Shown here: piece after piece, positions 1-64,000 of the stretch
Numbering within the stretch: position 1 is the first letter of the stretch
Layout of the letters: each line of letters starts with the position of its first letter
Assembly: GCF_029626225.1 (NCBI RefSeq)
Contig: NZ_JARUBP010000001.1
Location: 248,001-312,000 of the forward strand
Source of the DNA: Asanoa sp. WMMD1127
GTDB lineage: Bacteria; Actinomycetota; Actinomycetes; Mycobacteriales; Micromonosporaceae
Direction of reading: 5' to 3'
DNA length: 64,000 bases
Translations under genes and position numbers: made by a program
Notes under the pieces: generated by a model
Database searches by the model: none
Seen by the model: only the letters and a program-made list of their open reading frames with translations
What the model was told of the DNA's origin: nothing

Positions 1-1170
1 GTTCCAGGCTGTCCAGCCGTTGCCGGCCTCGAGCTTGCGCTCCGTGCCCTTGATCGTGATCGGGTCACCGACCTTCGTCTGGCCGAACAACCAGCTCGCG
101 TTGCCGGGCGCGAGGTTGACGCAACCGTGGGAGACGTTGCGTACGCCCTGGTCGCCGACGGACCACGGGGCCGAGTGGATGAACTCGCCGCCCCAGGTGA
201 GCCGCTGCGCGAAGTCGATCTCGGTGCGGTAGCCCTCCTCCGGGCCCAGCTCCGCGAACGTGTCGAAGATCGTGTGCTCCTGCTTGTCCATCACGATCAT
301 CGTGCCGCTGGACGACGGGGTGCTCGGCTTGCCCAGGCTGACCGGGAACGTCTTGACCAGCTTGTCGTTCTTGAGGACCTGCATCTTCTTGGTCTTGTTG
401 TCGACCTTCATGACGAACTTGTCGCCGATCTTGGCCGTCGCCTTGCGGTCCTGGTCGCCCACGCGTCCGTTGGACAGCGGGATGCCCTCGAGCGCCGCCC
501 GCACCGTGATCTTCGTGCCGGCCTGCCAGTAGTCCGGCGCGCGGTAGTAGGCCTGCGTGCCGCTGCTGACCCAGTGCCAGACACCGGGCTGCGGCGGGTC
601 GGTCTGCACGAAGAGCCGACGTTGTACGGCGGCCCGGTCCTTCTTCGGGATGCCAGGGCTGAACTCGACGACGACGGGCATGGCGACGCCGTACGTCTTG
701 CCGTCGAAGAGGTAGAGGCCCGAGCCGATGTCGTTGCCGGACCGGCCGCGGGTCGAGAAGCTGATCTTCTTCGTCTCGGCCTGGCCGGCGGCGCTGGTGG
801 CCACGACGGTCGCGGTGTAGCTCATGTCGTACTTCAGCGGCGCGCTCGGCACCCAGGACGACTTGTCGTCGCGCAGGTTGCCCTTGACCGACTTGCCGGA
901 CTTGTCGGTCAGGGTGACGCTGGTGACCTCGCCGCCGCTTACCTTTGTGCCGATCTCGGTGCTGACCGGCAGGTCCTTCTTCTTGTCAGCCGGCGTGATC
1001 GAGAACTCGAACGGGATTGCCGGGGTGGTGGGCGACGGCGTCGCGTTGACCTTGGGCGCCACGAAGGCGGGCCCTTGCGTGTTGTCACCACCGCACGCGG
1101 AAAGGGCTAACGCCGCGACCGCGAGTGCGGCGGCGATCTTGGCTGCTCGACGTGTCACGAACCGGCTCAT
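1..1170 (-). CDS. L,D-transpeptidase lipoprotein (C-terminus cut by window edge)
   Basis: Probable peptidoglycan 3-3 cross-linking enzyme outside the membrane. The frame is open from ATG at 1170 to base 1, at least 390 residues with no stop, so the gene is partial. The N-terminus is a lipoprotein signal ending in the lipobox LSACGG. Next come two Ig-like regions, as in mycobacterial LdtMt2-type enzymes, then the YkuD domain. The catalytic motif is visible as FIHSAPW followed by VSHGCVNL, giving the usual His and SHGC Cys. The start has an acceptable purine-rich stretch upstream and gives a classic signal peptide. It is transcribed out of the window; nothing upstream suggests an operon. Function assignment is firm; the physiological role (wall cross-linking versus protein attachment) is inferred. 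Confidence 0.93.
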   Translation of the reverse strand, partial: MSRFVTRRAAKIAAALAVAALALSACGGDNTQGPAFVAPKVNATPSPTTPAIPFEFSITPADKKKDLPVSTEIGTKVSGGEVTSVTLTDKSGKSVKGNLRDDKSSWVPSAPLKYDMSYTATVVATSAAGQAETKKISFSTRGRSGNDIGSGLYLFDGKTYGVAMPVVVEFSPGIPKKDRAAVQRRLFVQTDPPQPGVWHWVSSGTQAYYRAPDYWQAGTKITVRAALEGIPLSNGRVGDQDRKATAKIGDKFVMKVDNKTKKMQVLKNDKLVKTFPVSLGKPSTPSSSGTMIVMDKQEHTIFDTFAELGPEEGYRTEIDFAQRLTWGGEFIHSAPWSVGDQGVRNVSHGCVNLAPGNASWLFGQTKVGDPITIKGTERKLEAGNGWTAWN

Positions 1171-1499
1171 GATGTCCCCGTTCCTCGCAACCTTGGGGTC
1201 ATCGTGCCCCAGCCACACCCGCTATGTACCTCGATCCGGCAGGGTGCCAGATGCCGTCCATCCCCGCCTCAGCCACACGGCTATCCCTGAGTCCCGAACC
1301 GGTCGGAACCACCCAGTCGTGGCCATTTGTCCGAAGTAACCCCTGCTCAGCGGCCCTTTGGCACTCTGAGTGGAGGTTTGACGGCATTTCGGCGGAACGA
1401 CGACACTCTATCTGCTCGCGATGGACCACCGCAGACCCACCGCCACCAGTTGGAGGACGGGCGGAGGGGCGTGCTAACGTACCTCTCGTTGCCGATCGA
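1171..1499. other. intergenic region between L,D-transpeptidase and tRNA-Lys
   Basis: About 330 bases hold the divergent promoters of the L,D-transpeptidase and the tRNA. Apparent reading frames here have no ribosome binding site and overlap one another on both strands. I see no gene or strong hairpin. Confidence 0.5.
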
Positions 1500-1575
1500 G
1501 CGCCGCTAGCTCAACTGGCAGAGCAGCGGACTCTTAATCCGCGGGTTCGGGGTTCGAGTCCCTGGCGGCGCACCA
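1500..1575 (+). tRNA. tRNA-Lys (anticodon CTT)
   Basis: A complete cloverleaf. Acceptor arms GCGCCGC (1500-1506) and GCGGCGC (1565-1571) pair perfectly. The anticodon stem GCGGA/TCCGC encloses the loop CTCTTAA, so the anticodon is CTT, reading AAG. The T arm contains GGTTCGAGTCC. The discriminator is A1572 and the 3' CCA is encoded (1573-1575). Confidence 0.96.
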
Positions 1576-1897
1576 AAGCTTGTTTGGGCGGGCACCGGAA
1601 CGTTGAGTTTCGGTCCCCGCCTCATTTGTTTGCGCGGTGCTCAGCCGCAGACCGTCCGTGGGTCGCCATGCGACCAGACCGAGAAGCCGGCCGTCCGATG
1701 TGGTCAGGCAACGCGCCGGAAGCTGATTCGTCCCAATAGCGCCGATGGCCTGGCCGCCTTTTGCACAGATGCACAATGTCTAATGTCACGAGACGGTCTC
1801 GAGGAAATACCTGGTAGTGACAGCTATCGCTCCGCGAGCGAAAGATGCGTCACACGCCCCTGTGTCGCAGGGCGTTCTCCCCTCGGAGGAACCAGAC
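1576..1897. other. intergenic region upstream of S8 protease
   Basis: About 320 bases between the tRNA and the protease. A reverse-strand frame here ends in the well-known tRNA artefact peptide CAARDSNPEPAD and is not a gene. The Shine-Dalgarno GGAGGA of the protease is at 1885-1890. No other element is recognised. Confidence 0.5.
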
Positions 1898-4800
1898 GTG
1901 ACCAACCCCCAGAACCGGAGACGGCGCGTGGCTGCCGGTCTCCTCGCGACAGTCCTCATGACGGGCCTGTCGACGCTCGCCGTCGGCGTGCCGGCGGCCA
2001 CCGCCGATCCCGGCGCCGACAGTCACGCTCTCAAGGAGAGCACCGTGGACACTCTCGGCGCCCACGACCTCGAGCTCCTGGCGGAAGCGCGCGCCAAGCG
2101 TGCGAAGACCGTGATGCTGATCGTCGCCACCGACAAGGGCGAGTCGGCGAAGGTGGCCGCCGGGCTGAAGAAGCTCGGCGCGACGGTCGCCAAGCGGGTC
2201 GACTCGGTCGGCTACGTCCGGGCCAGCGTGCCCACCGCCGCCGTGATCCCCGCCGCCAAGCTGCCCGGGGTCGCCGCCGTCGACCTCAACGAGGTCATTC
2301 CGCTGCCCGAGCCCGAGCCCACCGCCGCGCGCGCCAAGGTCGCGGCGCAGGCGGCGACGGCCGGACCGCCCGGTGCGGACACGCCCGCCGACAACCCCTA
2401 CATGCCGACCGGCGAGACCGGATCGGTCGCCTTCAAGCAGGCGCACCCGCAGTGGGACGGCCGTGGCGTCACCATCGGCATCATGGACGCCGGCGTGGAC
2501 CTCGACAACCCGGCGCTGCAGACCACCTCCACCGGCGAGCGGAAAATCGTCGACTGGTTCACCGCCACCGACCCCCTCTTCGACGGGGACGGCACGTGGC
2601 GGGCCATGCTGACCGATGTCGCGGGGCCCTCGTTCAGCTACCAGGGCCAGCAGTGGACGGCGCCGCGTGCCGGCGCCTTCAAGGTCAACCGGTTCAACGA
2701 GGCCATCACGGCGGGCAGCGCGCCGGGCGGCGACGTCAACCGCGACGGTGACACCGCCGACCTGTTCGGCGTGCTCTACGACCCGGCCAGCCACGACATC
2801 TGGGTCGACGTCAACCAGGACCGGGACTTCACCAACGACGGCGGCGCGATGCGGCCGTACGCGGAGAACTTCCAGGTTGGACACTTCGGCACCGACAACC
2901 CGGCCACCGCGGTGCGCGAGCAGATGCCATTCGTCGTCGAGTACCGCGAGGACGTCGACGTCACCCCGGCCGGGCTGCCGGGCGTGGCCGACTTCGTCAA
3001 CATCGGCATCATCGAGGACCAGCACGGCTCGCACGTCGCGGGGATCACCGCCGCCAACGACATGTTCGGCAACGACAACCTGGACGGCCAGGCGCCGGGC
3101 GCGAAGCTCGTGTCGGCCCGCGCCTGTTCCTGGGGTGGCGGCTGCACCGCGGCCGCGCTGACCGACGGCATGGTGGACCTGGTCGTCAACCGGCACGTCG
3201 ACGTCGTCAACATGTCGATCGGCGGCCTGCCGGCGCTCAACGACGGCAACAACGCCCGCGGTCAGCTCTACCAGCGGCTGATCAGTGACTACGGCGTGCA
3301 GCTCGTCTTCTCGGCCGGCAACGACGGTCCCGGTGTCAACACCGTCGGCGACCCTGGTGTCGCCGACGACGTCATCAGCGTGGCGGCGAGCATCAGCAAG
3401 GAGACCTGGCTGGCCAACTACGGTTCGGTCACGCGGACCCCGTACCAGCTGTTCAACTTCTCGTCCCGCGGACCGCGCGAGGACGGCGGTCTCGCGCCGA
3501 CGATCGCGGCGCCCGGTTCGGCGATCTCCACCACGCCGCTCTGGCAGCCGGGTGTCGCGGTGCCGGAGGCCGGCTACGGGCTGCCGCCGGGCTACCAGAT
3601 GATCAACGGTACGTCGATGGCGTCGCCCCAGGCGGCCGGCGGTGTCGCGCTGCTGCTGTCCGCGGCGAAGGCGACCGACAAGGCCGTGACCCCAGCGGCG
3701 CTGCGCCGGGCGATCGTGTCGTCGGCGTCGTGGATCGACGGTGTGCCCGCCTACGCGCAGGGCGACGGTCAGCTCGACGTGCCGGGCGCGTGGGACCTGC
3801 TGGCGCAGAGCCCGCTCGAGACCCGGTCCTACGACGTGCACGCACCCGTGTGCACGCCGATCTCGGACTTCCTGGCCACGCCCGACAAGGGCGACGGCAT
3901 CTACAACCGGTGCGCGCCCAGCGAGGGCGGGCAACGGCCCAACGCCAAGAAGTCCTACACCGTGAAGGTCACCCGCACGACCGGCCCGAAGGGCGACATC
4001 AAGCACGCCGTCCGCTGGGTCGGCGACGACGGGTTCTACCGCAACGCGCCGAAGAACCTGATCCTGCCGCTGAACAAGACGGTGACGTTCACCGTCGAGA
4101 CCCGCGGCGGCGAGGGCGTGCACAGCGCGATCATGCAGGTCGACGACCCGAAGACACCGGCCGTCGACTTCGAGTTCCTCAACACCGTGGTGATCGCCAA
4201 CGTGCCGACGAAGAAGGAGTTCCGCTTCTCCACGAGCGGATCGGTGGACCGCAACGGATACACCTCCTACTTCGTCGCGGTGCCCGAGGGCGCGAAGGCC
4301 CTGCAGGTCAACCTCTCCGGCATCGCGACCGGGTCGCAGACGCGGTTCATCGCGATCAACCCCTGGGGTGTGCCGGTGGACGACACCGGCAGTCCTTCCT
4401 GCTACACCAACTACTCCGATCCGGCCGCCTGCAAGCCATCGGAGCGGTCCTATGAGGACCCGATCCCGGGCGTCTGGGAGCTCGAGGTCGAATCGCGCCG
4501 GACCTCGCCGTCGCTGGAGAACCCGTTCCAGCTCACGGCCCGTATCCAGGGGGTGGCGGTGGATCCCGCCGACCTCGAACTGCCGTCAGTGGCTGCCGGC
4601 GCGGCCACCCCGGTGACGTGGACCGTGCAGAACCGGTACGGCCCGATCCGGGTGTCGGGGCAGGGTGGCCCGCTGGGCAGCGCCCGGGTGAGCCGGCCGA
4701 GCATCGCCGAGGAGGCGGTGCAGACCTACGAGGTCGAGGTGCCGGCGGGCGCGTCACGCCTCGATGTCGCCATCGGCAACCCGAGCGACCTGAGCGCGGA

Positions 4801-5173
4801 CCTCGACCTGACGGTCCGGCGCGACGGTGCCGTGGTGGGTCAGTCCGCCGACGGTGACTCGGAGGAGGCGGTTTCGATCGCCAATCCACCCGCCGGTGTC
4901 TATGAGGTCGAGGTCGTCGGCTACGCGGTTCCCGCGGGGACCACGGAGTACGACTACCGCGACGTGTTCTACTCCAGCTCGCTCGGAGCGGTGTCAGCGC
5001 CGGCGACGGTGGTCGACCTCGCCTACGGCGGCTCGACGACGATCAGCGGCACGGTCACCGCGCTGGCCGCGCCGGCCCCGGGCCGGGAGCTTTCAGGGGA
5101 GTTGCGAATCGTCACCGACGAGGGCGCGGTCGTCGGCCGCGGCAACGTGGTGATCGGTGCCGTGACGGGCTGA
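1898..5173 (+). CDS. secreted S8 (subtilisin-like) serine protease
   Basis: Extracellular endopeptidase of family S8, 1091 residues. The GTG start at 1898 is chosen because GGAGGA lies 7 bases upstream and the protein then begins with a good signal peptide (twin-Arg-rich N-region, hydrophobic core, cleavage near ATADPG). The catalytic triad is intact: Asp in IMDAGVD (about residue 197), His in HGSHVAG (about 376), Ser in GTSMASPQ (about 573), with the oxyanion Asn in SAGND. About 180 residues are inserted between Asp and His. The C-terminal 450 residues are beta-rich and include regions resembling pre-peptidase C-terminal domains. The large insert and long C-terminus recall the tripeptidyl-peptidase-II-like branch of S8. 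It is followed by a strong hairpin terminator and stands alone. Confidence 0.93.
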   Translation: MTNPQNRRRRVAAGLLATVLMTGLSTLAVGVPAATADPGADSHALKESTVDTLGAHDLELLAEARAKRAKTVMLIVATDKGESAKVAAGLKKLGATVAKRVDSVGYVRASVPTAAVIPAAKLPGVAAVDLNEVIPLPEPEPTAARAKVAAQAATAGPPGADTPADNPYMPTGETGSVAFKQAHPQWDGRGVTIGIMDAGVDLDNPALQTTSTGERKIVDWFTATDPLFDGDGTWRAMLTDVAGPSFSYQGQQWTAPRAGAFKVNRFNEAITAGSAPGGDVNRDGDTADLFGVLYDPASHDIWVDVNQDRDFTNDGGAMRPYAENFQVGHFGTDNPATAVREQMPFVVEYREDVDVTPAGLPGVADFVNIGIIEDQHGSHVAGITAANDMFGNDNLDGQAPGAKLVSARACSWGGGCTAAALTDGMVDLVVNRHVDVVNMSIGGLPALNDGNNARGQLYQRLISDYGVQLVFSAGNDGPGVNTVGDPGVADDVISVAASISKETWLANYGSVTRTPYQLFNFSSRGPREDGGLAPTIAAPGSAISTTPLWQPGVAVPEAGYGLPPGYQMINGTSMASPQAAGGVALLLSAAKATDKAVTPAALRRAIVSSASWIDGVPAYAQGDGQLDVPGAWDLLAQSPLETRSYDVHAPVCTPISDFLATPDKGDGIYNRCAPSEGGQRPNAKKSYTVKVTRTTGPKGDIKHAVRWVGDDGFYRNAPKNLILPLNKTVTFTVETRGGEGVHSAIMQVDDPKTPAVDFEFLNTVVIANVPTKKEFRFSTSGSVDRNGYTSYFVAVPEGAKALQVNLSGIATGSQTRFIAINPWGVPVDDTGSPSCYTNYSDPAACKPSERSYEDPIPGVWELEVESRRTSPSLENPFQLTARIQGVAVDPADLELPSVAAGAATPVTWTVQNRYGPIRVSGQGGPLGSARVSRPSIAEEAVQTYEVEVPAGASRLDVAIGNPSDLSADLDLTVRRDGAVVGQSADGDSEEAVSIANPPAGVYEVEVVGYAVPAGTTEYDYRDVFYSSSLGAVSAPATVVDLAYGGSTTISGTVTALAAPAPGRELSGELRIVTDEGAVVGRGNVVIGAVTG

Positions 5174-5192
5174 GCGCCGGTAGGACACGTGT

Positions 5193-5227
5193 GGCGGAGC
5201 CCGTCCCGTCCAAGGGCGGGCTCCGCC
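5193..5227. terminator. bidirectional hairpin terminator
   Basis: An 11-bp perfect stem, GGCGGAGCCCG (5193-5203) with CGGGCTCCGCC (5217-5227), with a 13-base loop. It lies between the convergent protease and lipoprotein genes and would serve both. Confidence 0.8.
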
Positions 5228-5231
5228 GTGC

Positions 5232-5639
5232 TCAGGCAGGGACGGCGCGGCTGACGACGAAGGGGACTCCCTGCTGGCACGTGCTTCGCACGCCGGGGTC
5301 GACGCGCCCGGTGACGGTGAGGCGGGCGCCGGCGCGGATGACGGCGCGGTCACCGCCGACCAGGAGGAACCCGTCGATCAGCAGGCAGTTCGGCTCCACG
5401 CCGGTCGTGACCGTCCCGGTCAGGGTCGAAGGGCTGGTTTGCCGCGCGCCCGGACCGGCAGGCTCTTTCGGCCGCACTCCGGTCGCGGGGAGCGGAAGAT
5501 CCTCGGGTTGTTCGGCACGCGACGTCACAGAGGCCTCTGGGGGTCGTGGCGCTGCCGGCTCTGGCCGGGCGCCCGCACATCCGGACACCATCATCGTAGC
5601 CACCAAGGTGATCGCCAGCCCGGCCCGAACGCCACTCAC
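5232..5639 (-). CDS. small lipoprotein of unknown function
   Basis: A 135-residue predicted lipoprotein. The N-terminus has a hydrophobic core and lipobox VSGC (Cys about residue 21), then a Pro/Ala/Glu-rich linker. The last 60 residues form a compact, probably all-beta region with two Cys (EPNCLL and RSTCQQ) and a TLTGTVTTGVEPNC...LTVTGRVD pattern resembling an OB-like 'BOF' fold. I cannot assign a function. Convergent with the S8 protease. Its upstream region (5640-5917) is shared with the divergent permease operon and contains two weak Zur-box-like sequences, so membership of the zinc regulon is possible but unproved. Confidence 0.75.
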   Translation of the reverse strand: MSGVRAGLAITLVATMMVSGCAGARPEPAAPRPPEASVTSRAEQPEDLPLPATGVRPKEPAGPGARQTSPSTLTGTVTTGVEPNCLLIDGFLLVGGDRAVIRAGARLTVTGRVDPGVRSTCQQGVPFVVSRAVPA

Positions 5640-5713
5640 GCTCCGTCAGACGCGGTCGGACGCCAATCCGTTCCGCTGCCCGCCCCGCCCTTACGGCCAT
5701 TGCTTCATGAAAA

Positions 5714-5728
5714 TGGAAACGGTTAGCG
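5714..5728. promoter_or_regulatory. weak Zur-box-like sequence
   Basis: TGGAAACGGTTAGCG keeps the AAACGGTT core of the better boxes in this window, but its outer arms are poorly symmetric. It lies between the lipoprotein and permease genes. Confidence 0.3.
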
Positions 5729-5848
5729 TTACCTCGTCCGCGGTGTGTACCTCCGGTGACGCGGACCCCGCCGACGTCTACGGGCCACTACCCCTTGCGC
5801 TCGTAGCGTCGGCGCGGAGTCTTGGCCGAACACGTCGCCACGATCAGT

Positions 5849-5863
5849 TGATAACGGTTGCGA
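5849..5863. promoter_or_regulatory. candidate Zur box upstream of permease operon
   Basis: TGATAACGGTTGCGA resembles the stronger boxes here (core TAACGGTT) and lies about 55 bases before the permease start. Symmetry is imperfect (4 of 7 half-site positions). Confidence 0.4.
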
Positions 5864-5917
5864 TTTGCAGGAAAGGAGGCCGAGAGTCCGTCGCGCGAAG
5901 CGACCCGAATCGCTACC

Positions 5918-6964
5918 GTGTCCGATGTGACGGCTCAGACCACTGGCGGGCAACAGACGTCCGACACCTCGGATCCGGCCCCGCCGCCGGAGGCGGGGCC
6001 TCCGCGGCGGCTTCTCGGCGACCGGATCGGTTCGGTCGAGATCCTGACGGCCATCCTGGTCCTGCTGGTCATCTTCCGCGAGCCGGTGTCGAACGCGATC
6101 TCCAGCCCGCGCCTGCAGACCTGGACCACGGTTTTCGTCTCGGTCATGGTCCAGGCCGTGCCGTTCCTGGTCTTCGGCGTCGTCCTCTCGGCGGTGATCG
6201 CCGTCTTCGTGCCGCAGTCGTTCTGGGCACGGGCCCTGCCCAAGCATCCCGCACTGGCGGTCCCCGTGGCCTCCGCCGCCGGCGTGGTCCTGCCGGGCTG
6301 CGAGTGCGGGTCCGTGCCGATCGCCGGGTCGCTGATCCGCCGTGGCGTGACACCCGCGGCGGCGCTCGCGTTCCTGCTCGCCGCTCCGGCGGTCAACCCG
6401 ATCGTGCTGACCGCCACCGCGGTCGCGTTCCCCGACAACCCGGAGATGGTCGTCGGTCGGGGCGTCGCGAGCCTGATCGTCGCCATGATCATGGGTTGGC
6501 TGTGGCTGCGCCTCGGCAAGGCCGAATGGATCCGGCTCCCCCACCGCCACGACGACGGCACCGGCAAGTTCGTCGCGTTCTGGTCGGCGGTCCGCCACGA
6601 CGTCATCCACGCCGGCGGGTTCCTGGTGCTGGGCGCGATGGCCGCGGCCACCATCAACGTCGTCGTGCCCGAGCGGTGGCTGCTGACGCTCGCCGACAAC
6701 CCCGTGCTGTCGGTGCTGGCGTTGGCTCTGCTGGCCGTACTCCTGTCGATCTGTTCCGAGGCCGACGCGTTCGTCGCGGCGTCGCTGTCGCAGTTCTCGC
6801 TGACCTCGCGGCTGGTGTTCCTCGTCGTCGGCCCGATGGTCGACCTCAAACTCATCTCGATGCAGGCGGGCGTCTTCGGCCGGCGGTTCGCGACCCGGTT
6901 CTCGCCGGCCACGTTCGCCGTCGCGGTCCTGGGCGCCGTCGCGGTAGGAGCGGTGGTCCTGTGA
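5918..6964 (+). CDS. DUF318/ArsP-like permease
   Basis: An integral membrane permease of the YraQ/ArsP (DUF318) family, 348 residues. About eight hydrophobic segments are visible. The family signature is present: the first half carries VVLPGCECGSVPIAGSL and AAPAVNP, the second half SICSEADAFVAAS and GPMVDLKL. GTG 5918 is chosen as start because the frame upstream carries no homologous-looking sequence; GTG 5927 is an alternative. No Shine-Dalgarno is close, so a leaderless mRNA is possible. It overlaps the next gene by 4 bases (GTGA). The partner is a TIGR03943 protein, the standard two-gene permease pair. Substrate is unknown; the position at the edge of a zinc island and a Zur-like box upstream suggest a metal-related role (inference). 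Confidence 0.88.
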   Translation: MSDVTAQTTGGQQTSDTSDPAPPPEAGPPRRLLGDRIGSVEILTAILVLLVIFREPVSNAISSPRLQTWTTVFVSVMVQAVPFLVFGVVLSAVIAVFVPQSFWARALPKHPALAVPVASAAGVVLPGCECGSVPIAGSLIRRGVTPAAALAFLLAAPAVNPIVLTATAVAFPDNPEMVVGRGVASLIVAMIMGWLWLRLGKAEWIRLPHRHDDGTGKFVAFWSAVRHDVIHAGGFLVLGAMAAATINVVVPERWLLTLADNPVLSVLALALLAVLLSICSEADAFVAASLSQFSLTSRLVFLVVGPMVDLKLISMQAGVFGRRFATRFSPATFAVAVLGAVAVGAVVL

Positions 6965-7683
6965 ACCGGCAAGCGCAAGGCGTCGTCCTGCTCCTCCTCG
7001 GCGGCGCCGTCCTCAAGGCCAGCCTGACCGACGTCTACCTGCGCTACGTCAAGGAGGGCCTGCGACCGTTCCTCGTCGCCGCCGGGGCCGTCCTCGTCGT
7101 CGCCGCCGTCATGACCCTCGTGCACGACCTGCGCCAGCAGTCGCGCGGCCCAGCCGACTCCGACGACGGTCACGGACACGGCCACCACGGCCCGGCGGTC
7201 GGCTGGCTGCTCGTGCTGCCCGTCCTCGGCCTGCTGCTGGTCGCGCCGCCGGCGCTCGGCGCCTTCGCCGCCGGACAGGCCGGCACCGCGCTGTCCAGCC
7301 AGGCCACCTCCGACTACCCGCCACTGCCGCCCGGCGACCCGGCGAAAATCAGCGTTCTGGAGTACGCGTCCCGCGCCGTCTACGACAACGGCACCTCCAT
7401 CGGCGACCGCACCGTTCAGATGTCCGGCTTCGTCATCCCCGGCGAGAGCGGCGAGCTGATGCTGGCGCGCATGATCATGTCGTGCTGTGCCGCGGACGGC
7501 CGGCCTATCAAGGTCGGCATGACCGGCAGCGCGCCGGTCGACCTGCCCGCGGACACGTGGATCGAGGTCACCGGTAAATACAGCGAGAAAGCCGGCACCG
7601 ACCCGGTCAACGGCGAGCAGATCCCCTACGTCGACGTGCGGACGTGGGTGCAGGTCGAGCCACCGCGCAACCAGTACCAGTGA
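6961..7683 (+). CDS. TIGR03943 family membrane protein, permease partner
   Basis: A 240-residue partner of the preceding permease. GTG 6961 is the start, overlapping the permease stop by 4 bases. Two N-terminal membrane spans are followed by a His/Asp-rich loop (about residues 64-77, DDGHGHGHHG), a further span, then an exported globular domain. That domain carries the family motif MIMSCCAADGRPI (Cys-Cys) and ends EVTGKY...YVDVRTWVQVEPP. The family is described as the second subunit of a two-component permease complex. The His-rich loop and Cys pair are plausible metal ligands (inference). The gene ends 3 bases before the convergent stop of the next gene, with no visible terminator between. 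Confidence 0.87.
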   Translation: MNRQAQGVVLLLLGGAVLKASLTDVYLRYVKEGLRPFLVAAGAVLVVAAVMTLVHDLRQQSRGPADSDDGHGHGHHGPAVGWLLVLPVLGLLLVAPPALGAFAAGQAGTALSSQATSDYPPLPPGDPAKISVLEYASRAVYDNGTSIGDRTVQMSGFVIPGESGELMLARMIMSCCAADGRPIKVGMTGSAPVDLPADTWIEVTGKYSEKAGTDPVNGEQIPYVDVRTWVQVEPPRNQYQ

Positions 7684-7686
7684 CCG

Positions 7687-8817
7687 TCAGGACAACGCCC
7701 GCAGCTCGATCACCGTCCAGGACACGCGGTCCTCGAAGCCGCTGGACCACCACAGGAAGCCGCCCGCGTAGCGCACGTTGATCGCGTCGGACGCGATGGT
7801 CACGGTGGCGGCGCGGGCGATGTCGTAGACCTGCAGTGGCCGCCCCTGGGCGGCGCGGGACGCGGGGTCGAGGCCGGTGAGCAGTTCGAACCGGTCGAGC
7901 ACGGCGACGTCCGTCACCGGGAAACCGACGTCCGGCCCGGCGATCCGGCGGCGTTCCGTCCCGTCGACCCGGACGAGGTCGACACCGGCGGAGGCCCCGT
8001 CGTCGATCAGGATGGACCGGCACCAGGTCGCGCCACACGACGGGAAGTCCGCCGGGCCGACGGTGAACTCCTTTGTCGCGCGGTCGATCCGGTCCATCAA
8101 CACGATGCGACCGCCGCCGACCGCGTCGGTGCTGTCGATCAGCCACGGCCAGGCCACCGGCGACCAGAGCCTGGGCACGGTCCTGGTCCGCGGGTCACCG
8201 CCGTCGAGGACGACCGAACGCAACTCCGTCGACATCTCGTCGCCCGGCACCACCGCCGTCCAGTGCAGCCGGCCGTCCACGATGGCCAGGTCGTAGGCGG
8301 AGTCGGTCTGTCGCACGTCGCCGGCGTCCGCGACGATGCGTCGGGGAGCACCGGTCAAGCCGGTGCCGATGACCCACATCGACGTCGTACGTTCGCCGGA
8401 CGCGTCCTCCGCCGACTCCGCCCAGGCCACCCAACCGCTGCCGGACGTGAACCCGAACAACTGTGGGGCCGACTCGGCTCGCATCCGACGCAGCTCCCGA
8501 ACAGCCCCCGCGTCCGGCACTACGAGCAGCCGCACGAACGCGCCGTCCGCCGTGACGGCCGAGCCGATCGACGTCTGCGCGTCGACGAAGAAGCCCGGCG
8601 TATAGACGCTGCCGTCGCCCAACGCGCTGGGCACGGATCCGCGGGGCACCTGGGGCCACACGGAACCGAAGCTCACCGCAGCGGGTCGTCGGGCCTCATC
8701 GACCGACGGCGGAGAGGACCACAACAGCCACGCCGCCGCCACCAGCGCCGCGAACAAGCCGGTCCACCGCACCGGGCGACCGGAAATCGGGGTCGTCGCC
8801 GCGCTGTCACCGACCAC
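7687..8817 (-). CDS. membrane-anchored probable beta-propeller protein (paralogue of 25134-26249)
   Basis: A 376-residue protein of unknown function. The GTG start at 8817 has GGGAG upstream. One N-terminal membrane segment (WTGLFAALVAAAWLLW) tethers an extracellular region. After the anchor comes GSVWPQVPRGSVP...FFVDAQTS, then repeated strands with W-x-A and D-x-A-I-V patterns like a six-bladed propeller. A conserved C-x3-W-C (CGATWC) may form a disulfide. It is clearly paralogous to the gene at 25134: both share G-x-VWPQ, FFVDA, WPWL, CxxTWC and a C-terminal LWWSS/LWWST motif. Each copy is divergent from a zinc substrate-binding gene with a Zur-like box between, so I infer a role in zinc acquisition. 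I do not recognise a named family. Confidence 0.8.
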   Translation of the reverse strand: MVGDSAATTPISGRPVRWTGLFAALVAAAWLLWSSPPSVDEARRPAAVSFGSVWPQVPRGSVPSALGDGSVYTPGFFVDAQTSIGSAVTADGAFVRLLVVPDAGAVRELRRMRAESAPQLFGFTSGSGWVAWAESAEDASGERTTSMWVIGTGLTGAPRRIVADAGDVRQTDSAYDLAIVDGRLHWTAVVPGDEMSTELRSVVLDGGDPRTRTVPRLWSPVAWPWLIDSTDAVGGGRIVLMDRIDRATKEFTVGPADFPSCGATWCRSILIDDGASAGVDLVRVDGTERRRIAGPDVGFPVTDVAVLDRFELLTGLDPASRAAQGRPLQVYDIARAATVTIASDAINVRYAGGFLWWSSGFEDRVSWTVIELRALS

Positions 8818-8936
8818 GCCGTGTCTCCCGCCCGTCGACGAACCAGACCGCAGCCTATCCAACGAACCAGTCCCGACCGCTGACCGTCCCCTATGGAACG
8901 TGCGTTTATTGTGATATCGCGATACTGGAATCATAA

Positions 8937-8951
8937 TGAAAATCACTTTCA
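8937..8951. promoter_or_regulatory. Zur box (znuABC / propeller promoter)
   Basis: TGAAAATCACTTTCA, a 7-1-7 palindrome with 6 of 7 arm matches, close to the actinobacterial Zur consensus. It lies between the divergent genes starting at 8817 and 9044. A second short inverted repeat, AATGA-ACG-TCATT (8998-9010), sits nearer the znuA start. Confidence 0.75.
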
Positions 8952-9043
8952 GGTACCTTGTGGTCTGAGCACCCTCTCGCCTAACGTCCTGCTGGTAATG
9001 AACGTCATTGTCAGTAAGCCGGACGTGGAAGGTGGCGATTCCG

Positions 9044-9976
9044 GTGCGCCGTAAACGCGCAGGTCTTGTAGGTGCTGTGGTGGTGTCGATGGCCATGCTG
9101 GCGTCGGCGTGCGGGTCCGGCGGAGACGAGGACGCCGCGGCGTCGCCGTCTGCGGCCTCGGCGGCGGCTGGCGACGTGTCGGTTGTCGCGTCCACCAACG
9201 TCTACGGCGACATCGCTCGGCAGATCGCCGGTGACAAGGTGGCGATCACGTCGATCATCAGCGATCCGTCCGCCGACCCTCACTCGTACGAGGCGAACAC
9301 CCGCACCCAGCTCGAGCTCTCGAAGGCCGACGTGGTGATCGAGAACGGCGGCGGCTACGACGACTTCGTCGACACCATGCTCAAGTCGGCGAACAGCGAC
9401 GCCAAGGTGCTCAACGCCGTCCAGATCTCAGGTCACGTCGCGACCGGTGGCGAGGAGCTCAACGAGCACGTCTGGTACGACCTGACCTCGGTGAGCAAGC
9501 TCGCCGACCAGATCGCGAGCGCCCTGTCGGCCGCCGATGCCGGCAATGCCGCGACGTTCACCGCCAACGCGACCGCCTTCAAGCAGAAGCTCCAGGAGCT
9601 GGAGGGCACCGCGGCCCAGATCAAGACGGCGCACAGCGGGGCCGGCGTGGCGATCACCGAGCCGGTGCCGGTCTACCTTCTGGAGGCCTGCGGGCTGACC
9701 AACAAGACGCCCGACGAGTTCAGTGAGGCGATCGAGGAGGGGACCGACGTGCCCGCGGCGGTGCTGCAGGAGACCCTCGACCTGTTCACCGGCAAGCAGG
9801 TCAAGATGCTCGCCTACAACGAGCAGACCGCCGGGCCGGAGACCGAGAAGATCCTCCAGGCCGCCAAGGACAACCAGGTCGGCGTGGTCCCGGTCACCGA
9901 GACGCTGCCCGCGGGCAAGGACTACCTGACCTGGATGACCGGAAACCTCGACGCCATCAAGACGGCGCTGGGCTGA
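9044..9976 (+). CDS. znuA: zinc/manganese ABC transporter substrate-binding lipoprotein
   Basis: Cluster A-I metal-binding lipoprotein, 310 residues, that delivers Zn2+ (or Mn2+) to the permease encoded two genes downstream. GTG 9044 is favoured because GGAAGG lies about 11 bases upstream and the protein then opens with a short basic region, a hydrophobic core and lipobox LASAC. GTG 9032 is an alternative. Metal ligands visible: His in DPHSYE and His in NEHVWYD. The usual third ligand motif, THDAFGY, is replaced by ITEPVPVYL, so a Glu stands where His is normal. The flexible His-rich loop of Gram-negative ZnuA is absent. The stop overlaps the znuC start by one base. Confidence 0.9.
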   Translation: MRRKRAGLVGAVVVSMAMLASACGSGGDEDAAASPSAASAAAGDVSVVASTNVYGDIARQIAGDKVAITSIISDPSADPHSYEANTRTQLELSKADVVIENGGGYDDFVDTMLKSANSDAKVLNAVQISGHVATGGEELNEHVWYDLTSVSKLADQIASALSAADAGNAATFTANATAFKQKLQELEGTAAQIKTAHSGAGVAITEPVPVYLLEACGLTNKTPDEFSEAIEEGTDVPAAVLQETLDLFTGKQVKMLAYNEQTAGPETEKILQAAKDNQVGVVPVTETLPAGKDYLTWMTGNLDAIKTALG

Positions 9977-10794
9977 TGCCGGCGCCGGTGCTGGAGTTCG
10001 AGAACGCGGGGCTGAGCTTCGGGTCGCGGCGGCTCTGGGCGGACCTGTCGTTGCGGGTCGAGCTGGGCGAGTTCGTCGCGGTGCTCGGCGCCAACGGCTC
10101 GGGCAAGACCAGCCTGGTCCGCGCCATCCTCGGACTCACGCGCCTCAGCACCGGCCGGATCCGGGTGTCGGGCGGCCCGCCGCGTCGCGGGGCCGAGGAC
10201 ATCGGCTACGTGCCGCAGCAACGGCGGATCGATCCGCTCACGCCGATGCGCGCCCGCGACATCGTCGGCCAGGGCCTCGACGGGCACCGTTGGGGCCTCG
10301 GCCGGCGGGCCGGCCGCGCCGCGCGGATCACCGCGGCGCTCGAGTCGGTCGACGCGGCCCCGTTCGCGGACATGCCGATCGGCCTGCTCTCCGGTGGTGA
10401 GCAGCAGCGGGTACGCATCGCGCAGGCGCTCGTCGCCGACCCGCGGCTGCTGCTCTGCGACGAGCCGCTGCTCTCGCTCGACCTGCGCAGTCAGGGGACC
10501 ATCACCGCGCTGGTCGACCGACGCCGCCGGGAGAAAGGCACCGCGGTCGTGTTCGTCACGCATGAGATCAATCCCGTGCTGCCCTATGTGGACCGGGTGC
10601 TGTACCTGGCCGATGGCAGGTTCCGGATCGGCACGGTCGAGGAGGTCTTCACCTCAGCCACGATGTCCGAGCTGTACGGCGTCCCCGTCGAGGTGCTGCG
10701 GCTGAACGGCCGGATCCTGGTGGCCGGCATACCGCAGGCCGACGAGGCGCACCACCACGACAACGGTGCCGTCTCGGGAGCGCGGCGTGGCTGA
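9976..10794 (+). CDS. znuC: zinc ABC transporter ATPase
   Basis: Cytoplasmic ATPase of the metal importer, 272 residues. Walker A is GANGSGKT (about residue 38), the signature LLSGGEQQRVRIAQAL, Walker B LLLCDEPLLSLD and the switch His lies in VFVTHE. The C-terminus is short and His-rich (DEAHHHDNG), which may sense or bind metal (inference). ATG 9976 overlaps the znuA stop, and the gene overlaps znuB by 8 bases, so the three are translationally coupled. Confidence 0.93.
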   Translation: MPAPVLEFENAGLSFGSRRLWADLSLRVELGEFVAVLGANGSGKTSLVRAILGLTRLSTGRIRVSGGPPRRGAEDIGYVPQQRRIDPLTPMRARDIVGQGLDGHRWGLGRRAGRAARITAALESVDAAPFADMPIGLLSGGEQQRVRIAQALVADPRLLLCDEPLLSLDLRSQGTITALVDRRRREKGTAVVFVTHEINPVLPYVDRVLYLADGRFRIGTVEEVFTSATMSELYGVPVEVLRLNGRILVAGIPQADEAHHHDNGAVSGARRG

Positions 10795-11683
10795 CTCCGG
10801 GATCTGGTCCCAGGTCTTCAACTTCGCCGACTACGGCGAGTTGTTGGGCCTCGTCCACAACTCCCTGATCGCCGGCGCGGTGCTGGGGATCGTCGGCGGT
10901 CTGATCGGCACGTTCGTGATGATGCGCGACCTGCCCTTCGCCGTGCACAGCATCAGCGAACTGTCTTTCGCCGGCGCCTCCGGCGCTCTGCTGATGGGCG
11001 CCAACGTCGTGCTCGGCTCATTGACCGGCTCCATCCTCGCCGCACTGGTCATCGGCCTGTTGGGTAGCCGCGCCCGCGACCGCAACTCCGTCATCGGCGT
11101 TTTGATGCCGTTCGGTCTGGGGCTCGGCGTGCTGTTCCTGGCCCTCTACAAGGGGCGTGCCGCGAACAAGTTCGGCCTGCTCACCGGGCAGATCGTCGCC
11201 GTGGACACGCCGCAGCTCTCGTGGCTGCTGGTCACGTCGGCGGTGGTCGTGGTCGGGCTGCTGGTGATCTGGCGACCGCTCGCCTTCGCCAGCACGGATC
11301 CGGAACTGGCCGCGGGCCGTGGCGTGCCGGTTGCGGCGCTGTCGACCGTCTTCATGGTGCTGCTCGGGCTGACGGTCGCGATGTCGGTGCAGATCGTCGG
11401 CGCACTGCTCGTGCTCAGCGTCGTGTGCACCCCGGCTGCCGCCGCGATGCGGGTCAGCGCCTCGCCGCTGATGGTCACCGTGCTGAGCGTGCTGTTCGCC
11501 GTCGGCTCCGTCGTGGGCGGCATCCTGCTCGCCCTGGGCAGCACGATCCCGATCAGCCCGTACGTCACGACGATCTCGTTCCTGATCTACATCGTGTGCC
11601 GGATCGTGGGAGCGCGCCGGCAGCGGCGGGGCTGGCAGGTCATCCCCCGTCCGCGCGTCCCGCTGTCAGCCGCGGTTCGCTGA
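10787..11683 (+). CDS. znuB: zinc ABC transporter permease
   Basis: Membrane subunit of the metal importer, ABC-3 family, 298 residues with about eight hydrophobic segments. The family motif around LPFAVHSISELSFAGASGALL is present, as is AMSVQIVGALLVLSVVCTPAAAA, typical of ZnuB-type proteins. GTG 10787 is chosen because CGGGAG lies 6 bases upstream; it overlaps the end of znuC. An ArsR-type regulator follows 18 bases later. Confidence 0.92.
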   Translation: MADSGIWSQVFNFADYGELLGLVHNSLIAGAVLGIVGGLIGTFVMMRDLPFAVHSISELSFAGASGALLMGANVVLGSLTGSILAALVIGLLGSRARDRNSVIGVLMPFGLGLGVLFLALYKGRAANKFGLLTGQIVAVDTPQLSWLLVTSAVVVVGLLVIWRPLAFASTDPELAAGRGVPVAALSTVFMVLLGLTVAMSVQIVGALLVLSVVCTPAAAAMRVSASPLMVTVLSVLFAVGSVVGGILLALGSTIPISPYVTTISFLIYIVCRIVGARRQRRGWQVIPRPRVPLSAAVR

Positions 11684-11701
11684 CGTTCGGAAGGAGGCGA
11701 C

Positions 11702-12046
11702 GTGGCCGAGCTGGAGGGTGTCTTCACGAGCGAGGCGGTCGAGGCCGTGACGGCCGTCCTGCAGGCGCTCGCCCTTCCGTTGCGGCTTCGGATCGTCCTC
11801 GACATCCTGGACCGGGAGGCGACGGCCGCCGACCTGGCCGATCGCCTCGACGTGGGCTACGGGACGCTGGCGCAGCACCTGCGGCATCTGCGGCTGGCCG
11901 GACTCGTGCAGCGGCGCCGGGCCGGCAACCACGTCCGGTACGTCGCGGCACCGTCGACCGCGGTGCTCGTCCGGGCGATCCTCGCGGAGGTCGCGCCCGA
12001 GGCGCGATCCGGGGCGCACATCAGCGGCGCACGCCCGCGACACTGA
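11702..12046 (+). CDS. ArsR/SmtB-family regulator at end of znu operon
   Basis: A 114-residue winged-helix repressor-like protein. GTG 11702 has a strong GGAAGGAGG upstream. The HTH region (about residues 25-75) reads LRIVLDILDREATAADLADRL...YGTLAQHLRHLRLAGLV, typical of ArsR. There are no Cys residues; the His of HLRHL, NHVRY and GAHIS could form an SmtB-type alpha-5 zinc site but the D-x-H-x10-H-x2-E spacing is not exact. Being last in znuABC suggests it senses zinc and controls this operon or an efflux system. A Fur-type Zur is encoded 5 kb away, so the island has two potential zinc sensors. Confidence 0.87.
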   Translation: MAELEGVFTSEAVEAVTAVLQALALPLRLRIVLDILDREATAADLADRLDVGYGTLAQHLRHLRLAGLVQRRRAGNHVRYVAAPSTAVLVRAILAEVAPEARSGAHISGARPRH

Positions 12047-12049
12047 GCT

Positions 12050-12721
12050 TCAGTTCGGCACGCCTTCCGGCTCACCATCGGCGGTGAAGGCACCACTGCC
12101 CTGCTCGGTCTGCAGGTACACATGCTGGTGACCCAGCCCGGCGTCGATGTTGAGCTGGTCCAGCTGAGCCGCCGCGACCGACCAGCCCACGGTCGCGGTG
12201 CGCCGGGCCTGTTCGACCGAGCGCAACAGCGCTGGCCGGTTCGCCGGCGGCACCTCCAGCGAGGTCGCGTAGAGGTCGACGGCCAGGGCGAAGCCGTCCA
12301 CCGCGGCCCGCAGGCCACCGCGCGCCACGTTCGTCGCGGTTGTTCCCGAGGGGCTGTCGGCGTGCTTGCGGACGAGACCACCCACAGTGGACTTCCACGC
12401 ATCGACCTCGGCCGCCGTCGCCGGTCGGTCGGCGGCGACGGCGGCGTCCAGCTCGGTGAGCAGCTTTCCGAGCGCTTCCTGCGACCCCCGCGCCACGGTG
12501 GTCAGCTCCTTGGTCTGGGCGAGGTCGCGTACCGCCTCCTGCTTCCTGATCTCCTCGACGGCCCGGGTCGTCGCATCCGGCCGGCTGGCCAGGAAACCGC
12601 TCCCACCGCCGACGACCAGCAGGGCCGCCGCGGCCACCATGGCCGCCACCAAGGGAACCCGGCGCCGACGCTGCTCTTCGTCGCGCCGGACGTAGGAAGG
12701 CTTGCCGGTCTTACGCGACAT
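12050..12721 (-). CDS. membrane-anchored protein of unknown function
   Basis: A 223-residue single-pass protein. ATG 12721 is chosen because GGAG lies about 6 bases upstream. The cytoplasmic N-terminus is highly basic (KPSYVRRDEEQRRRRVP), then comes one transmembrane segment (about residues 25-45), then an extracytoplasmic, mostly alpha-helical region rich in Ala, Glu and Gln that may form coiled coils. The C-terminus carries HQHVYLQTEQG. No family recognised. It converges with the ArsR gene (3-base gap) and lies downstream of the L28-L33-S14 genes with a 91-base gap, so it may or may not belong to that unit. Confidence 0.72.
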   Translation of the reverse strand: MSRKTGKPSYVRRDEEQRRRRVPLVAAMVAAAALLVVGGGSGFLASRPDATTRAVEEIRKQEAVRDLAQTKELTTVARGSQEALGKLLTELDAAVAADRPATAAEVDAWKSTVGGLVRKHADSPSGTTATNVARGGLRAAVDGFALAVDLYATSLEVPPANRPALLRSVEQARRTATVGWSVAAAQLDQLNIDAGLGHQHVYLQTEQGSGAFTADGEPEGVPN

Positions 12722-12812
12722 CCGAACTCCCATCCTGGGCGACGAGAGCCGGCCGCCGCTGCCCGCACCGTAACGCGTGGCAGCAGCGTCCATCAAGAGA
12801 CGCACATGATTA

Positions 12813-13115
12813 TCAGGAGCCTTTGCGAACTCCTGGCAGCTCACCGCGCAGTGCCATCTCGCGGAACCGGATCCGAGATAGACCGAAGCCGCGCAGCACG
12901 CCACGCGGACGTCCGTCGACGCTGTCGCGATTCCGCCGGCGCACCGGGCTGGCGTCGCGGGGCAAGGCGGCGAGCCGGCGCACCGCATCCGCCCGCTCGG
13001 CAGGCTCCGTCAACGGCGCCACGATGAGCTGTTTGAGCGCGGTCCGACGCTCGGCATACCGGGCCACGAGTCGCGCGCGGCGCTTCTCGCGTTCAGTGAG
13101 GCCACGGCGGGCCAT
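12813..13115 (-). CDS. rpsN: zinc-free ribosomal protein S14 paralogue
   Basis: 30S subunit protein S14, 100 residues, in the long C-minus form: the two zinc-binding CxxC pairs of the housekeeping C-plus form are absent, and the C-terminal signature [31 protein letters not shown] is seen in pieces. Such paralogues replace zinc-containing S14 during zinc starvation (established for Streptomyces, Bacillus and mycobacteria). Its ATG shares base 13115 with the L33 stop, so it is the third gene of an L28-L33-S14 operon. Confidence 0.93.
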
Positions 13116-13282
13116 CAGCGCTCCTCGCGGAAGTCGACGTGTCGCCGGACCACCGGGTCGTACTTTCGCAGCACGAGACGGTCAGGGTCGTTGCGGCGGT
13201 TCTTGCGCGTCACGTAGGTGTAGCCGGTTCCGGCCGTGCTGCGGAGTTTGATGACGGGGCGGACGTCGGTGGTGCGGGCCAT
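13115..13282 (-). CDS. rpmG: zinc-free ribosomal protein L33 paralogue
   Basis: 50S protein L33, 55 residues. It reads [20 protein letters not shown] at the start, then [25 protein letters not shown]. The four zinc-ligand Cys of C-plus L33 are missing ([11 protein letters not shown] where RKFCPVCRKH would be expected). It is coupled to L28 and S14 by overlapping start and stop codons. Confidence 0.93.
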
Positions 13283-13518
13283 CAGGGCTTGCCTCCACGG
13301 GCACGCAGCCGCGCCACGACGGCCTCGATGCCGTCGCGGTCGATGGTGCGCAGGCCTCGGGCGCTGACCGTCAGTCGGACGTGCCGTCGCTCGCTGGGCA
13401 GCCAGAAGCGACGCTGTTGAAGGTTCGGGTTCCACCTGCGGCGGGTGCGGCGATGGGAGTGTGAGACGGCGTTGCCGAAACTCGGCTTGGCGCCGGTCAC
13501 GTCACAAATCTTGGACAT
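13282..13518 (-). CDS. rpmB: zinc-free ribosomal protein L28 paralogue
   Basis: 50S protein L28, 78 residues, beginning [20 protein letters not shown] and containing [14 protein letters not shown]. Only one Cys is present, so the zinc ribbon cannot form. First gene of the L28-L33-S14 unit. A Zur-like palindrome starts 17 bases upstream of the ATG and is shared with the divergent COG0523 gene. S18, often the fourth member of this swap set, is not in the window. Confidence 0.93.
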
Positions 13519-13534
13519 GCGACCAACTTTACAA

Positions 13535-13549
13535 TGAAAACCATTTCCA
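13535..13549. promoter_or_regulatory. Zur box shared by L28 operon and COG0523 gene
   Basis: TGAAAACCATTTCCA, 5 of 7 arm matches, in the 45-base gap between the divergent starts at 13518 and 13564. A repressor bound here would block both promoters. Confidence 0.7.
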
Positions 13550-13563
13550 ACAAGATGGTGGGC

Positions 13564-14805
13564 ATGAACTTCGACCCGATCACCGCAGCCCGGCGGCCGC
13601 CGGTCGAGCGGCAGCCCGCGGTCACCGTGCTGGCCGGCTTCCACCCCGAAGCCACGGCCGCGGTCGCCCGCCTCCTGCAGCTCGTCGACCCGCGACTCAT
13701 CTCCGTCAGCCACGACATCACCGCGGTACGCGAGGGAGTCGTCCGGCGTGTGGTGCGGACGGCGACCGAGGTGATCGAAGACGTCACGGCCACGTTGGTG
13801 CATGGCTGCGTCTCCTGCACCTTGCGCGAGGACGTGCTGCCGACCCTGGTGCGGCTGAGCCGGGAGCGGCCTGACGGCGACATCGTGCTGCTGCTGCCGC
13901 GGGTCGTCGAGCCCGAAGCGGTCGCGGGATCCTGCGCGCACTGCGTGGTCGACGGCCAGCCGGTCACCGACGCCGTCCGCTTCGACTCCTACGTCACCGT
14001 CGTCGACGCCGCTCACCTGCTCGCCGACCTGGGAACTGCCGACGATCTGCGCCACCGCGACCTGCACGCTGCCGAGGAGGACCATCGCTCCGTCGCCGAC
14101 GTGGTGGCCCGACAGATCGAGTTCGCCGACACCGTTGTCCTCTGGGGTGGCCCGCAGGTCGACGGGTACGAGCTGACCCGGGCGTCGGTGCTGCTCCAGC
14201 GGCTCGCGCCGTGGGCGACCCACCTGGCCGTCGACGCCAACCAGCGGATCGACTGCACCGACCTCGCGCGTCGCCTGCGCCACACCGGGCGGCATGATCC
14301 GCGGGTTCCCGGCATGCCCGGCCGGGCGCTGGAGGGCTACCCGATCGCGGCGCACTCCCCCGAGCCGGACTGCGGGGTCGTCTCGGTGCTGTTCGAAGCG
14401 CGCCGCCCGTTTCACCCGGGCCGCTTCCACGACGCGCTCGGCCCCCTCGCGACGGAGACGCTCCGCGGTCGTGGTCAACTGTGGATCGCCACCCAGCCGG
14501 ACACCGCGATCGCGTTCGAGTCGGCCGGGGGCGGGGTCGCCTTGGGCACTCTCGGCTACTGGCTCGCCGCCCTGCCGGACGAACGCTGGTCCGAGGCGAG
14601 TCCCGAACGGCGGATGACCGCCGATTTCCATTGGGATCCCGACTTCGGCGATCGGCGTACCGCCCTCGCGTTCGTCGGCCTCGACGTGGCGGCCGACACC
14701 GTGACCGAGCTCCTGCGTTCCTGCCTGATGACCGACCACGAGCTGGCCGGCGTCGACCCCTTCGCCGGCTGCTTCCCATTGACCGGCACCGAGGCCGCGG
14801 ACTGA
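13564..14805 (+). CDS. COG0523/CobW-type protein lacking the P-loop
   Basis: A 413-residue relative of the COG0523 G3E GTPases linked to metal insertion (YciC/ZigA, CobW). ATG 13564 is preferred to 13534 because the earlier ATG overlaps the Zur box. The CxxC-type metal motif survives as [11 protein letters not shown], and the C-terminal CobW domain reads [16 protein letters not shown]...[12 protein letters not shown]. However, the first segment reads [19 protein letters not shown] where a functional family member has SGFLGAGKTT, so the nucleotide-binding P-loop is missing. From memory this matches a mycobacterial zinc-regulated branch (Rv0106 type). Likely a zinc chaperone or scaffold rather than a GTPase (inference). 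Confidence 0.87.
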
Positions 14806-14817
14806 CGCTGCCGTCGA

Positions 14818-14853
14818 CGGTGGGGCCGGGCTCAGTCGAGCCCGGCCCCACCG
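14818..14853. terminator. bidirectional hairpin terminator
   Basis: A perfect 15-bp stem, CGGTGGGGCCGGGCT (14818-14832) with AGCCCGGCCCCACCG (14839-14853), 6-base loop, followed by TTT. It separates the convergent COG0523 and CAM genes. Confidence 0.88.
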
Positions 14854-14861
14854 TTTGGCGA

Positions 14862-15503
14862 TCAGCTGGCGAGAACCTGGAACGTAAAGGCTTTGGAGCC
14901 GGAGGTGACCGTCGCACCGGTCGACGCGAGTACGCCGGTGACGCTGAAGGTGACGGTGTAGGTGCCCGCGGCGTCGAAGCCCCAGTTGACGTGCGAGTGG
15001 GTCAGCCGCGGCAGCGTGAAGGTGTCGGGCAGGCCGTTGCCGCTGTCGAACAGGACCGTGGGCGTTCCGCCGGTGGCGGTGTAGACGCTGAAGCCGGCCG
15101 GTCCGCTGACGGCGGTGAGCCGGAACGTCACCTTGTTGTCGACGAACACGCCAGCGGGGATCTCGGTGGTGTTCCAGCCGGCCCAGAGCAGACCCGGGAC
15201 GTTGTTCTGAGGCAGGACCCAGGCCGTGCCGCCGGTCCCGAGGAAGGACCAGGCGGGTGTGCCGGGGATGCCGGTGAGCTTGGCGGCGACCGGTACGCGG
15301 AACGTGACGTCGGACGGGTTCCGTTCGACCGCGGTCGTGCCGGTCTCGTCGAGGACCCGCAGGACGAGCGCGCCACCGCTGTAGTCGACGTCGAGGATGT
15401 CGACGTGGCCGCTCGTCAGGGTCACCGGCGCGGCGTGCGCCGGAGTGGCGACGGACCCGACGAGCAGCGCGGCGAGCAGCAGCGGCGCCACCGCCCGCCT
15501 CAT
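14862..15503 (-). CDS. secreted choice-anchor M (CAM) domain protein
   Basis: A 213-residue exported protein made of a signal peptide (to about residue 24, AHA) and one CAM domain (TIGR03769). Domain landmarks: SGHVDI (His 33), [36 protein letters not shown] and the C-terminal [10 protein letters not shown] (His 169, His 171). No membrane anchor or sortase signal, so it is probably free or bound to partners at the wall. ATG 15503 overlaps the upstream CAM gene by 4 bases. TIGR03769 proteins are known as surface partners of metal ABC transporters in actinobacteria; the GH[VTA]D plus HxH pattern looks like a metal site (inference). Confidence 0.9.
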
Positions 15504-16153
15504 GCCTGGACCTCGAAGCGGTAGAGACCGGCGTCGGCCACGGGCCGCCCCGTCGCGGCGAGTCTGCCGGTGACCGCGACGGTGATGCGGTAGGTGCCCG
15601 GCTCCTCGAAGGCCCAGTTCGCGTGCAGGTGGTCACCGGTGGGGAGGGCGAAGGTGTCGGGCTGGCCGTCGCCGGTGTCGACCAGGATGTCGGCCGGCAG
15701 TCCGAACGCGTTCTCGGTGTAGACGGCGACGTCACCCGGTCCCAGCACGGCGAACGTCACGTTGACCGTGTCGGCGCGCAGCACCCCGGCATCGATCTCC
15801 TCGGTGCCGAGCCCGGCCCAGATCAGGTCCGGGTCCTGGGTCTGCGGCAGGATCCACACCGGGTCACCGGCAGCACCCAGGAAGGCGTACGCGGGATCGG
15901 TCGGCACGCTGGTGGCGGCAGCCGGAAGGACGCGGAACCTGACGTCCTCGGGCTCCCGCTCCACATCCGGCTCGACGCTCTCGTCGTGTACGTGCAGGTG
16001 CAGGTTGCCGTCCTCGACGGCCACGCCGACCACGTCGACGTGGCCGTGGTCGATCACGATCAGGCCACCGGCCTGTGCCGGTGCCGCGGTGGCAGCCACC
16101 ACGGCGGCCGCGAGCGTGCTCGACGCGACGAGCACACGGATGGAGCTTCGCAC
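15500..16153 (-). CDS. secreted choice-anchor M (CAM) domain protein
   Basis: A 217-residue signal peptide plus one CAM domain. GTG 16153 has GAGGAG about 8 bases upstream. Landmarks: [10 protein letters not shown], an extra His run [39 protein letters not shown], and [10 protein letters not shown]. It is unusually rich in His around the first sheet. It is the first gene of a two-gene unit, overlapping the next by 4 bases. A Zur box lies 47-61 bases upstream of the start. Confidence 0.9.
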
Positions 16154-16199
16154 AGTCGCTCTCCTCCCCAGGGTCCCCAGTGGACTCCAAATATGAATA

Positions 16200-16214
16200 C
16201 GATAATCGTTTTCA
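16200..16214. promoter_or_regulatory. Zur box upstream of CAM gene pair
   Basis: On the minus strand TGAAAACGATTATCG, one of the best matches in the window to the Zur consensus. It is positioned for control of the genes at 16153 and 15503. Confidence 0.75.
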
Positions 16215-16290
16215 TATGGATGCGATAGGCATGCCAGCGAAGGAGGATTCGTGAAGTCAGGTCAGGGCGGGGGGCCCACCCCGGTGGCGG

Positions 16291-16695
16291 TCAGCGCGCG
16301 CAGGCGGAGCAGGTGCCGAAGATCTCGAGCGTGTGCGCCACGTCGGTGTAGCCGTGCTGGTCGGCGACCTTCTCCGTCCACCGTTCCATGGCCGGGCCCT
16401 CGATCTCGACCGTCCGGCCGCACATGCGGCACACGAGGTGGTGGTGGTGCCGGGACCGGGAGCACTGCCGGAACAGCTGCTCGCCGTCCGGCGTCCGCGT
16501 CGAGTCCACCTCGCCGCTCTCGACCATGCGCTGCAGGGTGCGGTAGACGGTGGTCAGGCCGACCTTGGCGCCCCGCTCGCGAAGGATTCCGTGCAGCTGC
16601 TGCGCCGTGAGGAAATCGTTGACCTCTTGGAGCAGAGCGGTCACTTCGGTGCGCTGCCGCGTGGTGCGGCCGGGGAGTGGGGTCGAGCCGTTCAC
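16291..16695 (-). CDS. zur: Fur-family zinc uptake regulator
   Basis: A 134-residue Fur-type repressor. GTG 16695 is chosen because AGGAGG lies 9 bases upstream; upstream in-frame sequence is basic and unlike Fur. DNA-binding domain: LTAQQLHGILRERGAKVGLTTVYRTLQRM. Metal features: SRSRHHHHLVC in the hinge, then CRMC and CSAC, the two CxxC pairs of the structural zinc site. The neighbours (zinc ABC systems, C-minus ribosomal proteins, COG0523 protein) make Zur the natural identity rather than Fur or Nur. A weak Zur-like box 44-58 bases upstream suggests autoregulation. Confidence 0.92.
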   Translation of the reverse strand: MNGSTPLPGRTTRQRTEVTALLQEVNDFLTAQQLHGILRERGAKVGLTTVYRTLQRMVESGEVDSTRTPDGEQLFRQCSRSRHHHHLVCRMCGRTVEIEGPAMERWTEKVADQHGYTDVAHTLEIFGTCSACAR

Positions 16696-16738
16696 CAGGG
16701 GATTCCTCCTGTTCCGACGCGCGACCCTACCACATATG

Positions 16739-16753
16739 CGCAAACCGCTATCA
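16739..16753. promoter_or_regulatory. candidate Zur box upstream of zur
   Basis: On the minus strand TGATAGCGGTTTGCG, matching about 12 of 15 positions of the strong boxes. It lies between the CAM-LAQTG gene stop (16810) and the zur start. Confidence 0.4.
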
Positions 16754-16809
16754 TTGCCGCCGGCGACCGGATGGTCCCGGTCGCCGGCGGATTCAGCTCC
16801 GGTCCGCGC

Positions 16810-18357
16810 TCACCGTTCGGCCGCCCGGCGCCGTCGAGTCCCGAGGACGACAAGTCCGCCGAGGACGACGGATCCGCCCCCGACCAGGACAGCGGCGATC
16901 GTCCACGACGTTCCGGTCTGGGCGAGCCGTCCCCCGTCGCCGCCGCTGCCCGGTCCGTCGTTCCCGGTGCCCGGATTGCCGCCCGGCGCGCCGAAAGCAC
17001 GATTGGGATCGACGCTGCCGACCGCGAGATTGAGCGTCCGGCGGTCGACCAATGCCTTGCCGTCCTTGGTGGTGCCGGCCATCTCGACGCCGAGGTGATA
17101 GATCCCCGGTCTGGTGAAGGCCCAACTGCCGTGCGCATGGGTGTTCGGCGCGATCGCGAGTTGCTGTGGCAGCTTCTTGCCGGAGTCGAAAAGCACCTCG
17201 GGCCGGCCGAAGGATCCGGTGAGGAACAGCTTGAACTGGCCGGGGCCGCTGACGCTGGCGAGCCGCCAGGTGACGGACCCCTTGGTCCCGTTGACGACCG
17301 ACGGGTCCTGAGTGTTCCAGCCGGGCCAGACGATGCCGGCCTGCTGGGCTTGCGGCAGCATCCACACGTCGGAGCCGGCCTGGCCGAGAAACGCGTAGTC
17401 CGAACCGGCCGGCACCTTGATCTTCGCCTTGTCGACGACGTGCAGGACGACGTCGGACAGGTTCCGCCAGACGGCCGGACTGGCGGTGTCGTCGCGGAGC
17501 CGGATCGTCCAGCTGCTGCCGTTCAACTGGGGGCCCATGTCGACGTGGCCGTCGGCGATCACCTTGCGCCCGCCGGCCGGTGCGGCCTTCGGCGCCGGGG
17601 CGGCCGCCTTGGGTGCCGCGACCTGCGGCACGGCGAGGGGCGTGTGCTCCGTCTCCGCGGCCCGCCGCAGCGCGGCGGGTGACGGCTGGGTGGCCGGTGG
17701 ATCGACCGTCTCCACGGGGCTGATAGGTGGGACCTCCACACGGAAGGTGGCCTCGTCCCGCAACTCCCGACCGCCGCGGTCACGACCCGTGACGGCGAGC
17801 GCGACCCGATACGAGCCAGGTGTGTCGAACGCCCAGAGCACGCCTCCGCGGCGCTGGCCGGCACGCAGCACGGTGGTGGTGGGTTCGGCCGCCGCGCTGC
17901 CCAGAAGAACATCGACGGCGCCCAGACCGCGCTGCGCGTAGGCGTGGAACCGACCGGGACCCTCGACGCCGACGAGGTGCACGGTGAGCGTGTCGTCGAC
18001 CAGCCGTCCGTTGGGGATTGCGGTGGCATCGAACGCGGGAAAGTCCCCGTCCGTGGCCAGCACCCATACCGGCGTCCCCGGCGGCCCCAGGAACGAGAAC
18101 TCGTCGCGGGCCGGGGCAGCCCCGGTGAAGCCATCTCCGGCGTCGAGCGTGACGTGCGACGGGTCGGTTCCTGGGTGGCCGGCACGGATCTGGCCGGCGT
18201 CCCGCGCGTTGAGGACCAACCCATCGGACTCCAGGCGGACGGACACGAGGTCAGCGCCGGCGACCGGCAGTGTCCTCGGCTCTGCGCGGGCCGGCATGGG
18301 ACCGGCCAGCACGGTGACAGCGACCCCGCACACGAGTGCGACGGTGGTTCGCTTCAT
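16810..18357 (-). CDS. two-domain CAM protein with LAQTG wall anchor
   Basis: A 515-residue surface protein, TIGR03773-like. ATG 18357 has GGAGGAAAG upstream. Order: signal peptide (to about 25), a degenerate CAM domain (about 26-215), a Pro/Ala-rich linker (about 215-265), a typical CAM domain (about 265-450), a Gly-rich spacer, LAQTG, a membrane segment and RRRRAAER. LAQTG fits the LAXTG motif of class E sortases in high-GC actinobacteria. The first domain has lost the His pattern (GADLVSV for GHVD; RRGGVLWAF for HxHxNWAF), while the second keeps ADGHVDMG and NTHAHGSWAF. It overlaps the DUF916 gene by 4 bases. Family notes propose that such anchored proteins hand substrate to the ABC transporter. 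Confidence 0.91.
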   Translation of the reverse strand: MKRTTVALVCGVAVTVLAGPMPARAEPRTLPVAGADLVSVRLESDGLVLNARDAGQIRAGHPGTDPSHVTLDAGDGFTGAAPARDEFSFLGPPGTPVWVLATDGDFPAFDATAIPNGRLVDDTLTVHLVGVEGPGRFHAYAQRGLGAVDVLLGSAAAEPTTTVLRAGQRRGGVLWAFDTPGSYRVALAVTGRDRGGRELRDEATFRVEVPPISPVETVDPPATQPSPAALRRAAETEHTPLAVPQVAAPKAAAPAPKAAPAGGRKVIADGHVDMGPQLNGSSWTIRLRDDTASPAVWRNLSDVVLHVVDKAKIKVPAGSDYAFLGQAGSDVWMLPQAQQAGIVWPGWNTQDPSVVNGTKGSVTWRLASVSGPGQFKLFLTGSFGRPEVLFDSGKKLPQQLAIAPNTHAHGSWAFTRPGIYHLGVEMAGTTKDGKALVDRRTLNLAVGSVDPNRAFGAPGGNPGTGNDGPGSGGDGGRLAQTGTSWTIAAVLVGGGSVVLGGLVVLGTRRRRAAER

Positions 18358-19391
18358 GAGTTCTTTCCTCCGATGGAAGTGGTGGACAGAGCCTCGGCGC
18401 GGCCGGCGTCGCGGGCAGCGGCGAGCGCGCGTCGGCTGGCCCGCCGACGCCACCACCCGAGCCAGCCCAGGCCGGCCACGAGCAGCGACACGGCGATCTG
18501 CGGCCAGGGTGGCGCCCAGAGGGACGCGGTGTTCGTCACCGCGGGTGGTGCAGCACCCGGTGGCCCGACGGTTGTCGGCAGAAGGTCAAAGTGGACCGTC
18601 AGCCGGCCCAAAGGCAGGATCCCGTTCGCGCGTACGGTGGTGAGCACTTCACCGCCGGGCAGGATCTCCGGCACCGGATCCGTGCGGGCGACGCGACGGC
18701 CGACACCGAACGGGCCGGCGACCGTCGTCGTGGGTCGCCCGGTGAGCCGGACGTTGCCGGTGTTGCGGATCCGGTAGGTGGCCGTAACGACGCCGCCGCC
18801 CATCGGGTTGACGGTGCCGGTGTAGCTCACGGCGACGCGCTCGATGTCGACCGCCGGCCGCACCTCACCCGTGACTCGCAGGTACATACGCGCCCCGACG
18901 CGTCGGTCCACCTTCACCTGGCCGCCGTCGGCACTGACCGCGGTGCTCGCTACGGCGGCGACGATTCCGCCGGCGTGGTCGCCGGGCGTGGCGTTCTTCG
19001 GCACTGACAGCCGGAACGGCACGTCCATGCGGGACTTCGAGGGAATCGTCAGCCGGGCGAACCTGCTGTCGAACGACACCCAGCTGCCGACGTCGGTCGG
19101 CTCGCGCGCCGCCGGGAGCAGGTCGAAGCCCCCCTGCTCGGTGGTGAACGCGTCGCTGGCGTACAGGTCGAGGGTGATCGGTGCGGCGGAGTAGTTGGAG
19201 ATGGCGGCATAGTCGGTGAGCGTCGCACCGGGGTCGAGCTTGTAGGTGAACGAGGCGCGGCCGTCCGGCCCGTTCCGGGTCGACGGCGCGATGCCCCATG
19301 TCTGCGGGGTGGTGGGTTCGGCGTGCGCCGCCGCCCCGACCGGCAGGACACCGGTCAGGGCGGCGACGACCGCCACGGCAAGCAGACGCAT
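18354..19391 (-). CDS. DUF916 (WxL-interacting) surface protein
   Basis: A 345-residue membrane-anchored protein. Signal peptide to about residue 24, then an N-terminal DUF916 peptidoglycan/WxL-partner domain (TWGIAPST, DYAAISNYSAAPITLDLYASDAF, VPFRLSVPKNATPGDHAGGI), a second Ig-like domain (about 165-275), a C-terminal membrane helix (IAVSLLVAGLGWLGWW) and a basic tail. In Firmicutes, DUF916/DUF3324 proteins pair with WxL-domain proteins at the wall. Here the upstream neighbour ends in a WxL-like domain, so the same pairing is likely. The three genes 19394-16810 are tightly packed. Confidence 0.88.
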   Translation of the reverse strand: MRLLAVAVVAALTGVLPVGAAAHAEPTTPQTWGIAPSTRNGPDGRASFTYKLDPGATLTDYAAISNYSAAPITLDLYASDAFTTEQGGFDLLPAAREPTDVGSWVSFDSRFARLTIPSKSRMDVPFRLSVPKNATPGDHAGGIVAAVASTAVSADGGQVKVDRRVGARMYLRVTGEVRPAVDIERVAVSYTGTVNPMGGGVVTATYRIRNTGNVRLTGRPTTTVAGPFGVGRRVARTDPVPEILPGGEVLTTVRANGILPLGRLTVHFDLLPTTVGPPGAAPPAVTNTASLWAPPWPQIAVSLLVAGLGWLGWWRRRASRRALAAARDAGRAEALSTTSIGGKNS

Positions 19392-19393
19392 GG

Positions 19394-20860
19394 TCAGATG
19401 GCGGTCAGCGTCAGCGTCGCGGCGTACTGGCCGGCCGCGGTCTCGCTCGGCAGCTCGAGCCGCAACTCGGCGCCCAGCTGTGCCGTGCCGCGGCCGCTGC
19501 CGACCGGCGCCGAACCCAGCACGGCCCCACCCGCGATGCCGTTGCCGGCGGTGAAGCCCGGCGCCGCCACTGGACCGGCGACGACACCCTGTCCTTCGGC
19601 CTGGGCGAGCACGCGCGGGGTCCAGCCCAGGTATCTGCCGGCGAAACCGCCGCCGGCCGACGCGACGAAGTCGGACACCGAGCCGGATGCGTTCCAGCCC
19701 GGCCGGGCCGCCCTCGTGTCGGTCACCGTCACCGGGCGCAGCGCCCCCGAGGTCTCCAACCGGTCACCGCTGGCACCGACGGTGGCCGGCGGCAGGCTCA
19801 CCGTGCGGTTGTTGGGATCCACACTGAGGACCAACGCACCGTCCGTCTCCCTGATCGTCGCGGTGATCGACTGGCTGGAGGCCGGGTCCCCAGGGTTGCC
19901 CTCCTCCTTGACGACGAGCGTGACCGGGTCGGCTTCGGCCACCGCCTGGTGGTCGTCGTCGTAAAGGACGGCCTTGTACTGGCAGCCGTCCAGCTCCGCG
20001 GTCGCGGTGAACTGGTAGGAGAAGGTGAGCTCGCCGGACACGACCGCGAAGTCCGGCGCACCGGGGCACTTGCTGAACCAGTGGAAGTGGTCCAGGTCGG
20101 TCTCCACGTCGGTCATCGCGACGAGGTTGACCTGCTGTCCCGGCCGGTAGCTGTCCTCCAGGCCGTAGATGTCGAGCTGGAGCGCCGGATCGGTCCCGTC
20201 TCCGACGAGGAACGTGTAGTCGACCGGACCGGACGACAGCTTCGTGCCGTCGGTGAGCGTCGCATCGGCCTGGAACTTCAGGGTGTAGGCGCCGGTAGCG
20301 CTGAACGCCCAGTTCGCATGGGCGTGGGTGTGCACCGGGACGTCCAAGGCGTCGGGTAGGCCGTCGTCGGTGCGGAACTTGTGCAGCGGCATCCCGATGG
20401 CGTCGGACATGAACACCCACACGTCGCCGGGCCCGTCGACGTCGACGAGGCTGAGCTTGACCGAGTCGCCGGCGAACACCCCGCCCGGCAGCGTCGTGGT
20501 GTTCCAGCCCGGCCAGAGCAGGTTGGGGTCCTGCACCTGGGGCAGGAGCCAGACGGTGGCGCCGGGCGCACCCAGGAAGCCGTACTGCGGGATGTCGGGC
20601 ACCTGCACGGCGGACGTCGGCAGGGCCTGGAACGTGACGTCCGCCGGGTCACGGACGACCGAAGGCTCGACGGTGTCGTCGTGCACCTTGAGGCTCAGAG
20701 CCCCGTTCTCGTAGTGGACGTCCACCGCGTCGGTATGGCCCTGCGACAGGACCACCTTCTCCGCGGCGGCGGCCGGAGTCGCACCAATCGCCATGCCGGC
20801 CAGCAGGGCGACGGCGGTCGCGGCGACCGTCAACGGTCGCTCGCACGCTCGTAGTCTCAT
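19394..20860 (-). CDS. CAM protein with C-terminal WxL-like domain
   Basis: A 488-residue exported protein. Signal peptide to about 33; CAM domain (about 34-240) with SQGHTDAVDV, WLLPQVQDPNLLWPGWNT, GPGDVWVFM and VHTHAHANWAF; a middle Ig-like part with two Cys and a DHFHWF motif (about 245-330); and a WxL-like domain (about 340-488) marked by VTVTDTRAARPGWNASG...VSDF and ending YAATLTLTAI. WxL domains bind peptidoglycan and DUF916 partners. It leads a three-gene operon with the DUF916 and LAQTG genes. ATG 20860 follows a purine-rich GGAAGGGGAGGG. Zur-like palindromes lie 17-37 bases upstream. Confidence 0.88.
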   Translation of the reverse strand: MRLRACERPLTVAATAVALLAGMAIGATPAAAAEKVVLSQGHTDAVDVHYENGALSLKVHDDTVEPSVVRDPADVTFQALPTSAVQVPDIPQYGFLGAPGATVWLLPQVQDPNLLWPGWNTTTLPGGVFAGDSVKLSLVDVDGPGDVWVFMSDAIGMPLHKFRTDDGLPDALDVPVHTHAHANWAFSATGAYTLKFQADATLTDGTKLSSGPVDYTFLVGDGTDPALQLDIYGLEDSYRPGQQVNLVAMTDVETDLDHFHWFSKCPGAPDFAVVSGELTFSYQFTATAELDGCQYKAVLYDDDHQAVAEADPVTLVVKEEGNPGDPASSQSITATIRETDGALVLSVDPNNRTVSLPPATVGASGDRLETSGALRPVTVTDTRAARPGWNASGSVSDFVASAGGGFAGRYLGWTPRVLAQAEGQGVVAGPVAAPGFTAGNGIAGGAVLGSAPVGSGRGTAQLGAELRLELPSETAAGQYAATLTLTAI

Positions 20861-20876
20861 CCCTCCCCTTCCTTAT

Positions 20877-20897
20877 TGGAAATGAGTTTCATTTTCA
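20877..20897. promoter_or_regulatory. overlapping Zur-like palindromes
   Basis: 20883-20897 reads TGAAAATGAAACTCA on the minus strand; an overlapping 15-mer at 20877-20891 is TGGAAATGAGTTTCA. Both are upstream of the CAM-WxL operon. Confidence 0.65.
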
Positions 20898-20942
20898 TTG
20901 AGAGCGGAAGGTAGCACGGGTCGGGTGGGCTGTCGAGAACGA

Positions 20943-21797
20943 TCAGGTCGCCGACAGGCGTGCGGCGATCAGGCCGTGCCGAGGAGCGAAGACCCAGGCG
21001 ACCAGGAACGCCGCGGTGAGGACGAGGACGATCGTGCCGCCGACCGGAAGGTCCCACGACCAGGAGAGGTAGAGTCCGATCAGCGCTGACAGGCCGCCCA
21101 GCGCCGGCGCGAGCACCATCATCACGCCGAGCCGGTCAGTCAGGAGCCTGGCGGTCGCGGCCGGTGTGACCAGCAGCGCGAGCACCAGGATGTTGCCGAT
21201 GGTCTGCACCGAGATGACCACGGCCAGGGTGACCAGCACGTACAGGGCGATGTCGAGCCAGAACGTACGCAGACCGGTTGCTCTGGCCATCTCGCGGTCG
21301 AGGGTGACGGCCACGAACTCCTTGTGCAGCAAAAGCACGGCGAGGATGACGCCCAGGCCGGTGAGAACCACCACGTAGACGTCCCGGTCGGGGATGCCGG
21401 TGATCGAGCCGAAGAGGAACTGCTGCAGGGATCCGGCGTAGCCGGGCGCCCGCGAGATGACGACGATGCCCAGCGCGAACGCCGAGACGAAGAACACGCC
21501 GATGACGGAGTCCTCTTTGAGCCGCCGGTTCTGCGCGAAGACCGCGACCAGGATCGCGGTGACGACGCCGGCGACCGTGCCGCCCAGCACGAGGTTGCCG
21601 GACACGACGAACGCCACCGCCAGCCCAGGGAACACGGCGTGGGCGACCGCGTCGCCGATGAACGCCATGCCGCGCAGGACCACGTAGGTGCCCACGACAC
21701 CGCACACGATCGCGGCCACGACCGCGATCACCAATGCCTTCGGGAGAAAGGACAGGTCAGGGTTGACCAGGTCGTGCAGAAAGTCGACGGGAGACAT
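20943..21797 (-). CDS. anchored-repeat metal ABC transporter permease
   Basis: Membrane subunit of a second metal importer (ABC-3 family, TIGR03770-like), 284 residues, about eight spans. Motifs include VLRGMAFIGDAVAHAVFPGLAVAF and ISVQTIGNILVLALLVTPAATARLL. It is the last gene of the four-gene unit starting at 25035; its ATG lies just after the ATPase stop. It is clearly distinct from the ZnuB at 10787. Confidence 0.9.
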   Translation of the reverse strand: MSPVDFLHDLVNPDLSFLPKALVIAVVAAIVCGVVGTYVVLRGMAFIGDAVAHAVFPGLAVAFVVSGNLVLGGTVAGVVTAILVAVFAQNRRLKEDSVIGVFFVSAFALGIVVISRAPGYAGSLQQFLFGSITGIPDRDVYVVVLTGLGVILAVLLLHKEFVAVTLDREMARATGLRTFWLDIALYVLVTLAVVISVQTIGNILVLALLVTPAATARLLTDRLGVMMVLAPALGGLSALIGLYLSWSWDLPVGGTIVLVLTAAFLVAWVFAPRHGLIAARLSAT

Positions 21798-21798
21798 C

Positions 21799-22569
21799 TC
21801 ACGCTCCTCGCTCGACGGGCGCCCGGCTGTCGATCCCGATGCTGGCCAGCAGCGGGCTGCGCTCGCTCACGCCGAAGGCGTCCATCCACACGCGAGCGTC
21901 GCGCAGGTCGTCGGGCCGGCCGAAGGCGACCACTGTGCGGTTGAGCAGAGCCAGGCGATCGCAGGTGTGCATCGCGGACGCCAGGTCGTGGGTGGCCATG
22001 ACGACCGCGTTCTCCTGTGCCAGGGCGGTGAACAGCTCGCCGAGTACCTCCTGGGTGGGCATGTCGAGGCCGGTGAACGGTTCGTCGAGCAGCAGGACCC
22101 GCGGGCGTAGCACCAGGGCCCTGGCCACCAGGACCCGCTGCCGTTGGCCACCCGACAGCTCCGCGACCGGCCGTCGGCGCAGGTCCGTCATCCGTACCCG
22201 CTCGAGGGCCTCGCCGACCGCACGCCAGTGCGCCACGTTCGGGCGGCGGAAGAGGCCGATGCGCCGTGCCAGGCCGGTCATCACCGCGTCCTGGACGGAG
22301 ACCGGGAAGTCCCAGGTGAACGCATGGCGCTGTGGCACGTAGCCGATCGGTGAGCGGCCAGGGCGGGCCGGTAGCCCGGCCACCGTGATCCGGCCCGCCC
22401 TCGTGCGCACCAGCCCCAGCACCGCTCGCAACAGCGTCGTCTTGCCCGCGCCGTTCGGTCCGACGAGGCCGACCAGCTCGCGGTCCGCGACGTGGAGGTC
22501 GACGTCGCGCAGAACGGGCCTGCGGCCGAGGTCGACATCGACATGGTCGAGAGAGAGGACGGCGCTCAC
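21799..22569 (-). CDS. anchored-repeat metal ABC transporter ATPase
   Basis: ATPase of the second importer (TIGR03771-like), 256 residues. GTG 22569 is preferred because it overlaps the upstream stop as GTGA. Walker A GPNGAGKT, signature ELSGGQRQRVLVARAL, Walker B VLLLDEPFTGLD and MATHD are all present. The family aromatic motif reads YVPQRHAFTWDFPVSV. Confidence 0.92.
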   Translation of the reverse strand: MSAVLSLDHVDVDLGRRPVLRDVDLHVADRELVGLVGPNGAGKTTLLRAVLGLVRTRAGRITVAGLPARPGRSPIGYVPQRHAFTWDFPVSVQDAVMTGLARRIGLFRRPNVAHWRAVGEALERVRMTDLRRRPVAELSGGQRQRVLVARALVLRPRVLLLDEPFTGLDMPTQEVLGELFTALAQENAVVMATHDLASAMHTCDRLALLNRTVVAFGRPDDLRDARVWMDAFGVSERSPLLASIGIDSRAPVERGA

Positions 22570-23450
22570 GGCTGCTGTTCCCGCTCCGCGCGTCGCCGGA
22601 CGCGCCGGCCTCGCCAACCGACCCAGACGAGCCCCGCTGCGACAGCGGCGGCGGCGACGGCCACCCCGGCGGTCAGCACGGATGGACCGCGCTCCGGTGG
22701 GTCGGTTTCACTGTCCGGCGCGACGGCGGACGGCAACGGGTTGGTGAACGCCGCGGCGAAGGCGGCGTCGGCAGTGGTCCGATCCCCAACCGCGAACCTG
22801 AGCACCTCGCGCGCGGTGACCGTCTCGCCGCCCGCCAGCTCCGCGGCGAACTCGACGGTCGCGAGATAGACACCCGGGCGGGCGAACACCCAGTTGGCGT
22901 GCGTGTGTGTGTTGGTCTCGACCCAGACCGGCTGCGGGTACGGCTGCCGGCTGTTCCACAGCACGTCCGGGGCGCCGAGGCTGCCGGACTGCAGGAACAC
23001 CGTCAGGTCGCCGGGGCCCTGGACGCCCAGGAGGCTCATCGTCACACCCCGGGCGACGGCGTCCATGACCCCGGGGTCCTGCGTGTTCCAGCCCACCCAG
23101 ACGACGTCCGGGTCCTGCGTCTGCGGGATCACGTGCACCGGCGTGCCCGGCTCCTGGTCGAGGAACGCGTACGCCGGATCGTCGGGCACTTTCTGGACCG
23201 CCGCGTCCGGCACGCGGATCACCGCATCGCGCGGCGACCGCCACACGGGCGGGACGACCGTGTCGTCGTGCACGAGGACAGTCCACTCTCCGTCGTGGTA
23301 GCGCGGGCCGATGTCGACGTGACCGGCGCCCAACTCCGCCCGCCCCGCGGTCACAGCCTGGTCGGCCGCGACCCGCTGGTCGAGGTCGTCGGGGGACGGC
23401 GACGGCGCGAGGGCGAGGGCGATCACGGCCAGGACGCCGAGTGTTCTCAT
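22566..23450 (-). CDS. membrane-anchored CAM domain protein
   Basis: A 294-residue CAM protein within the ABC operon. N-terminal signal, CAM domain (about 35-225) with GAGHVDIGPRY, VIPQTQDPDVVWVGWNTQDP, GPGDLTVFLQ and ETNTHTHANWVF, then a spacer, one membrane helix (SVLTAGVAVAAAAVAAGLVW) and a strongly basic tail. No sortase motif, so it is held in the membrane. Its position between the substrate-binding protein and the ATPase suggests it docks metal at the transporter. Confidence 0.9.
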   Translation of the reverse strand: MRTLGVLAVIALALAPSPSPDDLDQRVAADQAVTAGRAELGAGHVDIGPRYHDGEWTVLVHDDTVVPPVWRSPRDAVIRVPDAAVQKVPDDPAYAFLDQEPGTPVHVIPQTQDPDVVWVGWNTQDPGVMDAVARGVTMSLLGVQGPGDLTVFLQSGSLGAPDVLWNSRQPYPQPVWVETNTHTHANWVFARPGVYLATVEFAAELAGGETVTAREVLRFAVGDRTTADAAFAAAFTNPLPSAVAPDSETDPPERGPSVLTAGVAVAAAAVAAGLVWVGWRGRRVRRRAEREQQP

Positions 23451-23466
23451 GTGCTGGGGCTCCCCA

Positions 23467-25035
23467 TCAGGTCAGGCATCGCTTGAGCGAGTCGGCGTTG
23501 ACGCGCATCATCTGCACGTACGTGGTCACGGTGTCGTCGAAGGCGTCGCCGTAGATGGGACACACCCGCCGTTGCTGCTCTTCCGCCACCTGGGCCAATG
23601 TGGACGATCGGGCGGCCAGGTTCGGTTCGAGGAACACCGCACGCACACGCAGGTTGCGAACGGTCTCGGTCAGCTTCCGCCGGTCCGCGATGCTCGGCTC
23701 GACCGCCGGGTTCGGCGTCACGAAACCGGCGACAGGGATCTGGTAGGCATGCGCCAGGTAGCCGAACGCGTCGTGGGTGGTGACCAGATATCGCTGCGGC
23801 GGCGGAATCGACGCGATCGTCTCCGCGACATAGGCGTCCAGCGCGCTCAACTCGCCCAGGTAGCGCTCCGCGTTGCGGCGGTAGGTGCTCGCCCCGGCCG
23901 GGTCGACGGCGGTCAGCGTGTCCCGGATGAGCTCCACGTAGGCCTGCGCGTTGCCGACGTCCTGCCACAGGTGCGGGTCGATCTCGCCGTGCACGTGCCG
24001 GCCGAGCACCGCCTGCGGCAACTGGTAGACCTGTTGTCCCGGCCGGCCCAGGAATCGGTAGCCGCGGCCGGCCGGCACTTCCTTCAGGGCCTTGGCCGGC
24101 ACCTCGATCACCGTGCTCGCCGGGTCGTACACCTCCTGGTTGACGTCCCCGCCGCCGTGCGGGTCCGCGTAGAGGTAGAGACGCCCGGTGTCGAGGTCGG
24201 CGGAGATGTCCGCGTGGCCGGCCGCGAGCACCGTCGGCGCGGGGATGCCGGTTGCCGAGTGGGGGTCGACACCGACGGCGAAGGTGAACGTCTGCGTCCC
24301 GAGGTCGACCGGCCTGGCGTCGTGGGCCACCCGCAGTTTCGCGGACATGGTGAGCCGGTAGACGCCGGGTGCGGTGAACGCCCAGCTCATATGGGTGTGT
24401 GCGGCGGGCGGCAGCGTCGCCGTGTCGTCCCGGTAGCCGTCGGAGGGGTCGAAGCCGTCCGCGGAGTTGACGTAGAAGGCCGGATCTCCGAACGACTCCG
24501 TCAGGTAGGCGACGAGGTCACCGGGGCCGGACACGTCCGTGGCCGAGACCAGCACGTCGGATGCCCGGTCCGCGCCGCGCTGGGCGCCGGTGCCTCGCAC
24601 CCGCAGGCCCAGCCAGATGGTGTCCAGCGAGACGTCCTCGACCAGCGGAATGATCTCGGCCGCGTACTTCGACGCGCGCTCGGCCAGGGCGATGTTCGGA
24701 ACACCGTCGCGGAGGTTCGCGTCCAGCGCCTTGATGACGTTCTGCGCCTCCAGCAGGAGGTAATTGCTGAACGCGACGTCGGCGTACACGATGTTGCGCA
24801 CGTCGCGCAGGCTCGGCTCGTAGACGTGTGAGTCGGCGTTGTCCGGCACGATCGAGTCCACGACGACGCGATCGCCGCCGACGTTGCGCGTCAGGTCGGC
24901 CAGGATGCCGGTCGTCGTGACCACCTGGAGCTGGTCGGTGGATCGGTTGAACGCCACGGGCGCCGTGCAGGCCCCGAGGACGAGAGCACAGCCGGCGGCC
25001 ACCGCCGCCCACCCCCATTGCCTGTGCGCCGCCAC
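23467..25035 (-). CDS. anchored-repeat ABC substrate-binding lipoprotein with inserted CAM domain
   Basis: Zinc-binding lipoprotein, 522 residues (TIGR03772-like). GTG 25035 is used because the Zur box lies just upstream and GGGGAG precedes it. Lipobox LVLGAC (Cys 23). The ZnuA fold is split: the N-lobe with metal His 70 (DSHVYEPS) runs to about residue 135; a CAM domain fills about 136-341; then His 355 (DPHLWQD), His 421 (THDAFGY) and an acidic ligand in VFLEPN complete the site. Inside the insert the CAM C-terminal half (IWLGL...HTHMSWAF...TFTFAVG) comes before the N-terminal half (GHADI...VYQLPQ), the reverse of all other CAM copies here. First gene of the unit running to 20943. Confidence 0.92.
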   Translation of the reverse strand: MAAHRQWGWAAVAAGCALVLGACTAPVAFNRSTDQLQVVTTTGILADLTRNVGGDRVVVDSIVPDNADSHVYEPSLRDVRNIVYADVAFSNYLLLEAQNVIKALDANLRDGVPNIALAERASKYAAEIIPLVEDVSLDTIWLGLRVRGTGAQRGADRASDVLVSATDVSGPGDLVAYLTESFGDPAFYVNSADGFDPSDGYRDDTATLPPAAHTHMSWAFTAPGVYRLTMSAKLRVAHDARPVDLGTQTFTFAVGVDPHSATGIPAPTVLAAGHADISADLDTGRLYLYADPHGGGDVNQEVYDPASTVIEVPAKALKEVPAGRGYRFLGRPGQQVYQLPQAVLGRHVHGEIDPHLWQDVGNAQAYVELIRDTLTAVDPAGASTYRRNAERYLGELSALDAYVAETIASIPPPQRYLVTTHDAFGYLAHAYQIPVAGFVTPNPAVEPSIADRRKLTETVRNLRVRAVFLEPNLAARSSTLAQVAEEQQRRVCPIYGDAFDDTVTTYVQMMRVNADSLKRCLT

Positions 25036-25063
25036 CCGACCACTCCCCGCGACTTGACGGAAA

Positions 25064-25078
25064 TGAAAACCGTTTTCG
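25064..25078. promoter_or_regulatory. Zur box (anchored-repeat ABC / propeller promoter)
   Basis: TGAAAACCGTTTTCG, 6 of 7 arm matches and the most symmetric core in the window (GAAAAC-N-GTTTTC). It lies between divergent genes starting at 25035 and 25134. Confidence 0.78.
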
Positions 25079-25133
25079 CATCGTACGGCCCGCGGCGCGC
25101 GTTGCAAAGCGGTGGGCGGCTACGGTTGCCGGC

Positions 25134-26249
25134 GTGAACGAAGCGCGCGAATCGGCGCCGGAGCCTCCGCCGCGCCGGCCCCGACCGCCCGCGCGCAGGG
25201 TGCTCGCCCTGGTCGGGGCCCTGGTGGCGACCGGCGCGCTCGTGGCGCAGACGCCGGAGGGGCCCCGCGCGCCGCAACCACCGCCGCCCGGGGTCGGAAC
25301 CGTATGGCCGCAGGCTCAGCGCGCGAACGTTCCCGGTGTGCTGGCCGACGGCGCTTCGTACAACCCGGCCTTCTTCGTCGACGCGCGGGTTTCCGCCGGC
25401 ACCGCCGTGGACGCCAACGGTAAGACGGTGCGCCTGCTGCTCCGCGCGGCCGACGGCACCGTGCGGGTGCTCCGCCGGCTCCCGGCTTCGGTCGGCCCGC
25501 AGTTCGAGGCGTTCGCCCTCGTGGGCAACCAGCTGGTGTGGGCGGAGACGGACGGGACGGCCCAGACCACGCTGTGGCGCGCCGATCTGTCCGGCGGCGC
25601 GCCACGAACGATCACCGACGACACCGGCTGGGCAACCTTCGCCGGCTCTGACTACGACCTCGTCGCGCGGGCCGACCGGCTGTTCTGGACAGCGACGGCG
25701 CCAGGCGACCAACCGGCGACGGAAGTGCGGTCGGTGCCCGTCGACGGCGGGCCGGTCGAGGTGCGCACCGAGCCGGGCGAGTGGACACTGTCGCGCTGGC
25801 CATGGCTGGTCACCCGGGGCGGCGGCGGCCCTCGGTTGCGCAGCCTCGACACCGCCGCGACCATCGAGGTGGACGCCGGCCGAGATCGTCCGGGCCAGTG
25901 CGCGCCAACGTGGTGTCGCGTGTACGTGCTGTCCGCCGACGGCCCGGCCCAAACGGAACTGATGCGTCCCGACGGATCGGAGCGGCTCCGGATAGCGGAG
26001 GACGGCGCGACCGCTTCGATCGTCGACGTGGCGCCGCTGGACCGGTTCGAGGTGCTCTCGAAGGACTCGAGCGCGCTGGGCGCCGCGCTCGGCGGGCAGG
26101 AGCTACTCGTATACGACCTCGAGAGCCGGCGGACGATCCTGGTCGCCGCAGCCGCGACCAGCGTGTCCTATCGATCCGGCGTGCTGTGGTGGTCCACCAA
26201 CTCGCTCGGCGTCCTCTCCTGGCACACGCTCGACCTTCGCACGGTCTGA
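25134..26249 (+). CDS. membrane-anchored probable beta-propeller protein (paralogue of 7687-8817)
   Basis: A 371-residue paralogue of the gene at 7687. A Pro/Arg-rich N-terminus precedes one membrane segment (LALVGALVATGALVA), then GTVWPQAQRANVP...FFVDARVS, repeated W/D-rich strands, CAPTWC and LWWST near the end. Identity is clear along the whole length, yet they sit 17 kb apart at opposite ends of the zinc island. Like its paralogue it is transcribed away from a zinc lipoprotein gene across a Zur-like box. No Shine-Dalgarno is obvious at GTG 25134, so it may be leaderless. Function unknown. Confidence 0.82.
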   Translation: MNEARESAPEPPPRRPRPPARRVLALVGALVATGALVAQTPEGPRAPQPPPPGVGTVWPQAQRANVPGVLADGASYNPAFFVDARVSAGTAVDANGKTVRLLLRAADGTVRVLRRLPASVGPQFEAFALVGNQLVWAETDGTAQTTLWRADLSGGAPRTITDDTGWATFAGSDYDLVARADRLFWTATAPGDQPATEVRSVPVDGGPVEVRTEPGEWTLSRWPWLVTRGGGGPRLRSLDTAATIEVDAGRDRPGQCAPTWCRVYVLSADGPAQTELMRPDGSERLRIAEDGATASIVDVAPLDRFEVLSKDSSALGAALGGQELLVYDLESRRTILVAAAATSVSYRSGVLWWSTNSLGVLSWHTLDLRTV

Positions 26250-26250
26250 C

Positions 26251-27165
26251 TCAGGCATGAGCCCGACGCAGGCGCTCGGCTGCCTGCGCCCGCAACGCAT
26301 CGCCGCCCGCCGAGGCACCACCACACAACGCCATCTCCCGGGCGTTGTACGCGGCCATCCACACGCTGGCCGCCCAGGCGATCTCCAGCTCCACAGCCGT
26401 GAAGGAGCGCCCCCGAAAGTCCTGATAGGCAGTCAGGAACGCATCGGAGCTTTCGACCGGCGCCAACGTGGGCGGCCCGGAACTGGCGAACGACCCGCTC
26501 GCCGCGCCCACCAACGCGGCCTCCGGCTGCCAGGCCAGGCTGTCCCAGTCGTGCACCGCCCACAACTGTCGACCCCGCCACCGCAGGTTCTGCGCCTCGA
26601 AGTCGGCATGGCCGAGCACGCCCGGCGACGCGGCCGCCAACAGGCGCGTCCGAGCCCGCTGAGCCGTCTCCACGATGTGCGCGGGCACGGCACGCTGATC
26701 ACGGTTGTCGAGAACGTCGATCGCGGGCCACGTCCCCGCATCGGCGTGGTCCCACCGCACCCAGGCCGGGTTCGGCAGCGGCGGCGCGACCGTCACGCCG
26801 GCGAGCGCCACCATCAGCCGGGCGAACACTCGCGCGCAGCGCACGGCGACGTCGGGCGAGTTCCCGTGCAACACGGCGCCGCCGGGCCGGAACTCCTCGG
26901 CGTGCACGGCCAACGCGCCGACCCGGACCACCGGCGTGAGCGGCCGGGCACACGGAAAGCCGCCCTCGGCCAGCCGGGCCTGCGCCGCGACACACGACCC
27001 GGCCCGCCCGTCATCGGCGCGCGCCTTGACCACGACGTCCCTGCCACCGACCAGGCGCAGCCCGAACACCGTCGAGACCTGTCGCGACGTGAACAGCACA
27101 CCGGTTGGCTCGCCGCCCAGCTGGTCGAGACACCAGGCGGGCAACCATCCCGGCAGCTCGTCCAC
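26251..27165 (-). CDS. APH-family phosphotransferase
   Basis: A kinase-like protein of 304 residues in the aminoglycoside phosphotransferase superfamily. The catalytic loop is GHADFEAQNLRW (HxDxxxxN) and the metal-binding motif VHDWDSLAW. The N-lobe Lys is in DVVVKARAD. Substrate is unknown; these are common in actinobacteria and need not be resistance enzymes. Convergent with the propeller gene, stops one base apart. Confidence 0.85.
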   Translation of the reverse strand: MDELPGWLPAWCLDQLGGEPTGVLFTSRQVSTVFGLRLVGGRDVVVKARADDGRAGSCVAAQARLAEGGFPCARPLTPVVRVGALAVHAEEFRPGGAVLHGNSPDVAVRCARVFARLMVALAGVTVAPPLPNPAWVRWDHADAGTWPAIDVLDNRDQRAVPAHIVETAQRARTRLLAAASPGVLGHADFEAQNLRWRGRQLWAVHDWDSLAWQPEAALVGAASGSFASSGPPTLAPVESSDAFLTAYQDFRGRSFTAVELEIAWAASVWMAAYNAREMALCGGASAGGDALRAQAAERLRRAHA

Positions 27166-27217
27166 ACGATGGACTGTGCCACAGCTCCGAACGCGGATCT
27201 CCGCCCGGCCGGCTCGG

Positions 27218-28519
27218 TCAGGCGGGTTTGCGATGCATCCGGTAGTGGAGGACCAGGAACGGTAGGCCGAAGACGCTGAAGGCGTGCTCCGCCACCAGGT
27301 CTCCGGCGGGGTTGACGAAGACGTCGAGGCGCTCGGCGAAGCCGTGCACGCTCAAGGCCGTCAGCCGTCGGGTCCGCGCGTCGACGTAGGTCAGGTAGTG
27401 GCCCGGCTGGTCGCCCTGCCCGCGGCTGCTCAACGTCAGCCCGCCGTCGGGACGGGGCCGGGGTTCCAGTGTGGCCGTGAAGCTCGCCTGGGGCAGCGGG
27501 AAGCCGACACTCACGTACCCCCTGTCGAGGTGCCGATAGGTGGTGTAGATGCCGACGTAGATCGGCTCGTCGGTGTCGGCGAACGACCGGATCCAACCGC
27601 GGACGCTGACCGTCGCGTCCTCCCGGCGCGTGATCGTGTCGATCCGGCTCAGGATGCCGCGTTGCGTCTCGCGCTGGTTCATCGGCACGTTGGCCTGGCC
27701 GAGCGGCCGCGCCACCAGCGTGCGGTAGAGCAGGTAGCCGGGCCGCACCCACAGTCGCCACTCCGGCACGATGTCGAGGGTGAAGCGGGTGGTGTGCTCG
27801 TAGAACTCGCGTACCCGCGGATCCACCTCGCTCGGCGCGAACGCGGGACCGGACAGGTCGTCGAGGCTGGCGACGATGCCGATATCGGGGTTGGCGGGGA
27901 GGTAGTCGCCGCCGATGACCGCCGCCAGCTCGCGCACGTAGCCGGTGCCGACGTAGCGGGTGCGGGCCTCGAGCGGCACGACGAACGGCAGGTCCGCCGG
28001 ATCGACGTCCTCGGCGAGCAGGCTCACCTGGGCGTCGCGGAAGATCAGAGCCGACGCGGTACGGAAGACGACCACCGTCACGGCGGCGACCACCGCGGCC
28101 GGCACGTCACCCCAGATCGCGCCCAGCGCCCAGCCGACGCCGGCGCCGAGCAGCGGACCGAGCACGACCTTGTGCGGGCGGATGCCGAGCAGGCCCACGA
28201 GCGCCCCGGCCAGCACGCCGACGACGATCGGACCGAGCCCGAACAGCTTTCCCACCAGCCAGCCCAGTGGGGCGACGAGCGCGGCGCTCATGACGATGCG
28301 TGACCAGAGCGCCGGGATCTCGCCCGGCTTCTGCAGGGTTCGAGCGACCACGTCGGTCGCCGCGCCCACCGCGGCGCCGGCCACCGCGCCGATGACGATC
28401 GCGGTGGTGCCCCAACCGGCCGTCAGCGCCGCGCCGCCGAGGGCGCCGAGCGCACCGGCGAACACCGCCCCGCCGCGCCGGTCAGGGCCCTTCCGCCCAC
28501 CATCGGTTTCCACGCCCAA
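27218..28519 (-). CDS. multi-pass membrane protein of unknown function
   Basis: A 433-residue protein. Residues about 17-160 hold five or six Gly/Ala-rich membrane segments with internal repeats ([28 protein letters not shown]). The remaining 270 residues are soluble and contain [53 protein letters not shown] and a final [14 protein letters not shown] do not recognise the family. It may be co-transcribed with the DUF899 gene 21 bases upstream. Confidence 0.75.
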
Positions 28520-28540
28520 GGTCTACATCATCGCGCCGCC

Positions 28541-29287
28541 TCAGCGTGCGGTCAGGTCGTCGGAGCGGCCGGCCTCGATGCGGGACCATTGCACGATCGG
28601 GCGGCCGTTCGTGCGCCAGACCTCGGGGTTGCGCGCGTCTCCCCAGCCCTGCGGCCAGCCCTCCGGGGAGTCCTCCCACGCCTCCTGGCGGCCGTAGACC
28701 GTCATGTCCCACAGGCCGTGCGTCGGTGTCATGATCTCGACGCCGCGGCCGCCCGTGTAGTAGGTCTCGAACACGCGCTCGCCGTCGCGGACGTAGAAGA
28801 CCAGGTGGTGGCGCTGCCAGTCACGGCCTTCGAGAAGTTGCGGCGCCGTCTCGGCGGCCGAGTACCACGGCATGTCGAGGCCCAGGAAGTCCCGATAGCG
28901 GATGCTCTCCTCGAACGGACCCTTGCAGAGCACGGCGTACGTGGCGTCGCGTGAATGGATGTAGGACAGCTCGCGGATCTGGCTGTTGAAGAACGTGCAG
29001 CCCTCGCACTGCTCCGCGGCCGGTCGGCCCGGCCACCACGCGTGGTAATAGGCGATCAGCTGCTTGCGGCCCTCGAAGACGTCGAGGATCGTGACCGGGC
29101 CGTCGGGGCCGATGACCTCGATGCTCGCGTCGACCTCGACCATCGGCAGGCGCCGGCGGGCCGCGGCGATCGCGTCGCCCTCGCGGGTGTGTGCCTTCTC
29201 CCGTGCCAACAGTGCCTCGCGCGCCTCCTGCCAGGTCTTCCTGTCCACCACGGGTGGAAGGGCCGGGTCCGGTGTCTGGTCGCTCAT
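28541..29287 (-). CDS. DUF899 thioredoxin-like protein
   Basis: A 248-residue DUF899-family protein with a thioredoxin-like fold. Family landmarks: LLAREKAHTREGDAIAAARRRLPMV, the central HAWWPGRPAAEQCEGCTFF with a CxxC, and FYVRDGERVFETYYTGGRGVEIM. The biochemical role is unsettled. A short gene and a region with tandem inverted repeats lie upstream. Confidence 0.88.
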   Translation of the reverse strand: MSDQTPDPALPPVVDRKTWQEAREALLAREKAHTREGDAIAAARRRLPMVEVDASIEVIGPDGPVTILDVFEGRKQLIAYYHAWWPGRPAAEQCEGCTFFNSQIRELSYIHSRDATYAVLCKGPFEESIRYRDFLGLDMPWYSAAETAPQLLEGRDWQRHHLVFYVRDGERVFETYYTGGRGVEIMTPTHGLWDMTVYGRQEAWEDSPEGWPQGWGDARNPEVWRTNGRPIVQWSRIEAGRSDDLTAR

Positions 29288-29308
29288 GATTCGCCTCCAG
29301 CTTCGGTT

Positions 29309-29500
29309 CTAGTGGGTCGGCGCCGGGATGGTGCGCTTCTCGACGGTGTCGGCGAGTCGGCGCAGGGCCGCGGCGGTGAAGCGGCGCGCGCGTCGGCGGG
29401 GGGGCGCGGGCGCTCGGGTCGTGGGCGCCGTCGGGCGGGCGGACAGCACGTGCTGCCTGGTCGCGTTGTCGGCCATGACCATGGCGGTCGGTACGAGCAT
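29309..29500 (-). CDS. possible small basic protein
   Basis: A 63-residue frame beginning MLVPTAMVMADNATRQ and ending in a basic, probably helical segment (RRFTAAALRRLADTVEK). The ATG at 29500 has GAGGAG about 8 bases upstream, which favours a real gene. It lies 21 bases upstream of the DUF899 gene. Unknown function; it could also be only leader sequence. Confidence 0.45.
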   Translation of the reverse strand: MLVPTAMVMADNATRQHVLSARPTAPTTRAPAPPRRRARRFTAAALRRLADTVEKRTIPAPTH

Positions 29501-29521
29501 CGGACGCTCCTCTCGGCTGAT

Positions 29522-29565
29522 GCAACCATTCGGTTGCTATAACCATATGGCAACCAGGCGGTTGC
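29522..29565. promoter_or_regulatory. tandem operator: two GCAACC-N4-GGTTGC inverted repeats
   Basis: 29522-29537 and 29550-29565 each read GCAACC-N4-GGTTGC, with centres 28 bp apart. They lie between the divergent genes starting at 29500 and 29589. This is a typical layout for a dimeric repressor binding two adjacent sites; no regulator gene is adjacent. Confidence 0.7.
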
Positions 29566-29588
29566 GTCAACCGGCGTACGCTCTGGTG

Positions 29589-30437
29589 GTGAGATCCACG
29601 AAGCGCGTCAACGGGGTCGAGCTGTGCGTCGAGACGTTCGGTGAGTCGACCGATCCACCCGTGCTGCTCATCGGGGTGACCATGCTGAGCTGGCCGGACG
29701 AGTTCTGTGCGGCGCTGGCCGGGCGGCACGTGGTGCGCTACGACCTGCGGGACGCGGGCGAGTCGACCTACGTCGACCCGGACGCGCCCGCATACGACCT
29801 GCGTGACCTGGTGAGCGACGCCGCCGCGCTGATCGACGCGCTCGGCCTCGGGCGCGCCCACGTCGTCGGGCTCGGCGTCGGCGGCTTCGTCGCCCAGCTG
29901 CTCGCTCTCGACCACCCCGACCGGGTCGCCTCGCTGACCCTGATCTCCACCCGGCCGGTCGCGCCCGGCCCGGTCGATCCCGACCTGCCGGAGCACGCGC
30001 CGGAGGTGATGGCCAACCTCTTCGAGCGGCCACAGCCCGACTGGACCGATCGCGAGAGCGTCGTCGACTACATGACGGAAGGCGGCCGGCTGATGGCGGG
30101 CTCGCGCGGCTTCACCGAGGCCGACGTCCGTGCGACCGCGGGTCGGGTCTTCGACCGGGCCGGCCGATCCGCGAAAGCGCAGCGGGCCAGCCATCTGGGC
30201 ACCATGTTCGCGGCCATCGACAGCGGGCCGCGGTGGCGCGAGCGGCTCGGCGAGATCACCGTGCCCACGCTGGTGGTGCACGGCGACGAGGATCCGTTCT
30301 TCCCGCACGGCAACGGCGTCGCGCTGGCCGCGGAGATTCCCCACGCCACCTTGCTGACGCTGCCCGGCATCGGCCAGGGGCTCCCCCGGGTCGCCTGGCC
30401 GGTGGTGGCGGACGCGCTGTTACGTCACACCGCGTAG
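29589..30437 (+). CDS. RdmC-like alpha/beta hydrolase with degenerate catalytic triad
   Basis: A 282-residue alpha/beta-hydrolase-fold protein, closest by eye to the RdmC/aclacinomycin methylesterase-like group (WPDEFCAALAGRHVVRYDLRDAGES). GTG 29589 is chosen as a leaderless start just past the operator; GTG 29586 is equivalent. The nucleophile elbow reads VVGLGVGGFVAQ, so the normal Ser of GHSMGG is Gly. The His position near the end reads GIGQGLP where family members have GxGHDLP. The acid Asp of HGDEDPFFP remains. Two of the three triad residues are therefore absent and hydrolase activity is doubtful. Perhaps a ligand-binding protein. Confidence 0.83.
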   Translation: MRSTKRVNGVELCVETFGESTDPPVLLIGVTMLSWPDEFCAALAGRHVVRYDLRDAGESTYVDPDAPAYDLRDLVSDAAALIDALGLGRAHVVGLGVGGFVAQLLALDHPDRVASLTLISTRPVAPGPVDPDLPEHAPEVMANLFERPQPDWTDRESVVDYMTEGGRLMAGSRGFTEADVRATAGRVFDRAGRSAKAQRASHLGTMFAAIDSGPRWRERLGEITVPTLVVHGDEDPFFPHGNGVALAAEIPHATLLTLPGIGQGLPRVAWPVVADALLRHTA

Positions 30438-33367
30438 GTCTCCAGCAGCTCGTAGCCGTAGTCGCGGCAGATCGCCGACGCCTGCGCCGCGTAGTCGCCG
30501 GCCGCGGCGTCCGCGCCGCGCAGCCGATGAGCTTTGGCCAGGCCAATCAGGGCCTGCGCCTCCGCGTGCCGGGCGCCGTCGCCGCGGGACTGGGCGAGCA
30601 CCTGTCGCAAGTGGACGATCGCGAGGTCGGCGTCGCCCGCCCGGAGGTCGAGCTCGGCCTGGGCGAGCAGGGCGTGGGCTTCCACCCACCGGTCGCCCAC
30701 CTCGCGGCAGATGCGCAGGGCCTCGGTGGCCAGCGCCTGGGCCTCGACCGGGTCGGGGTGCGCGACGGCGAGCAGGCGCAGGATGTCGGCCTCGTTGCTG
30801 CGGGCGCCGGCCCGCCGATGCGTGGCCAGCGCGGCCTCGAGGTTGGTCAGCGCCTCCGCGCGCCGGCCCAGCAACAGATAGGCCTCGCCCAGGCACCCGT
30901 GCGCCGTGCCCTGGCCGTGCCACTCCCCGATCGTGGTCTCCAGATCGATGACCCGCCGGCAGTACGCGACCGCCTCAGTCAACCGCCCCTGCTGCAGCCG
31001 GATGTTGCCGAGGTTGGCCAACCGGGCGAGCTGCCCGGCGAGGCGGCCGATCCGGGTGTCGAGGTCGAGCGCCTCGAGGCTGTAGCGGGCCGCCAGGTCC
31101 AGTTGGCCCGTCTCGAACGCGACGTGCGCCAGGTTGCTCAGCGCCGAGGTCTGGCCTTCGGCCCAGCCACCGTCCCGGGCGAAGTCGAGCGCCCGCTGGA
31201 AGTCGTCGAGCGCCTGCGGGTAGTGGCATCGGGCCAGCAGGACGGTGGCCCGGCTCAGGTGGGCGGCGGCCTGGCCGAGCGGATCGTCGTCGGCCCGGGC
31301 GTACGCCAGCGCCGCCTCGGTGACCGGCAGCCATTCCGCGGACGGGGCCGTGAAGTCGAGGTGCCAGCGCAGGTGGTCGGTGAGGCGCCAGGCCGCCTCG
31401 CGGTGCGCCGGGCCGGCCGCCATGATCGCGGCGATCATGTTGTCGCGCTCGCTGTCGAGCCAGTGCGACGCGTCGGCGGCGCCGCCGAAGGCGACCCTGC
31501 GCGTCGGGTCCACAGTGGGCGGCAGCGGGAGGCGCACCACGTGCGGGTAGAGGAGATCCGCGGCGGCGTCCATCGTCGACAGGTAGTGGTCGTAGAGCCG
31601 GTCGAGCGCCGGGTCGCGGTCCGCGACGTCGCCGCGGCGACGGGCGTAGAGGCGCACCAGGTCGTGCCAGCGGTAGCGGCCGGGCGCCACCTGGTCGAGC
31701 AGGTGGTTGCGGGCCAGCGTGTCGAGCAGGGGTTCGACCTCGGCCGGCGACCCACCGGCCACAGCCGCGGCCGTCGGCACGGTGACCGTGTCGCCGGGGG
31801 CGGCGCCCAGCAGCCCGAACAGCCGGCGGGCGGCGGGCGGTTGGGCCTCGTACGACAGGTCGAAGGCCGTGGCCGTGGCCGTGGTGGCGTCGCCGGGCAC
31901 ACCGAGCGCGTCGAGCCGGTCGCCCGCCGCCAGCCGCCAGTTGTAGTGCCCGATGGGGATCAGCCCGGCGTTGAGGTTGGCGGCCGCGATCCGCACCGCC
32001 AGCGGGAGGTGACCGCAGAGCCGGGCCAGTTCGGCCGCCTCCGCCTCCGTGGCGCCGGGCACCAGCTTGCCGACCAGCTCGACCGCCTCGTCGGGCGCCA
32101 GCACGCCCAGTTCGAGCCCGACCGCGCCCTCCCGAGCGGTCAGCCCGCGCAGCTGGTCGCGGCTGGTCACCACCACCATGCAGCCGGGACCGCCGGGCAG
32201 CAGCGGCCGGACCTGGTCGGCCGTGGCGGCGTTGTCGAGCACCACGAGGATCCGGCGCACGGCGGTCACGCTGCGCCAGAGGCCCACGGCCTCGTCGAGC
32301 TCGCCCGGGATCTCGTCGGGCGCGACGCCCAGCGCGTGCAGGAAATGCGCCAGCGCCTCCATCGGCGCGACCGGTGGCCGGGCCGAGGCGCCCCGCAGGT
32401 CGAGACAGAGCTGGCCGTCGGGGAAGCGGTCGCGGGTGGAGTGTCCCCACTGGACGGCGGCGGCCGTCTTGCCGGCGCCGGCGAGCCCGGCGATGACGAC
32501 GGGTGGGGCGGGCCGTCGCGCCGCGAGCGCGTCGAGGGTGGCGAACACGTCGTGCCGGCCGGCGAAGTCGACCACCGCGGCCGGTAGCTGCGCCGGCGTC
32601 ACCGGGGCGACCGTGGGTGCGGCCAGCGTGCGGTCGTCGGTCAGCACCGCGTGTTCCAGGTCGCGGAGCTCCGGACCGGGCTCGATGCCGGTCTCGGTGA
32701 CCAGCACGTCGCGTACGCGGCGGTAGGCCTCCAACGCCTCGGCCCGCCGGCCGCAGCGGTAGAGCGCGATCATCAGGTGCCGGGAGAGGCGCTCGCGCAG
32801 CGGATGCTCGCGCGCCAGGGTGGCGAGGTCCTCGACGATCTCGGTGTGCTGGCCCATCGCCAGCTGCGCACCGAACCGCTCCTCCAGCGCGGCGAGCCGG
32901 AGCTGTTCCAGGCGGGCGGCCTCGGCGGCGACCGTGAGCGTCGGCGGCACGTCGGCCAGCGCAGCGCCCCGCCACAGCGCCAGCGCGCCGGAGAGCTGCC
33001 GGGCCGCGTCGGCCATCCGGCCCTCGGCGACGTAGCGCCGGCCGCTGCGTACCATCCGCTCGAAGATCTGGATGTCGACCGCGTCCGCGTCGGTCACCAG
33101 CTCGTAGCCGGCCGCCCGGCTGACCACCTCGCCGGCCTCGCCCGCGCGCAGCAGCCGCCGCAGCCGCATGACGTAGCCGTTGACCGCGCTCGCCGCCGTG
33201 CGGGTCGGCCGCTCACCCCAGATCTCGTGGACCAGCCGGTCGCGTGGCACAGGCCGCCCCGGCTCGGCCAGCAGCACGGCCAGCACGATCCGGAGGTGTG
33301 TCGCGGTGATCGGCGCCCACTGCGCCCCGTCCCAGATCCGCACCGGACCCAGTGCTTGTATCCGCAC
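30425..33367 (-). CDS. AfsR-like SARP transcriptional regulator
   Basis: A 980-residue regulator. Order: OmpR-type winged helix (about 1-90, VLLAEPGRPVPRDRLVHEIWGERP), bacterial transcriptional activation domain (about 95-245), NB-ARC ATPase with P-loop AGLAGAGKTA (about 285) and RILVVLDNAATADQV as Walker B, then TPR repeats (about 690-950). Such SARPs activate secondary-metabolite or exoprotein genes after binding direct heptamer repeats. The start is GTG 33367 with a poor ribosome site. Divergent from the SGNH hydrolase gene; its 3' end overlaps the opposite-strand alpha/beta hydrolase by 13 bases. Confidence 0.92.
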   Translation of the reverse strand: MRIQALGPVRIWDGAQWAPITATHLRIVLAVLLAEPGRPVPRDRLVHEIWGERPTRTAASAVNGYVMRLRRLLRAGEAGEVVSRAAGYELVTDADAVDIQIFERMVRSGRRYVAEGRMADAARQLSGALALWRGAALADVPPTLTVAAEAARLEQLRLAALEERFGAQLAMGQHTEIVEDLATLAREHPLRERLSRHLMIALYRCGRRAEALEAYRRVRDVLVTETGIEPGPELRDLEHAVLTDDRTLAAPTVAPVTPAQLPAAVVDFAGRHDVFATLDALAARRPAPPVVIAGLAGAGKTAAAVQWGHSTRDRFPDGQLCLDLRGASARPPVAPMEALAHFLHALGVAPDEIPGELDEAVGLWRSVTAVRRILVVLDNAATADQVRPLLPGGPGCMVVVTSRDQLRGLTAREGAVGLELGVLAPDEAVELVGKLVPGATEAEAAELARLCGHLPLAVRIAAANLNAGLIPIGHYNWRLAAGDRLDALGVPGDATTATATAFDLSYEAQPPAARRLFGLLGAAPGDTVTVPTAAAVAGGSPAEVEPLLDTLARNHLLDQVAPGRYRWHDLVRLYARRRGDVADRDPALDRLYDHYLSTMDAAADLLYPHVVRLPLPPTVDPTRRVAFGGAADASHWLDSERDNMIAAIMAAGPAHREAAWRLTDHLRWHLDFTAPSAEWLPVTEAALAYARADDDPLGQAAAHLSRATVLLARCHYPQALDDFQRALDFARDGGWAEGQTSALSNLAHVAFETGQLDLAARYSLEALDLDTRIGRLAGQLARLANLGNIRLQQGRLTEAVAYCRRVIDLETTIGEWHGQGTAHGCLGEAYLLLGRRAEALTNLEAALATHRRAGARSNEADILRLLAVAHPDPVEAQALATEALRICREVGDRWVEAHALLAQAELDLRAGDADLAIVHLRQVLAQSRGDGARHAEAQALIGLAKAHRLRGADAAAGDYAAQASAICRDYGYELLETYAV

Positions 33368-33393
33368 GACCCAACCCCATCGATTTATCGCGG

Positions 33394-33407
33394 ATTCATC
33401 GATGAAT
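33394..33407. promoter_or_regulatory. perfect palindrome in SARP/SGNH divergent promoter
   Basis: ATTCATCGATGAAT, 14 bp, in an AT-richer patch 27 bases from the SARP start and about 86 from the SGNH start. Possible operator. Confidence 0.45.
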
Positions 33408-33492
33408 TATCACCCCTCTCTAGCGTCGCCGCAGGGCGTGGGATCGATCGACGTCGCGCGCTGTCCAGCCCATCGAGAGGAGAGGCCAGCCT

Positions 33493-35481
33493 ATGAAATC
33501 GCCGTTTGGCGGCAGCGGGAGACCCGTCGCCGGAGCGTTGGCGGCCGTGGCCACGATCGCGCTGCTGATGGTGGTCGCGATCCAGGTCGTACCCCGGTCG
33601 CCGTTGACGATTCGTGCCGTCGCGGCGGAAGCGGGTGCGGATCCGGACACCTGTGTACGCGACATCGAGTACCGCGGAGTGAAGAGCCGCTGGGAGTTCG
33701 ACCCGTGCATCTCGAACAGTGGGCCGTTGCCGGCCGACGTGATGCGGGAGTTGGAGGCCGATTATCGGGATTCGCAGCAGCCGGAGCCGGCGGACGAGCC
33801 CGAGTGTGAGACGACGGCCACGCCCGATGCGGTCGCGGCCCGGAATGTCGCGGCGGTCGGCACGGTGATCGCCGATCCGACCACCACGTGGGATCCGGAG
33901 CCGACTGCCAGTCCGAGCTCGAGTCCCAGTGGCAGTCCGAGTCCGAGCTCCAGTCCGTGCGCGAGTGGGTCGCCGTCGGGCAGTCCTAGCGGGTCGGCGA
34001 GTCCGAGCGGGTCCGCGAGCCCGAGCGGGTCCGCGAGCCCGAGCGAGTCGGCGAGTCCCAGCGAGTCGGCGAGTCCCAGCGAGTCGGCCAGCCCGAGCGA
34101 GTCCGCGAGCCCCAGCGAGTCGGCCAGTCCCAGTGGGTCGGCCGGTCCCAGTGGGTCGGCCGGTCCCAGTGAGTCGGCCAGTCCGTCGGCCAGTCCCAGT
34201 GAGTCCGCCAGCCCGTCGGCGAGCCCGAGCGAGTCGGCCAGCCCCAGCGAGTCCCCGTCGGAGACACCGACCGACCCGCCGACTGATCCGCCGACGGAGC
34301 CGACGGATCCGCCGACCGGTCCCCCGCCGCCCGACCCGAAGCCCTGCTCGGACGCGGGTAATGACGAGGAGATCGTCGACGCGCGCAAGGACCGCTTCTG
34401 CCCGGGCCGCGACCCCGCCAATCCGGTCGTCCTGGTGGCCACCGGCGACTCCGTCACGTCGGCGCACCTGCAGCGCACGTACCACTTCCCGATGGGCCAG
34501 TGCGTCGGCAACACGGCCGAGGACAACGTCCGGCACCTGCCGGGCAACGACATGATGTTCAGCTACGCCGGTAAGTACGCGACGAACCTCAACCGGAACG
34601 TCGTCGAGTACTTCAACTTCGCGCGTACGGGCTACACGACGTCGGACATCCTCGGCGCCGGCTGGGACACGCCCGACGCGTGCCACAACCCGTGGCACCG
34701 GAACTCGTCGCCCGCGGACCTGGCCGAGCGGGCGATCCGGCAGGCGAAGGCCGAGAAGAAGGCGGCCTACTTCGTGAGCACCGGTGGCGTCAACGACACC
34801 AACTGGACGGAGGTACTGACCGCGCTGACGGAGTGCGGCACGATCGACTACTACAAGCAGTTCGCGCAGGAGTACTTCACCAAGCACAACAAGCCCTGGC
34901 AGGCCGTGATGAAGTGGTTCGACGGCCAGGGCAACTACGCGGCCAAGTCCGCGGTCATCAACGGCGGCTCGTGCCACCTGCGGGTGGAGGGCGACATCAC
35001 CGACCACGACTACTTCCACAAGAAGATCGACGTTCCTGTCTATAATGGACCGACCCACTACAACGCCATCAAGCAACGGGTCACCGACATCATCGAGACG
35101 ATGCTGGCGGCCGGCGCCGACAAGGTGGTCTGGATGGGCTACTACGACATCAGTCCCGCCCGACTCGACTTCGGGGCGTTCGGTGAGACGTACCGCCAGA
35201 AGGTGTCGAAGGTTCTCCAGGACATGCTGCCCGGGCGGATCCCGTTCTCGGTGCGCCCGCTGCTCGACGACCCCGGCTGGCAACAGACCGTCGGACAATG
35301 GACGGCGGCGATGAACAACGCGATCTGGCAGGGCGTGCCGCAGAACGAGAAGGTGCGGTTCGTCACCCCGCCGGCGCTGCGTAGCGGCGACATCCAGCAG
35401 ACGGGCCTGGGCGGTTGCCCGCACCCCAACGAGCCTGGCCACACCGCGCTGGCCAACGCTCTGGACCGCACGTTCGGCTGA
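33493..35481 (+). CDS. secreted SGNH hydrolase with Ser-rich stalk
   Basis: A 662-residue exported esterase/lipase-like protein. ATG 33493 follows GAGAGGAGAGG. A signal/anchor segment (about 13-34) is followed by a Cys-containing N-terminal module, a 120-residue stalk of SASPSE-type repeats (about 138-258), a Pro/Thr stretch, and the SGNH domain. Block I is ATGDSVTSAH, block III GGVNDTN and block V CPHPNEPGHT, supplying Ser, Asn and Asp/His-type residues. The domain also contains several Cys likely to form disulfides. The stalk probably holds the enzyme off the cell surface. Divergent from the SARP, which may regulate it (inference). Confidence 0.9.
   Translation: MKSPFGGSGRPVAGALAAVATIALLMVVAIQVVPRSPLTIRAVAAEAGADPDTCVRDIEYRGVKSRWEFDPCISNSGPLPADVMRELEADYRDSQQPEPADEPECETTATPDAVAARNVAAVGTVIADPTTTWDPEPTASPSSSPSGSPSPSSSPCASGSPSGSPSGSASPSGSASPSGSASPSESASPSESASPSESASPSESASPSESASPSGSAGPSGSAGPSESASPSASPSESASPSASPSESASPSESPSETPTDPPTDPPTEPTDPPTGPPPPDPKPCSDAGNDEEIVDARKDRFCPGRDPANPVVLVATGDSVTSAHLQRTYHFPMGQCVGNTAEDNVRHLPGNDMMFSYAGKYATNLNRNVVEYFNFARTGYTTSDILGAGWDTPDACHNPWHRNSSPADLAERAIRQAKAEKKAAYFVSTGGVNDTNWTEVLTALTECGTIDYYKQFAQEYFTKHNKPWQAVMKWFDGQGNYAAKSAVINGGSCHLRVEGDITDHDYFHKKIDVPVYNGPTHYNAIKQRVTDIIETMLAAGADKVVWMGYYDISPARLDFGAFGETYRQKVSKVLQDMLPGRIPFSVRPLLDDPGWQQTVGQWTAAMNNAIWQGVPQNEKVRFVTPPALRSGDIQQTGLGGCPHPNEPGHTALANALDRTFG
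33907..34260 (+). repeat. coding minisatellite of Ser/Pro/Glu repeats
   Basis: Short imperfect tandem repeats of the type CCGAGCGAGTCGGCSAG encode the SASPSES stalk of the SGNH hydrolase. Length is probably variable between strains. Confidence 0.85.
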
Positions 35482-35490
35482 ACCCCTCAT

Positions 35491-35532
35491 GTTAGGAACG
35501 GTCCGTTCCGATTGGAGCGGACCGTTCCTAAC
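35491..35532. terminator. bidirectional hairpin terminator
   Basis: A perfect 15-bp stem, GTTAGGAACGGTCCG (35491-35505) with CGGACCGTTCCTAAC (35518-35532) and a 12-base loop, between the convergent SGNH and esterase genes. It is unusually AT-rich for this genome, so it could also be an operator, but its position favours termination. Confidence 0.75.
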
Positions 35533-35543
35533 GGCGTCCGAAC

Positions 35544-36839
35544 TCAGAGTGCGGTGCAGGTCAGCGCCGGGGTGGTGGGTGCGGTGCCGTTGGCCTGGAA
35601 GCCGAACTCGGTGGCCGTGTTCGCCGCCAGGCGGCCGTTGTAGGACACATTGGACACCTGAGTGGTGGCGCCGGTGCCGGAGAACTGGCCGCTCCAGGAG
35701 TTGACGACGGTGGAGCCCGCCGGCAGCGGCAGGCTAACCCGCCAGCCGTTGATGGCGGTGCCGCCGGCGGTGACGCGGACGGCGGCCACGTACCCGCCCT
35801 GCCAGGAGCTCGTCACCCGGAACGCCGCGGTGCAGCCGCCCTGGCCTGGACCGGGACCGGGGCCGGGTGGCGGCGTGGTGGGGCCGCCGGTCGGTGGGTC
35901 GGAGGTGGGCGGGTTCGACGGGCCGGCGGTGTTGAGGCCGAAGAAGGCGATCACGGCCGACGCCGGCACGGGCAGGTTGTGCGAGGTGTTGGCCATGCTG
36001 ATCGCCTCGACCTGCACCTGACCCGAGCTGTTGGCATAGCGGGTGCGGGTCCAGCCCGACTGCGGGCTGTCGGTCGAGGTCGGCGTCTGGCTCAGCCCGT
36101 GCACGTTGGTCCACTGTTTGACGGCTTCGCCGAAGTTGACGTACGACAGCGTCTCGTCGTTGGTCCCGTGCCACAGCTGCACCCGCGGTCGTGGGCCGGT
36201 GTAGCCCGGATAGGCGTTGCGGACCAGGTCGCCCCACTGCTGCGGTGTGCGGGTGAGTTGGCCCTGCGCGCACTGACTGTTCCATTTGGACGGACCGGCG
36301 AAACAACCGAAGGGTACGCCCGCGAACGCCGAGCCGGCCCGGAACACGTCGGGGTAGGCGCCCAGCAGCACATTGGTCATCATGGCCCCGGAGGAGACGC
36401 CGGTGACGAACGTGCGCGCGGGGTCGGCGTTGTAGTTCTGCTGCACGTACCGCGTCATCGAAACGATGCTCAACGAGTCGCTGCCGCCGTTGTGGGTCAG
36501 GGTGGCGGTCGAGGCGACGTCGAAACACCCGTCGCTGGCGGTGACGGAGGGATAGACGACGATGTAGCCGTACTGGTCGGCGAGGCGCGCGTACTCGGTG
36601 CCGTTGTAGAAGGCCGGCCCGCTGCCGGTGCAGTAGTGGACGGCGACCAACAGCCCCGGGCGGGCGGCGACGCGGTCGGGGACGTAGAGGTACATCCGGA
36701 GGTTGCCGGGGTTGGCGCCGAAGTTGGTGACCTCGGTCAGGGACGCGGCCCGGGCCGGCGACGCCACGAGCAGAGTTGCCGCCACGACGGCGGCGGCCGC
36801 CACGATCCAGAGAGCATGCAGTGCCTTGGGAAGCCTCAT
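35544..36839 (-). CDS. secreted PHB-depolymerase-like esterase with CBM2
   Basis: A 431-residue exported esterase. ATG 36839 follows AGGAGCGAG. Signal peptide to about residue 31 (ARA-A). The catalytic domain (about 32-300) is of the LpqC/PHB depolymerase type shared with feruloyl and acetylxylan esterases: nucleophile GVSSGAMM, acid in LWHGTNDE, His in TSHNLP. A Pro/Gly linker (about 305-330) leads to a CBM2 (about 331-431) with spaced Trp (SSWQGGY, NGWRVSLPLP, SWSGQF) and Cys near both ends. It probably de-esterifies xylan or related plant polymers. An IS element lies 117 bases upstream of the start and could affect its promoter. Confidence 0.92.
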   Translation of the reverse strand: MRLPKALHALWIVAAAAVVAATLLVASPARAASLTEVTNFGANPGNLRMYLYVPDRVAARPGLLVAVHYCTGSGPAFYNGTEYARLADQYGYIVVYPSVTASDGCFDVASTATLTHNGGSDSLSIVSMTRYVQQNYNADPARTFVTGVSSGAMMTNVLLGAYPDVFRAGSAFAGVPFGCFAGPSKWNSQCAQGQLTRTPQQWGDLVRNAYPGYTGPRPRVQLWHGTNDETLSYVNFGEAVKQWTNVHGLSQTPTSTDSPQSGWTRTRYANSSGQVQVEAISMANTSHNLPVPASAVIAFFGLNTAGPSNPPTSDPPTGGPTTPPPGPGPGPGQGGCTAAFRVTSSWQGGYVAAVRVTAGGTAINGWRVSLPLPAGSTVVNSWSGQFSGTGATTQVSNVSYNGRLAANTATEFGFQANGTAPTTPALTCTAL

Positions 36840-36970
36840 CTCGCTCCTGATGCGGGAGGCGCGGGGACGCTGCCCGCGCGGTTCGAGCGCTGCCGTTGCC
36901 CTCGGCAGTTTGACGTGCGGCCGCGAAGCGGCCGAGGCTCCCGCCGGCAGACTAGGGCGTGTCCTGGCGA

Positions 36971-37500
36971 TCATCGGAGCCAGATCAACGCGGCGACGAG
37001 GAGCAGGCTTGACCGGTAGAGGGCGGCGCGTTTGGCGAAGCGGGTGGCCAAGGCACGCCATTGTTTGAGCCGGTTGAAGCAGCGTTCCACGACGTTGCGT
37101 TGTCGGTAGACGTGCGGGTCGAACGTGGGTGGGCGTCCGCCGCGGCTGCCTTTGGCAGCCCGGCGGGCGACCTGGTCGGACCGTTCCGGGATGGTGTGTG
37201 GGATACCGCGCCGGCGTAGCCCGCTGCGGGTCGGGTCATGGGCGTAGGCCTTGTCCGCGATCAGCATCCGCGGCTTCTTACGCGCCCGACCGCGTCCAGA
37301 CGTGTGGACCGCGATGGCGTCCAGCAGCGGGAACAACAGCGGATTGTCACCGGCTTGCCCGGCGGTCAGCAACACCGACAACGGCCGCCCGCGGCCGTCG
37401 ACCGCGAGGTGGATTTTGGTGCTCAGGCCGCCCCGGGACCGGCCCAACGCCTCACCATCCGCCGCTGGTATGGCCACACCACCGGCAGATCCCCTTTTTT
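36971..37500 (-). CDS. IS5-family transposase, second frame (orfB)
   Basis: C-terminal DDE part of the transposase, read by -1 frameshift from the first frame. Visible: GRSRGGLSTKIHLAVDGRGRPL with the second catalytic Asp region, ADKAYAHDPTRS, and the Y-x2-R-x3-E-like RQRNVVERCFNRLKQWR with the catalytic Glu. The frame stays open upstream to 37717 but only the part after about 37500 is transposase-like. Its stop lies in the left terminal repeat. Confidence 0.88.
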
Positions 37501-37842
37501 GCGTGCCCCGGCGGCGTGCTGGTGGGCACGCACAACACTGGAGTCCACGCTGATGATCCATTCGACTGGTTGGCCGTCGTCGTAGACCTGCGCCCGGGCC
37601 AGGATCAGTTCCCAGGTGCCGTCCGTGGTCCACCGCCGCAGCCGCTCGTGGCAGGTTTTCCACGGCCCGTAGCGTTCCGGCAAATCCCGCCAGGGCGCCC
37701 CGGTCCGCAACTTCCACAAGATCCCGTTGATCACCTGACGGTGATCACGCCACCGCCCGGACCGACGACCAGGCTCGGGCAGCAACGGCCCGATCACCGC
37801 CCAAGCCTTGTCCGTCAACTCACCACGACCTACACCCGACAC
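37423..37842 (-). CDS. IS5-family transposase, first frame (orfA)
   Basis: N-terminal part of the transposase, 139 residues: GELTDKAWAVIGPLLPEPGR (DUF4096 region), NGILWKLRTGAPWRDLPERYG, and the first catalytic Asp in EWIISVDSSVVRAHQHAAGARKKG. The last codons of homology coincide with A6 at 37500-37495 (minus strand). A -1 slip on A-AAA-AAG joins it to orfB. Confidence 0.88.
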   Translation of the reverse strand: MSGVGRGELTDKAWAVIGPLLPEPGRRSGRWRDHRQVINGILWKLRTGAPWRDLPERYGPWKTCHERLRRWTTDGTWELILARAQVYDDGQPVEWIISVDSSVVRAHQHAAGARKKGDLPVVWPYQRRMVRRWAGPGAA

Positions 37843-37884
37843 ATCAACCAGAAACGATCAACTGATCGCCAGGACACGCCCTAG

Positions 37885-38408
37885 GCCGCCGCCGTCTGGA
37901 GCAGCACCCGTTTTCGAAACCCGCGAGTTCCGGCGGGGCGTGACGGCTGCGCGGGGCCTGGCGCGATCCGGCGGCCCGGCGGTCAGATCCGGCCGAGCCG
38001 CTCGACACGGTCCGGCCGTCCGGCACCGGCACGGTCCGGTCCGGCGCGGCCGGGCGGTCCGGCGCGGCCGGGCGGTCCGGCGCGGCCGGGCGGTCCGGCG
38101 CGGCCGGGCGGTCCGGCGCGGCCGGGCGGTCCGGCGCGGCCGGGCGGTCCGGCGCGGCCGGGCGGTCCGGCGCGGCCGGGCGGTCCGGCGCGGCCGGGCG
38201 GTCCGGCGCGGCCGGGCGGTCCGGGGCGGTCGAGGGGCCGGCGGGGCCGGCGGTGAGTGCTGCCCGGCGCGGCCCGGCGGTCCGGCGGTCCGTGCGCGGC
38301 CCGGTCGGGTGGCTTGGCCAAGTTGGCACGAGGCGGCCTTGACGCGACCGTCCCGCGCAGCAATAGTAGCCATTGTAACCAGCGATGTAGTGATGGGAGG
38401 AGAGTGTG
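37885..38408. other. gene-poor, GC-rich region after the IS
   Basis: About 520 bases without a credible gene. All six frames are partly open only because of extreme GC content; the frames encode simple RPAAPD- or AVRRGR-type repeats. Contains the 18-bp minisatellite listed separately and, at the right end, the promoter of the mini-GntR gene. Confidence 0.6.
38041..38220. repeat. 18-bp GC-rich minisatellite, 10 copies
   Basis: Ten head-to-tail, near-identical copies of CCGGCGCGGCCGGGCGGT. Unit length is a multiple of 3, so frames stay open, but no ribosome site or conserved protein is apparent. The near-palindromic GGCGCGGCCGG segments could form hairpins. Confidence 0.92.
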
Positions 38409-38681
38409 ATGCCCCACCGGCCGAGCTACCTGGACATCGTCGACGACATCCGCCAGCAGATAGTCAGCGGCCAGCTAGCCCCCGGCGCCACGCTCCCCAC
38501 CTGCCGCGAGATGTGCGTGACCTACCAGGTAAGCCGCCAGACCGTCGGGAGCGCGATGATCGTCCTCCGCACGCAAGGCCTGATCGTCGGCCACCAAGGG
38601 CGCGCGGTCTACGTAACGGCGGACCCCCATCGCATTCCATCGGCCGCGAACCCCGCGGGCAGCGAATCGCCGCACGCCTGA
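38409..38681 (+). CDS. mini GntR-family regulator
   Basis: A 90-residue protein holding little beyond a GntR winged helix: [39 protein letters not shown], and a wing ending [14 protein letters not shown] 38409 follows GGGAGGAG. There is no effector domain, so ligand sensing, if any, lies elsewhere. These HTH-only GntR proteins are common in actinobacteria, often beside small transporter or conjugative genes. No obvious target is adjacent. Confidence 0.88.
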
Positions 38682-38830
38682 ACCGATCGCATGCGCGGAC
38701 TCAACGACCAACGCGGCGCGGTCGACTGGCGAAGCCAAGGCCGCACCGCGCCGCCGCCGTCTGACAGTCGTCATCCATAACCGGCGCCGGTCGGCTGCGG
38801 CTCGCGACAGGCGCCGACCGCCGCCAATTG

Positions 38831-39150
38831 CACGGCACGGCGGTGGCGACGTCGGCCGCCATGCGTCGCGTCGACCTGCGGCGTAGCCCGTCGCCAGCCA
38901 CCGGCGATGAGCACGGCACGGCCGCGGCGACGTCGGCCGTCATGCGTCGCGTCGACCTGCGGCGTAGCCCGTCGCCAGCCGCCGGCAATGGGCACGCCAC
39001 GGCCGCGCGATGTCGGCCGTCATGCGTCGCGTCGAGCTGCGGCGTAGCCCGTCGCCAGCCGCCGGCGATGGGCACGGCACGGCCGCGGCGACGTCGGCCG
39101 TCATGCGTCGCATCAACCTGCGGCGTAGCCCGTCGCCAGCCACCAGCACG
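38831..39150. repeat. four tandem 80/81-bp repeats
   Basis: Copies start at about 38831, 38912, 38993 and 39073, each containing CGACGTCGGCCGTCATGCG then TCGACCTGCGGCGTAGCCCG and TCGCCAGCC. Copies are roughly 90 percent identical by eye; the last is the most diverged at its end. Confidence 0.88.
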
Positions 39151-39206
39151 GTGCCGACAAAGACGGCCGGCTCGCGGGCGCGCAACGTCGACATATCCAC
39201 GATCAT

Positions 39207-39232
39207 CGTTATAACTGACGTCATACATAACC
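39207..39232. repeat. palindromic element copy 1 (TGACGTCA core)
   Basis: CGTTATAACTGACGTCATAC followed by ATAACC. The core TGACGTCA is symmetric and the outer GTTAT/ATAAC arms extend it. A near-identical copy lies 97 bases away. Confidence 0.7.
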
Positions 39233-39303
39233 CGCCGGTGCCGGTGGCGAGCGTCGACCGGCGTCGTCGCCGCCGTCCACAACCCGCGCTGGGCGGCGCC
39301 CGC

Positions 39304-39328
39304 CGTTATGACTGACGTCATACATAGC
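39304..39328. repeat. palindromic element copy 2 (TGACGTCA core)
   Basis: CGTTATGACTGACGTCATAC followed by ATAGC; differs from copy 1 at two positions. Close to the stop of the MmyB-type gene, so it could act as a terminator-like element or a protein-binding site. Confidence 0.7.
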
Positions 39329-39355
39329 CGACAAGATGCGGGTTGCCGGTCGCGG

Positions 39356-40177
39356 CTAGCTGGCTGGGGCCGCGAGGAGGGTGAGCTTTTCTGCTGTGCC
39401 CGTGCCAGGGACCGGGGTGAGGACCTGCAGGGACTGGGAGTGGTCTGGGTCCAGGAGGATCTGACAGTTCAGGTCCAGGCGGCCCAAAGTCGGGTGGTCG
39501 ATGCGTTTCACGCCGCAGTCCGCCGCCGCTACCGGATGCTCACGCCAGATCGCAGCGAACTCCGCGCTGCGGTCCAGCAACGCCCGCACCACTGCGCCGG
39601 CGCGGGAGTCCGGGCCCGAGCGGGTGTAGGAACGCCGCAGGTCCGCCACGATCAGGCGGCTGTGTCGGTCGTGCTCCGCGATCGGGTACAGCAGCCTTGA
39701 CGTGGGGTCCGTGAACCAGCGGTAGTGCAGGCTGCCAGACAGTCCGGTGTGGACGGTCTGGTCACCCAGCAACAGAACGGCGAGCGGCGTCTGCGTCAGC
39801 GTTTCGCCCAGGTCGCCGACCACCTGGGCCGCCGCGCCGGACAGGCCCGCGAACACCTCGCGCATCCCCGGATTGACGCGGTCACCACCGGGCCGGGGCG
39901 GCGACGGGTAGCCGCCCAGCCGGTACAGGTGGTCCCGCTCCTCGGCCGTCAGCCGCAGGCCGGCGGCGATCGCCCCGAGCACCTGGCGCGACGGGTGCGG
40001 GCCGCGCTGCTGCTCGATGCGGCTGTAGTAATCCGTCGACACGCCGCTGCGCGCCGCCACCTCCTCGCGGCGCAACCCGCCCGTGCGGCGGCGACGGCCG
40101 CGCGGCAACCCCACGTCCTCCGGTTGCACGGCCGCCCGCCGCGTGCGGAGAAACGAGGCCAAGCCGGCGCGATCCAT
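39356..40177 (-). CDS. XRE regulator with MmyB-like ligand-binding domain
   Basis: A 273-residue regulator. N-terminal helix-turn-helix (about 10-85): LRREEVAARSGVSTDYYSRIEQQRGPHPSRQVLGAIA. C-terminal MmyB-like LBD (about 105-270): WRF-type LHYRWFTDPTSRLLYP, LIVADLRRSYTRSGPDSRAGAVV, FAAIWREHPVA. This family typically controls a divergent dehydrogenase or oxidoreductase gene; here an aldehyde dehydrogenase. Two palindromes occupy the shared promoter. Confidence 0.92.
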   Translation of the reverse strand: MDRAGLASFLRTRRAAVQPEDVGLPRGRRRRTGGLRREEVAARSGVSTDYYSRIEQQRGPHPSRQVLGAIAAGLRLTAEERDHLYRLGGYPSPPRPGGDRVNPGMREVFAGLSGAAAQVVGDLGETLTQTPLAVLLLGDQTVHTGLSGSLHYRWFTDPTSRLLYPIAEHDRHSRLIVADLRRSYTRSGPDSRAGAVVRALLDRSAEFAAIWREHPVAAADCGVKRIDHPTLGRLDLNCQILLDPDHSQSLQVLTPVPGTGTAEKLTLLAAPAS

Positions 40178-40199
40178 GACCGGTTCCCTTCATGCGACA

Positions 40200-40213
40200 G
40201 TGACCCGGGTCAC
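40200..40213. promoter_or_regulatory. palindrome in regulator/dehydrogenase promoter
   Basis: GTGACCCGGGTCAC, perfect 14-bp palindrome, 22 bases from the regulator start. Confidence 0.5.
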
Positions 40214-40279
40214 CGGCGAGACAACGATGACCTCACAACACAAACCAACACCGCCGACAGCCGGCGTGTTTCCGCAGGC

Positions 40280-40296
40280 AGGGACACGTTGTCCCT
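40280..40296. promoter_or_regulatory. probable MmyB-type operator
   Basis: AGGGACA-CGT-TGTCCCT, 17 bp, extendable by one C/G pair on each side (40279-40297). It lies 36 bases upstream of the aldehyde dehydrogenase start, where a repressor would cover the promoter. Confidence 0.6.
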
Positions 40297-40332
40297 GGTT
40301 AGCGCCCAAACGCCGAGCCAAGACTCGACCGT

Positions 40333-41745
40333 ATGAGACTCCATCACTGGATCGACGGCACCCCGGCGGCGGCCGCCACCGACGCCACCATCGATGTCGT
40401 CAACCCCGCCAACGGCGAGATCGCCGGCGTGATCCCGGCCGGCACCGAGGCGGACGTCGACCGCGCCGTCGCCGTCGCGAAGGCCGCCTTCCCGGCCTGG
40501 TCGGCGACCGAGCCCAACCACCGAGCCGAGATCGTGCAGCGGATCGGCAACGGCCTAGACGCCCGCCGCGACCAGCTCGCCGCCGCCATCACCGCCGAGA
40601 TGGGCGCGCCCGCCGCCCTCGCCCGCACCGCCCACATCGACTTCCCCACGGCGGTCGCGGAGTCGTTCGCCGACCTGGCCGCCACCTTCGAATGGACCAA
40701 GAGGATCGGCAACTCCCAGGTCGTACGCGAGCCCATCGGGGTCGTCGGCGCCATCACCCCGTGGAACTTCCCGCTCCAGCAGGTCATGTCGAAGATCGCG
40801 CCGGCCCTGATCGCCGGCGACACCGTGGTGCTCAAGCCCTCGGAGCTCGCACCCCTCACGGCCGGCATCCTCGCGGAGATCAGCAAGGAGGCGGGCCTGC
40901 CGCCCGGCGTCCTCAATGTGGTCCACGGGACCGGCCCGGTCGTCGGCGAAGCCATCTCGGCCCATCCCGACATCGACATGATCTCGTTCACCGGATCGAC
41001 CCGTGCCGGCAAGCGGATCGGCGCCGTCGCCGCCCAGACGGTCAAGCGGGTCGCGCTCGAGCTCGGCGGCAAGGGCGCCAACGTGATCCTGGCGGGCGCC
41101 GACCTGTCCAGCGCGGTCGAGGTGGCTCTGGGTCGGGCCTTCGTCAACGGCGGCCAGGTCTGCGGCTCGTGGCCACGGCTGCTCGTACCCGCCGATCGGC
41201 ATGACGAGATCGTCGAGCTGGCGGTCGAAGCGGCGCGGAAATACACGGTCGGCGACCCGAACGACCCCACCACCGTGATCGGCCCGCTGGCCACCGAGGC
41301 GCACCGGCAGAAGGTCGACGGCTACATCCGGCGCGGCATCGAGGACGGCGCCACGCTCGTCTTCGGCGGCCCGGGCCACCCCGACGGCCTCACCCACGGT
41401 GCGTACGCCCGACCGACGATCTTCGCCGACGTCGACCCGTACTCCGTGGTCGCGCAAGAGGAGATCTTCGGTCCGGTTCTGACCATCACGCGGTACGCCG
41501 ACGAGGACGAAGCGGTCGCGATCGCCAACGCCACGGCGTACGGGCTGACGGGTGGGGTCTTCGGCCCGGCGCACCGCGCGCTCGCCGTGGCCAGCAGGAT
41601 GCGCGCCGGCCAGATCGACGTCAACGGCGGCCACTGGAACGCGCTGGCCCCGTTCGGCGGCTACAAGCAGTCGGGCAACGGGCGCGAGTTCGGCGCGATG
41701 GGGCTGGAGGAGTTCCTGGAGACCAAGGCGATCCAACTACCGTAG
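40333..41745 (+). CDS. NAD(P)-dependent aldehyde dehydrogenase
   Basis: A 470-residue ALDH-superfamily enzyme oxidising an unidentified aldehyde to the acid. Landmarks: GVVGAITPWNFPL (catalytic Asn), KPSELAPL (cofactor), FTGSTRAGKRI, general base Glu in ELGGKGANVIL, nucleophile Cys in NGGQVCGSWPRLLV, and EEIFGPVLTI. Full length for the family. Divergent from the MmyB-like regulator, which probably controls it. The DUF72 gene follows 5 bases later and may be co-transcribed. Confidence 0.94.
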   Translation: MRLHHWIDGTPAAAATDATIDVVNPANGEIAGVIPAGTEADVDRAVAVAKAAFPAWSATEPNHRAEIVQRIGNGLDARRDQLAAAITAEMGAPAALARTAHIDFPTAVAESFADLAATFEWTKRIGNSQVVREPIGVVGAITPWNFPLQQVMSKIAPALIAGDTVVLKPSELAPLTAGILAEISKEAGLPPGVLNVVHGTGPVVGEAISAHPDIDMISFTGSTRAGKRIGAVAAQTVKRVALELGGKGANVILAGADLSSAVEVALGRAFVNGGQVCGSWPRLLVPADRHDEIVELAVEAARKYTVGDPNDPTTVIGPLATEAHRQKVDGYIRRGIEDGATLVFGGPGHPDGLTHGAYARPTIFADVDPYSVVAQEEIFGPVLTITRYADEDEAVAIANATAYGLTGGVFGPAHRALAVASRMRAGQIDVNGGHWNALAPFGGYKQSGNGREFGAMGLEEFLETKAIQLP

Positions 41746-41750
41746 GGCGC

Positions 41751-42587
41751 ATGCGTCTTTCTGTGGGCTGCGCGATGTGGACGCTCAAGTCGTGGCACGG
41801 CCGGTTTCTGCCCGAGCGGTCGACGGAACGGCTGCGGTCGTACGCCGAGTGGTGTGACGCCGTCGAGGGCAACACCACGTTCTACGCGACGCCGGCCCGA
41901 TCGACGGTGGAGTCCTGGGCGGCGCAGACGGACCCCGACTTCCGGTTCGTGGTCAAGCTGCCCCGCGAGATCACCCACGAGCGGCGGCTCGCCGAATGTG
42001 GCGAGCCCCTGCGGGCCTTCCTCGACGCGATCGAGCCGTTGGGCCCGCGTACGCACGCCCTCTGGATCCAGCTTCCCGGCTCGTTCGGACCCGCCGACAT
42101 CGGGACGCTGGCGGCCTTCCTGCGCCGGCTGCCCGCGTTTTGCCGCTACGCCGTGGAGGTACGCCATACCGCGTTCTTCAACGACCGGCGCGCGGGGGCG
42201 GCCCTGGAGCAGGCGCTGGCACTGGTCGCGGCGGAGTGGATCCCGTTCGACACCACGGCGTTCTTCGCCCGACCGCCGACCAGCGCGGCGGAGCGGGAGG
42301 CCTGGTCGAAGAAACCGCGCATGCCGTTGCGTACGCGGGCGTTGACGCAGTTCCCGATCGTCCGCTACCTGGGCCGCGATGCCGCGGACGCGACGGTCGA
42401 CGGCTGGCAGCGGTGGGTCGAGACCACGGCCGGCTGGCTGCGCGAGGGCCGCTCGCCGACGGTCTTCGTGCACACACCGGACAACGCCGACGCACCGGCG
42501 CTGGCCCGCCGCTTCCACGCGGAGGTACGGGCCCGGGTGCCGGACCTGCGGTCACTGCCCGAACCCGTACCGTCGACGCTCTTCTAG
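41751..42587 (+). CDS. DUF72 family protein
   Basis: A 278-residue TIM-barrel-like DUF72 protein. N-terminal signature VGCAMWTLKSWHGRFLPE and EGNTTFYATP are typical; FRFVVKLPREITHE and a C-terminal FVHTPDNADAPALAR complete the family pattern. Biochemical function is unknown. The stop overlaps the convergent AhpD-like gene by 3 bases. Confidence 0.9.
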   Translation: MRLSVGCAMWTLKSWHGRFLPERSTERLRSYAEWCDAVEGNTTFYATPARSTVESWAAQTDPDFRFVVKLPREITHERRLAECGEPLRAFLDAIEPLGPRTHALWIQLPGSFGPADIGTLAAFLRRLPAFCRYAVEVRHTAFFNDRRAGAALEQALALVAAEWIPFDTTAFFARPPTSAAEREAWSKKPRMPLRTRALTQFPIVRYLGRDAADATVDGWQRWVETTAGWLREGRSPTVFVHTPDNADAPALARRFHAEVRARVPDLRSLPEPVPSTLF

Positions 42588-43057
42588 TCGAACATGCCGG
42601 GCTGGTAGCCGCCGGCCGGCTGCTGCACCATCACGTTGAAGCGGTTGAACGTGTTGATGATGGCGATCGCCGCGACCAGCGCGCCGAGTTGCTCCTCGTC
42701 GTAGTGCTTGGCCGCGGCGGCCCAGGCCTCGTCGCTCACCCCACCCGCCGCGTCGGCGATGCGGGTGCCCTGCTCGGCCAGCTCGAGCGCGGCCCGCTCG
42801 GCCTCGGTAAACACGGTCGCCTCCCGCCAGGCGGCCACCATGAGCAGGCGCTGCGCCGTCTCGCCGGCGGCCAGCGCGTCCTTGCTGTGCATGTCGACGC
42901 AGTACCCACACCCGTTGATCTGGCTGGCCCGCAGCTTCACGAGCTCCAACGTCGCGTAGGGCACGGTCGACTCCTTGACGGCCTTGCTGGCGGCGGTCAG
43001 GTACTTCATCGCCTTGCCGGCGACGGCGCTCTGAAACAGATCGAGGCGAGCTTCCAT
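42584..43057 (-). CDS. carboxymuconolactone decarboxylase / AhpD-like protein
   Basis: A 157-residue alkylhydroperoxidase-like protein. ATG 43057 follows AGGAG. The redox motif is INGCGYCVDMHSKDA (CxxC-x3-H), as in AhpD-type peroxidase partners. It likely detoxifies peroxides or another electrophile. Convergent with DUF72. Confidence 0.9.
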   Translation of the reverse strand: MEARLDLFQSAVAGKAMKYLTAASKAVKESTVPYATLELVKLRASQINGCGYCVDMHSKDALAAGETAQRLLMVAAWREATVFTEAERAALELAEQGTRIADAAGGVSDEAWAAAAKHYDEEQLGALVAAIAIINTFNRFNVMVQQPAGGYQPGMFD

Positions 43058-43468
43058 GACGAACTCCTGTGCGCTCGGAAACGGGTACACCCCTTCGACC
43101 GCACAGCCCCGCGCGATGTGAGCGACGACAGACCCGATGTGATCGGTGACACGGTCACGAGGCGCGACCCGGCGACCTCGAACCGCCGAGGGTCGAGGAG
43201 CGCCCTGGGTCTGCTCGAAGGTCGCTCGTCGCTCTGGGAGGCACTGCATTGCGGCGCGTCGTACCGGCACGCCGCCGCGCGGGCAACGGATTGAGATCTT
43301 GGTACGGGAACGCTCCTATAACGACATTAATTTACCTAGATCTGATCAGGCTCGCTCCAGACGTGGACCCGAAAGGTGCCGATGAAGATCGTTTGATCGC
43401 CGGTCGAGCGTGCTCCAGGAGCTTGAGGCTGATCGCTGCCCGTGGATGTCGGAGCGTTGCGCTGGTGG
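43058..43468. other. intergenic region between AhpD-like and methionine aminopeptidase genes
   Basis: About 410 bases. Includes the AhpD-like promoter and a lower-GC patch around 43310-43355 (CTATAACGACATTAATTTACC). Frames on the plus strand lack ribosome sites and family resemblance. No gene recognised. Confidence 0.5.
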
Positions 43469-44287
43469 TCAGGAGGCTGCGCCTGGGTTCTGGGCCGGTT
43501 CAGCGGAGGTGGGGTCCGGTGTCGGGCGGGCGGTCAGGACCCGGGGGCCCGCGGCCGTGACCGCGACGGTGTGTTCCGAGTGGGCCGTGCGCGAGCCGTC
43601 GGCCGACCGGATCGTCCAGCCGTCCTTGTCGTATTTGATCTTGTCGGTCGTCGCGCACAGCCACGGCTCGATCGCGATCGTGAGGCCCGGCTCCAGCTTG
43701 ATGCCGCGTCCCGCCCGGCCGTCGTTGGCCACGTGCGGTGACTCGTGCATCGTGCGGCCGATGCCGTGGCCGCCGAACTCGCCGTTGACGCGGTAGCCGT
43801 AGGAGTGCGCCACCTCGCCGATCGCCGCCGAGACGTCGCCCAGGCGGCCGCCCGGCTGGGCCGCTCGGATGCCGGCCGCGAGCGCCACCTCCGTGGCCTC
43901 GATCAACTTCAGGTCGTCCGGGGAAGGCGTGCCGACGACGAAGGACCAGGCCGAATCGGCGACCCAGCCGTCGATGCCGACCGCCATGTCGATGCTGAGG
44001 AGGTCGCCGTCGCGGAGGACGTAGTCGTGCGGTAGGCCGTGCAGTACTGCGTCGTTGACCGACAAACACAAAACGTTGCGGAACGGGCCGCGGCCGAAGG
44101 ACGGGGCGTAGTCCCAGTAGCAGGACTCGGCGCCGCGTTCCTTGATGCGGCGGCGGGCGTGGTGTTCGACGTCCAGCAGGTTGACGCCGACCGCGGCGAC
44201 GCCGCTCAGCTCGGCCAGCAGCTCGCCGACGAACTGGCCGGCCACCGCCATCCGGCCGATCTCCGCGTCGGACTTCAGCTCGATCAC
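43469..44287 (-). CDS. map: type I methionine aminopeptidase
   Basis: Removes the N-terminal Met from nascent proteins; 272 residues. GTG 44287 gives the usual start (M)IELKSDAEI and has GGGAG 6 bases upstream. Active-site residues: His in HGLPHDYV, Asp pair in SIDMAVGIDGWVADSAWS, His in GGHGIGRTMHESP, Glu in AIEPWL and Glu in HSEHTVAV. The C-terminus has an added 25-residue Pro-rich tail. Divergent from a small XRE gene and located away from the usual ribosomal cluster, so probably an accessory copy. Confidence 0.94.
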   Translation of the reverse strand: MIELKSDAEIGRMAVAGQFVGELLAELSGVAAVGVNLLDVEHHARRRIKERGAESCYWDYAPSFGRGPFRNVLCLSVNDAVLHGLPHDYVLRDGDLLSIDMAVGIDGWVADSAWSFVVGTPSPDDLKLIEATEVALAAGIRAAQPGGRLGDVSAAIGEVAHSYGYRVNGEFGGHGIGRTMHESPHVANDGRAGRGIKLEPGLTIAIEPWLCATTDKIKYDKDGWTIRSADGSRTAHSEHTVAVTAAGPRVLTARPTPDPTSAEPAQNPGAAS

Positions 44288-44303
44288 GCAATCTCCCATC
44301 GCC

Positions 44304-44317
44304 GGTATTTTTATACC
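44304..44317. promoter_or_regulatory. palindrome between map and XRE genes
   Basis: GGTAT-TTTT-ATACC, in the 58-base gap between divergent starts at 44287 and 44346. It may be an XRE operator or overlap the -10 elements. Confidence 0.45.
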
Positions 44318-44345
44318 ACGCCCGAGGGAGGCTATCCTGGCCGGC

Positions 44346-44615
44346 ATGGTTCGCCAACCGCTCACCCCCGCGCAGATCGCCGCGGGTCAGCGTCTCGGCG
44401 CCGCGCTGCGGGTCGCGCGGGGCGGTCGCAGCCTCGTCGAGGTGGCCCTGGCCGCCGGCATCTCCCCCGAGACCCTGCGCAAGATCGAGGCCGGTCGGCT
44501 GCCCGCCCCGGCTTTCGGGACCGTGGTCGGCCTCAGCCAGGCCCTCGCCGTCCCGCTCGGCGACCTCGCCGAGGTCTGGCTGACCGACGCCGTGCCGGTC
44601 CGCCAAGCGTCATAG
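44346..44615 (+). CDS. small XRE-family regulator
   Basis: An 89-residue helix-turn-helix protein: LGAALRVARGGRSLVEVALAAGISPETLRKIEAGRLPAPAFGTVVGLSQAL, visible in pieces. No further domain. ATG 44346 has only a weak ribosome site. It probably binds the palindrome in its own divergent promoter. Confidence 0.87.
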   Translation: MVRQPLTPAQIAAGQRLGAALRVARGGRSLVEVALAAGISPETLRKIEAGRLPAPAFGTVVGLSQALAVPLGDLAEVWLTDAVPVRQAS

Positions 44616-44690
44616 GAAGAGCGCCACAACATCTCCACAACCGCGACCACCTAGGAAGTGAAAGGACCACGACCTAGGAGGCGATGATCG

Positions 44691-45188
44691 ATGGGCAAGG
44701 CGACGGTGGCCGCGATCGCGGTGGGGCTGGTGGCGTCACTCGGGCAGGTCGCGCCGGGCGCGCCGGAGGTGCCCGGCTGCAGCGGGGCACGGCACCTCTC
44801 GATCGACGACGTGAGCGCGTTCGAAGGCGACACGCCCGCGCGGGCGGCCAGCCGGTTCGCGTTCAAGGTGACGAGCACCGGCTGCCCCGTCCCGATCGTC
44901 CTGTCCTACGAGGTCGCCTCGGTCGACGACGCCTCGCCGCTCGACGTGGATACGGGCGTCGGCTTCCTGTGGCTTCCGGCGGGCGACATGTCGTCGCGGA
45001 CGATCACCGCGCAGGTCACGCCGGACAACTGGGCCGAGCACGACGAGGTGTTCGTGGTGTGGTTGAAGGATCCCGAGGTCCACGGCGTCGTGGTCGACAA
45101 GTGTGTCGGCGTCGGCACGATCGAGAACGACGACGTCGGCATCGTCTTCGGCCCCAAGATCTGGGCCCGCCTGCACTGCTCCGAATGA
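44691..45188 (+). CDS. secreted Calx-beta-like protein
   Basis: A 165-residue exported protein. ATG 44691 has AGGAGG 7 bases upstream. Signal peptide to about residue 23 (GAPEVPGC). The body is a single Calx-beta-like domain: LSIDDVSAFEGD, FKVTSTGCPVPIVLSYEVA, AEHDEVFVVWL, and the terminal GVGTIENDD. Four Cys may form disulfides. Such domains often bind Ca2+; role here is unknown. Confidence 0.83.
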   Translation: MGKATVAAIAVGLVASLGQVAPGAPEVPGCSGARHLSIDDVSAFEGDTPARAASRFAFKVTSTGCPVPIVLSYEVASVDDASPLDVDTGVGFLWLPAGDMSSRTITAQVTPDNWAEHDEVFVVWLKDPEVHGVVVDKCVGVGTIENDDVGIVFGPKIWARLHCSE

Positions 45189-45245
45189 CGTCAGGGCAGC
45201 CGGCGTGACGTCAGGGCTGCCGGCATGACGTCAGGGGAGCCGGCG
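45186..45245. repeat. three 20-bp direct repeats with TGACGTCA
   Basis: 45186-45205, 45206-45225 and 45226-45245 are near-identical copies of TGACGTCAGGGCAGCCGGCG. The third includes the end of the SARP gene (stop 45231-45233) and the first overlaps the Calx-beta stop codon. Confidence 0.88.
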
Positions 45246-47972
45246 CAGCTCCGCCCGGGCCCGGTCGGCCACGAAGTCGTCCGCCAGCTCCTCGGCGATG
45301 GCCAACGCCTCGTCCAACGGCTTGCCGGCCTCGGCACCCCGACCGGCCGCGATCAGCGTCGCACCGATCTCCACCAGCGTCCGCGCCTCGTAGCGCCGGT
45401 TGCCCGCCGCTCGCCGCAACGCCAGCGACGCCGCGAACGCCGCCAGCGCCGGCTCGGACGCCCCGGTCGAGCGGTGGGTCTCCCCGATGCCGTGCTGGAT
45501 CGCGGCCTCGAGCCGCCGGTCGTCGGCGTCCCGCGCGAGTCGCAGCCCGGAGCGCAGCTGGAGCAGGCTCTCCTCGGGCTGACCGACGCGGGCATAGAGA
45601 TGGCCGAGGTTGTTGAGCGCGAGGATCGCGCCGAGGGTGTGCGCGTTGGCGACGTGCACGGCGTGCGCCTCGTGGCAGGCGTCGATCGCCTCCTCGAAGC
45701 GGCCCAGCTCCCCGTATGCCGCCGCGAGGTTGTTGTAGGCGTGGCCGATCCCGCGCTTGTCCCCCGCCGCCGCCATCAGCCGCAGCGCCTCGCGGAGGTG
45801 GTCGAGCGCCGCCTCGTACTGGCGGGCCGCGATGTGGGCCACGCCCAACCCGCTGCGCATCAGCCCTTCGACGACCGGATCGTTGGCCTGTTGCGCCGCC
45901 GCCAGGCCCAGCCGGTTGATCGCGATTCGGCTGTCGGTGTGGCCCCGCGACTCGAAGTAACCGCTGATCAGATAGCTGAGCTGCCAGACGGCCCGGTGGT
46001 GGCCCGTGCGCAGGGCGAACGCCGCGACCGGCACCAGGTTGTCCCGCTCGCTGTCGAGGAACGCCAGCACCTCGTCGGGGTCGCCGCCGAACGGCAGCTC
46101 CCGGGGCGGGTGCGCGAGCGTGGCGACGACCCGGTCCCGGCCGCGGTCGAGCACCCGGTTGGCCGCGTCGGCGATCGCCACGTACCAGTCGAGCAGCCGG
46201 CCGACCGCGGCGCCGGACTCGCCGTCGGTCGCCGCGCACTCCACGGCGTAGCGGCGCATCAGGTCGTGGAACCGGTAGCGGCCGACCGCGACCTCGCTCA
46301 GCAGGTGCGCGGCGGCGAGCTCGTCGACGCCCCGCCGTCCCCGCCCGTGGGTGTCGCCGACGACCGCGGCCGCCAGCCACGACGAGACCGTGCTGCCCGG
46401 GTGCAGGCCGACGAGGCGGAACATCCGGGCGGCCGGATCGCTCAGGGCCTGGTAGGCGCCGGCGAACACCGCCCGGACACTGTGGTCGTCGACCGACAGC
46501 GCGTCGAGCCCGCTGTCGGACAGCTCGGCCACCAGCTCGGCGATCGGCTGGCGCGGCCGGCCGGACAGGCGGGCCGCAGCGACCCGCAACGCGATCGGGA
46601 TCCGGCCGCACAGCTGGGCGAGCCGGTCGGTCGCGTCCGGCTCGGCGGCCACCCGCTCGGCGCCGAGGACCCGGGTGAGCAGGGCCTGCGCCTCACCGGC
46701 GGCCAGGGCGTCGAGTTCGACGTGCCGCACACTGTGGTACGCGGAGACGGCGGCGAGCCGGTGCCGGCTGGTGACGAGGATCCGGCTGGTCGGCGAGTTC
46801 GGCACGAGCGGCAGCACGTGGTCGGCCGTGCCGGCGTTGTCCAGCACGATCAGCGCCCGCCTCTCGTGGATCAGCGACCGGTAGAGCGCCGTCCGCTGCT
46901 CCACCGAGACCGGGCGCCGGTCGGGCGGCACGCCGAGGCCGTCGAGCACCCGCGCCACCACCTCGCCGGGCGTCAACGCCGCGTCCGGGTCGTGCCCGCG
47001 CAGGTCCACGAACACGATGCCGCCCGGGAACTGCTGAGCCGCCTCGTGCGCCCACTCCACGACGAGCGCGGTCTTGCCGATGCCGGCGGAACCGCGTACG
47101 ACCGTGATCTGGGTTTCGGGTGTCCGCGTCGCGAGCCAGTCCCGCAGCAGGGCCAGCTCGGCGGAGCGGCCGGCGAAGTGGCCGACCCGGGGCGGGAGGC
47201 CGGCGGCCGACGGCGCGGACGACACCGCCAGCTCGCCGCGGAGGATCGCCGCGTGCAGGTCGTTGACCCGCGGGCCGGGGTCGACGCCGAACTCGGCGGC
47301 GAGATGGGCGCTCAGCCGGCGGTAGCGGTCGAGGGCGTCGACGTGGCGTCCACAGTGGAAGAGGGCGAGCATGAGCAGCTCGACGAGGCGTTCGCGGGTG
47401 GGGTGGGCGGCGGCGAGGCGTTCGAGCTCCGCGACGGCCTCGACGTGCCGGCCCAGGCGCAACCGGGCGTCCCAGAGGTCTTCGGTGGCCGCGAGCCGGA
47501 TCTCCCCGAGCCGCTCCGCCTCGGCCCGGCCCCAGCCGTCGGGCTCGCCGTCGGCCAGGGCGTCGCCGCGCCAGGCGGCCAGGCCGTCGGTGAGCAGCGC
47601 CGCGGCCCGGTCCGGCTCGTCGGGCAGGCAGGCCCGGGCGTCGCGTACGGCGTCCTCGAACCGATGGGCGTCGACCTCGTCGCGCGGCAGCTGCAGCAGG
47701 TAGCCGGGCTCCCTGGTGAGCAACACCCCGGGGAGCCCACACGACTCGAGCGCCTGCCGCACGCGGGAGACGTGGCTGTGCAGCGTGCGCACCGCCGTGC
47801 GCGGCGGGTCCTCACCCCAGAGGGCGTCGACCAGCCGTGACCGGGGTACGACCGTGCCCGCAGCGAGGGCCAGCAGGGCGAGCAGGGTCCGCTGCCGGGC
47901 GCCGACCAGCGCGGCGGGCCCCGCCGGACCGTCGACGGTGACCGGGCCGAGCACGCGCACCCGCGGTGCCAC
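45231..47972 (-). CDS. AfsR-like SARP transcriptional regulator (second copy)
   Basis: A 913-residue regulator with the same architecture as the gene at 30425: winged helix (about 1-90, LLALLALAAGTVVPRSRLVDALWGEDPP), BTAD (about 95-240), NB-ARC with P-loop VRGSAGIGKTALVVEW and Walker-B ALIVLDNAGTADHV, then C-terminal TPRs (about 690-880). GTG 47972 is chosen because AGGTGG precedes it and the winged helix starts at once; an upstream in-frame start at 48020 adds 16 residues. No biosynthetic cluster is adjacent. Confidence 0.9.
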   Translation of the reverse strand: MAPRVRVLGPVTVDGPAGPAALVGARQRTLLALLALAAGTVVPRSRLVDALWGEDPPRTAVRTLHSHVSRVRQALESCGLPGVLLTREPGYLLQLPRDEVDAHRFEDAVRDARACLPDEPDRAAALLTDGLAAWRGDALADGEPDGWGRAEAERLGEIRLAATEDLWDARLRLGRHVEAVAELERLAAAHPTRERLVELLMLALFHCGRHVDALDRYRRLSAHLAAEFGVDPGPRVNDLHAAILRGELAVSSAPSAAGLPPRVGHFAGRSAELALLRDWLATRTPETQITVVRGSAGIGKTALVVEWAHEAAQQFPGGIVFVDLRGHDPDAALTPGEVVARVLDGLGVPPDRRPVSVEQRTALYRSLIHERRALIVLDNAGTADHVLPLVPNSPTSRILVTSRHRLAAVSAYHSVRHVELDALAAGEAQALLTRVLGAERVAAEPDATDRLAQLCGRIPIALRVAAARLSGRPRQPIAELVAELSDSGLDALSVDDHSVRAVFAGAYQALSDPAARMFRLVGLHPGSTVSSWLAAAVVGDTHGRGRRGVDELAAAHLLSEVAVGRYRFHDLMRRYAVECAATDGESGAAVGRLLDWYVAIADAANRVLDRGRDRVVATLAHPPRELPFGGDPDEVLAFLDSERDNLVPVAAFALRTGHHRAVWQLSYLISGYFESRGHTDSRIAINRLGLAAAQQANDPVVEGLMRSGLGVAHIAARQYEAALDHLREALRLMAAAGDKRGIGHAYNNLAAAYGELGRFEEAIDACHEAHAVHVANAHTLGAILALNNLGHLYARVGQPEESLLQLRSGLRLARDADDRRLEAAIQHGIGETHRSTGASEPALAAFAASLALRRAAGNRRYEARTLVEIGATLIAAGRGAEAGKPLDEALAIAEELADDFVADRARAELRRLP

Positions 47973-48066
47973 CGCCGACCACCTGCCCTTCGCGCCGTCC
48001 GCGCCACCACCGTGGCACAAGGGGGTGGCGGCGCGGCGTCAAGTGCAGGCAAACAGACACCAGCGG

Positions 48067-48918
48067 TCAGGCTTGACCGACGCGCTGGCGCTGGCGACCC
48101 AGGCTCTCGATCTCGAGCTCCATGACGTCACCGGCGGCCAGATAGGGGAAGCGGCCGGACAGGGCCACGCCCTCGGGGGTGCCGGTGTTGAGCAGGTCGC
48201 CCGGCTCGAGCACGGTCACCTGGCTCAGCTGGTGGATCAACGTCGCCACGGAGAAGATCATGTCGGCGGTGGTCGAGTCCTGGCGCGGCTCACCGTTGAC
48301 CCAGGACCGCAGCCGCAGCGCCTGCGGGTCGGCGATCTCGTCGGCGGTGACCAGCCACGGGCCCAGCGGGTTGAACGTCTCGCAGCTCTTGCCCTTGGAC
48401 CACTGGCCGCCGCTCTGCTTGATCTGGAACTCGCGCTCCGACACGTCGTTGGCGATGGCGTAGCCCGCGACGTGGGACAGCGCCTCCTCCGGCGACGACA
48501 GGTAGCGGGCGCGCCGGCCGATCACGACCGCGAGCTCCACCTCCCAGTCGGTCTGCTTGGAGCCGCGCGGCACGAGCACCTCGTCGTCGGGGCCGACGAC
48601 GGTGTTCGGCGCCTTGTAGAACATCACCGGCTGCTCCGGCGGCGTCGCGCCCGACTCAGCGGCGTGCGCGGCGTAGTTCATCCCGATGCAGAGCACGACG
48701 CTCGGCCGGGCGATCGGGGCGCCGACCCGCTGGCCGGTCGCGTCGAAGGCGGGCAGGGAACCGGCGGTGTGCGCGGCGCGGACCCGCTCGATGCCGTCGG
48801 CGGCGAAGAACGCCGGGTCGATGTCGGGCGTGACGCCGCTCAGGTCGAAATGTCGACCCGACGCGTCGAGCAGGACGGGACGCTCGGCGCCGGCCGGTCC
48901 GATCCGCATCAGTCGCAT
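48067..48918 (-). CDS. fumarylacetoacetate hydrolase family protein
   Basis: A 283-residue FAH-fold enzyme (ureidoglycolate lyase/acylpyruvase/2-hydroxyhepta-diene isomerase group). Landmarks: CIGMNYAAHAAESG, PVMFYKAPNTVVGP, metal ligands in DWEVELAVVIG, NDVSEREFQ, SKGKSCETFNPLGPWLV and GDLLNTGTPEGV. Substrate cannot be told from sequence. Stand-alone gene. Confidence 0.92.
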   Translation of the reverse strand: MRLMRIGPAGAERPVLLDASGRHFDLSGVTPDIDPAFFAADGIERVRAAHTAGSLPAFDATGQRVGAPIARPSVVLCIGMNYAAHAAESGATPPEQPVMFYKAPNTVVGPDDEVLVPRGSKQTDWEVELAVVIGRRARYLSSPEEALSHVAGYAIANDVSEREFQIKQSGGQWSKGKSCETFNPLGPWLVTADEIADPQALRLRSWVNGEPRQDSTTADMIFSVATLIHQLSQVTVLEPGDLLNTGTPEGVALSGRFPYLAAGDVMELEIESLGRQRQRVGQA

Positions 48919-48996
48919 GCCGCTTCTCCTTCGCTCCGCCGGCGACGAGCCGCCGACCCTCCCAGGGCGAGTCGCACGCTACCCCGGCGGGCTGGG

Positions 48997-49287
48997 TCAG
49001 CTCTCGTCGGCTTCGGCGGCGGTCAGAATCCGGGCGGCCTCGTCGGCGACGGCGTCGGCGTCCGGACCGGTGACGGTGACGGTGACCTCGGTGCCGGTCA
49101 CCGCGCCCATCGCCATCACGGCGAGTACGCCGCGGGCGTTGGCCTTCTTCTCCCCCGCGACGAGCTGGATGGTCGCGTCCTTGTGCCGCCCGGCGAGCTG
49201 GGCGAGCTGGCCGGCGGGCCGGGCGTGCAGCGCTTTGGGCAGCACCACCACCCGCTCCGCGACGCCGGCGTCAGAACTTGGGGGCAT
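48997..49287 (-). CDS. ptsH: HPr-like phosphocarrier of the DHA kinase operon
   Basis: A 96-residue HPr-fold protein that carries phosphate from EI to DhaM. ATG 49287 has GAGGAGG 6 bases upstream and overlaps dhaM by 17 bases. The phosphoacceptor His is in LHARPAGQ. The regulatory Ser region reads KANARGVLAVMAMG, with Gly in place of Ser46, so HPr-kinase control is not expected. Dedicated to this operon by position. Confidence 0.92.
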   Translation of the reverse strand: MPPSSDAGVAERVVVLPKALHARPAGQLAQLAGRHKDATIQLVAGEKKANARGVLAVMAMGAVTGTEVTVTVTGPDADAVADEAARILTAAEADES

Positions 49288-49672
49288 CCCGCGCCTCCTC
49301 GGCGGCCGTGGCGACCGCGTCCAGGTCGGCCCCGCTGCCGGCGGCCACCGCGGCGGCGACCGCGCCCTCGACGAACGGCGCGTCCACCAGGCGGGCGGTG
49401 ACCTCGCCGCTCAGGTCGGCCAGCACCGTCCGGGCGCTGAGCACCGCGCTGCCGAGGTCGGGGATCAGCAGCACGCCGGAGCCCGCGTCGGCGTCGCCGA
49501 TGGCGGACTCGATCAGGTCGGGGCTGGTGCCGAGGCCCCCGTCGCCGGTCCCGCCGGCCGGCACGACGGTCGCGCCACCGGAGATCTGCCGCACCAGCTC
49601 CGCCGCGCCCTCGGCGAGCCCGGCGCTGTGCGAGACCAGCACGATGCCCACGAGTCCCAGGCCTTCGGTCAT
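49271..49672 (-). CDS. dhaM: dihydroxyacetone kinase phosphotransferase subunit DhaM
   Basis: EIIA-Man-like domain protein, 133 residues, that passes phosphate from HPr to the ADP held by DhaL. Active His in GIVLVSHSAGLAEG. Family motifs GGTGDGGLGTS and VLLIPDLGSA are present. Unlike E. coli DhaM it has no fused HPr or EI domains; those are separate neighbouring genes. It overlaps the EI stop by 4 bases. Confidence 0.93.
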   Translation of the reverse strand: MTEGLGLVGIVLVSHSAGLAEGAAELVRQISGGATVVPAGGTGDGGLGTSPDLIESAIGDADAGSGVLLIPDLGSAVLSARTVLADLSGEVTARLVDAPFVEGAVAAAVAAGSGADLDAVATAAEEARDAPKF

Positions 49673-51333
49673 GGCATGGCCACCTCGATCCGTTCCTCGA
49701 CCAGCTCGGCGACGTCGGCGGCGCCGCCCAGGCGCAACGCGTCGGTGAACAGTGCCCGGCACTGCCCGGTGTCGAGCCGGCGCAGCCGCCACCGGGTCTC
49801 GTCGATCCGGGCGACGGCCACGCTCACGGCGCGCACGCCGGCGCCGAACAGCAACGGCAGCGTAGTCGGGTGCGAGCCGGCGTCGCCGCAGACGGTGAGC
49901 GGCGGCAGCCCGGCGCGGACGGACGCGTCCACCACCCGGCCGATCAGCGACAGCACGCGCGGGTGGGCGGCCAGCTCGGTGCGCGCCCGCGGGTCGACCC
50001 GGCTCAGGTCGAGCACCTCGGCGGTCAGGTCGTTGCTGCCGATCGAGACGAAGTCGACGACCTGGCAGACGGCGTCGATGTCGCGGACGGCGGCGATGGT
50101 CTCGATCATCGCGCCGACCGGCGGGGGTGGCACGCCGAGGGCGGCCGCGGCCGCCGCGACCGCCTCCCGGACCGGCGCCAGCTGCGCCGGGCTCGACACC
50201 ATCGGCACCATGATCCGCAGGCCGACGTCGCGGCCGAGGTCGATGATCGCCCGGACCTGCGCGGTGACGGCGTCCGGGTTGGCCAGCAGCGTCGGCAGCC
50301 CGGCCGGCGGCGACAGGAACTGCGGGATCTTGTCGTTGGCGAAGTCGAGCAGGCGGACGGTGACCGGCCGGCCCCGCGCCTCGGCCAGCAGGGGGGCCAA
50401 GGTCCGCCGGTGGTCGGCCTCGCTGGGCCAGCGGTCCGCCTCCAGGAAGGGCAGCTCGGTGCGGACCAGGCCGCTGCCGATGGCCCCGCTGTCCAGGGCG
50501 AGGCGAACCTCCACATCGGACGCCACGTTGGCGTAGAGGGCGAAGGCCTGGTCGTCGGCCGTGACGTGCGGCAGGCCGCGCTCGGCGGCCAGGGCGGCCC
50601 GGCGCGACACCGCGCGGGCGGTCGCCGCGTCGGTGCGGGCCACCTCGTCGGCGGACGGCTCGGCCACCACGGCGCCGGCGTCGGCGTCGACCAGCAGGTC
50701 GGTCGCGTCGGGCAGGTCCAGCACCTCCGCGTCGATGCCCATGACCAGCGGGATGCCGACCGAGCGGGCGACGATCGCGGCGTGGGAGTTGGCGCCGCCC
50801 CGCACCGCGACGGCGCCGACGAGGCCCGCGCCGAGGTGCTCAATCAGGTCGGCCGGGCCGAGGTCGCCGGCGACCAGCACGAAGCGGTCGTCGGGCGCGC
50901 CCCGGCCACCGCCGGGATAGGCGAGCCGTTCCAGCACCCGGCGGCCGACCTGGCGCACGTCGGCGGCCCGCTGGCGCAGCGCGTCGTCGGGCAGCGAGTC
51001 GAGGATGGTGGCGTAGCCCTCGACCGCGTCGTGGACGGCCGGCAGCGGCGGGTCGGCGCCGGCCGCCTGCTTGGCCGAGTCGACGAGGTCCGGGTCGGCG
51101 GCGATCAGCGCCCCGACCGCGACGATGTCGGCGGCGGCGGTGCGGCCCTGCGCGCGTACCCGCTCGGCGACGCGGTCCAGGTCGGCCGCGACCGCCGCGA
51201 ACGCCGCCTCGACGTCATCCGGTCCGATGTGGACGGCACCGGCCGGCAGCGGTCGGTCGGCCCGCCACGAGCCGGCGACCGCGGCGCCCGGCGCGACCCC
51301 CTGACCGGTCCACCGGTGCGCGACCGACGTCAC
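49669..51333 (-). CDS. ptsI: PTS enzyme I (PEP-protein phosphotransferase)
   Basis: A 554-residue enzyme I that takes phosphate from PEP. The phospho-His is His 184 in GGANSHAAIVARSVGIPLVMG (in pieces); PEP-binding features include VRTELPFLEADRWP, IMVPMVSS, SIGSNDLTAEVLD and CGDAGSHP. Full length. It sits between dhaL and dhaM and overlaps both, so it is probably dedicated to dihydroxyacetone phosphorylation rather than general sugar transport. Confidence 0.94.
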   Translation of the reverse strand: MTSVAHRWTGQGVAPGAAVAGSWRADRPLPAGAVHIGPDDVEAAFAAVAADLDRVAERVRAQGRTAAADIVAVGALIAADPDLVDSAKQAAGADPPLPAVHDAVEGYATILDSLPDDALRQRAADVRQVGRRVLERLAYPGGGRGAPDDRFVLVAGDLGPADLIEHLGAGLVGAVAVRGGANSHAAIVARSVGIPLVMGIDAEVLDLPDATDLLVDADAGAVVAEPSADEVARTDAATARAVSRRAALAAERGLPHVTADDQAFALYANVASDVEVRLALDSGAIGSGLVRTELPFLEADRWPSEADHRRTLAPLLAEARGRPVTVRLLDFANDKIPQFLSPPAGLPTLLANPDAVTAQVRAIIDLGRDVGLRIMVPMVSSPAQLAPVREAVAAAAAALGVPPPPVGAMIETIAAVRDIDAVCQVVDFVSIGSNDLTAEVLDLSRVDPRARTELAAHPRVLSLIGRVVDASVRAGLPPLTVCGDAGSHPTTLPLLFGAGVRAVSVAVARIDETRWRLRRLDTGQCRALFTDALRLGGAADVAELVEERIEVAMP

Positions 51334-51965
51334 GAGGCCTCACCGGCGGCCACCGTGGCCAGCGCGCGCAGGATCAGGGTGGTCGACGCCGCGCCGGGGT
51401 CCTCGTGACCGATGGTGCGCTCGCCGAGATAGCTGGCCCGGCCTTTGCGGGCCAGCATCGGCACGGTCTCCGCGAGGCCGCGTTCGGCCGCCTCCGCCGC
51501 CGCCCGGGCCGCCGCGGGCAGGTCGGCCCCGTCCTGGACGGCGACCTGGTAGGCGGTGACCGCCGGACCGAGCGCGTCCAGCATCGTCTTGTCGCCCTCC
51601 TGGGCGGCGCCGAGCTGCTTGATCCCGTTGAAGGCGGCCTCCAGCGCGCTGCCGAGCTTGGCCGCGTCGACCTCGGCGACGTCGGCCAGCGCCTTGCCGG
51701 CCTGGCGGAACCCGGTGCCGTAGAGCGGGCCGGACGCGCCGCCGGTCTTGCTGATGAGCGCCCGCCCGACCGTCTGCAGCACCGCGCCCGGCGTCTCCGC
51801 CTCCGCCTTGTCGAGCATCTCGTCCGCCGCCTGGAAGCCGCGGCGGAGGTTGATGCCGTGGTCGCCGTCGCCGATCGCGGCGTCGAGCCGGGTCAGCCGC
51901 TCGGCGTCCGCGGTGATCAGGCGGGACGCCTCGTGCACCCACGCGACGAACGCGCTGGTGTCCAT
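51330..51965 (-). CDS. dhaL: dihydroxyacetone kinase ADP-binding subunit DhaL
   Basis: A 211-residue subunit with permanently bound ADP that phosphorylates the DhaK-bound substrate. Nucleotide/Mg motif AAIGDGDHGINLRRGF; ALISKTGGASGPLYGTGFR and LGERTIGHEDPGA follow. ATG 51965 shares one base with the dhaK stop; the 3' end overlaps EI by 4 bases. Confidence 0.95.
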   Translation of the reverse strand: MDTSAFVAWVHEASRLITADAERLTRLDAAIGDGDHGINLRRGFQAADEMLDKAEAETPGAVLQTVGRALISKTGGASGPLYGTGFRQAGKALADVAEVDAAKLGSALEAAFNGIKQLGAAQEGDKTMLDALGPAVTAYQVAVQDGADLPAAARAAAEAAERGLAETVPMLARKGRASYLGERTIGHEDPGAASTTLILRALATVAAGEAS

Positions 51966-52951
51966 CAACGGCCCCAACGCAGCGCCGGCGTCTGCACCGG
52001 CGCGTCCCACAGCTCGGTCAGCTCCGGCGTCAGCCGGGCCACGGTGATCGAGCAGCCGGCCATCTCCAGGCTGGTGATGTAGTTGCCGACCAGGTTGCGG
52101 GTGATCGTGGCACCGTGCCCCTCGAGCCATTCGGCGACCGCGGCGTAGACCACGTACAGCTCCAGCAGCGGGGTGCCGCCGAGGCCGTTGACCATCACCA
52201 GCACGTCGCCGGAGAGCGGCATGTCGGCGTGGATCGCCTCGAGCGCCACACCGGCGATCTCGCGGGCGGTGGTCATCTGGCCGCGGGCCCGCCCCGGCTC
52301 GCCGTGGATGCCGACGCCGATCTCGATCTCGTCGTCGCCGAGCTCGAAGCCGGGCTTGCCGGTGGCCGGGATGACGTTGGCGCTCAGCGCCACACCGAAC
52401 GAGCGGGAACGATCGTTGACCTCGCGCCCGATGGCGGCGGTGGCGGCCAGGTCGGCGCCGCGCTCGGCGGCCGCGCCGGCGATCTTCTCGACGAAGACGG
52501 TGCCGCCGGTGCCCCGCCGACCCGCGGTGTAGGTGCTGTTCTCCACCGCCACGTCGTCGTTGACCAGCACCGACTCGACCTGGAGGCCGTCGTCGCCGGC
52601 CAGCTCCGCGGCCATCTGGAAGTTGAGCACGTCACCGGTGTAGTTCTTCACGATGTGCAGCACGCCCGCGCCGCCGTCGACCGACTTGGTGGCGGCCAGC
52701 AGCTGGTCGGGCACCGGGGAGGTGAACACCTCGCCCGGACACGCGGCGTCGAGCATCCCGTAGCCGACGAACCCGCCGTGCAGCGGCTCGTGCCCGGAGC
52801 CACCGCCGGAGACCAGGCCCACCTTGCCCGAGGTCGGGCCGCGGGTGATGTACCGGTCCTCCATGTTGACCGTCAGGTCCGGGTACGCGGCCGCGAACCC
52901 CACGAGCGCGTCGGTGAGCACGCCGTCCGGCGCGTTGATCAGCTTCTTCAC
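51965..52951 (-). CDS. dhaK: dihydroxyacetone kinase substrate-binding subunit DhaK
   Basis: A 328-residue DHA-binding subunit. Substrate is held covalently as a hemiaminal on His 216 (GVGIHGEPG). Other motifs: [38 protein letters not shown]. First gene of the five-gene PEP-dependent DHA kinase operon. Confidence 0.95.
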
Positions 52952-53176
52952 GACTCTGACTCCTTATCCGGGCTGTACCGCGGGCGTCCTACTGGAGCGA
53001 GGCGGCGAAACCAGGATCAGCCCCGCGAAAGGTCGCGCCGGGCGCGTGGCCGCGCGATTGCGCGCGTAACGGCCACCCCTGCCAATATCAGCCTAGCCGC
53101 CGTCAAGGAGGGGAGTCGCGGTTTCCCTCCGGCCCGGGGGTTGAGAAGCAGGCCACGGGCGATAAAGATCAACCTC

Positions 53177-53818
53177 ATGACCGCTCCCCGGGTACGGCTG
53201 GTGCTGGTGCGTCATGGCGAGTCGCACTGGAACGTCGAGGAGCGCTACCAGGGCCAGCAGGATTCTGGGCTGACACCGGCCGGGTTCGCCCAGGCGGAGA
53301 TGGCCGCCGAGGTGCTGGTCGACCGCTTCGGCACCGCCGACCTGGTGGTCACCAGCGACCTGCCCCGGGCCCGCGACACCGCCGCCGCCTACCTGCGCCG
53401 GGTCGGCGGCGCCGCCCGCGAGGACGCCCGGCTACGCGAGATCGACGTCGGCACCTGGGGCGGCCGGACGCGGGCCGAGGTGGCGGCCGCCCACCCCGAG
53501 GAGATCGCCGCCTTCGAGCGCGGGGTCGACATCCCGCGCGGCGGCGGCGAGACGTTCGGTCAGCTACGTACGCGGGTGTGGGCGGCGCTGGAGGAGATCG
53601 CCGGCGCCGGGACCGTGGTCGTCTTCACCCATGGCGGGTGCGTCCGGGTGGCCACGGCGGCCGCGTTGCGCGTGCCGTCGCCGGGCGAGCGCGGGTTCGC
53701 GCCGGTCGGCAACTGCTCGTTGACCGTCATCGACCATGCCGGCGCGGACGGCGTCCACCGGCTCGTCGCCTACAACGCGCCGACCGCGGCCGGCACGCGG
53801 ACGAACCGGGTGGAGTGA
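53177..53818 (+). CDS. histidine phosphatase family protein
   Basis: A 213-residue phosphoglycerate-mutase-like phosphatase. Catalytic motif LVLVRHGESHWN; second His in VVFTHGGCVRV; Arg and Glu in SDLPRARDTA and LREIDVGTWGG. Substrate unknown. It starts an operon of alternating phosphatase and FGGY kinase genes and lies divergent from dhaK. ATG 53177 has no strong ribosome site. Confidence 0.9.
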   Translation: MTAPRVRLVLVRHGESHWNVEERYQGQQDSGLTPAGFAQAEMAAEVLVDRFGTADLVVTSDLPRARDTAAAYLRRVGGAAREDARLREIDVGTWGGRTRAEVAAAHPEEIAAFERGVDIPRGGGETFGQLRTRVWAALEEIAGAGTVVVFTHGGCVRVATAAALRVPSPGERGFAPVGNCSLTVIDHAGADGVHRLVAYNAPTAAGTRTNRVE

Positions 53819-53822
53819 GGCG

Positions 53823-55193
53823 ATGCTGTTCGCCGGCGTCGACGTGGGCACGCAGAGCCTGCGGGTGCTGCTCGCCGACGACGAGGGCGCGGTGGTGGCG
53901 CGGTCGACCGGGCCGCTGCGCAGCCGGCGGGTCGGTGACCGGCACGAGCAGGATCCGGCGCAGTGGTGGGCGGCGCTGGGACAGGCGTTCCGCGGTGTCC
54001 CGGCCGACCGGGTCGGCGGGGTGGCCATCTGCGGCACGTCGGGCACGTTCCTGCTCGCGGACCGCGACGGACGACCACAGACCCCGGCGCTGATGTACGA
54101 CGACGCCCGCGCCCCCGCCGTCCCCGGGGCGCAGGGCACCTGGGCGCTGTCGAAGCTGGTGTGGCTGCTCCGCAACGGCCCCGCCGGGCTGGCCGCGGGG
54201 CGGCTCGTGGTGCGGCACTGCGGCGACCACCTGGCCGACCGGCTGACCGGCGACCTGGTCGCCACCGACTGGACGAGCGCCCTGAAGACCGGCTACGACG
54301 GTGGTTGGGCCGAGACGGCCGTGCCCGCGGCCGCGCTGCCCGAGGTGGTGCGCCCCGGCACGCTGATCGGCACCGTGGGGCCGGACGGCGCCGCGCACAC
54401 CGGGCTGCGGGTCGGCGTGCCCGTGCGGGCCGGCCTGACCGACGGCTGCGCCGCGCAGGTCGCCGCCGGCGCGCTGGCCGTCGGCAACTGGAACTCCGTG
54501 CTCGGCACCACCCTCGTGGTCAAGGGCGTCACCGCGGACCGGCTGGCCGACCCGTCCGGCGCCGTCTATTCGCACCGCCATCCCGACGGCGGCTGGCTGC
54601 CCGGCGGAGCGTCCAATGTGGGCGCGGCTGTGGTCGACGAGTGGTTCCCGGGCGCGGATCGGGCTTCGCTGGACCGTGCGGCGGCCGCACACGAGCCCGC
54701 CGGCGCGCTCGTCTACCCGCTGCGGGGCCGGGGCGAGCGGTTCCCGTTCGTGCGACCCGATGCGGCCTCGTTCACGGTCGGCATCGCGGCGGGCGAGGCC
54801 GACCGCTACGCCGCCGTGCTGCAGGGCGTCGCCTACGTCGAGCGGCTCTGCTACGCGCACCTGCGCCGGCTCGGCGCCGACACGTCCGGGTCGCTGGCGC
54901 TGACGGGCGGCGCGACCCGCAGCCGTTACTGGTCGCAGCTGCGGGCCGACGTGCTCGGCCGGCCGGTCACGCTGCCGGCGACGCCGGAACCGGCGCTGGG
55001 GATGGCGGTCGTCGCCGCGGCCGGCGACGGCAGCCTGACCGCGACCGCGGCGCGGATGGTCCGGCCGGCGGAGACACTGGAACCGCGGGCCGGTGACCGG
55101 TTCACCGAGCCGTTCGCCCGGTTCGTCGACGCGCTGGCCGAGCGCGGCCATATCGACGCGGACCTCGCCGCCTACGCCAAGGAGCCGTCATGA
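53823..55193 (+). CDS. FGGY-family carbohydrate kinase (first)
   Basis: A 456-residue sugar/polyol kinase of the xylulokinase-erythritol kinase-glycerol kinase superfamily. N-terminal ATP motif GVDVGTQSLRVLLAD; second domain with GNWNSVLGTTLVVKG and the terminal LALTGGATRSRYWSQLRADVLG. Substrate unassigned. ATG 53823 lies 4 bases after the phosphatase stop. Confidence 0.91.
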   Translation: MLFAGVDVGTQSLRVLLADDEGAVVARSTGPLRSRRVGDRHEQDPAQWWAALGQAFRGVPADRVGGVAICGTSGTFLLADRDGRPQTPALMYDDARAPAVPGAQGTWALSKLVWLLRNGPAGLAAGRLVVRHCGDHLADRLTGDLVATDWTSALKTGYDGGWAETAVPAAALPEVVRPGTLIGTVGPDGAAHTGLRVGVPVRAGLTDGCAAQVAAGALAVGNWNSVLGTTLVVKGVTADRLADPSGAVYSHRHPDGGWLPGGASNVGAAVVDEWFPGADRASLDRAAAAHEPAGALVYPLRGRGERFPFVRPDAASFTVGIAAGEADRYAAVLQGVAYVERLCYAHLRRLGADTSGSLALTGGATRSRYWSQLRADVLGRPVTLPATPEPALGMAVVAAAGDGSLTATAARMVRPAETLEPRAGDRFTEPFARFVDALAERGHIDADLAAYAKEPS

Positions 55194-55786
55194 CGCGCAC
55201 GACCGTGGTGCTGGCCCGGCACGGCCGCACGGCCTGGCACCAGCCGACCCGCTACACCGGGCGCAGCGACGTGCCGCTCGACGAGGTCGGCGCGGCGCAG
55301 GCGGCCCGGCTCGGCGAGTGGGCGGGGGCGCAGGGCTTCGCCGCGCTGGCCTGCTCGCACTTGGTGCGGGCGCGGCAGACCGCCGCCGCGGTGACCGGGC
55401 TGACGCCGGTGGTGGATCCGCGGCTGCGCGAGCTGGACTTCGGGGTCGCCGAGGGGCGCACGCTGGCCGAGCTGCGCGAGGATGACGCGGCGATGGTGGA
55501 GCGGTTCGAGGCCGACCCCGTGGGCGGGCACTTTCCGGGTGGCGAGCCGCCGGGGGAGGCGGCCGCCCGTGGGCTGGCGGCGGTCACCGAGCTCGCGTCC
55601 GCGTACGCCGGGGGGTCGGTGCTGGTGATCGCGCACAGCACGCTGATCCGGCTGGTGGTGTGCGCGGTGCTCGGTGTGCCGCTGGGTGAGTATCGGCGGC
55701 GGCTGCCGGTGCTCGAGCCGACCGCGACCACCACGCTGCGGTTTCCCGAACCGGTCGGTGTCGTCTCCTACAACGTCTCGCGATGA
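55190..55786 (+). CDS. histidine phosphatase family protein (second)
   Basis: A 198-residue phosphatase; motif VLARHGRTAWHQPTRYTG, second His in LVIAHSTLIRL, LRELDFGVAEGRTL. It overlaps both flanking kinase genes by 4 bases, so translation is coupled. Confidence 0.91.
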   Translation: MTRTTVVLARHGRTAWHQPTRYTGRSDVPLDEVGAAQAARLGEWAGAQGFAALACSHLVRARQTAAAVTGLTPVVDPRLRELDFGVAEGRTLAELREDDAAMVERFEADPVGGHFPGGEPPGEAAARGLAAVTELASAYAGGSVLVIAHSTLIRLVVCAVLGVPLGEYRRRLPVLEPTATTTLRFPEPVGVVSYNVSR

Positions 55787-57207
55787 GCGTCGTCATCGGC
55801 GTTGACGCCGGCACCACGGTGACCAAGGCGGTCGCGTTCGATCCCGACGGCACCGCGCTGGCCCGGGCGGCCCGCCCGACGCGGCTCGACCGGGTCGGCG
55901 ACGGCCGCTACGAGCAGGACGCCGACGCGGTCTTCGGCGCGGTGGTGGCGGTGCTGCGCGAGCTGCGGGAGCTGCTGCCCGGTCCGGTCACCGCGGTCGG
56001 CGTGACGGCGCAGGGCGACGGTCTGTGGCTGCTCGACGCCGACGGCCGGCCGGTCCGGCACGCGATCTCCTGGCTCGACGCCCGGGCGACCCCGATTCTC
56101 GACCGCTGGACGGCATCGGGGCTCGCGTCGCACGCGTACCGGCGGACCGGCAACTATCCGTTCCCGGGCAGCGCCGGGCCGTTGCTCGCCTGGCTCGACG
56201 CGCACGAGCCGCACGCGCTCGACCGGGCCGCCACCGCCGGCTACTGCAAGGACATGGTGGTGCAGCGGCTCACCGGCCTGCGGGCGACCGATCCGTCGGA
56301 CGCGTCGGCGCCGTTCCTCGACCCTGTCCGGCGGCGGTACGACGAGGAGCTGATCGCCGCCTGCGGGCTCGACCATCGGCGGGGCCTGCTGGCCCCGGTG
56401 CGGGACGCGCCGCACGCGCCGCTGAGCGCCGCCGCGGCCGACGCCACCGGCCTGCCCGCCGGGCTGCCGGTGGTCGGTGCGCCCTACGACCTGCCGGCCT
56501 CGGCCTGGGGCGCCGGGGTCCGCGACGTCGGGGCCGGGCTGCTCACCGTCGGCACCACGCTCGCCTGCCAGGTCGTGTGGGACACAGTGGACACCAGCGG
56601 CGAGCCGGCCGGTCTCACGCTGAGCACCTGGCAGCCGGAGCGTTGGCTGCGGGCGCTGCCCGCGATGGTGGGCACCGCCGCCCTCGACTGGGTGCTGCGG
56701 CTGGTCGGCGCGACCGTCGCCGACGTGCCGGCGCTGCTGTCCGCGGGCCGCTCGACCGGGCTGACCGTGCTGCCCTTCTTCGCCGAGGCCGGCGAGCGCG
56801 CGCCCTTCGTCGCGCCGCGGGCCCGGGCTCGGATCGACGGGCTGCACCTCGGGCACGGGCCGGCCGACCTGATCCGGGCCACCTGCGAGGCGATCGCCTA
56901 CAGCGCCCGGCACTGCCTGACCGCGGCCGGGTTGAGCGGCCCGCTGGCGGCCTGTGGCGGCGGGGTGGCGTCCGCGGAGTGGGCGCAGATCTTCGCCGAC
57001 GTGCTGGACCGGCCGGTGCGGGTGCTGGCCGGCGAGGAGATCGGTGCGCGCGGCGCCGCGCTGGCCGCCCTGTCCACGGTGGATGCGGAGCCGACCGGGT
57101 GGACGCCCGCCGGGCAGGTCTTCACCCCGGTCTCGGCGGACCGCTACGCGGTCGGCTACGCGCGCTACCTGAGCCAGCTGGACCAGGCCCGACCGAACTG
57201 GAGCTGA
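55783..57207 (+). CDS. FGGY-family carbohydrate kinase (second)
   Basis: A 474-residue kinase, only distantly like the first. N-terminal motif GVDAGTTVTKAVAFD; ISWLDARATPI and GYCKDMVVQRLTG in the substrate domain; C-terminal LAACGGGVASAEWAQIFADVL. By eye nearest to erythritol/ribulose-type kinases, but the substrate is an inference. Overlaps the preceding gene by 4 bases. Confidence 0.9.
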   Translation: MSVVIGVDAGTTVTKAVAFDPDGTALARAARPTRLDRVGDGRYEQDADAVFGAVVAVLRELRELLPGPVTAVGVTAQGDGLWLLDADGRPVRHAISWLDARATPILDRWTASGLASHAYRRTGNYPFPGSAGPLLAWLDAHEPHALDRAATAGYCKDMVVQRLTGLRATDPSDASAPFLDPVRRRYDEELIAACGLDHRRGLLAPVRDAPHAPLSAAAADATGLPAGLPVVGAPYDLPASAWGAGVRDVGAGLLTVGTTLACQVVWDTVDTSGEPAGLTLSTWQPERWLRALPAMVGTAALDWVLRLVGATVADVPALLSAGRSTGLTVLPFFAEAGERAPFVAPRARARIDGLHLGHGPADLIRATCEAIAYSARHCLTAAGLSGPLAACGGGVASAEWAQIFADVLDRPVRVLAGEEIGARGAALAALSTVDAEPTGWTPAGQVFTPVSADRYAVGYARYLSQLDQARPNWS

Positions 57208-57210
57208 ACC

Positions 57211-58176
57211 GTGCGGATTCTCCTGGCCGGCGACCACTTCGTCACCAACGACCTGCTGGCCGCCGCTCTGCGCGACCGGGTCGAGGCCGAGCCGGTCACG
57301 CTCACACTGCCCTGGCCACACGTGCCGTTCGGTCCGGTGGCCGAGGTCGACGAGGCCTCCGGCGACGAGGCCACGCTGATCGCGGCTCTGTCCGGTGTGG
57401 ACGTCGCGGTGACGCAGATGGCCCCGTTCACGGCCCGGGTGCTGGCCGCGGCCGACGCGCTCAAGCTGGTCGTGGTCTGCCGCGGTGGGCCGGTCAACGT
57501 CAATCTGGCCGCGGCCGAGGCGGCCGGGATCGCCGTGCGCACCACGCCCGGCCGCAACGCGATCGCCGCCGCGGAGCACACGATCGCGCTGATCCTGGCC
57601 GCGCTGCGGCAGATTCCGGACCGGCACGCGGGCGTACGCGCCGGCGAGTGGCGCAGCGACCTCTACGCGCTCGACCGGGTCGGCGCCGAACTGGCCGGCA
57701 GCACCGTCGGGCTCGTGGGTTACGGCGCGATCGGCCGCCGGGTGGGCCGGATCCTGGCCGCGTTCGGCGCCGAGGTGCTGGTGCACGATCCCTACGCGGC
57801 GGACGTGGTCGGTGTCGACCTGGCGGAGCTGCTGGAGCGGTCCACCGTGGTCAGTCTGCATGCCCGGCTCACTCCCGAGACCACGGGACTGATCGGGGCG
57901 GCGGAGCTGGCCCGGTTGCCGGCCGGGGCCGTGCTGGTGAACACGGCACGCGGTGGCCTGCTCGACTATGGCGCGGTGGTCGACGCGCTCGAGTCGGGTC
58001 GGCTGGGCGCGGCGGCGTTCGACGTCTTCGACGCGGAGCCCTTGCCGGCGGACTCCCGGTTGCGCACAGCGCCGCGGGTGGTGCTGACCCCGCACCTGGC
58101 CGGTGCCACCCGCCAGACCGCGGAACGCGCCGCGGCGCTGGCGGCGGACGCGGTGGCCGCGTTCGTGCGCTCGTGA
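57211..58176 (+). CDS. D-2-hydroxyacid dehydrogenase
   Basis: A 321-residue NAD-dependent dehydrogenase of the phosphoglycerate dehydrogenase-like family. Rossmann motif GLVGYGAIGRRVGRI; catalytic Arg in VCRGGPVNVN-type segment, Glu near LHARLTPETTG, His in LTPHLAGATRQT. It ends the sugar-kinase run and overlaps the following broken kinase gene by 4 bases. It may oxidise a 2-hydroxyacid made from the polyol substrate (inference). Confidence 0.91.
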   Translation: MRILLAGDHFVTNDLLAAALRDRVEAEPVTLTLPWPHVPFGPVAEVDEASGDEATLIAALSGVDVAVTQMAPFTARVLAAADALKLVVVCRGGPVNVNLAAAEAAGIAVRTTPGRNAIAAAEHTIALILAALRQIPDRHAGVRAGEWRSDLYALDRVGAELAGSTVGLVGYGAIGRRVGRILAAFGAEVLVHDPYAADVVGVDLAELLERSTVVSLHARLTPETTGLIGAAELARLPAGAVLVNTARGGLLDYGAVVDALESGRLGAAAFDVFDAEPLPADSRLRTAPRVVLTPHLAGATRQTAERAAALAADAVAAFVRS

Positions 58177-59151
58177 CGCGGGCGGCCCGCCATCTCGCGG
58201 CGGCGGCCTGGCTGGCGGAGCGGACCGACGCGGACCTGGCCGCGCGCCTGCGGGCCGCTCCGGCCGGGTCGGTCGGCATCGGCGGGGGCACCACGGTGGT
58301 CGACGTCGACGGCGGGCCGGTGTTCGTCAAACGGATCCCGCTGACCGACCGACCGCGAGCGCGCGCATCCGCGCAGCACGGCGAACCTGTTCGGTCTGCC
58401 GCGGTGGTGCCACTTCGGGATCGTCAGCCCGGGGTTCGGCGCCTGGCGGGAGCTGTCGGCGAACCTCACCGTCACCGAGGCCGTGCTGGCCGGCGAGACG
58501 GAGGCGTTCCCGCTGCTGCACCACTGGCGGGTGCTGCCGGGTCGCGCGCCGGTCGCGGCCGAGCACCTCGACATCGACGCGACGGTCGCCCAGCTCGGCG
58601 GCAGCCCGGCCGTGCGGGCCCGGCTCGACGAGCTGGCCCGGGCGGCGTACAGCCTGGTGTTGTTCTTCGAGCATCTCCCCCGCTCGCTCGGCGACTGGCT
58701 GGGTCAGGACCCGGTCGGGCGGGCCGGGAGCGTCGAGCGGCAGCTGGCCGGCATCACGGCGTTCCTGCGGGAGCGGGAGCTGCTGCACATGGACGGGCAC
58801 TTCGGCAACATGCGGGCCGACGACGAGCGGGTCTACCTGACGGACTTCGGGCTGGTCACGTCGCCGCGGTTCGCGCTGTCGGCCGACGAGCGGGCGTTCG
58901 TCGCCCGGCATGCCGGCCACGACGCCGGCTATGCGGCGACGCAGCTCGTCAACTGGCTCGTGTCGGCGGTGTGCGGGATCGCCGAACCGGGGCCGCGCAA
59001 CGAGTTCGTGCGCCGGTGTGCGGCCGGGGACATCCCGCCGGACGTGCCGACCCCGGTGGCGGAGGTGCTGGCCCGGAACGCCTGCGCCGCGACCCGGATG
59101 AACGACCTCTACTGGCGCCTGTTCGACGGCGACATCGAGGCGACGCTTTAG
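58173..59151 (+). pseudogene. frameshifted kinase-like gene
   Basis: A protein kinase/APH-like gene split into two frames. GTG 58173 overlaps the dehydrogenase stop. The first frame codes for GGGTTVVDVDGGPVFVKRIP (kinase Gly loop and Lys). At 58343-58354 there are three tandem GACC units; removing one restores a continuous reading KRIPLTDRERAHPRSTANLFG, followed in the other frame by PRWCHFGIVSPGFGAWREL and, later, the catalytic LLHMDGHFGNM and LTDFGL. The downstream part has its own ATG-less or internal starts (for example GTG 58483) but would lack the N-lobe. So it is either a pseudogene, a slippage-switched gene or a sequencing error. Confidence 0.82.
58343..58354 (+). repeat. GACC tetranucleotide run causing the frameshift
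   Basis: GACCGACCGACC. Two units would keep the kinase in frame; three shift it by +1. Confidence 0.8.
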
Positions 59152-59750
59152 GGACAGTTGGCGCTCGTGCGTTCCAGCTCGAGCTCACGGTCGTCGGTGG
59201 TGATGCCGGAGGGTTCGCCGCCGAACCAGGCTTCCACCTTCTCCCTGGCGACCCGCTGCTCGTAGTGCAGGTGCGGGGCGCCGGAGTTGCCCGTGCTGCC
59301 CAGCTTGCCGATCTGCTGGCCGATCGCGACCTCGTCGCCGACCTCGACCAGGGGTGGTTCGAGCATGTGCAGGTACTGCGACTCCCAGCGACCACCGTGG
59401 TCGATCTTGACCCAGTAGCCGCCGCCGCGGCCCTTAGGGCCCCTGGGGTTCTGCGGCGTGCGGCCGCCGAGGGAGCCGTTGATGCCCGACTCGATGACGG
59501 TGCCCGACGCCGAGGCCAGCACCGGCCGGCCCCACGACTCGCCCTCGGTCGGGAACAGGTCGACGTCGAAGTCGTCGTGGCCCGGGTAGGTGGACAGCCG
59601 CCAGACCTCACCGCACGTCACCGGGAGCTGGAACAGCGGGCGCGGGCCGGGCCGGCGGAACCGGTCGACCAGCAGCAACGCCAGGACCGTGACCACGATG
59701 ATGGCGACGCCGGCGCCGACGGCCTGGCCCCGGCGGGGTGGTGCGTTCAT
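59148..59750 (-). CDS. M23-family metallopeptidase, membrane-anchored
   Basis: A 200-residue LytM/M23-like protein. One N-terminal membrane helix (AVGAGVAIIVVTVLALLLV) then the peptidase domain. Zinc ligands: His and Asp in YPGHDDFDVDLF, His in HLHYE. YWVKIDHGGRWESQYLHM is a family hallmark. It probably cleaves peptidoglycan cross-bridges. The stop overlaps the opposite-strand kinase stop; it overlaps the upstream hydrolase by 4 bases. Confidence 0.9.
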   Translation of the reverse strand: MNAPPRRGQAVGAGVAIIVVTVLALLLVDRFRRPGPRPLFQLPVTCGEVWRLSTYPGHDDFDVDLFPTEGESWGRPVLASASGTVIESGINGSLGGRTPQNPRGPKGRGGGYWVKIDHGGRWESQYLHMLEPPLVEVGDEVAIGQQIGKLGSTGNSGAPHLHYEQRVAREKVEAWFGGEPSGITTDDRELELERTSANCP

Positions 59751-60415
59751 CGGCCGGCCAGAAAGGTCTCGACCGCGTCCGCGAACGCGTCGGGCGCCTC
59801 GGGGTGCACCAGGTGGCCCACGGGGATCGTGACCAGCTCGCCGGCCTGGATCCGCGCGGCCATCTTGGCCAGCACGTCCTGGGGCAGGAAGCTGGTCGGG
59901 CCGCCGGCGACGACCAGCACCGGCACCGGGATCGCCGACAGCTCGGCCCACCAGCGCGGGTCGGGGCCGTTCAACGTCTCCAGCACGGCCGGGCGGATCT
60001 CGCGGTCGTAGTAGGGGGCCGACGGCGGCAGGCCCGTCGGGACCGGGATGCCCAGCGGCACCGGCGGCGGGCACTCCTCCAGCACCAGCGCCTCGACCCG
60101 GTCGGGCGCGGCCAGCGTGGCGAGGAAGCTGACGAAACCGCCGAGCGAGTGGCCGACCAGCACGACCCGGTCGAGCGCGAGGCGGTCGAGCAGCGCCAGC
60201 AGGTCGTCACGGAAGACCGTCATCCCGTACGGGCCGGTCCGTTCGCTGCGGCCCATCCCCCGCAGGTCCGGGACGTGGACCGGGCGGCGCTGGGCGAACC
60301 GCGGCGCCAGCTCGTCCCAGGTGCTGCCGTCGCCACCGCCGCCGTGCAGCAGCACCATCGGCGTCGCGCCCGCGGGCCCGGGCAACGAGCGGCAGGCGAG
60401 CACGTACTGCGTCAT
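59747..60415 (-). CDS. alpha/beta hydrolase
   Basis: A 222-residue hydrolase with an intact triad: nucleophile in VLVGHSLGGFVSF, acid probably in the VPVLVVAGGPTSF region, His in IPVGHLVHPEAP. Oxyanion motif LLHGGGGDGSTW. Substrate unknown. First of a pair with the M23 gene. Confidence 0.9.
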   Translation of the reverse strand: MTQYVLACRSLPGPAGATPMVLLHGGGGDGSTWDELAPRFAQRRPVHVPDLRGMGRSERTGPYGMTVFRDDLLALLDRLALDRVVLVGHSLGGFVSFLATLAAPDRVEALVLEECPPPVPLGIPVPTGLPPSAPYYDREIRPAVLETLNGPDPRWWAELSAIPVPVLVVAGGPTSFLPQDVLAKMAARIQAGELVTIPVGHLVHPEAPDAFADAVETFLAGR

Positions 60416-60437
60416 GCCCGGACCCTACGCGGAACCG

Positions 60438-60755
60438 TCAAGCGCGCCCCAGTTCGAGGGCGACCACCCCGGCGATGATCAGCACCAGACCACCGATCTG
60501 CAGCGGGGACAGCGACTCGTGCAGGAACAGCGCGCCGATGACGGCGATGGCGGCGACACCGATCGCGGACCAGACGGCGTACGCGACACCGACGTTCATG
60601 CCGAGCTTGAGCGCCTGTGACAGCGCGTAGAACGCGAAGCCGTAGCCGATCACCAGGATGACCGTGGGCACGAGCCGGGTGAAACCCGCCGAGGCCCGCA
60701 GCGACAGGGTGGCCGCGATCTCGGAGACGATCGCGCCGGCCAGCCAGAACCACAT
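60438..60755 (-). CDS. SMR-family small multidrug/guanidinium exporter
   Basis: A 105-residue four-helix transporter. The essential Glu is in LAGAIVSEIAATLSLRAS, and the family motif VAYAVWSAIGVAAIAVIG is present. SugE/Gdx versus EmrE-type substrate choice cannot be settled here. It lies 2 bases after the molybdopterin oxidoreductase stop, so it is probably co-transcribed. Confidence 0.93.
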   Translation of the reverse strand: MWFWLAGAIVSEIAATLSLRASAGFTRLVPTVILVIGYGFAFYALSQALKLGMNVGVAYAVWSAIGVAAIAVIGALFLHESLSPLQIGGLVLIIAGVVALELGRA

Positions 60756-60757
60756 GC

Positions 60758-62785
60758 TCAGCGGGCCGTCAGTTCGACGCGGATGTCGTGGAACGTCGGG
60801 GCGCCACCGAGGTCGGCGTCGCGTACGGCGGTCACGGCGTTGACGGTGTTGGCCCCGGGACTGCGCCGCGCCCAATAGGCCTTGAAGGTGAACGCCACCC
60901 CCGGCCGGGTCGCGTCGTCGACCGCGACGGCCGCCTCGAAGGACCCGTTGGCGTTGTGCACGCTGACCTCGGTGCCGTCGGCGAGCCCACGGGCGGCCGC
61001 GTCGGTCGGGTGGAGGTGGATCCGTGGCGGCCCCATCTTCTTCTCGTGCCAGGGCAGCGAGCCGAAGGTCGAGTTGAGGAAGAACCGGCCCGCGGCGGCG
61101 ATCAGCACCAGCCCGTCACCGTCCTTCGCGGACGGCGGGGTGTAGCCGACGAGCGGGTCGACGCCGCGCGCGGTCAGCCGCGGGTCGTGCAGCCGGGCCC
61201 GGCCGGTCGGGGTCGGGAAGCCGCCCTTGGCGAACGGGGCGCTGCCGACCGGCACGCCGGTGGTGCGGGCCCAGGTGCGCTCGGCCAGCTCCTCGAAGGT
61301 GACCGGCCCGCCGGCCAGGTGCTGGCGCACCAGTTCGTCGTCGGTCTCGCGCAGCCGCGGATGGTCGAGCCCGAGCGCGGCCGCGATCCGGCGGAAGATC
61401 TCGGTGTTGGGCAGCGCCTCGCCGGGCGGCGTCGTGGCCGGCAGGTTGAGCGCCGTGTAGTGGTGCCCGTAGGAGCTGACCAGGTCGAGGTGCTCGGGCT
61501 GCATCGTCGCGGGCAGCACCACGTCGGCGTAGTCGCAGGTGTCGGTCCAGCGCTGCTCGAGCACGACGGTGAACAGGTCCGGGCGCAGCAGGCCCGCGCG
61601 CAGCCGGGTCTGGTCCGGCGCGGTGGCCGCCGGGTTGGCGTCGAAGACCACCAGCGACGTGACAGGCGGGTCGGCCTCGCCGGTCAGCACGGCGGCGAGC
61701 CGGCTCATGTTGATGCGGCGAGCCGTCGGCGTCGGCAGGTCGGCCGGGCGCGCGACATCGGCCCCGCCGGGGAAATGGCCCGAGGTCATGCACAGCGCGC
61801 CGCCGCCCGGATGCCGGAAGTCGCCGGTGACCAGCGGTATCGCGCAGATCGCCCGGATCGCCTGGCCGGCGCCCGCGTGCCGCTGCAGGCCGAGCCCGAC
61901 CTTGATCGCGGTGGGCCGGGTGGTGGCGATCCGGTCGCCGAGGTCGCGCAGCACCGCCGGGTCGAGGCCGCACTCGGTGGCCGCGCGCTCGACCGGCCAC
62001 TCCGCGAGCCGCTCGACCAGGTCGGGCCAGCCGTCGACGTGCGCGTCGAGCCACTCCTGGTCGGCCGCGCCGCCGTCGACCACGTGCCGCATCAGCCCCA
62101 GCGCCAGGGCGGCGTCGGTGCCGGGCAGCGGGGCCACGTGCGCGTCGCAGCGGCCGGCGGTGTCGGTGCGCAGCGGGTCGATCGCCACCACGTAGGCGCC
62201 CCGGCGGCGGGCCTCCTGGACGAACGGCCACAGGTGCAGGTGGGTGGAGAGCAGGTTGGCTCCCCAGAGCAGGATCAGCCGGGCCTCGACGATCGACTCC
62301 GGCTCGAAGCCGACCATCCCGCCGTAGAGCGACTCCAGCGCGGCGTTGGCCGCGGCGGTGCAGATGGTGGTGCGCAGCCGGCTGGCGCCGAGGTGGGCGA
62401 AGAGCCGCTGGCCCATCGTGTAGCCCTGGACGTCGCCCATCGTGCCGGCGAAGTAGTAGGGCAGGACCGACTCCGCGCCGTGCCGCTCGATGCTGTCCCG
62501 CAGGCCGGTGGCGACGCGGTCGAGCGCCTCGTCCCAGCTCGCCGGCCGGAACGCGATCTCCCCAACGCCCTTGGGCCCGACCCGGACCAGCGGCGTGGTG
62601 AGCCGATCGGCGCCGTTGACCGCGTCGAGGTAGCGGTTGACCTTGCCGCAGAGCACACCCCGGGTGAACGGGTGGTCGGCGTCGCCGCGGATCTCCACGG
62701 CCCGCCCGTCTTCGACGGTGAGCTGCCAGACACACGTGTCGGGGCAGTCGAGGGGGCAGGCGCCGCGGTGCGTGGTTCGGGCCAT
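60758..62785 (-). CDS. molybdopterin-dependent oxidoreductase
   Basis: A 675-residue enzyme of the formate dehydrogenase/nitrate reductase superfamily. N-terminal [4Fe-4S] site ACPLDCPDTCVWQ...GVLCGKVNRYL; molybdopterin domains with PYYFAGTMGDVQGYTMGQRL, LLWGANLLSTHLHLWP and VVLPATMQPEHLDLV; C-terminal molydopterin-dinucleotide binding domain with FFLNSTFGSLPWHEKKMG. No Tat signal, so cytoplasmic. Substrate not assigned; small actinobacterial members are often annotated as molybdopterin oxidoreductase family only. Confidence 0.93.
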   Translation of the reverse strand: MARTTHRGACPLDCPDTCVWQLTVEDGRAVEIRGDADHPFTRGVLCGKVNRYLDAVNGADRLTTPLVRVGPKGVGEIAFRPASWDEALDRVATGLRDSIERHGAESVLPYYFAGTMGDVQGYTMGQRLFAHLGASRLRTTICTAAANAALESLYGGMVGFEPESIVEARLILLWGANLLSTHLHLWPFVQEARRRGAYVVAIDPLRTDTAGRCDAHVAPLPGTDAALALGLMRHVVDGGAADQEWLDAHVDGWPDLVERLAEWPVERAATECGLDPAVLRDLGDRIATTRPTAIKVGLGLQRHAGAGQAIRAICAIPLVTGDFRHPGGGALCMTSGHFPGGADVARPADLPTPTARRINMSRLAAVLTGEADPPVTSLVVFDANPAATAPDQTRLRAGLLRPDLFTVVLEQRWTDTCDYADVVLPATMQPEHLDLVSSYGHHYTALNLPATTPPGEALPNTEIFRRIAAALGLDHPRLRETDDELVRQHLAGGPVTFEELAERTWARTTGVPVGSAPFAKGGFPTPTGRARLHDPRLTARGVDPLVGYTPPSAKDGDGLVLIAAAGRFFLNSTFGSLPWHEKKMGPPRIHLHPTDAAARGLADGTEVSVHNANGSFEAAVAVDDATRPGVAFTFKAYWARRSPGANTVNAVTAVRDADLGGAPTFHDIRVELTAR

Positions 62786-62880
62786 GCCCGGATGCTACGG
62801 CAGCCCCACCCGTACCAGCGCTCGCATTTTCCGCAGGTCAAGGTCGGTTTGGCCCGGATCGACCTGGGAAGACGGCCCCC

Positions 62881-63093
62881 ATGGGTTTCATGGACCGACT
62901 CAAGAGCATGGCCGGCAAGCACGACGACAAGGTCGACAAGGGCCTCGACAAGGCCGGCGACAAGCTCAACGAGCGCACCGGCAACAAGTACCAGGACCAC
63001 ATCGACAAGGGTGTGGACGAGGCACAGCGCCGCACCGGAGGCGGCGACACGATGGGTGGCGACACGATGCCACCCGCCGACCCGATGCGCTGA
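62881..63093 (+). CDS. MT0933-like small antitoxin/stress protein
   Basis: A 70-residue highly charged protein: MGFMDRLKSMAGKHDDKVDK, then GLDKAGDKLNERTGNKYQ and a flexible Met/Asp tail. It matches the Rv0909/MT0933-type 'antitoxin' family (related in style to CsbD). No toxin gene is adjacent, so a stress-protein role is equally likely. Confidence 0.85.
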   Translation: MGFMDRLKSMAGKHDDKVDKGLDKAGDKLNERTGNKYQDHIDKGVDEAQRRTGGGDTMGGDTMPPADPMR

Positions 63094-63130
63094 TTCCCGC
63101 GTCGCCGGGGTTGCCGTAACGTCCGTGGAC

Positions 63131-63517
63131 ATGGCAACCCTGGACGACGTGGCCCGCGTAGCGGCGCGGCTGCCCGAGGCGACCGAGGGCGAACGGCACG
63201 GCACCCGCGCCTGGTCGGTCGCGGGCAAGGTCTTCGCCTGGGAACGGCAGTTCAGCAAGGCCGACATCAAGCGGTACGGCGATGCGCCCGTGCCGCCGGG
63301 CCCGATCGTCGCCGCCGCTGTCGCGGACCTCGGCGAGAAGGAGGCCGTCCTCGCCGCGGGCAAGGCCGGCATCTTCACGATCCCGCACTTCGACGGCTAC
63401 GCGGCCGTGCTGATCGAGCTCGACGAGGTGGAGCGGGCCACCCTCGAGGAGACCGTGCTCGACGCCTGGCTGGCCAAGGCGCCGGCACGGCTCACCGAGG
63501 CTTACCGCGCCGGCTGA
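63131..63517 (+). CDS. MmcQ/YjbR-family protein
   Basis: A 128-residue MmcQ/YjbR (CyaY-like fold) protein: LPEATEGERHGTRAWSVAGKVFAW, GIFTIPHFDGYAAVLIEL, and AWLAKAPARLTEAY. DNA-binding has been suggested for the family; function unknown. Follows the antitoxin-like gene by 37 bases. Confidence 0.9.
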   Translation: MATLDDVARVAARLPEATEGERHGTRAWSVAGKVFAWERQFSKADIKRYGDAPVPPGPIVAAAVADLGEKEAVLAAGKAGIFTIPHFDGYAAVLIELDEVERATLEETVLDAWLAKAPARLTEAYRAG

Positions 63518-63521
63518 GGGC

Positions 63522-64000
63522 TCATCGCGCCGGCTGACGCAGCGCGGCCAGCGCGTGGAACGCGAGCTTCGGTTCCCAGCCGCCGTCGGGCCGCACCGCG
63601 ACCACGCCGTAGGACACCGTGTCGAGGTCGTGGGCCGGGTCCTCGGGCCGGTGCGGCAGCGCGAAGCCGGCGAAGGTGAACCAGAAGGCGCCGGCGATCC
63701 GCTCCGCGTCGAAGACCGCGTCGAGCTCGTGCAGGTAGCGCACCTGCTCGGGCTCGGACCGCGCGTACTCCGGCGGGATCGTCCGGTCCTCGCCGACGAT
63801 CGTCCATCCCAGACCGCCGCGATCCGCCGCGCCACGGTAGGTGCAGCAGCCGAACTCGGTGACCACGACCGGGCGGCCGAACCGGTGGTAGGCGCGGAGG
63901 TCCGCGGCGTAGCGCGCGGCGTTGCCCTGGTCGCGGTAGGCGTTGACCGAGACGATGTCGAACTGGTCCCACTCCACCTGCTCCCACGCGCCCGCGGCGT
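63522..64000 (-). CDS. glycoside-hydrolase-like protein (N-terminus cut by window edge)
   Basis: The C-terminal 158 or so residues of a TIM-barrel glycosidase-like protein; the frame is open through base 64000. Visible features: FDIVSVNAYRDQGN (barrel strand), RPVVVTEFGCCTYRG with a probable catalytic Glu at a strand end, and FWFTFAGFALPHRP. This resembles clan GH-A enzymes, but the family cannot be fixed without the missing part. Convergent with the MmcQ gene. Confidence 0.78.
   Translation of the reverse strand, partial: AAGAWEQVEWDQFDIVSVNAYRDQGNAARYAADLRAYHRFGRPVVVTEFGCCTYRGAADRGGLGWTIVGEDRTIPPEYARSEPEQVRYLHELDAVFDAERIAGAFWFTFAGFALPHRPEDPAHDLDTVSYGVVAVRPDGGWEPKLAFHALAALRQPAR

Follow-up and report, generated by a model that had tools for sequence, protein, structure and literature searches.

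The window, a stretch of 64,000 nt from Asanoa sp. WMMD1127, very probably carries an island for zinc acquisition under Zur control, which belongs to the anchored-repeat (ZnuAECB plus ZnuF/ZnuG) type. The observations behind this are the gene cluster itself (Table 1; genes are named by their lower coordinate), the conservation of an HxD/HxH motif in its CAM (choice-of-anchor M) domains, the presence of Zur-box-like palindromes and the co-occurrence of different anchors. The kind of system is not new: the ZnuA-E-C-B plus ZnuF/ZnuG layout with HxD/HxH motifs was published in 2025 for Corynebacterium diphtheriae (PMC12445094).

Organization of the cluster

As stated in the preliminary description, an uninterrupted run of nine minus-strand genes occupies positions 14862 to 25035; with the putative zur, there are ten in all. 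The six CAM genes and the anchored-repeat ABC importer that it had proposed were both recovered, since six same-strand genes scored above the cut-off of NF038134 (NCBIfam, choice-of-anchor M; 55 bits) and the three transporter subunits above the curated cut-offs of TIGR03770, TIGR03771 and TIGR03772. Across the NCBIfam set formed by TIGR03769 to TIGR03773 and NF038134, it is these three subunits and six CAM proteins that match above cut-off; only 16810 passes that of the TIGR03773 surface protein, and none of these matches covered the WxL-like end of 19394. TIGR03769, which describes a 41-residue stretch within CAM and thus less than the whole domain, gave seven matches in the whole genome, every one in the cluster and six above cut-off. 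This gene set is found again around the transporter in relatives, whose named loci are the best 80 of 387.

Table 1. Coordinates of the cluster genes, one domain and the Zur-box-like palindromes in the window
Position	Strand	Feature	Evidence
25064..25078	.	Zur-box-like palindrome before lipoprotein gene	3 mismatches
23467..25035	-	ZnuA/TroA-type substrate-binding lipoprotein, permuted CAM insert	TIGR03772 770.4 bits (cut-off 350.45); NF038134 91.6 bits (two pieces)
22566..23450	-	ZnuE-like membrane-anchored CAM protein	NF038134 198.2 bits; HxD/HxH intact; C-terminal hydrophobic stretch and basic tail
21799..22617	-	ABC ATP-binding subunit	TIGR03771 345.4 bits (cut-off 268.8)
20943..21797	-	ABC permease	TIGR03770 453.2 bits (cut-off 296.8)
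20877..20897	.	Two overlapping Zur-box-like palindromes before WxL-like CAM gene	2 and 3 mismatches
19394..20860	-	CAM protein; WxL-like domain at the C-terminus (approx. residues 300-488)	NF038134 185.7 bits; WxL-like profile
18354..19391	-	WxLIP (WxL-interacting protein), peptidoglycan-binding domain	PF06030 39.1 bits (cut-off 27.3)
16810..18357	-	Sortase-type (LAQTG) protein, two CAM domains	TIGR03773 331.2 bits (cut-off 190.3); TIGR01167; NF038134 262.9 bits (two domains)
17722..18273	-	His-less 'pseudo-CAM' domain of 16810	All three motif histidines absent
16291..16743	-	Putative zur, Fur family regulator	PF01475 104.8 bits; two CxxC pairs and HHHH stretch
16200..16214	.	Zur-box-like palindrome before secreted CAM pair	3 mismatches
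15500..16153	-	Secreted CAM protein, unanchored	NF038134 165.3 bits; C-terminal hydrophobic stretch absent
14862..15503	-	Secreted CAM protein, unanchored	NF038134 167.6 bits; C-terminal hydrophobic stretch absent
13535..13549	.	Zur-box-like palindrome, start of COG0523 GTPase ORF (+)	2 mismatches
8937..9013	.	Two Zur-box-like palindromes before/at start of second znuACB set	1 and 3 mismatches

Most of the protein locations first proposed agree with the features found. The C-termini of 14862 and 15500, whose genes overlap by 4 bases, fit free secretion, and that of 22566 fits membrane anchoring. The wall link of 16810, the ATG of which (18357) overlaps the WxLIP stop, is predicted from an LAQTG signal with a hydrophobic stretch and RRRR, from its TIGR01167 score (21.2 bits, cut-off 15.9) and from seven sortase matches in the genome. 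As described, a CAM domain is built into 23467, a putative lipoprotein with the lipobox LGAC.

The HxD and HxH motifs are present in six of the seven CAM units of the window, the exception being the N-terminal unit of 16810, and both are intact in 443 of the 486 CAM domains that cover the two sites. The CAM domain of 15500 was modelled with high confidence (pLDDT 98.2). A PDB sequence search with CAM gave no convincing relative (best E 0.042), and the best Foldseek match of the CAM model had an E of 4.6e-4 and a TM of 0.32, none of the best 50 of 1542 matches exceeding a query TM of 0.40: on these weak matches the idea that CAM is a known solved fold was rejected.

The importer and its substrate

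In 23467 the CAM domain is circularly permuted and lies between the lobes of the binding protein, so that HxH (at 237) precedes HxD (at 298); both motifs are invariant across 15 aligned substrate-binding proteins. The GTG start at 25035 was preferred because the Zur-like box falls inside the longer ORF beginning at 25107. For the ATP-binding subunit, the true start is probably downstream of the one tabulated.

The binding protein has a His3-Asp substrate-binding site, which we take to be of the zinc type. Its predicted structure (pLDDT 80.7) matched folds of metal-binding proteins, the closest of which include the manganese proteins MntC and PsaA, which would fit an importer of manganese or of several metals, with a CAM not specific for zinc. 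The third ligand is, however, His in zinc-type TroA/ZnuA proteins and Glu in manganese-type ones, and here it is His (TTHDAF). Since, in addition, Zur-type boxes are present and the C. diphtheriae orthologues are repressed by zinc (PMC6711530), we regard another metal as very improbable. That zinc is the substrate we infer, with good support, from the Zur-like boxes, the His3-Asp site, the C. diphtheriae relatives and the neighbouring S14 and L33 genes, which by eye encode no cysteines.

Zur-box-like palindromes in the window and in relatives

Zur-box-like palindromes gave 10 matches at seven places in the window, against 0.01 expected. Units with a palindrome ahead of or overlapping their start are the transporter operon, the CAM gene with the WxL-like end, the pair of secreted CAM genes, the COG0523 GTPase ORF (plus strand, divergent from minus-strand ribosomal protein genes) and a second znuACB set. 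The putative regulator, 16291, scored 43.1 bits with the NCBIfam Zur model PRK11639, far under its cut-off of 167. The zinc-related neighbours are S14, L33, the COG0523 GTPase and the second ZnuA/ABC set, an ordinary znuACB at 9008-11683; because of the latter, the CAM chain is not the sole likely zinc route.

Boxes with at most three mismatches were found in 50 of the 80 named loci, 96 boxes altogether versus 2 in one dinucleotide shuffle per locus; 46 of the 96 were not within 600 bases upstream of any recognised cluster gene. Enrichment by gene class was uneven. When random windows (111/5000) are taken as reference, boxes were found before 12 of 41 WxL-like CAM genes and 28 of 267 other CAM genes; they were hardly commoner than in random windows before binding-protein genes (3/79), were found before one of 40 WxLIP genes, and were absent before permease (0/77) and ATPase (0/80) genes.

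A probable sortase-independent wall anchor

The assignment of 19394 as a WxL-type wall-binding protein stood in part. In its favour are the adjacent WxLIP gene and the fact that a profile built from its C-terminal domain retrieves WxLIP partners elsewhere, some of which match the Pfam WxL family PF13731. Against it, the C-terminus itself has no PF13731 match at E <= 1 and no W-x-L motif, hence neither of the two Trp-x-Leu motifs. Nine relatives' domains were compared with PF13731: six match, two of them above cut-off (46.0 bits for L163 and 29.8 bits for L175). Three of 19 aligned domains have one W-x-L, and the alignment contains one invariant Trp. A true WxL protein was therefore rejected and, given the profile and neighbour evidence, the name 'WxL-like' is used. 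The WxLIP, 18354, has a hydrophobic stretch near its C-terminus; neither the second (host-binding, DUF3324) domain nor any further Pfam match was found in it at E <= 0.01.

A WxLIP accompanies a CAM protein that ends in a WxL-like domain in 40 of the 80 named relatives (the best of 387), and these are all (40/40) of the named loci that have such a CAM gene; in 37 of the 80 neither gene is present in the stretch examined. Going by sequence features and gene pairing, the WxL-like end and WxLIP probably form a sortase-independent wall anchor for a CAM protein, and this would be new here.

PF06030 was found in 28 of 296 genomes of the phylum, our own included (39 matches listed). The survey of WxLIP neighbourhoods included 35 regions from 27 other genomes, some of them short at contig ends, and covered 36 of the 39 matches, leaving out the window's own match, G323:C23 and G343:C119. 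A WxL-like partner was found in 23 of the 35 regions and a CAM domain nearby in only one (L166), and a zinc-specific WxL/WxLIP device was rejected on that ground. The wall-anchoring modules described in PMC10599100 resemble the present pair by their C-terminal domain and adjacent WxLIP. Nearly all of the WxL proteins described there belong to Lactobacillales and Bacillales; the present anchor carries a CAM domain as cargo and has no literal W-x-L motifs. A literature search joining WxL, zinc and Zur gave a single paper, unrelated to judge by its title and the opening of its abstract.

A CAM domain without its metal motif

The second CAM domain of 16810 has an intact motif; the first belongs to a His-less group of 43 among the 486 domains. 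One of the histidines is replaced by Arg in 43/43, and there are no intermediates. These domains form one clade (support 1.0), so independent losses were rejected and the all-or-none pattern counts as one event. A partner CAM domain stripped of its metal motif is a new part of the system.

We also considered that two CAM proteins with different anchors could act as a zinc antenna in the wall, sortase fixing the first, and a WxL-like domain bound to a WxLIP in the membrane holding the second without sortase. In such an antenna the His-less domain, with Arg near the kept Asp at the would-be zinc position, would be permanently 'closed', would dock other CAMs and would organise zinc hand-over. This is speculative and, in our view, unlikely.

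Comparison with known systems and mode of action

The C. diphtheriae system, znuAECB plus znuF-znuG-dip0444-dip0445 (PMC12445094, 2025; PMC6711530, 2019), has in common with the present one an anchored-repeat ABC importer, a CAM-like membrane protein (ZnuE), multi-motif and sortase-signal proteins, Zur control (probable in the present case) and the HxD/HxH motif, in reversed order in ZnuA; its motif region is equated with CAM by motif, gene order and product names rather than by sequence comparison. Peculiar to the present cluster are the WxL-like CAM with its WxLIP, the two unanchored secreted CAMs, the His-less CAM and a putative zur gene within the cluster. In C. glutamicum (cg0040-cg0043; predicted actinobacterial Zur regulons, PMC2823685), the surface proteins cmrA and sapD, together with znuABC, are under a palindromic Zur site, with gene content and anchors unlike those here. 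Streptococcal Pht (polyhistidine triad) proteins, which go with AdcAII, are also surface zinc binders proposed to supply a binding lipoprotein (PMC12445094); the Pht motif, HxxHxH, differs from HxD/HxH, and the likeness drawn here is one of description.

In the island that we favour, a drop in zinc would make Zur release its boxes, and the ABC importer and the CAM proteins would then be expressed together. CAM would be displayed at four sites (unattached outside the cell, on the wall via sortase, on the wall via the WxL-like domain and WxLIP, and at the membrane) and, in permuted form, inside the substrate-binding lipoprotein. The outer proteins, if they bind metal as predicted, would raise and buffer zinc close to the cell, and the ZnuE-like and fused CAMs would load the importer, perhaps by direct hand-over.

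The preliminary description went further and proposed a zinc relay. Zinc, by inference, and the multi-layer placement stand; a direction is possible but unproven, and the C. diphtheriae data fit a sink or buffer at least equally well. There, ZnuE supports growth at scarce zinc and the wall-bound ZnuF and ZnuG act in a more sink-like manner; their loss rescues a znuAECB mutant and their over-expression slows growth. ZnuE, ZnuF and ZnuG shift with zinc in a thermal assay, and conserved histidines are important to the growth effects, though not conclusively linked to zinc binding in vitro (PMC12445094).

A full relay from wall to membrane, in which zinc would pass from CAM to CAM along an affinity gradient into 23467, would account for the presence of all layers in one cluster with Zur-like boxes and of a single domain family at each stage, down to the CAM that is part of the binding protein; it has a precedent in the AztD to AztC transfer (PMC6689063). 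However, deletion of znuF or znuG in C. diphtheriae caused no growth defect at scarce zinc (PMC12445094), and the layers are variable, as in the 37 loci mentioned above, so that we consider it rather doubtful. Slightly easier to entertain, albeit still tentative, is a surface sink or store: wall and secreted CAMs would keep zinc, as a reserve or to deny it to competitors, and only the ZnuE-like and substrate-binding proteins would feed the importer. The rescue and over-expression effects just cited and the two anchorless secreted CAM proteins agree with this. Yet the outer CAM genes lie in the importer's cluster and likewise have Zur-type boxes, and the presence of a CAM within the binding protein of the importer itself speaks for some contact between the two.

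To conclude, since the idea of motif proteins that bind zinc for an ABC importer has been published before, what is described here is mainly its extension to Micromonosporaceae and other actinomycetes. A first addition is the probably sortase-independent wall anchor of a zinc protein, which might bear on the localisation of ZnuF: speculatively, related anchoring could lie behind the unexplained presence of the C. diphtheriae protein at the wall, although that protein is described as having a membrane stretch and a charged tail at its end, not a WxL-like domain (PMC12445094). The second is a natural motif-less domain in the same proteins, with which one can ask whether CAM acts by zinc binding, by docking or by both.

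Gene cluster and its neighbourhood

The genes of the cluster, named by their position in the window, are listed below with the Zur-like boxes and neighbouring features. The preliminary description had counted six CAM (choice-of-anchor M) genes among nine on the minus strand; NCBIfam bears out the six, and the gene total is ten when zur is included.

Features of the zinc cluster and its surroundings; cluster genes (first ten rows) are in their order along the minus strand
Feature	Position	Strand	Basis
Substrate-binding lipoprotein with CAM	23467	-	NCBIfam/Pfam
Membrane CAM	22566	-	NCBIfam/Pfam
ATPase	21799	-	NCBIfam/Pfam
Permease	20943	-	NCBIfam/Pfam
CAM with WxL-like end	19394	-	NCBIfam/Pfam; WxL-like end by profile built in this analysis
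WxLIP (WxL-interacting protein)	18354	-	NCBIfam/Pfam
Two-CAM protein, LAQTG	16810	-	NCBIfam/Pfam
zur	16291	-	NCBIfam/Pfam
Secreted CAM	15500	-	NCBIfam/Pfam
Secreted CAM	14862	-	NCBIfam/Pfam
Zur-like box	before 23467 (25064)		consensus match
Two overlapping Zur-like boxes	before 19394		consensus match
Zur-like box	before 15500		consensus match
Zur-like box	start of COG0523 GTPase ORF at 13534		consensus match
Zur-like boxes	before and at start of second znuACB, 8937 and 8999		consensus match
GC-rich inverted repeat	16744-16809		by eye
Second, ordinary ZnuA, ATPase and permease set	9008-11683	+	
S14 and L33 genes	12813-13518	-	
COG0523 GTPase	13534-14805	+	
Divergent gene	25134-26249	+	
503-codon reading frame, putative gene start	7687-9198	-	

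Several intergenic gaps in the cluster are short or overlapping (15500 and 14862 share four bases), and 16810 probably starts at the ATG at 18357, overlapping the WxLIP stop. The inverted repeat lies between 16810 and zur, so that zur and the CAM genes may not share a simple common transcript. All seven TIGR03769 matches of the genome (six above cut-off) fall within the cluster.

The anchored-repeat system is patchy among relatives: TIGR03772 exceeded its cut-off in 14 of 61 genomes searched among them, own included (2/6 within the genus), and TIGR03770 in 3 of 396 across the phylum, own included. Among named relatives Asanoa siamensis is closest, with 93% identity in the binding protein (records of the genome itself may be excluded), which makes an Asanoa-like species of the Micromonosporaceae the probable source of the window. 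One relative has two clusters, L037 and L038, only one of which carries, within the sequence covered, the WxL-like pair and a His-less CAM (see below).

CAM domain

An alignment of 80 CAM domains, taken from the window and 14 regions of relatives, has Asp9 and Trp149 in every sequence and each of His7, His144 and His146 in 72. The AlphaFold2 model of the 15500 domain is mostly beta (mean pLDDT 98.2); no close solved fold was found by PDB sequence search or among the 50 Foldseek matches listed of 1542. The wider search, over the window, the 14 regions and 80 named loci (the best 80 of 387 relatives), sets that share some genomes (e.g. L039 with L049, L040 with L057), gave 673 matches at E < 1e-10; the 486 spanning both motif halves were kept and 187 dropped. 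Of these 486 domains, 443 have the HxD and HxH motif intact and 43 lack all three histidines (His-less), with no intermediates; in the named loci alone, the motif is intact in 371 of 406 domains and 35 are His-less.

The 43 His-less domains of the whole search (41 distinct sequences) form one clade with support 1.0, and in every one Arg stands at the first His of HxH. An intact CAM follows downstream in the same reading frame for 42 of them, and a rough rule places 40 in genes whose end is of the sortase type (exceptions: L072, L073 and L082). The loci concerned belong to genera that we place in the Micromonosporaceae, or to further relatives. The His-less state is thus one old loss since maintained and not many. 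We infer that an Arg-Asp pair may replace zinc there.

In the binding protein 23467 the second CAM half (HxH) precedes the first (HxD), which we read as a circular permutation joined to the protein's two lobes where 'LPQ' meets 'LWxGW' in the ordinary domain. Both motif halves are invariant in 15 aligned binding proteins (L048 is only a piece). Around the CAM lies a metal-binding protein (mean pLDDT 80.7; fold matches include YfeA, MntC and AztC) with His 94, 379 and 445 and Asp 521, numbered from the TTG at 25107, which we take to be the metal ligands by related structures. The reversed motif is also found in Corynebacterium diphtheriae ZnuA (PMC12445094; this and the other articles are cited for the parts consulted) and is therefore a family trait.

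WxL-like CAM protein and WxLIP

Among the 80 named loci, WxLIP is present in 43 and a CAM gene with WxL-like end in 40; both occur in 40 and neither in 37 within the sequence covered. None of the 80 has the CAM gene without WxLIP, and the three with WxLIP alone (L054, L066, L067) are on contigs that stop some 3 kb upstream of the gene for the binding protein. Both are also present in 10 of 15 regions (the window and 14 others). Where both occur (50 loci), the reading frames are on the same strand and within 75 bases or overlapping in 46 (exceptions: L035, L046, L052 and L053).

Around other WxLIP genes of the phylum (35 regions), a WxL-like partner was found in 23 and a CAM in one, L166, where a protein with both CAM and WxL-like parts (5521-7659) accompanies WxLIP and no anchored-repeat importer was recognised within the 16 kb examined. 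In one actinobacterial genome, G325, WxLIP genes that have a WxL-like partner number at least six (L171, L172, L174, L183, L195, L196), none with a CAM nearby; the module therefore has other cargoes. Since such pairs occur without CAM, a wall-anchoring module of general use appears to have been taken up by the zinc cluster. WxL proteins have been placed almost entirely in Lactobacillales and Bacillales (PMC10599100), and a literature search joining WxL, zinc and Zur returned one paper, unrelated as judged by its title and the start of its abstract.

Zur-like boxes

Seven places in the 64 kb fit the 15-base Zur consensus, with ten strand matches among them versus 0.01 expected in shuffles. The 80 named relatives yielded 96 boxes (at most 3 mismatches) in 50 loci, versus 2 in one dinucleotide shuffle each; 46 of these lie outside the 600 bases upstream of any recognised cluster gene. 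Boxes are clearly enriched before CAM genes, both WxL-like (12/41) and other (28/267), random windows giving 111/5000. No clear enrichment over these windows was seen in relatives before genes for the binding protein (3/79), WxLIP (1/40), permease (0/77) or ATPase (0/80).

The S14 and L33 genes, beside which a longer ORF has an L28-like end (by eye only), diverge from the COG0523 GTPase gene, whose best score was for the MRF ribosome-hibernation model (285.7 bits, below the cut-off of 375). The gene at 25134 shares its intergenic region with the 25064 box, and the frame at 7687 overlaps the boxes of the second znuACB; searched at E 0.001, neither matches a Pfam or NCBIfam family. Since this second znuACB, with Zur-like boxes of its own, is present, there is probably a further zinc importer besides the CAM system.

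Probable zinc capture and uptake

The preliminary description centred on a zinc relay from wall to membrane through CAM proteins and importer. This was largely known: the C. diphtheriae znu cluster encodes ZnuA, ZnuE, ZnuC, ZnuB, ZnuF and ZnuG, with the HxD/HxH motif; thermal shifts give evidence that zinc is bound, and according to the authors the motif residues come together when ZnuE and ZnuG are modelled with AlphaFold (PMC12445094); the same genes, under anchored-repeat names, have been shown to be under zinc and Zur control (PMC6711530), and Zur control of surface proteins was predicted across actinobacteria (PMC2823685). The words choice-of-anchor, CAM and TIGR are absent from the main text of PMC12445094, so that the link of its motif proteins to these families is made here. 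ZnuF is described there as sitting in the cell wall without any known sortase.

Most probably CAM proteins capture zinc at several locations and the anchored-repeat importer takes it up. Zinc might be handed stepwise from one CAM protein to the next, or be concentrated and stored; the published deletion phenotypes lean to a sink for the wall proteins and to a true uptake role for the ZnuE-like protein.
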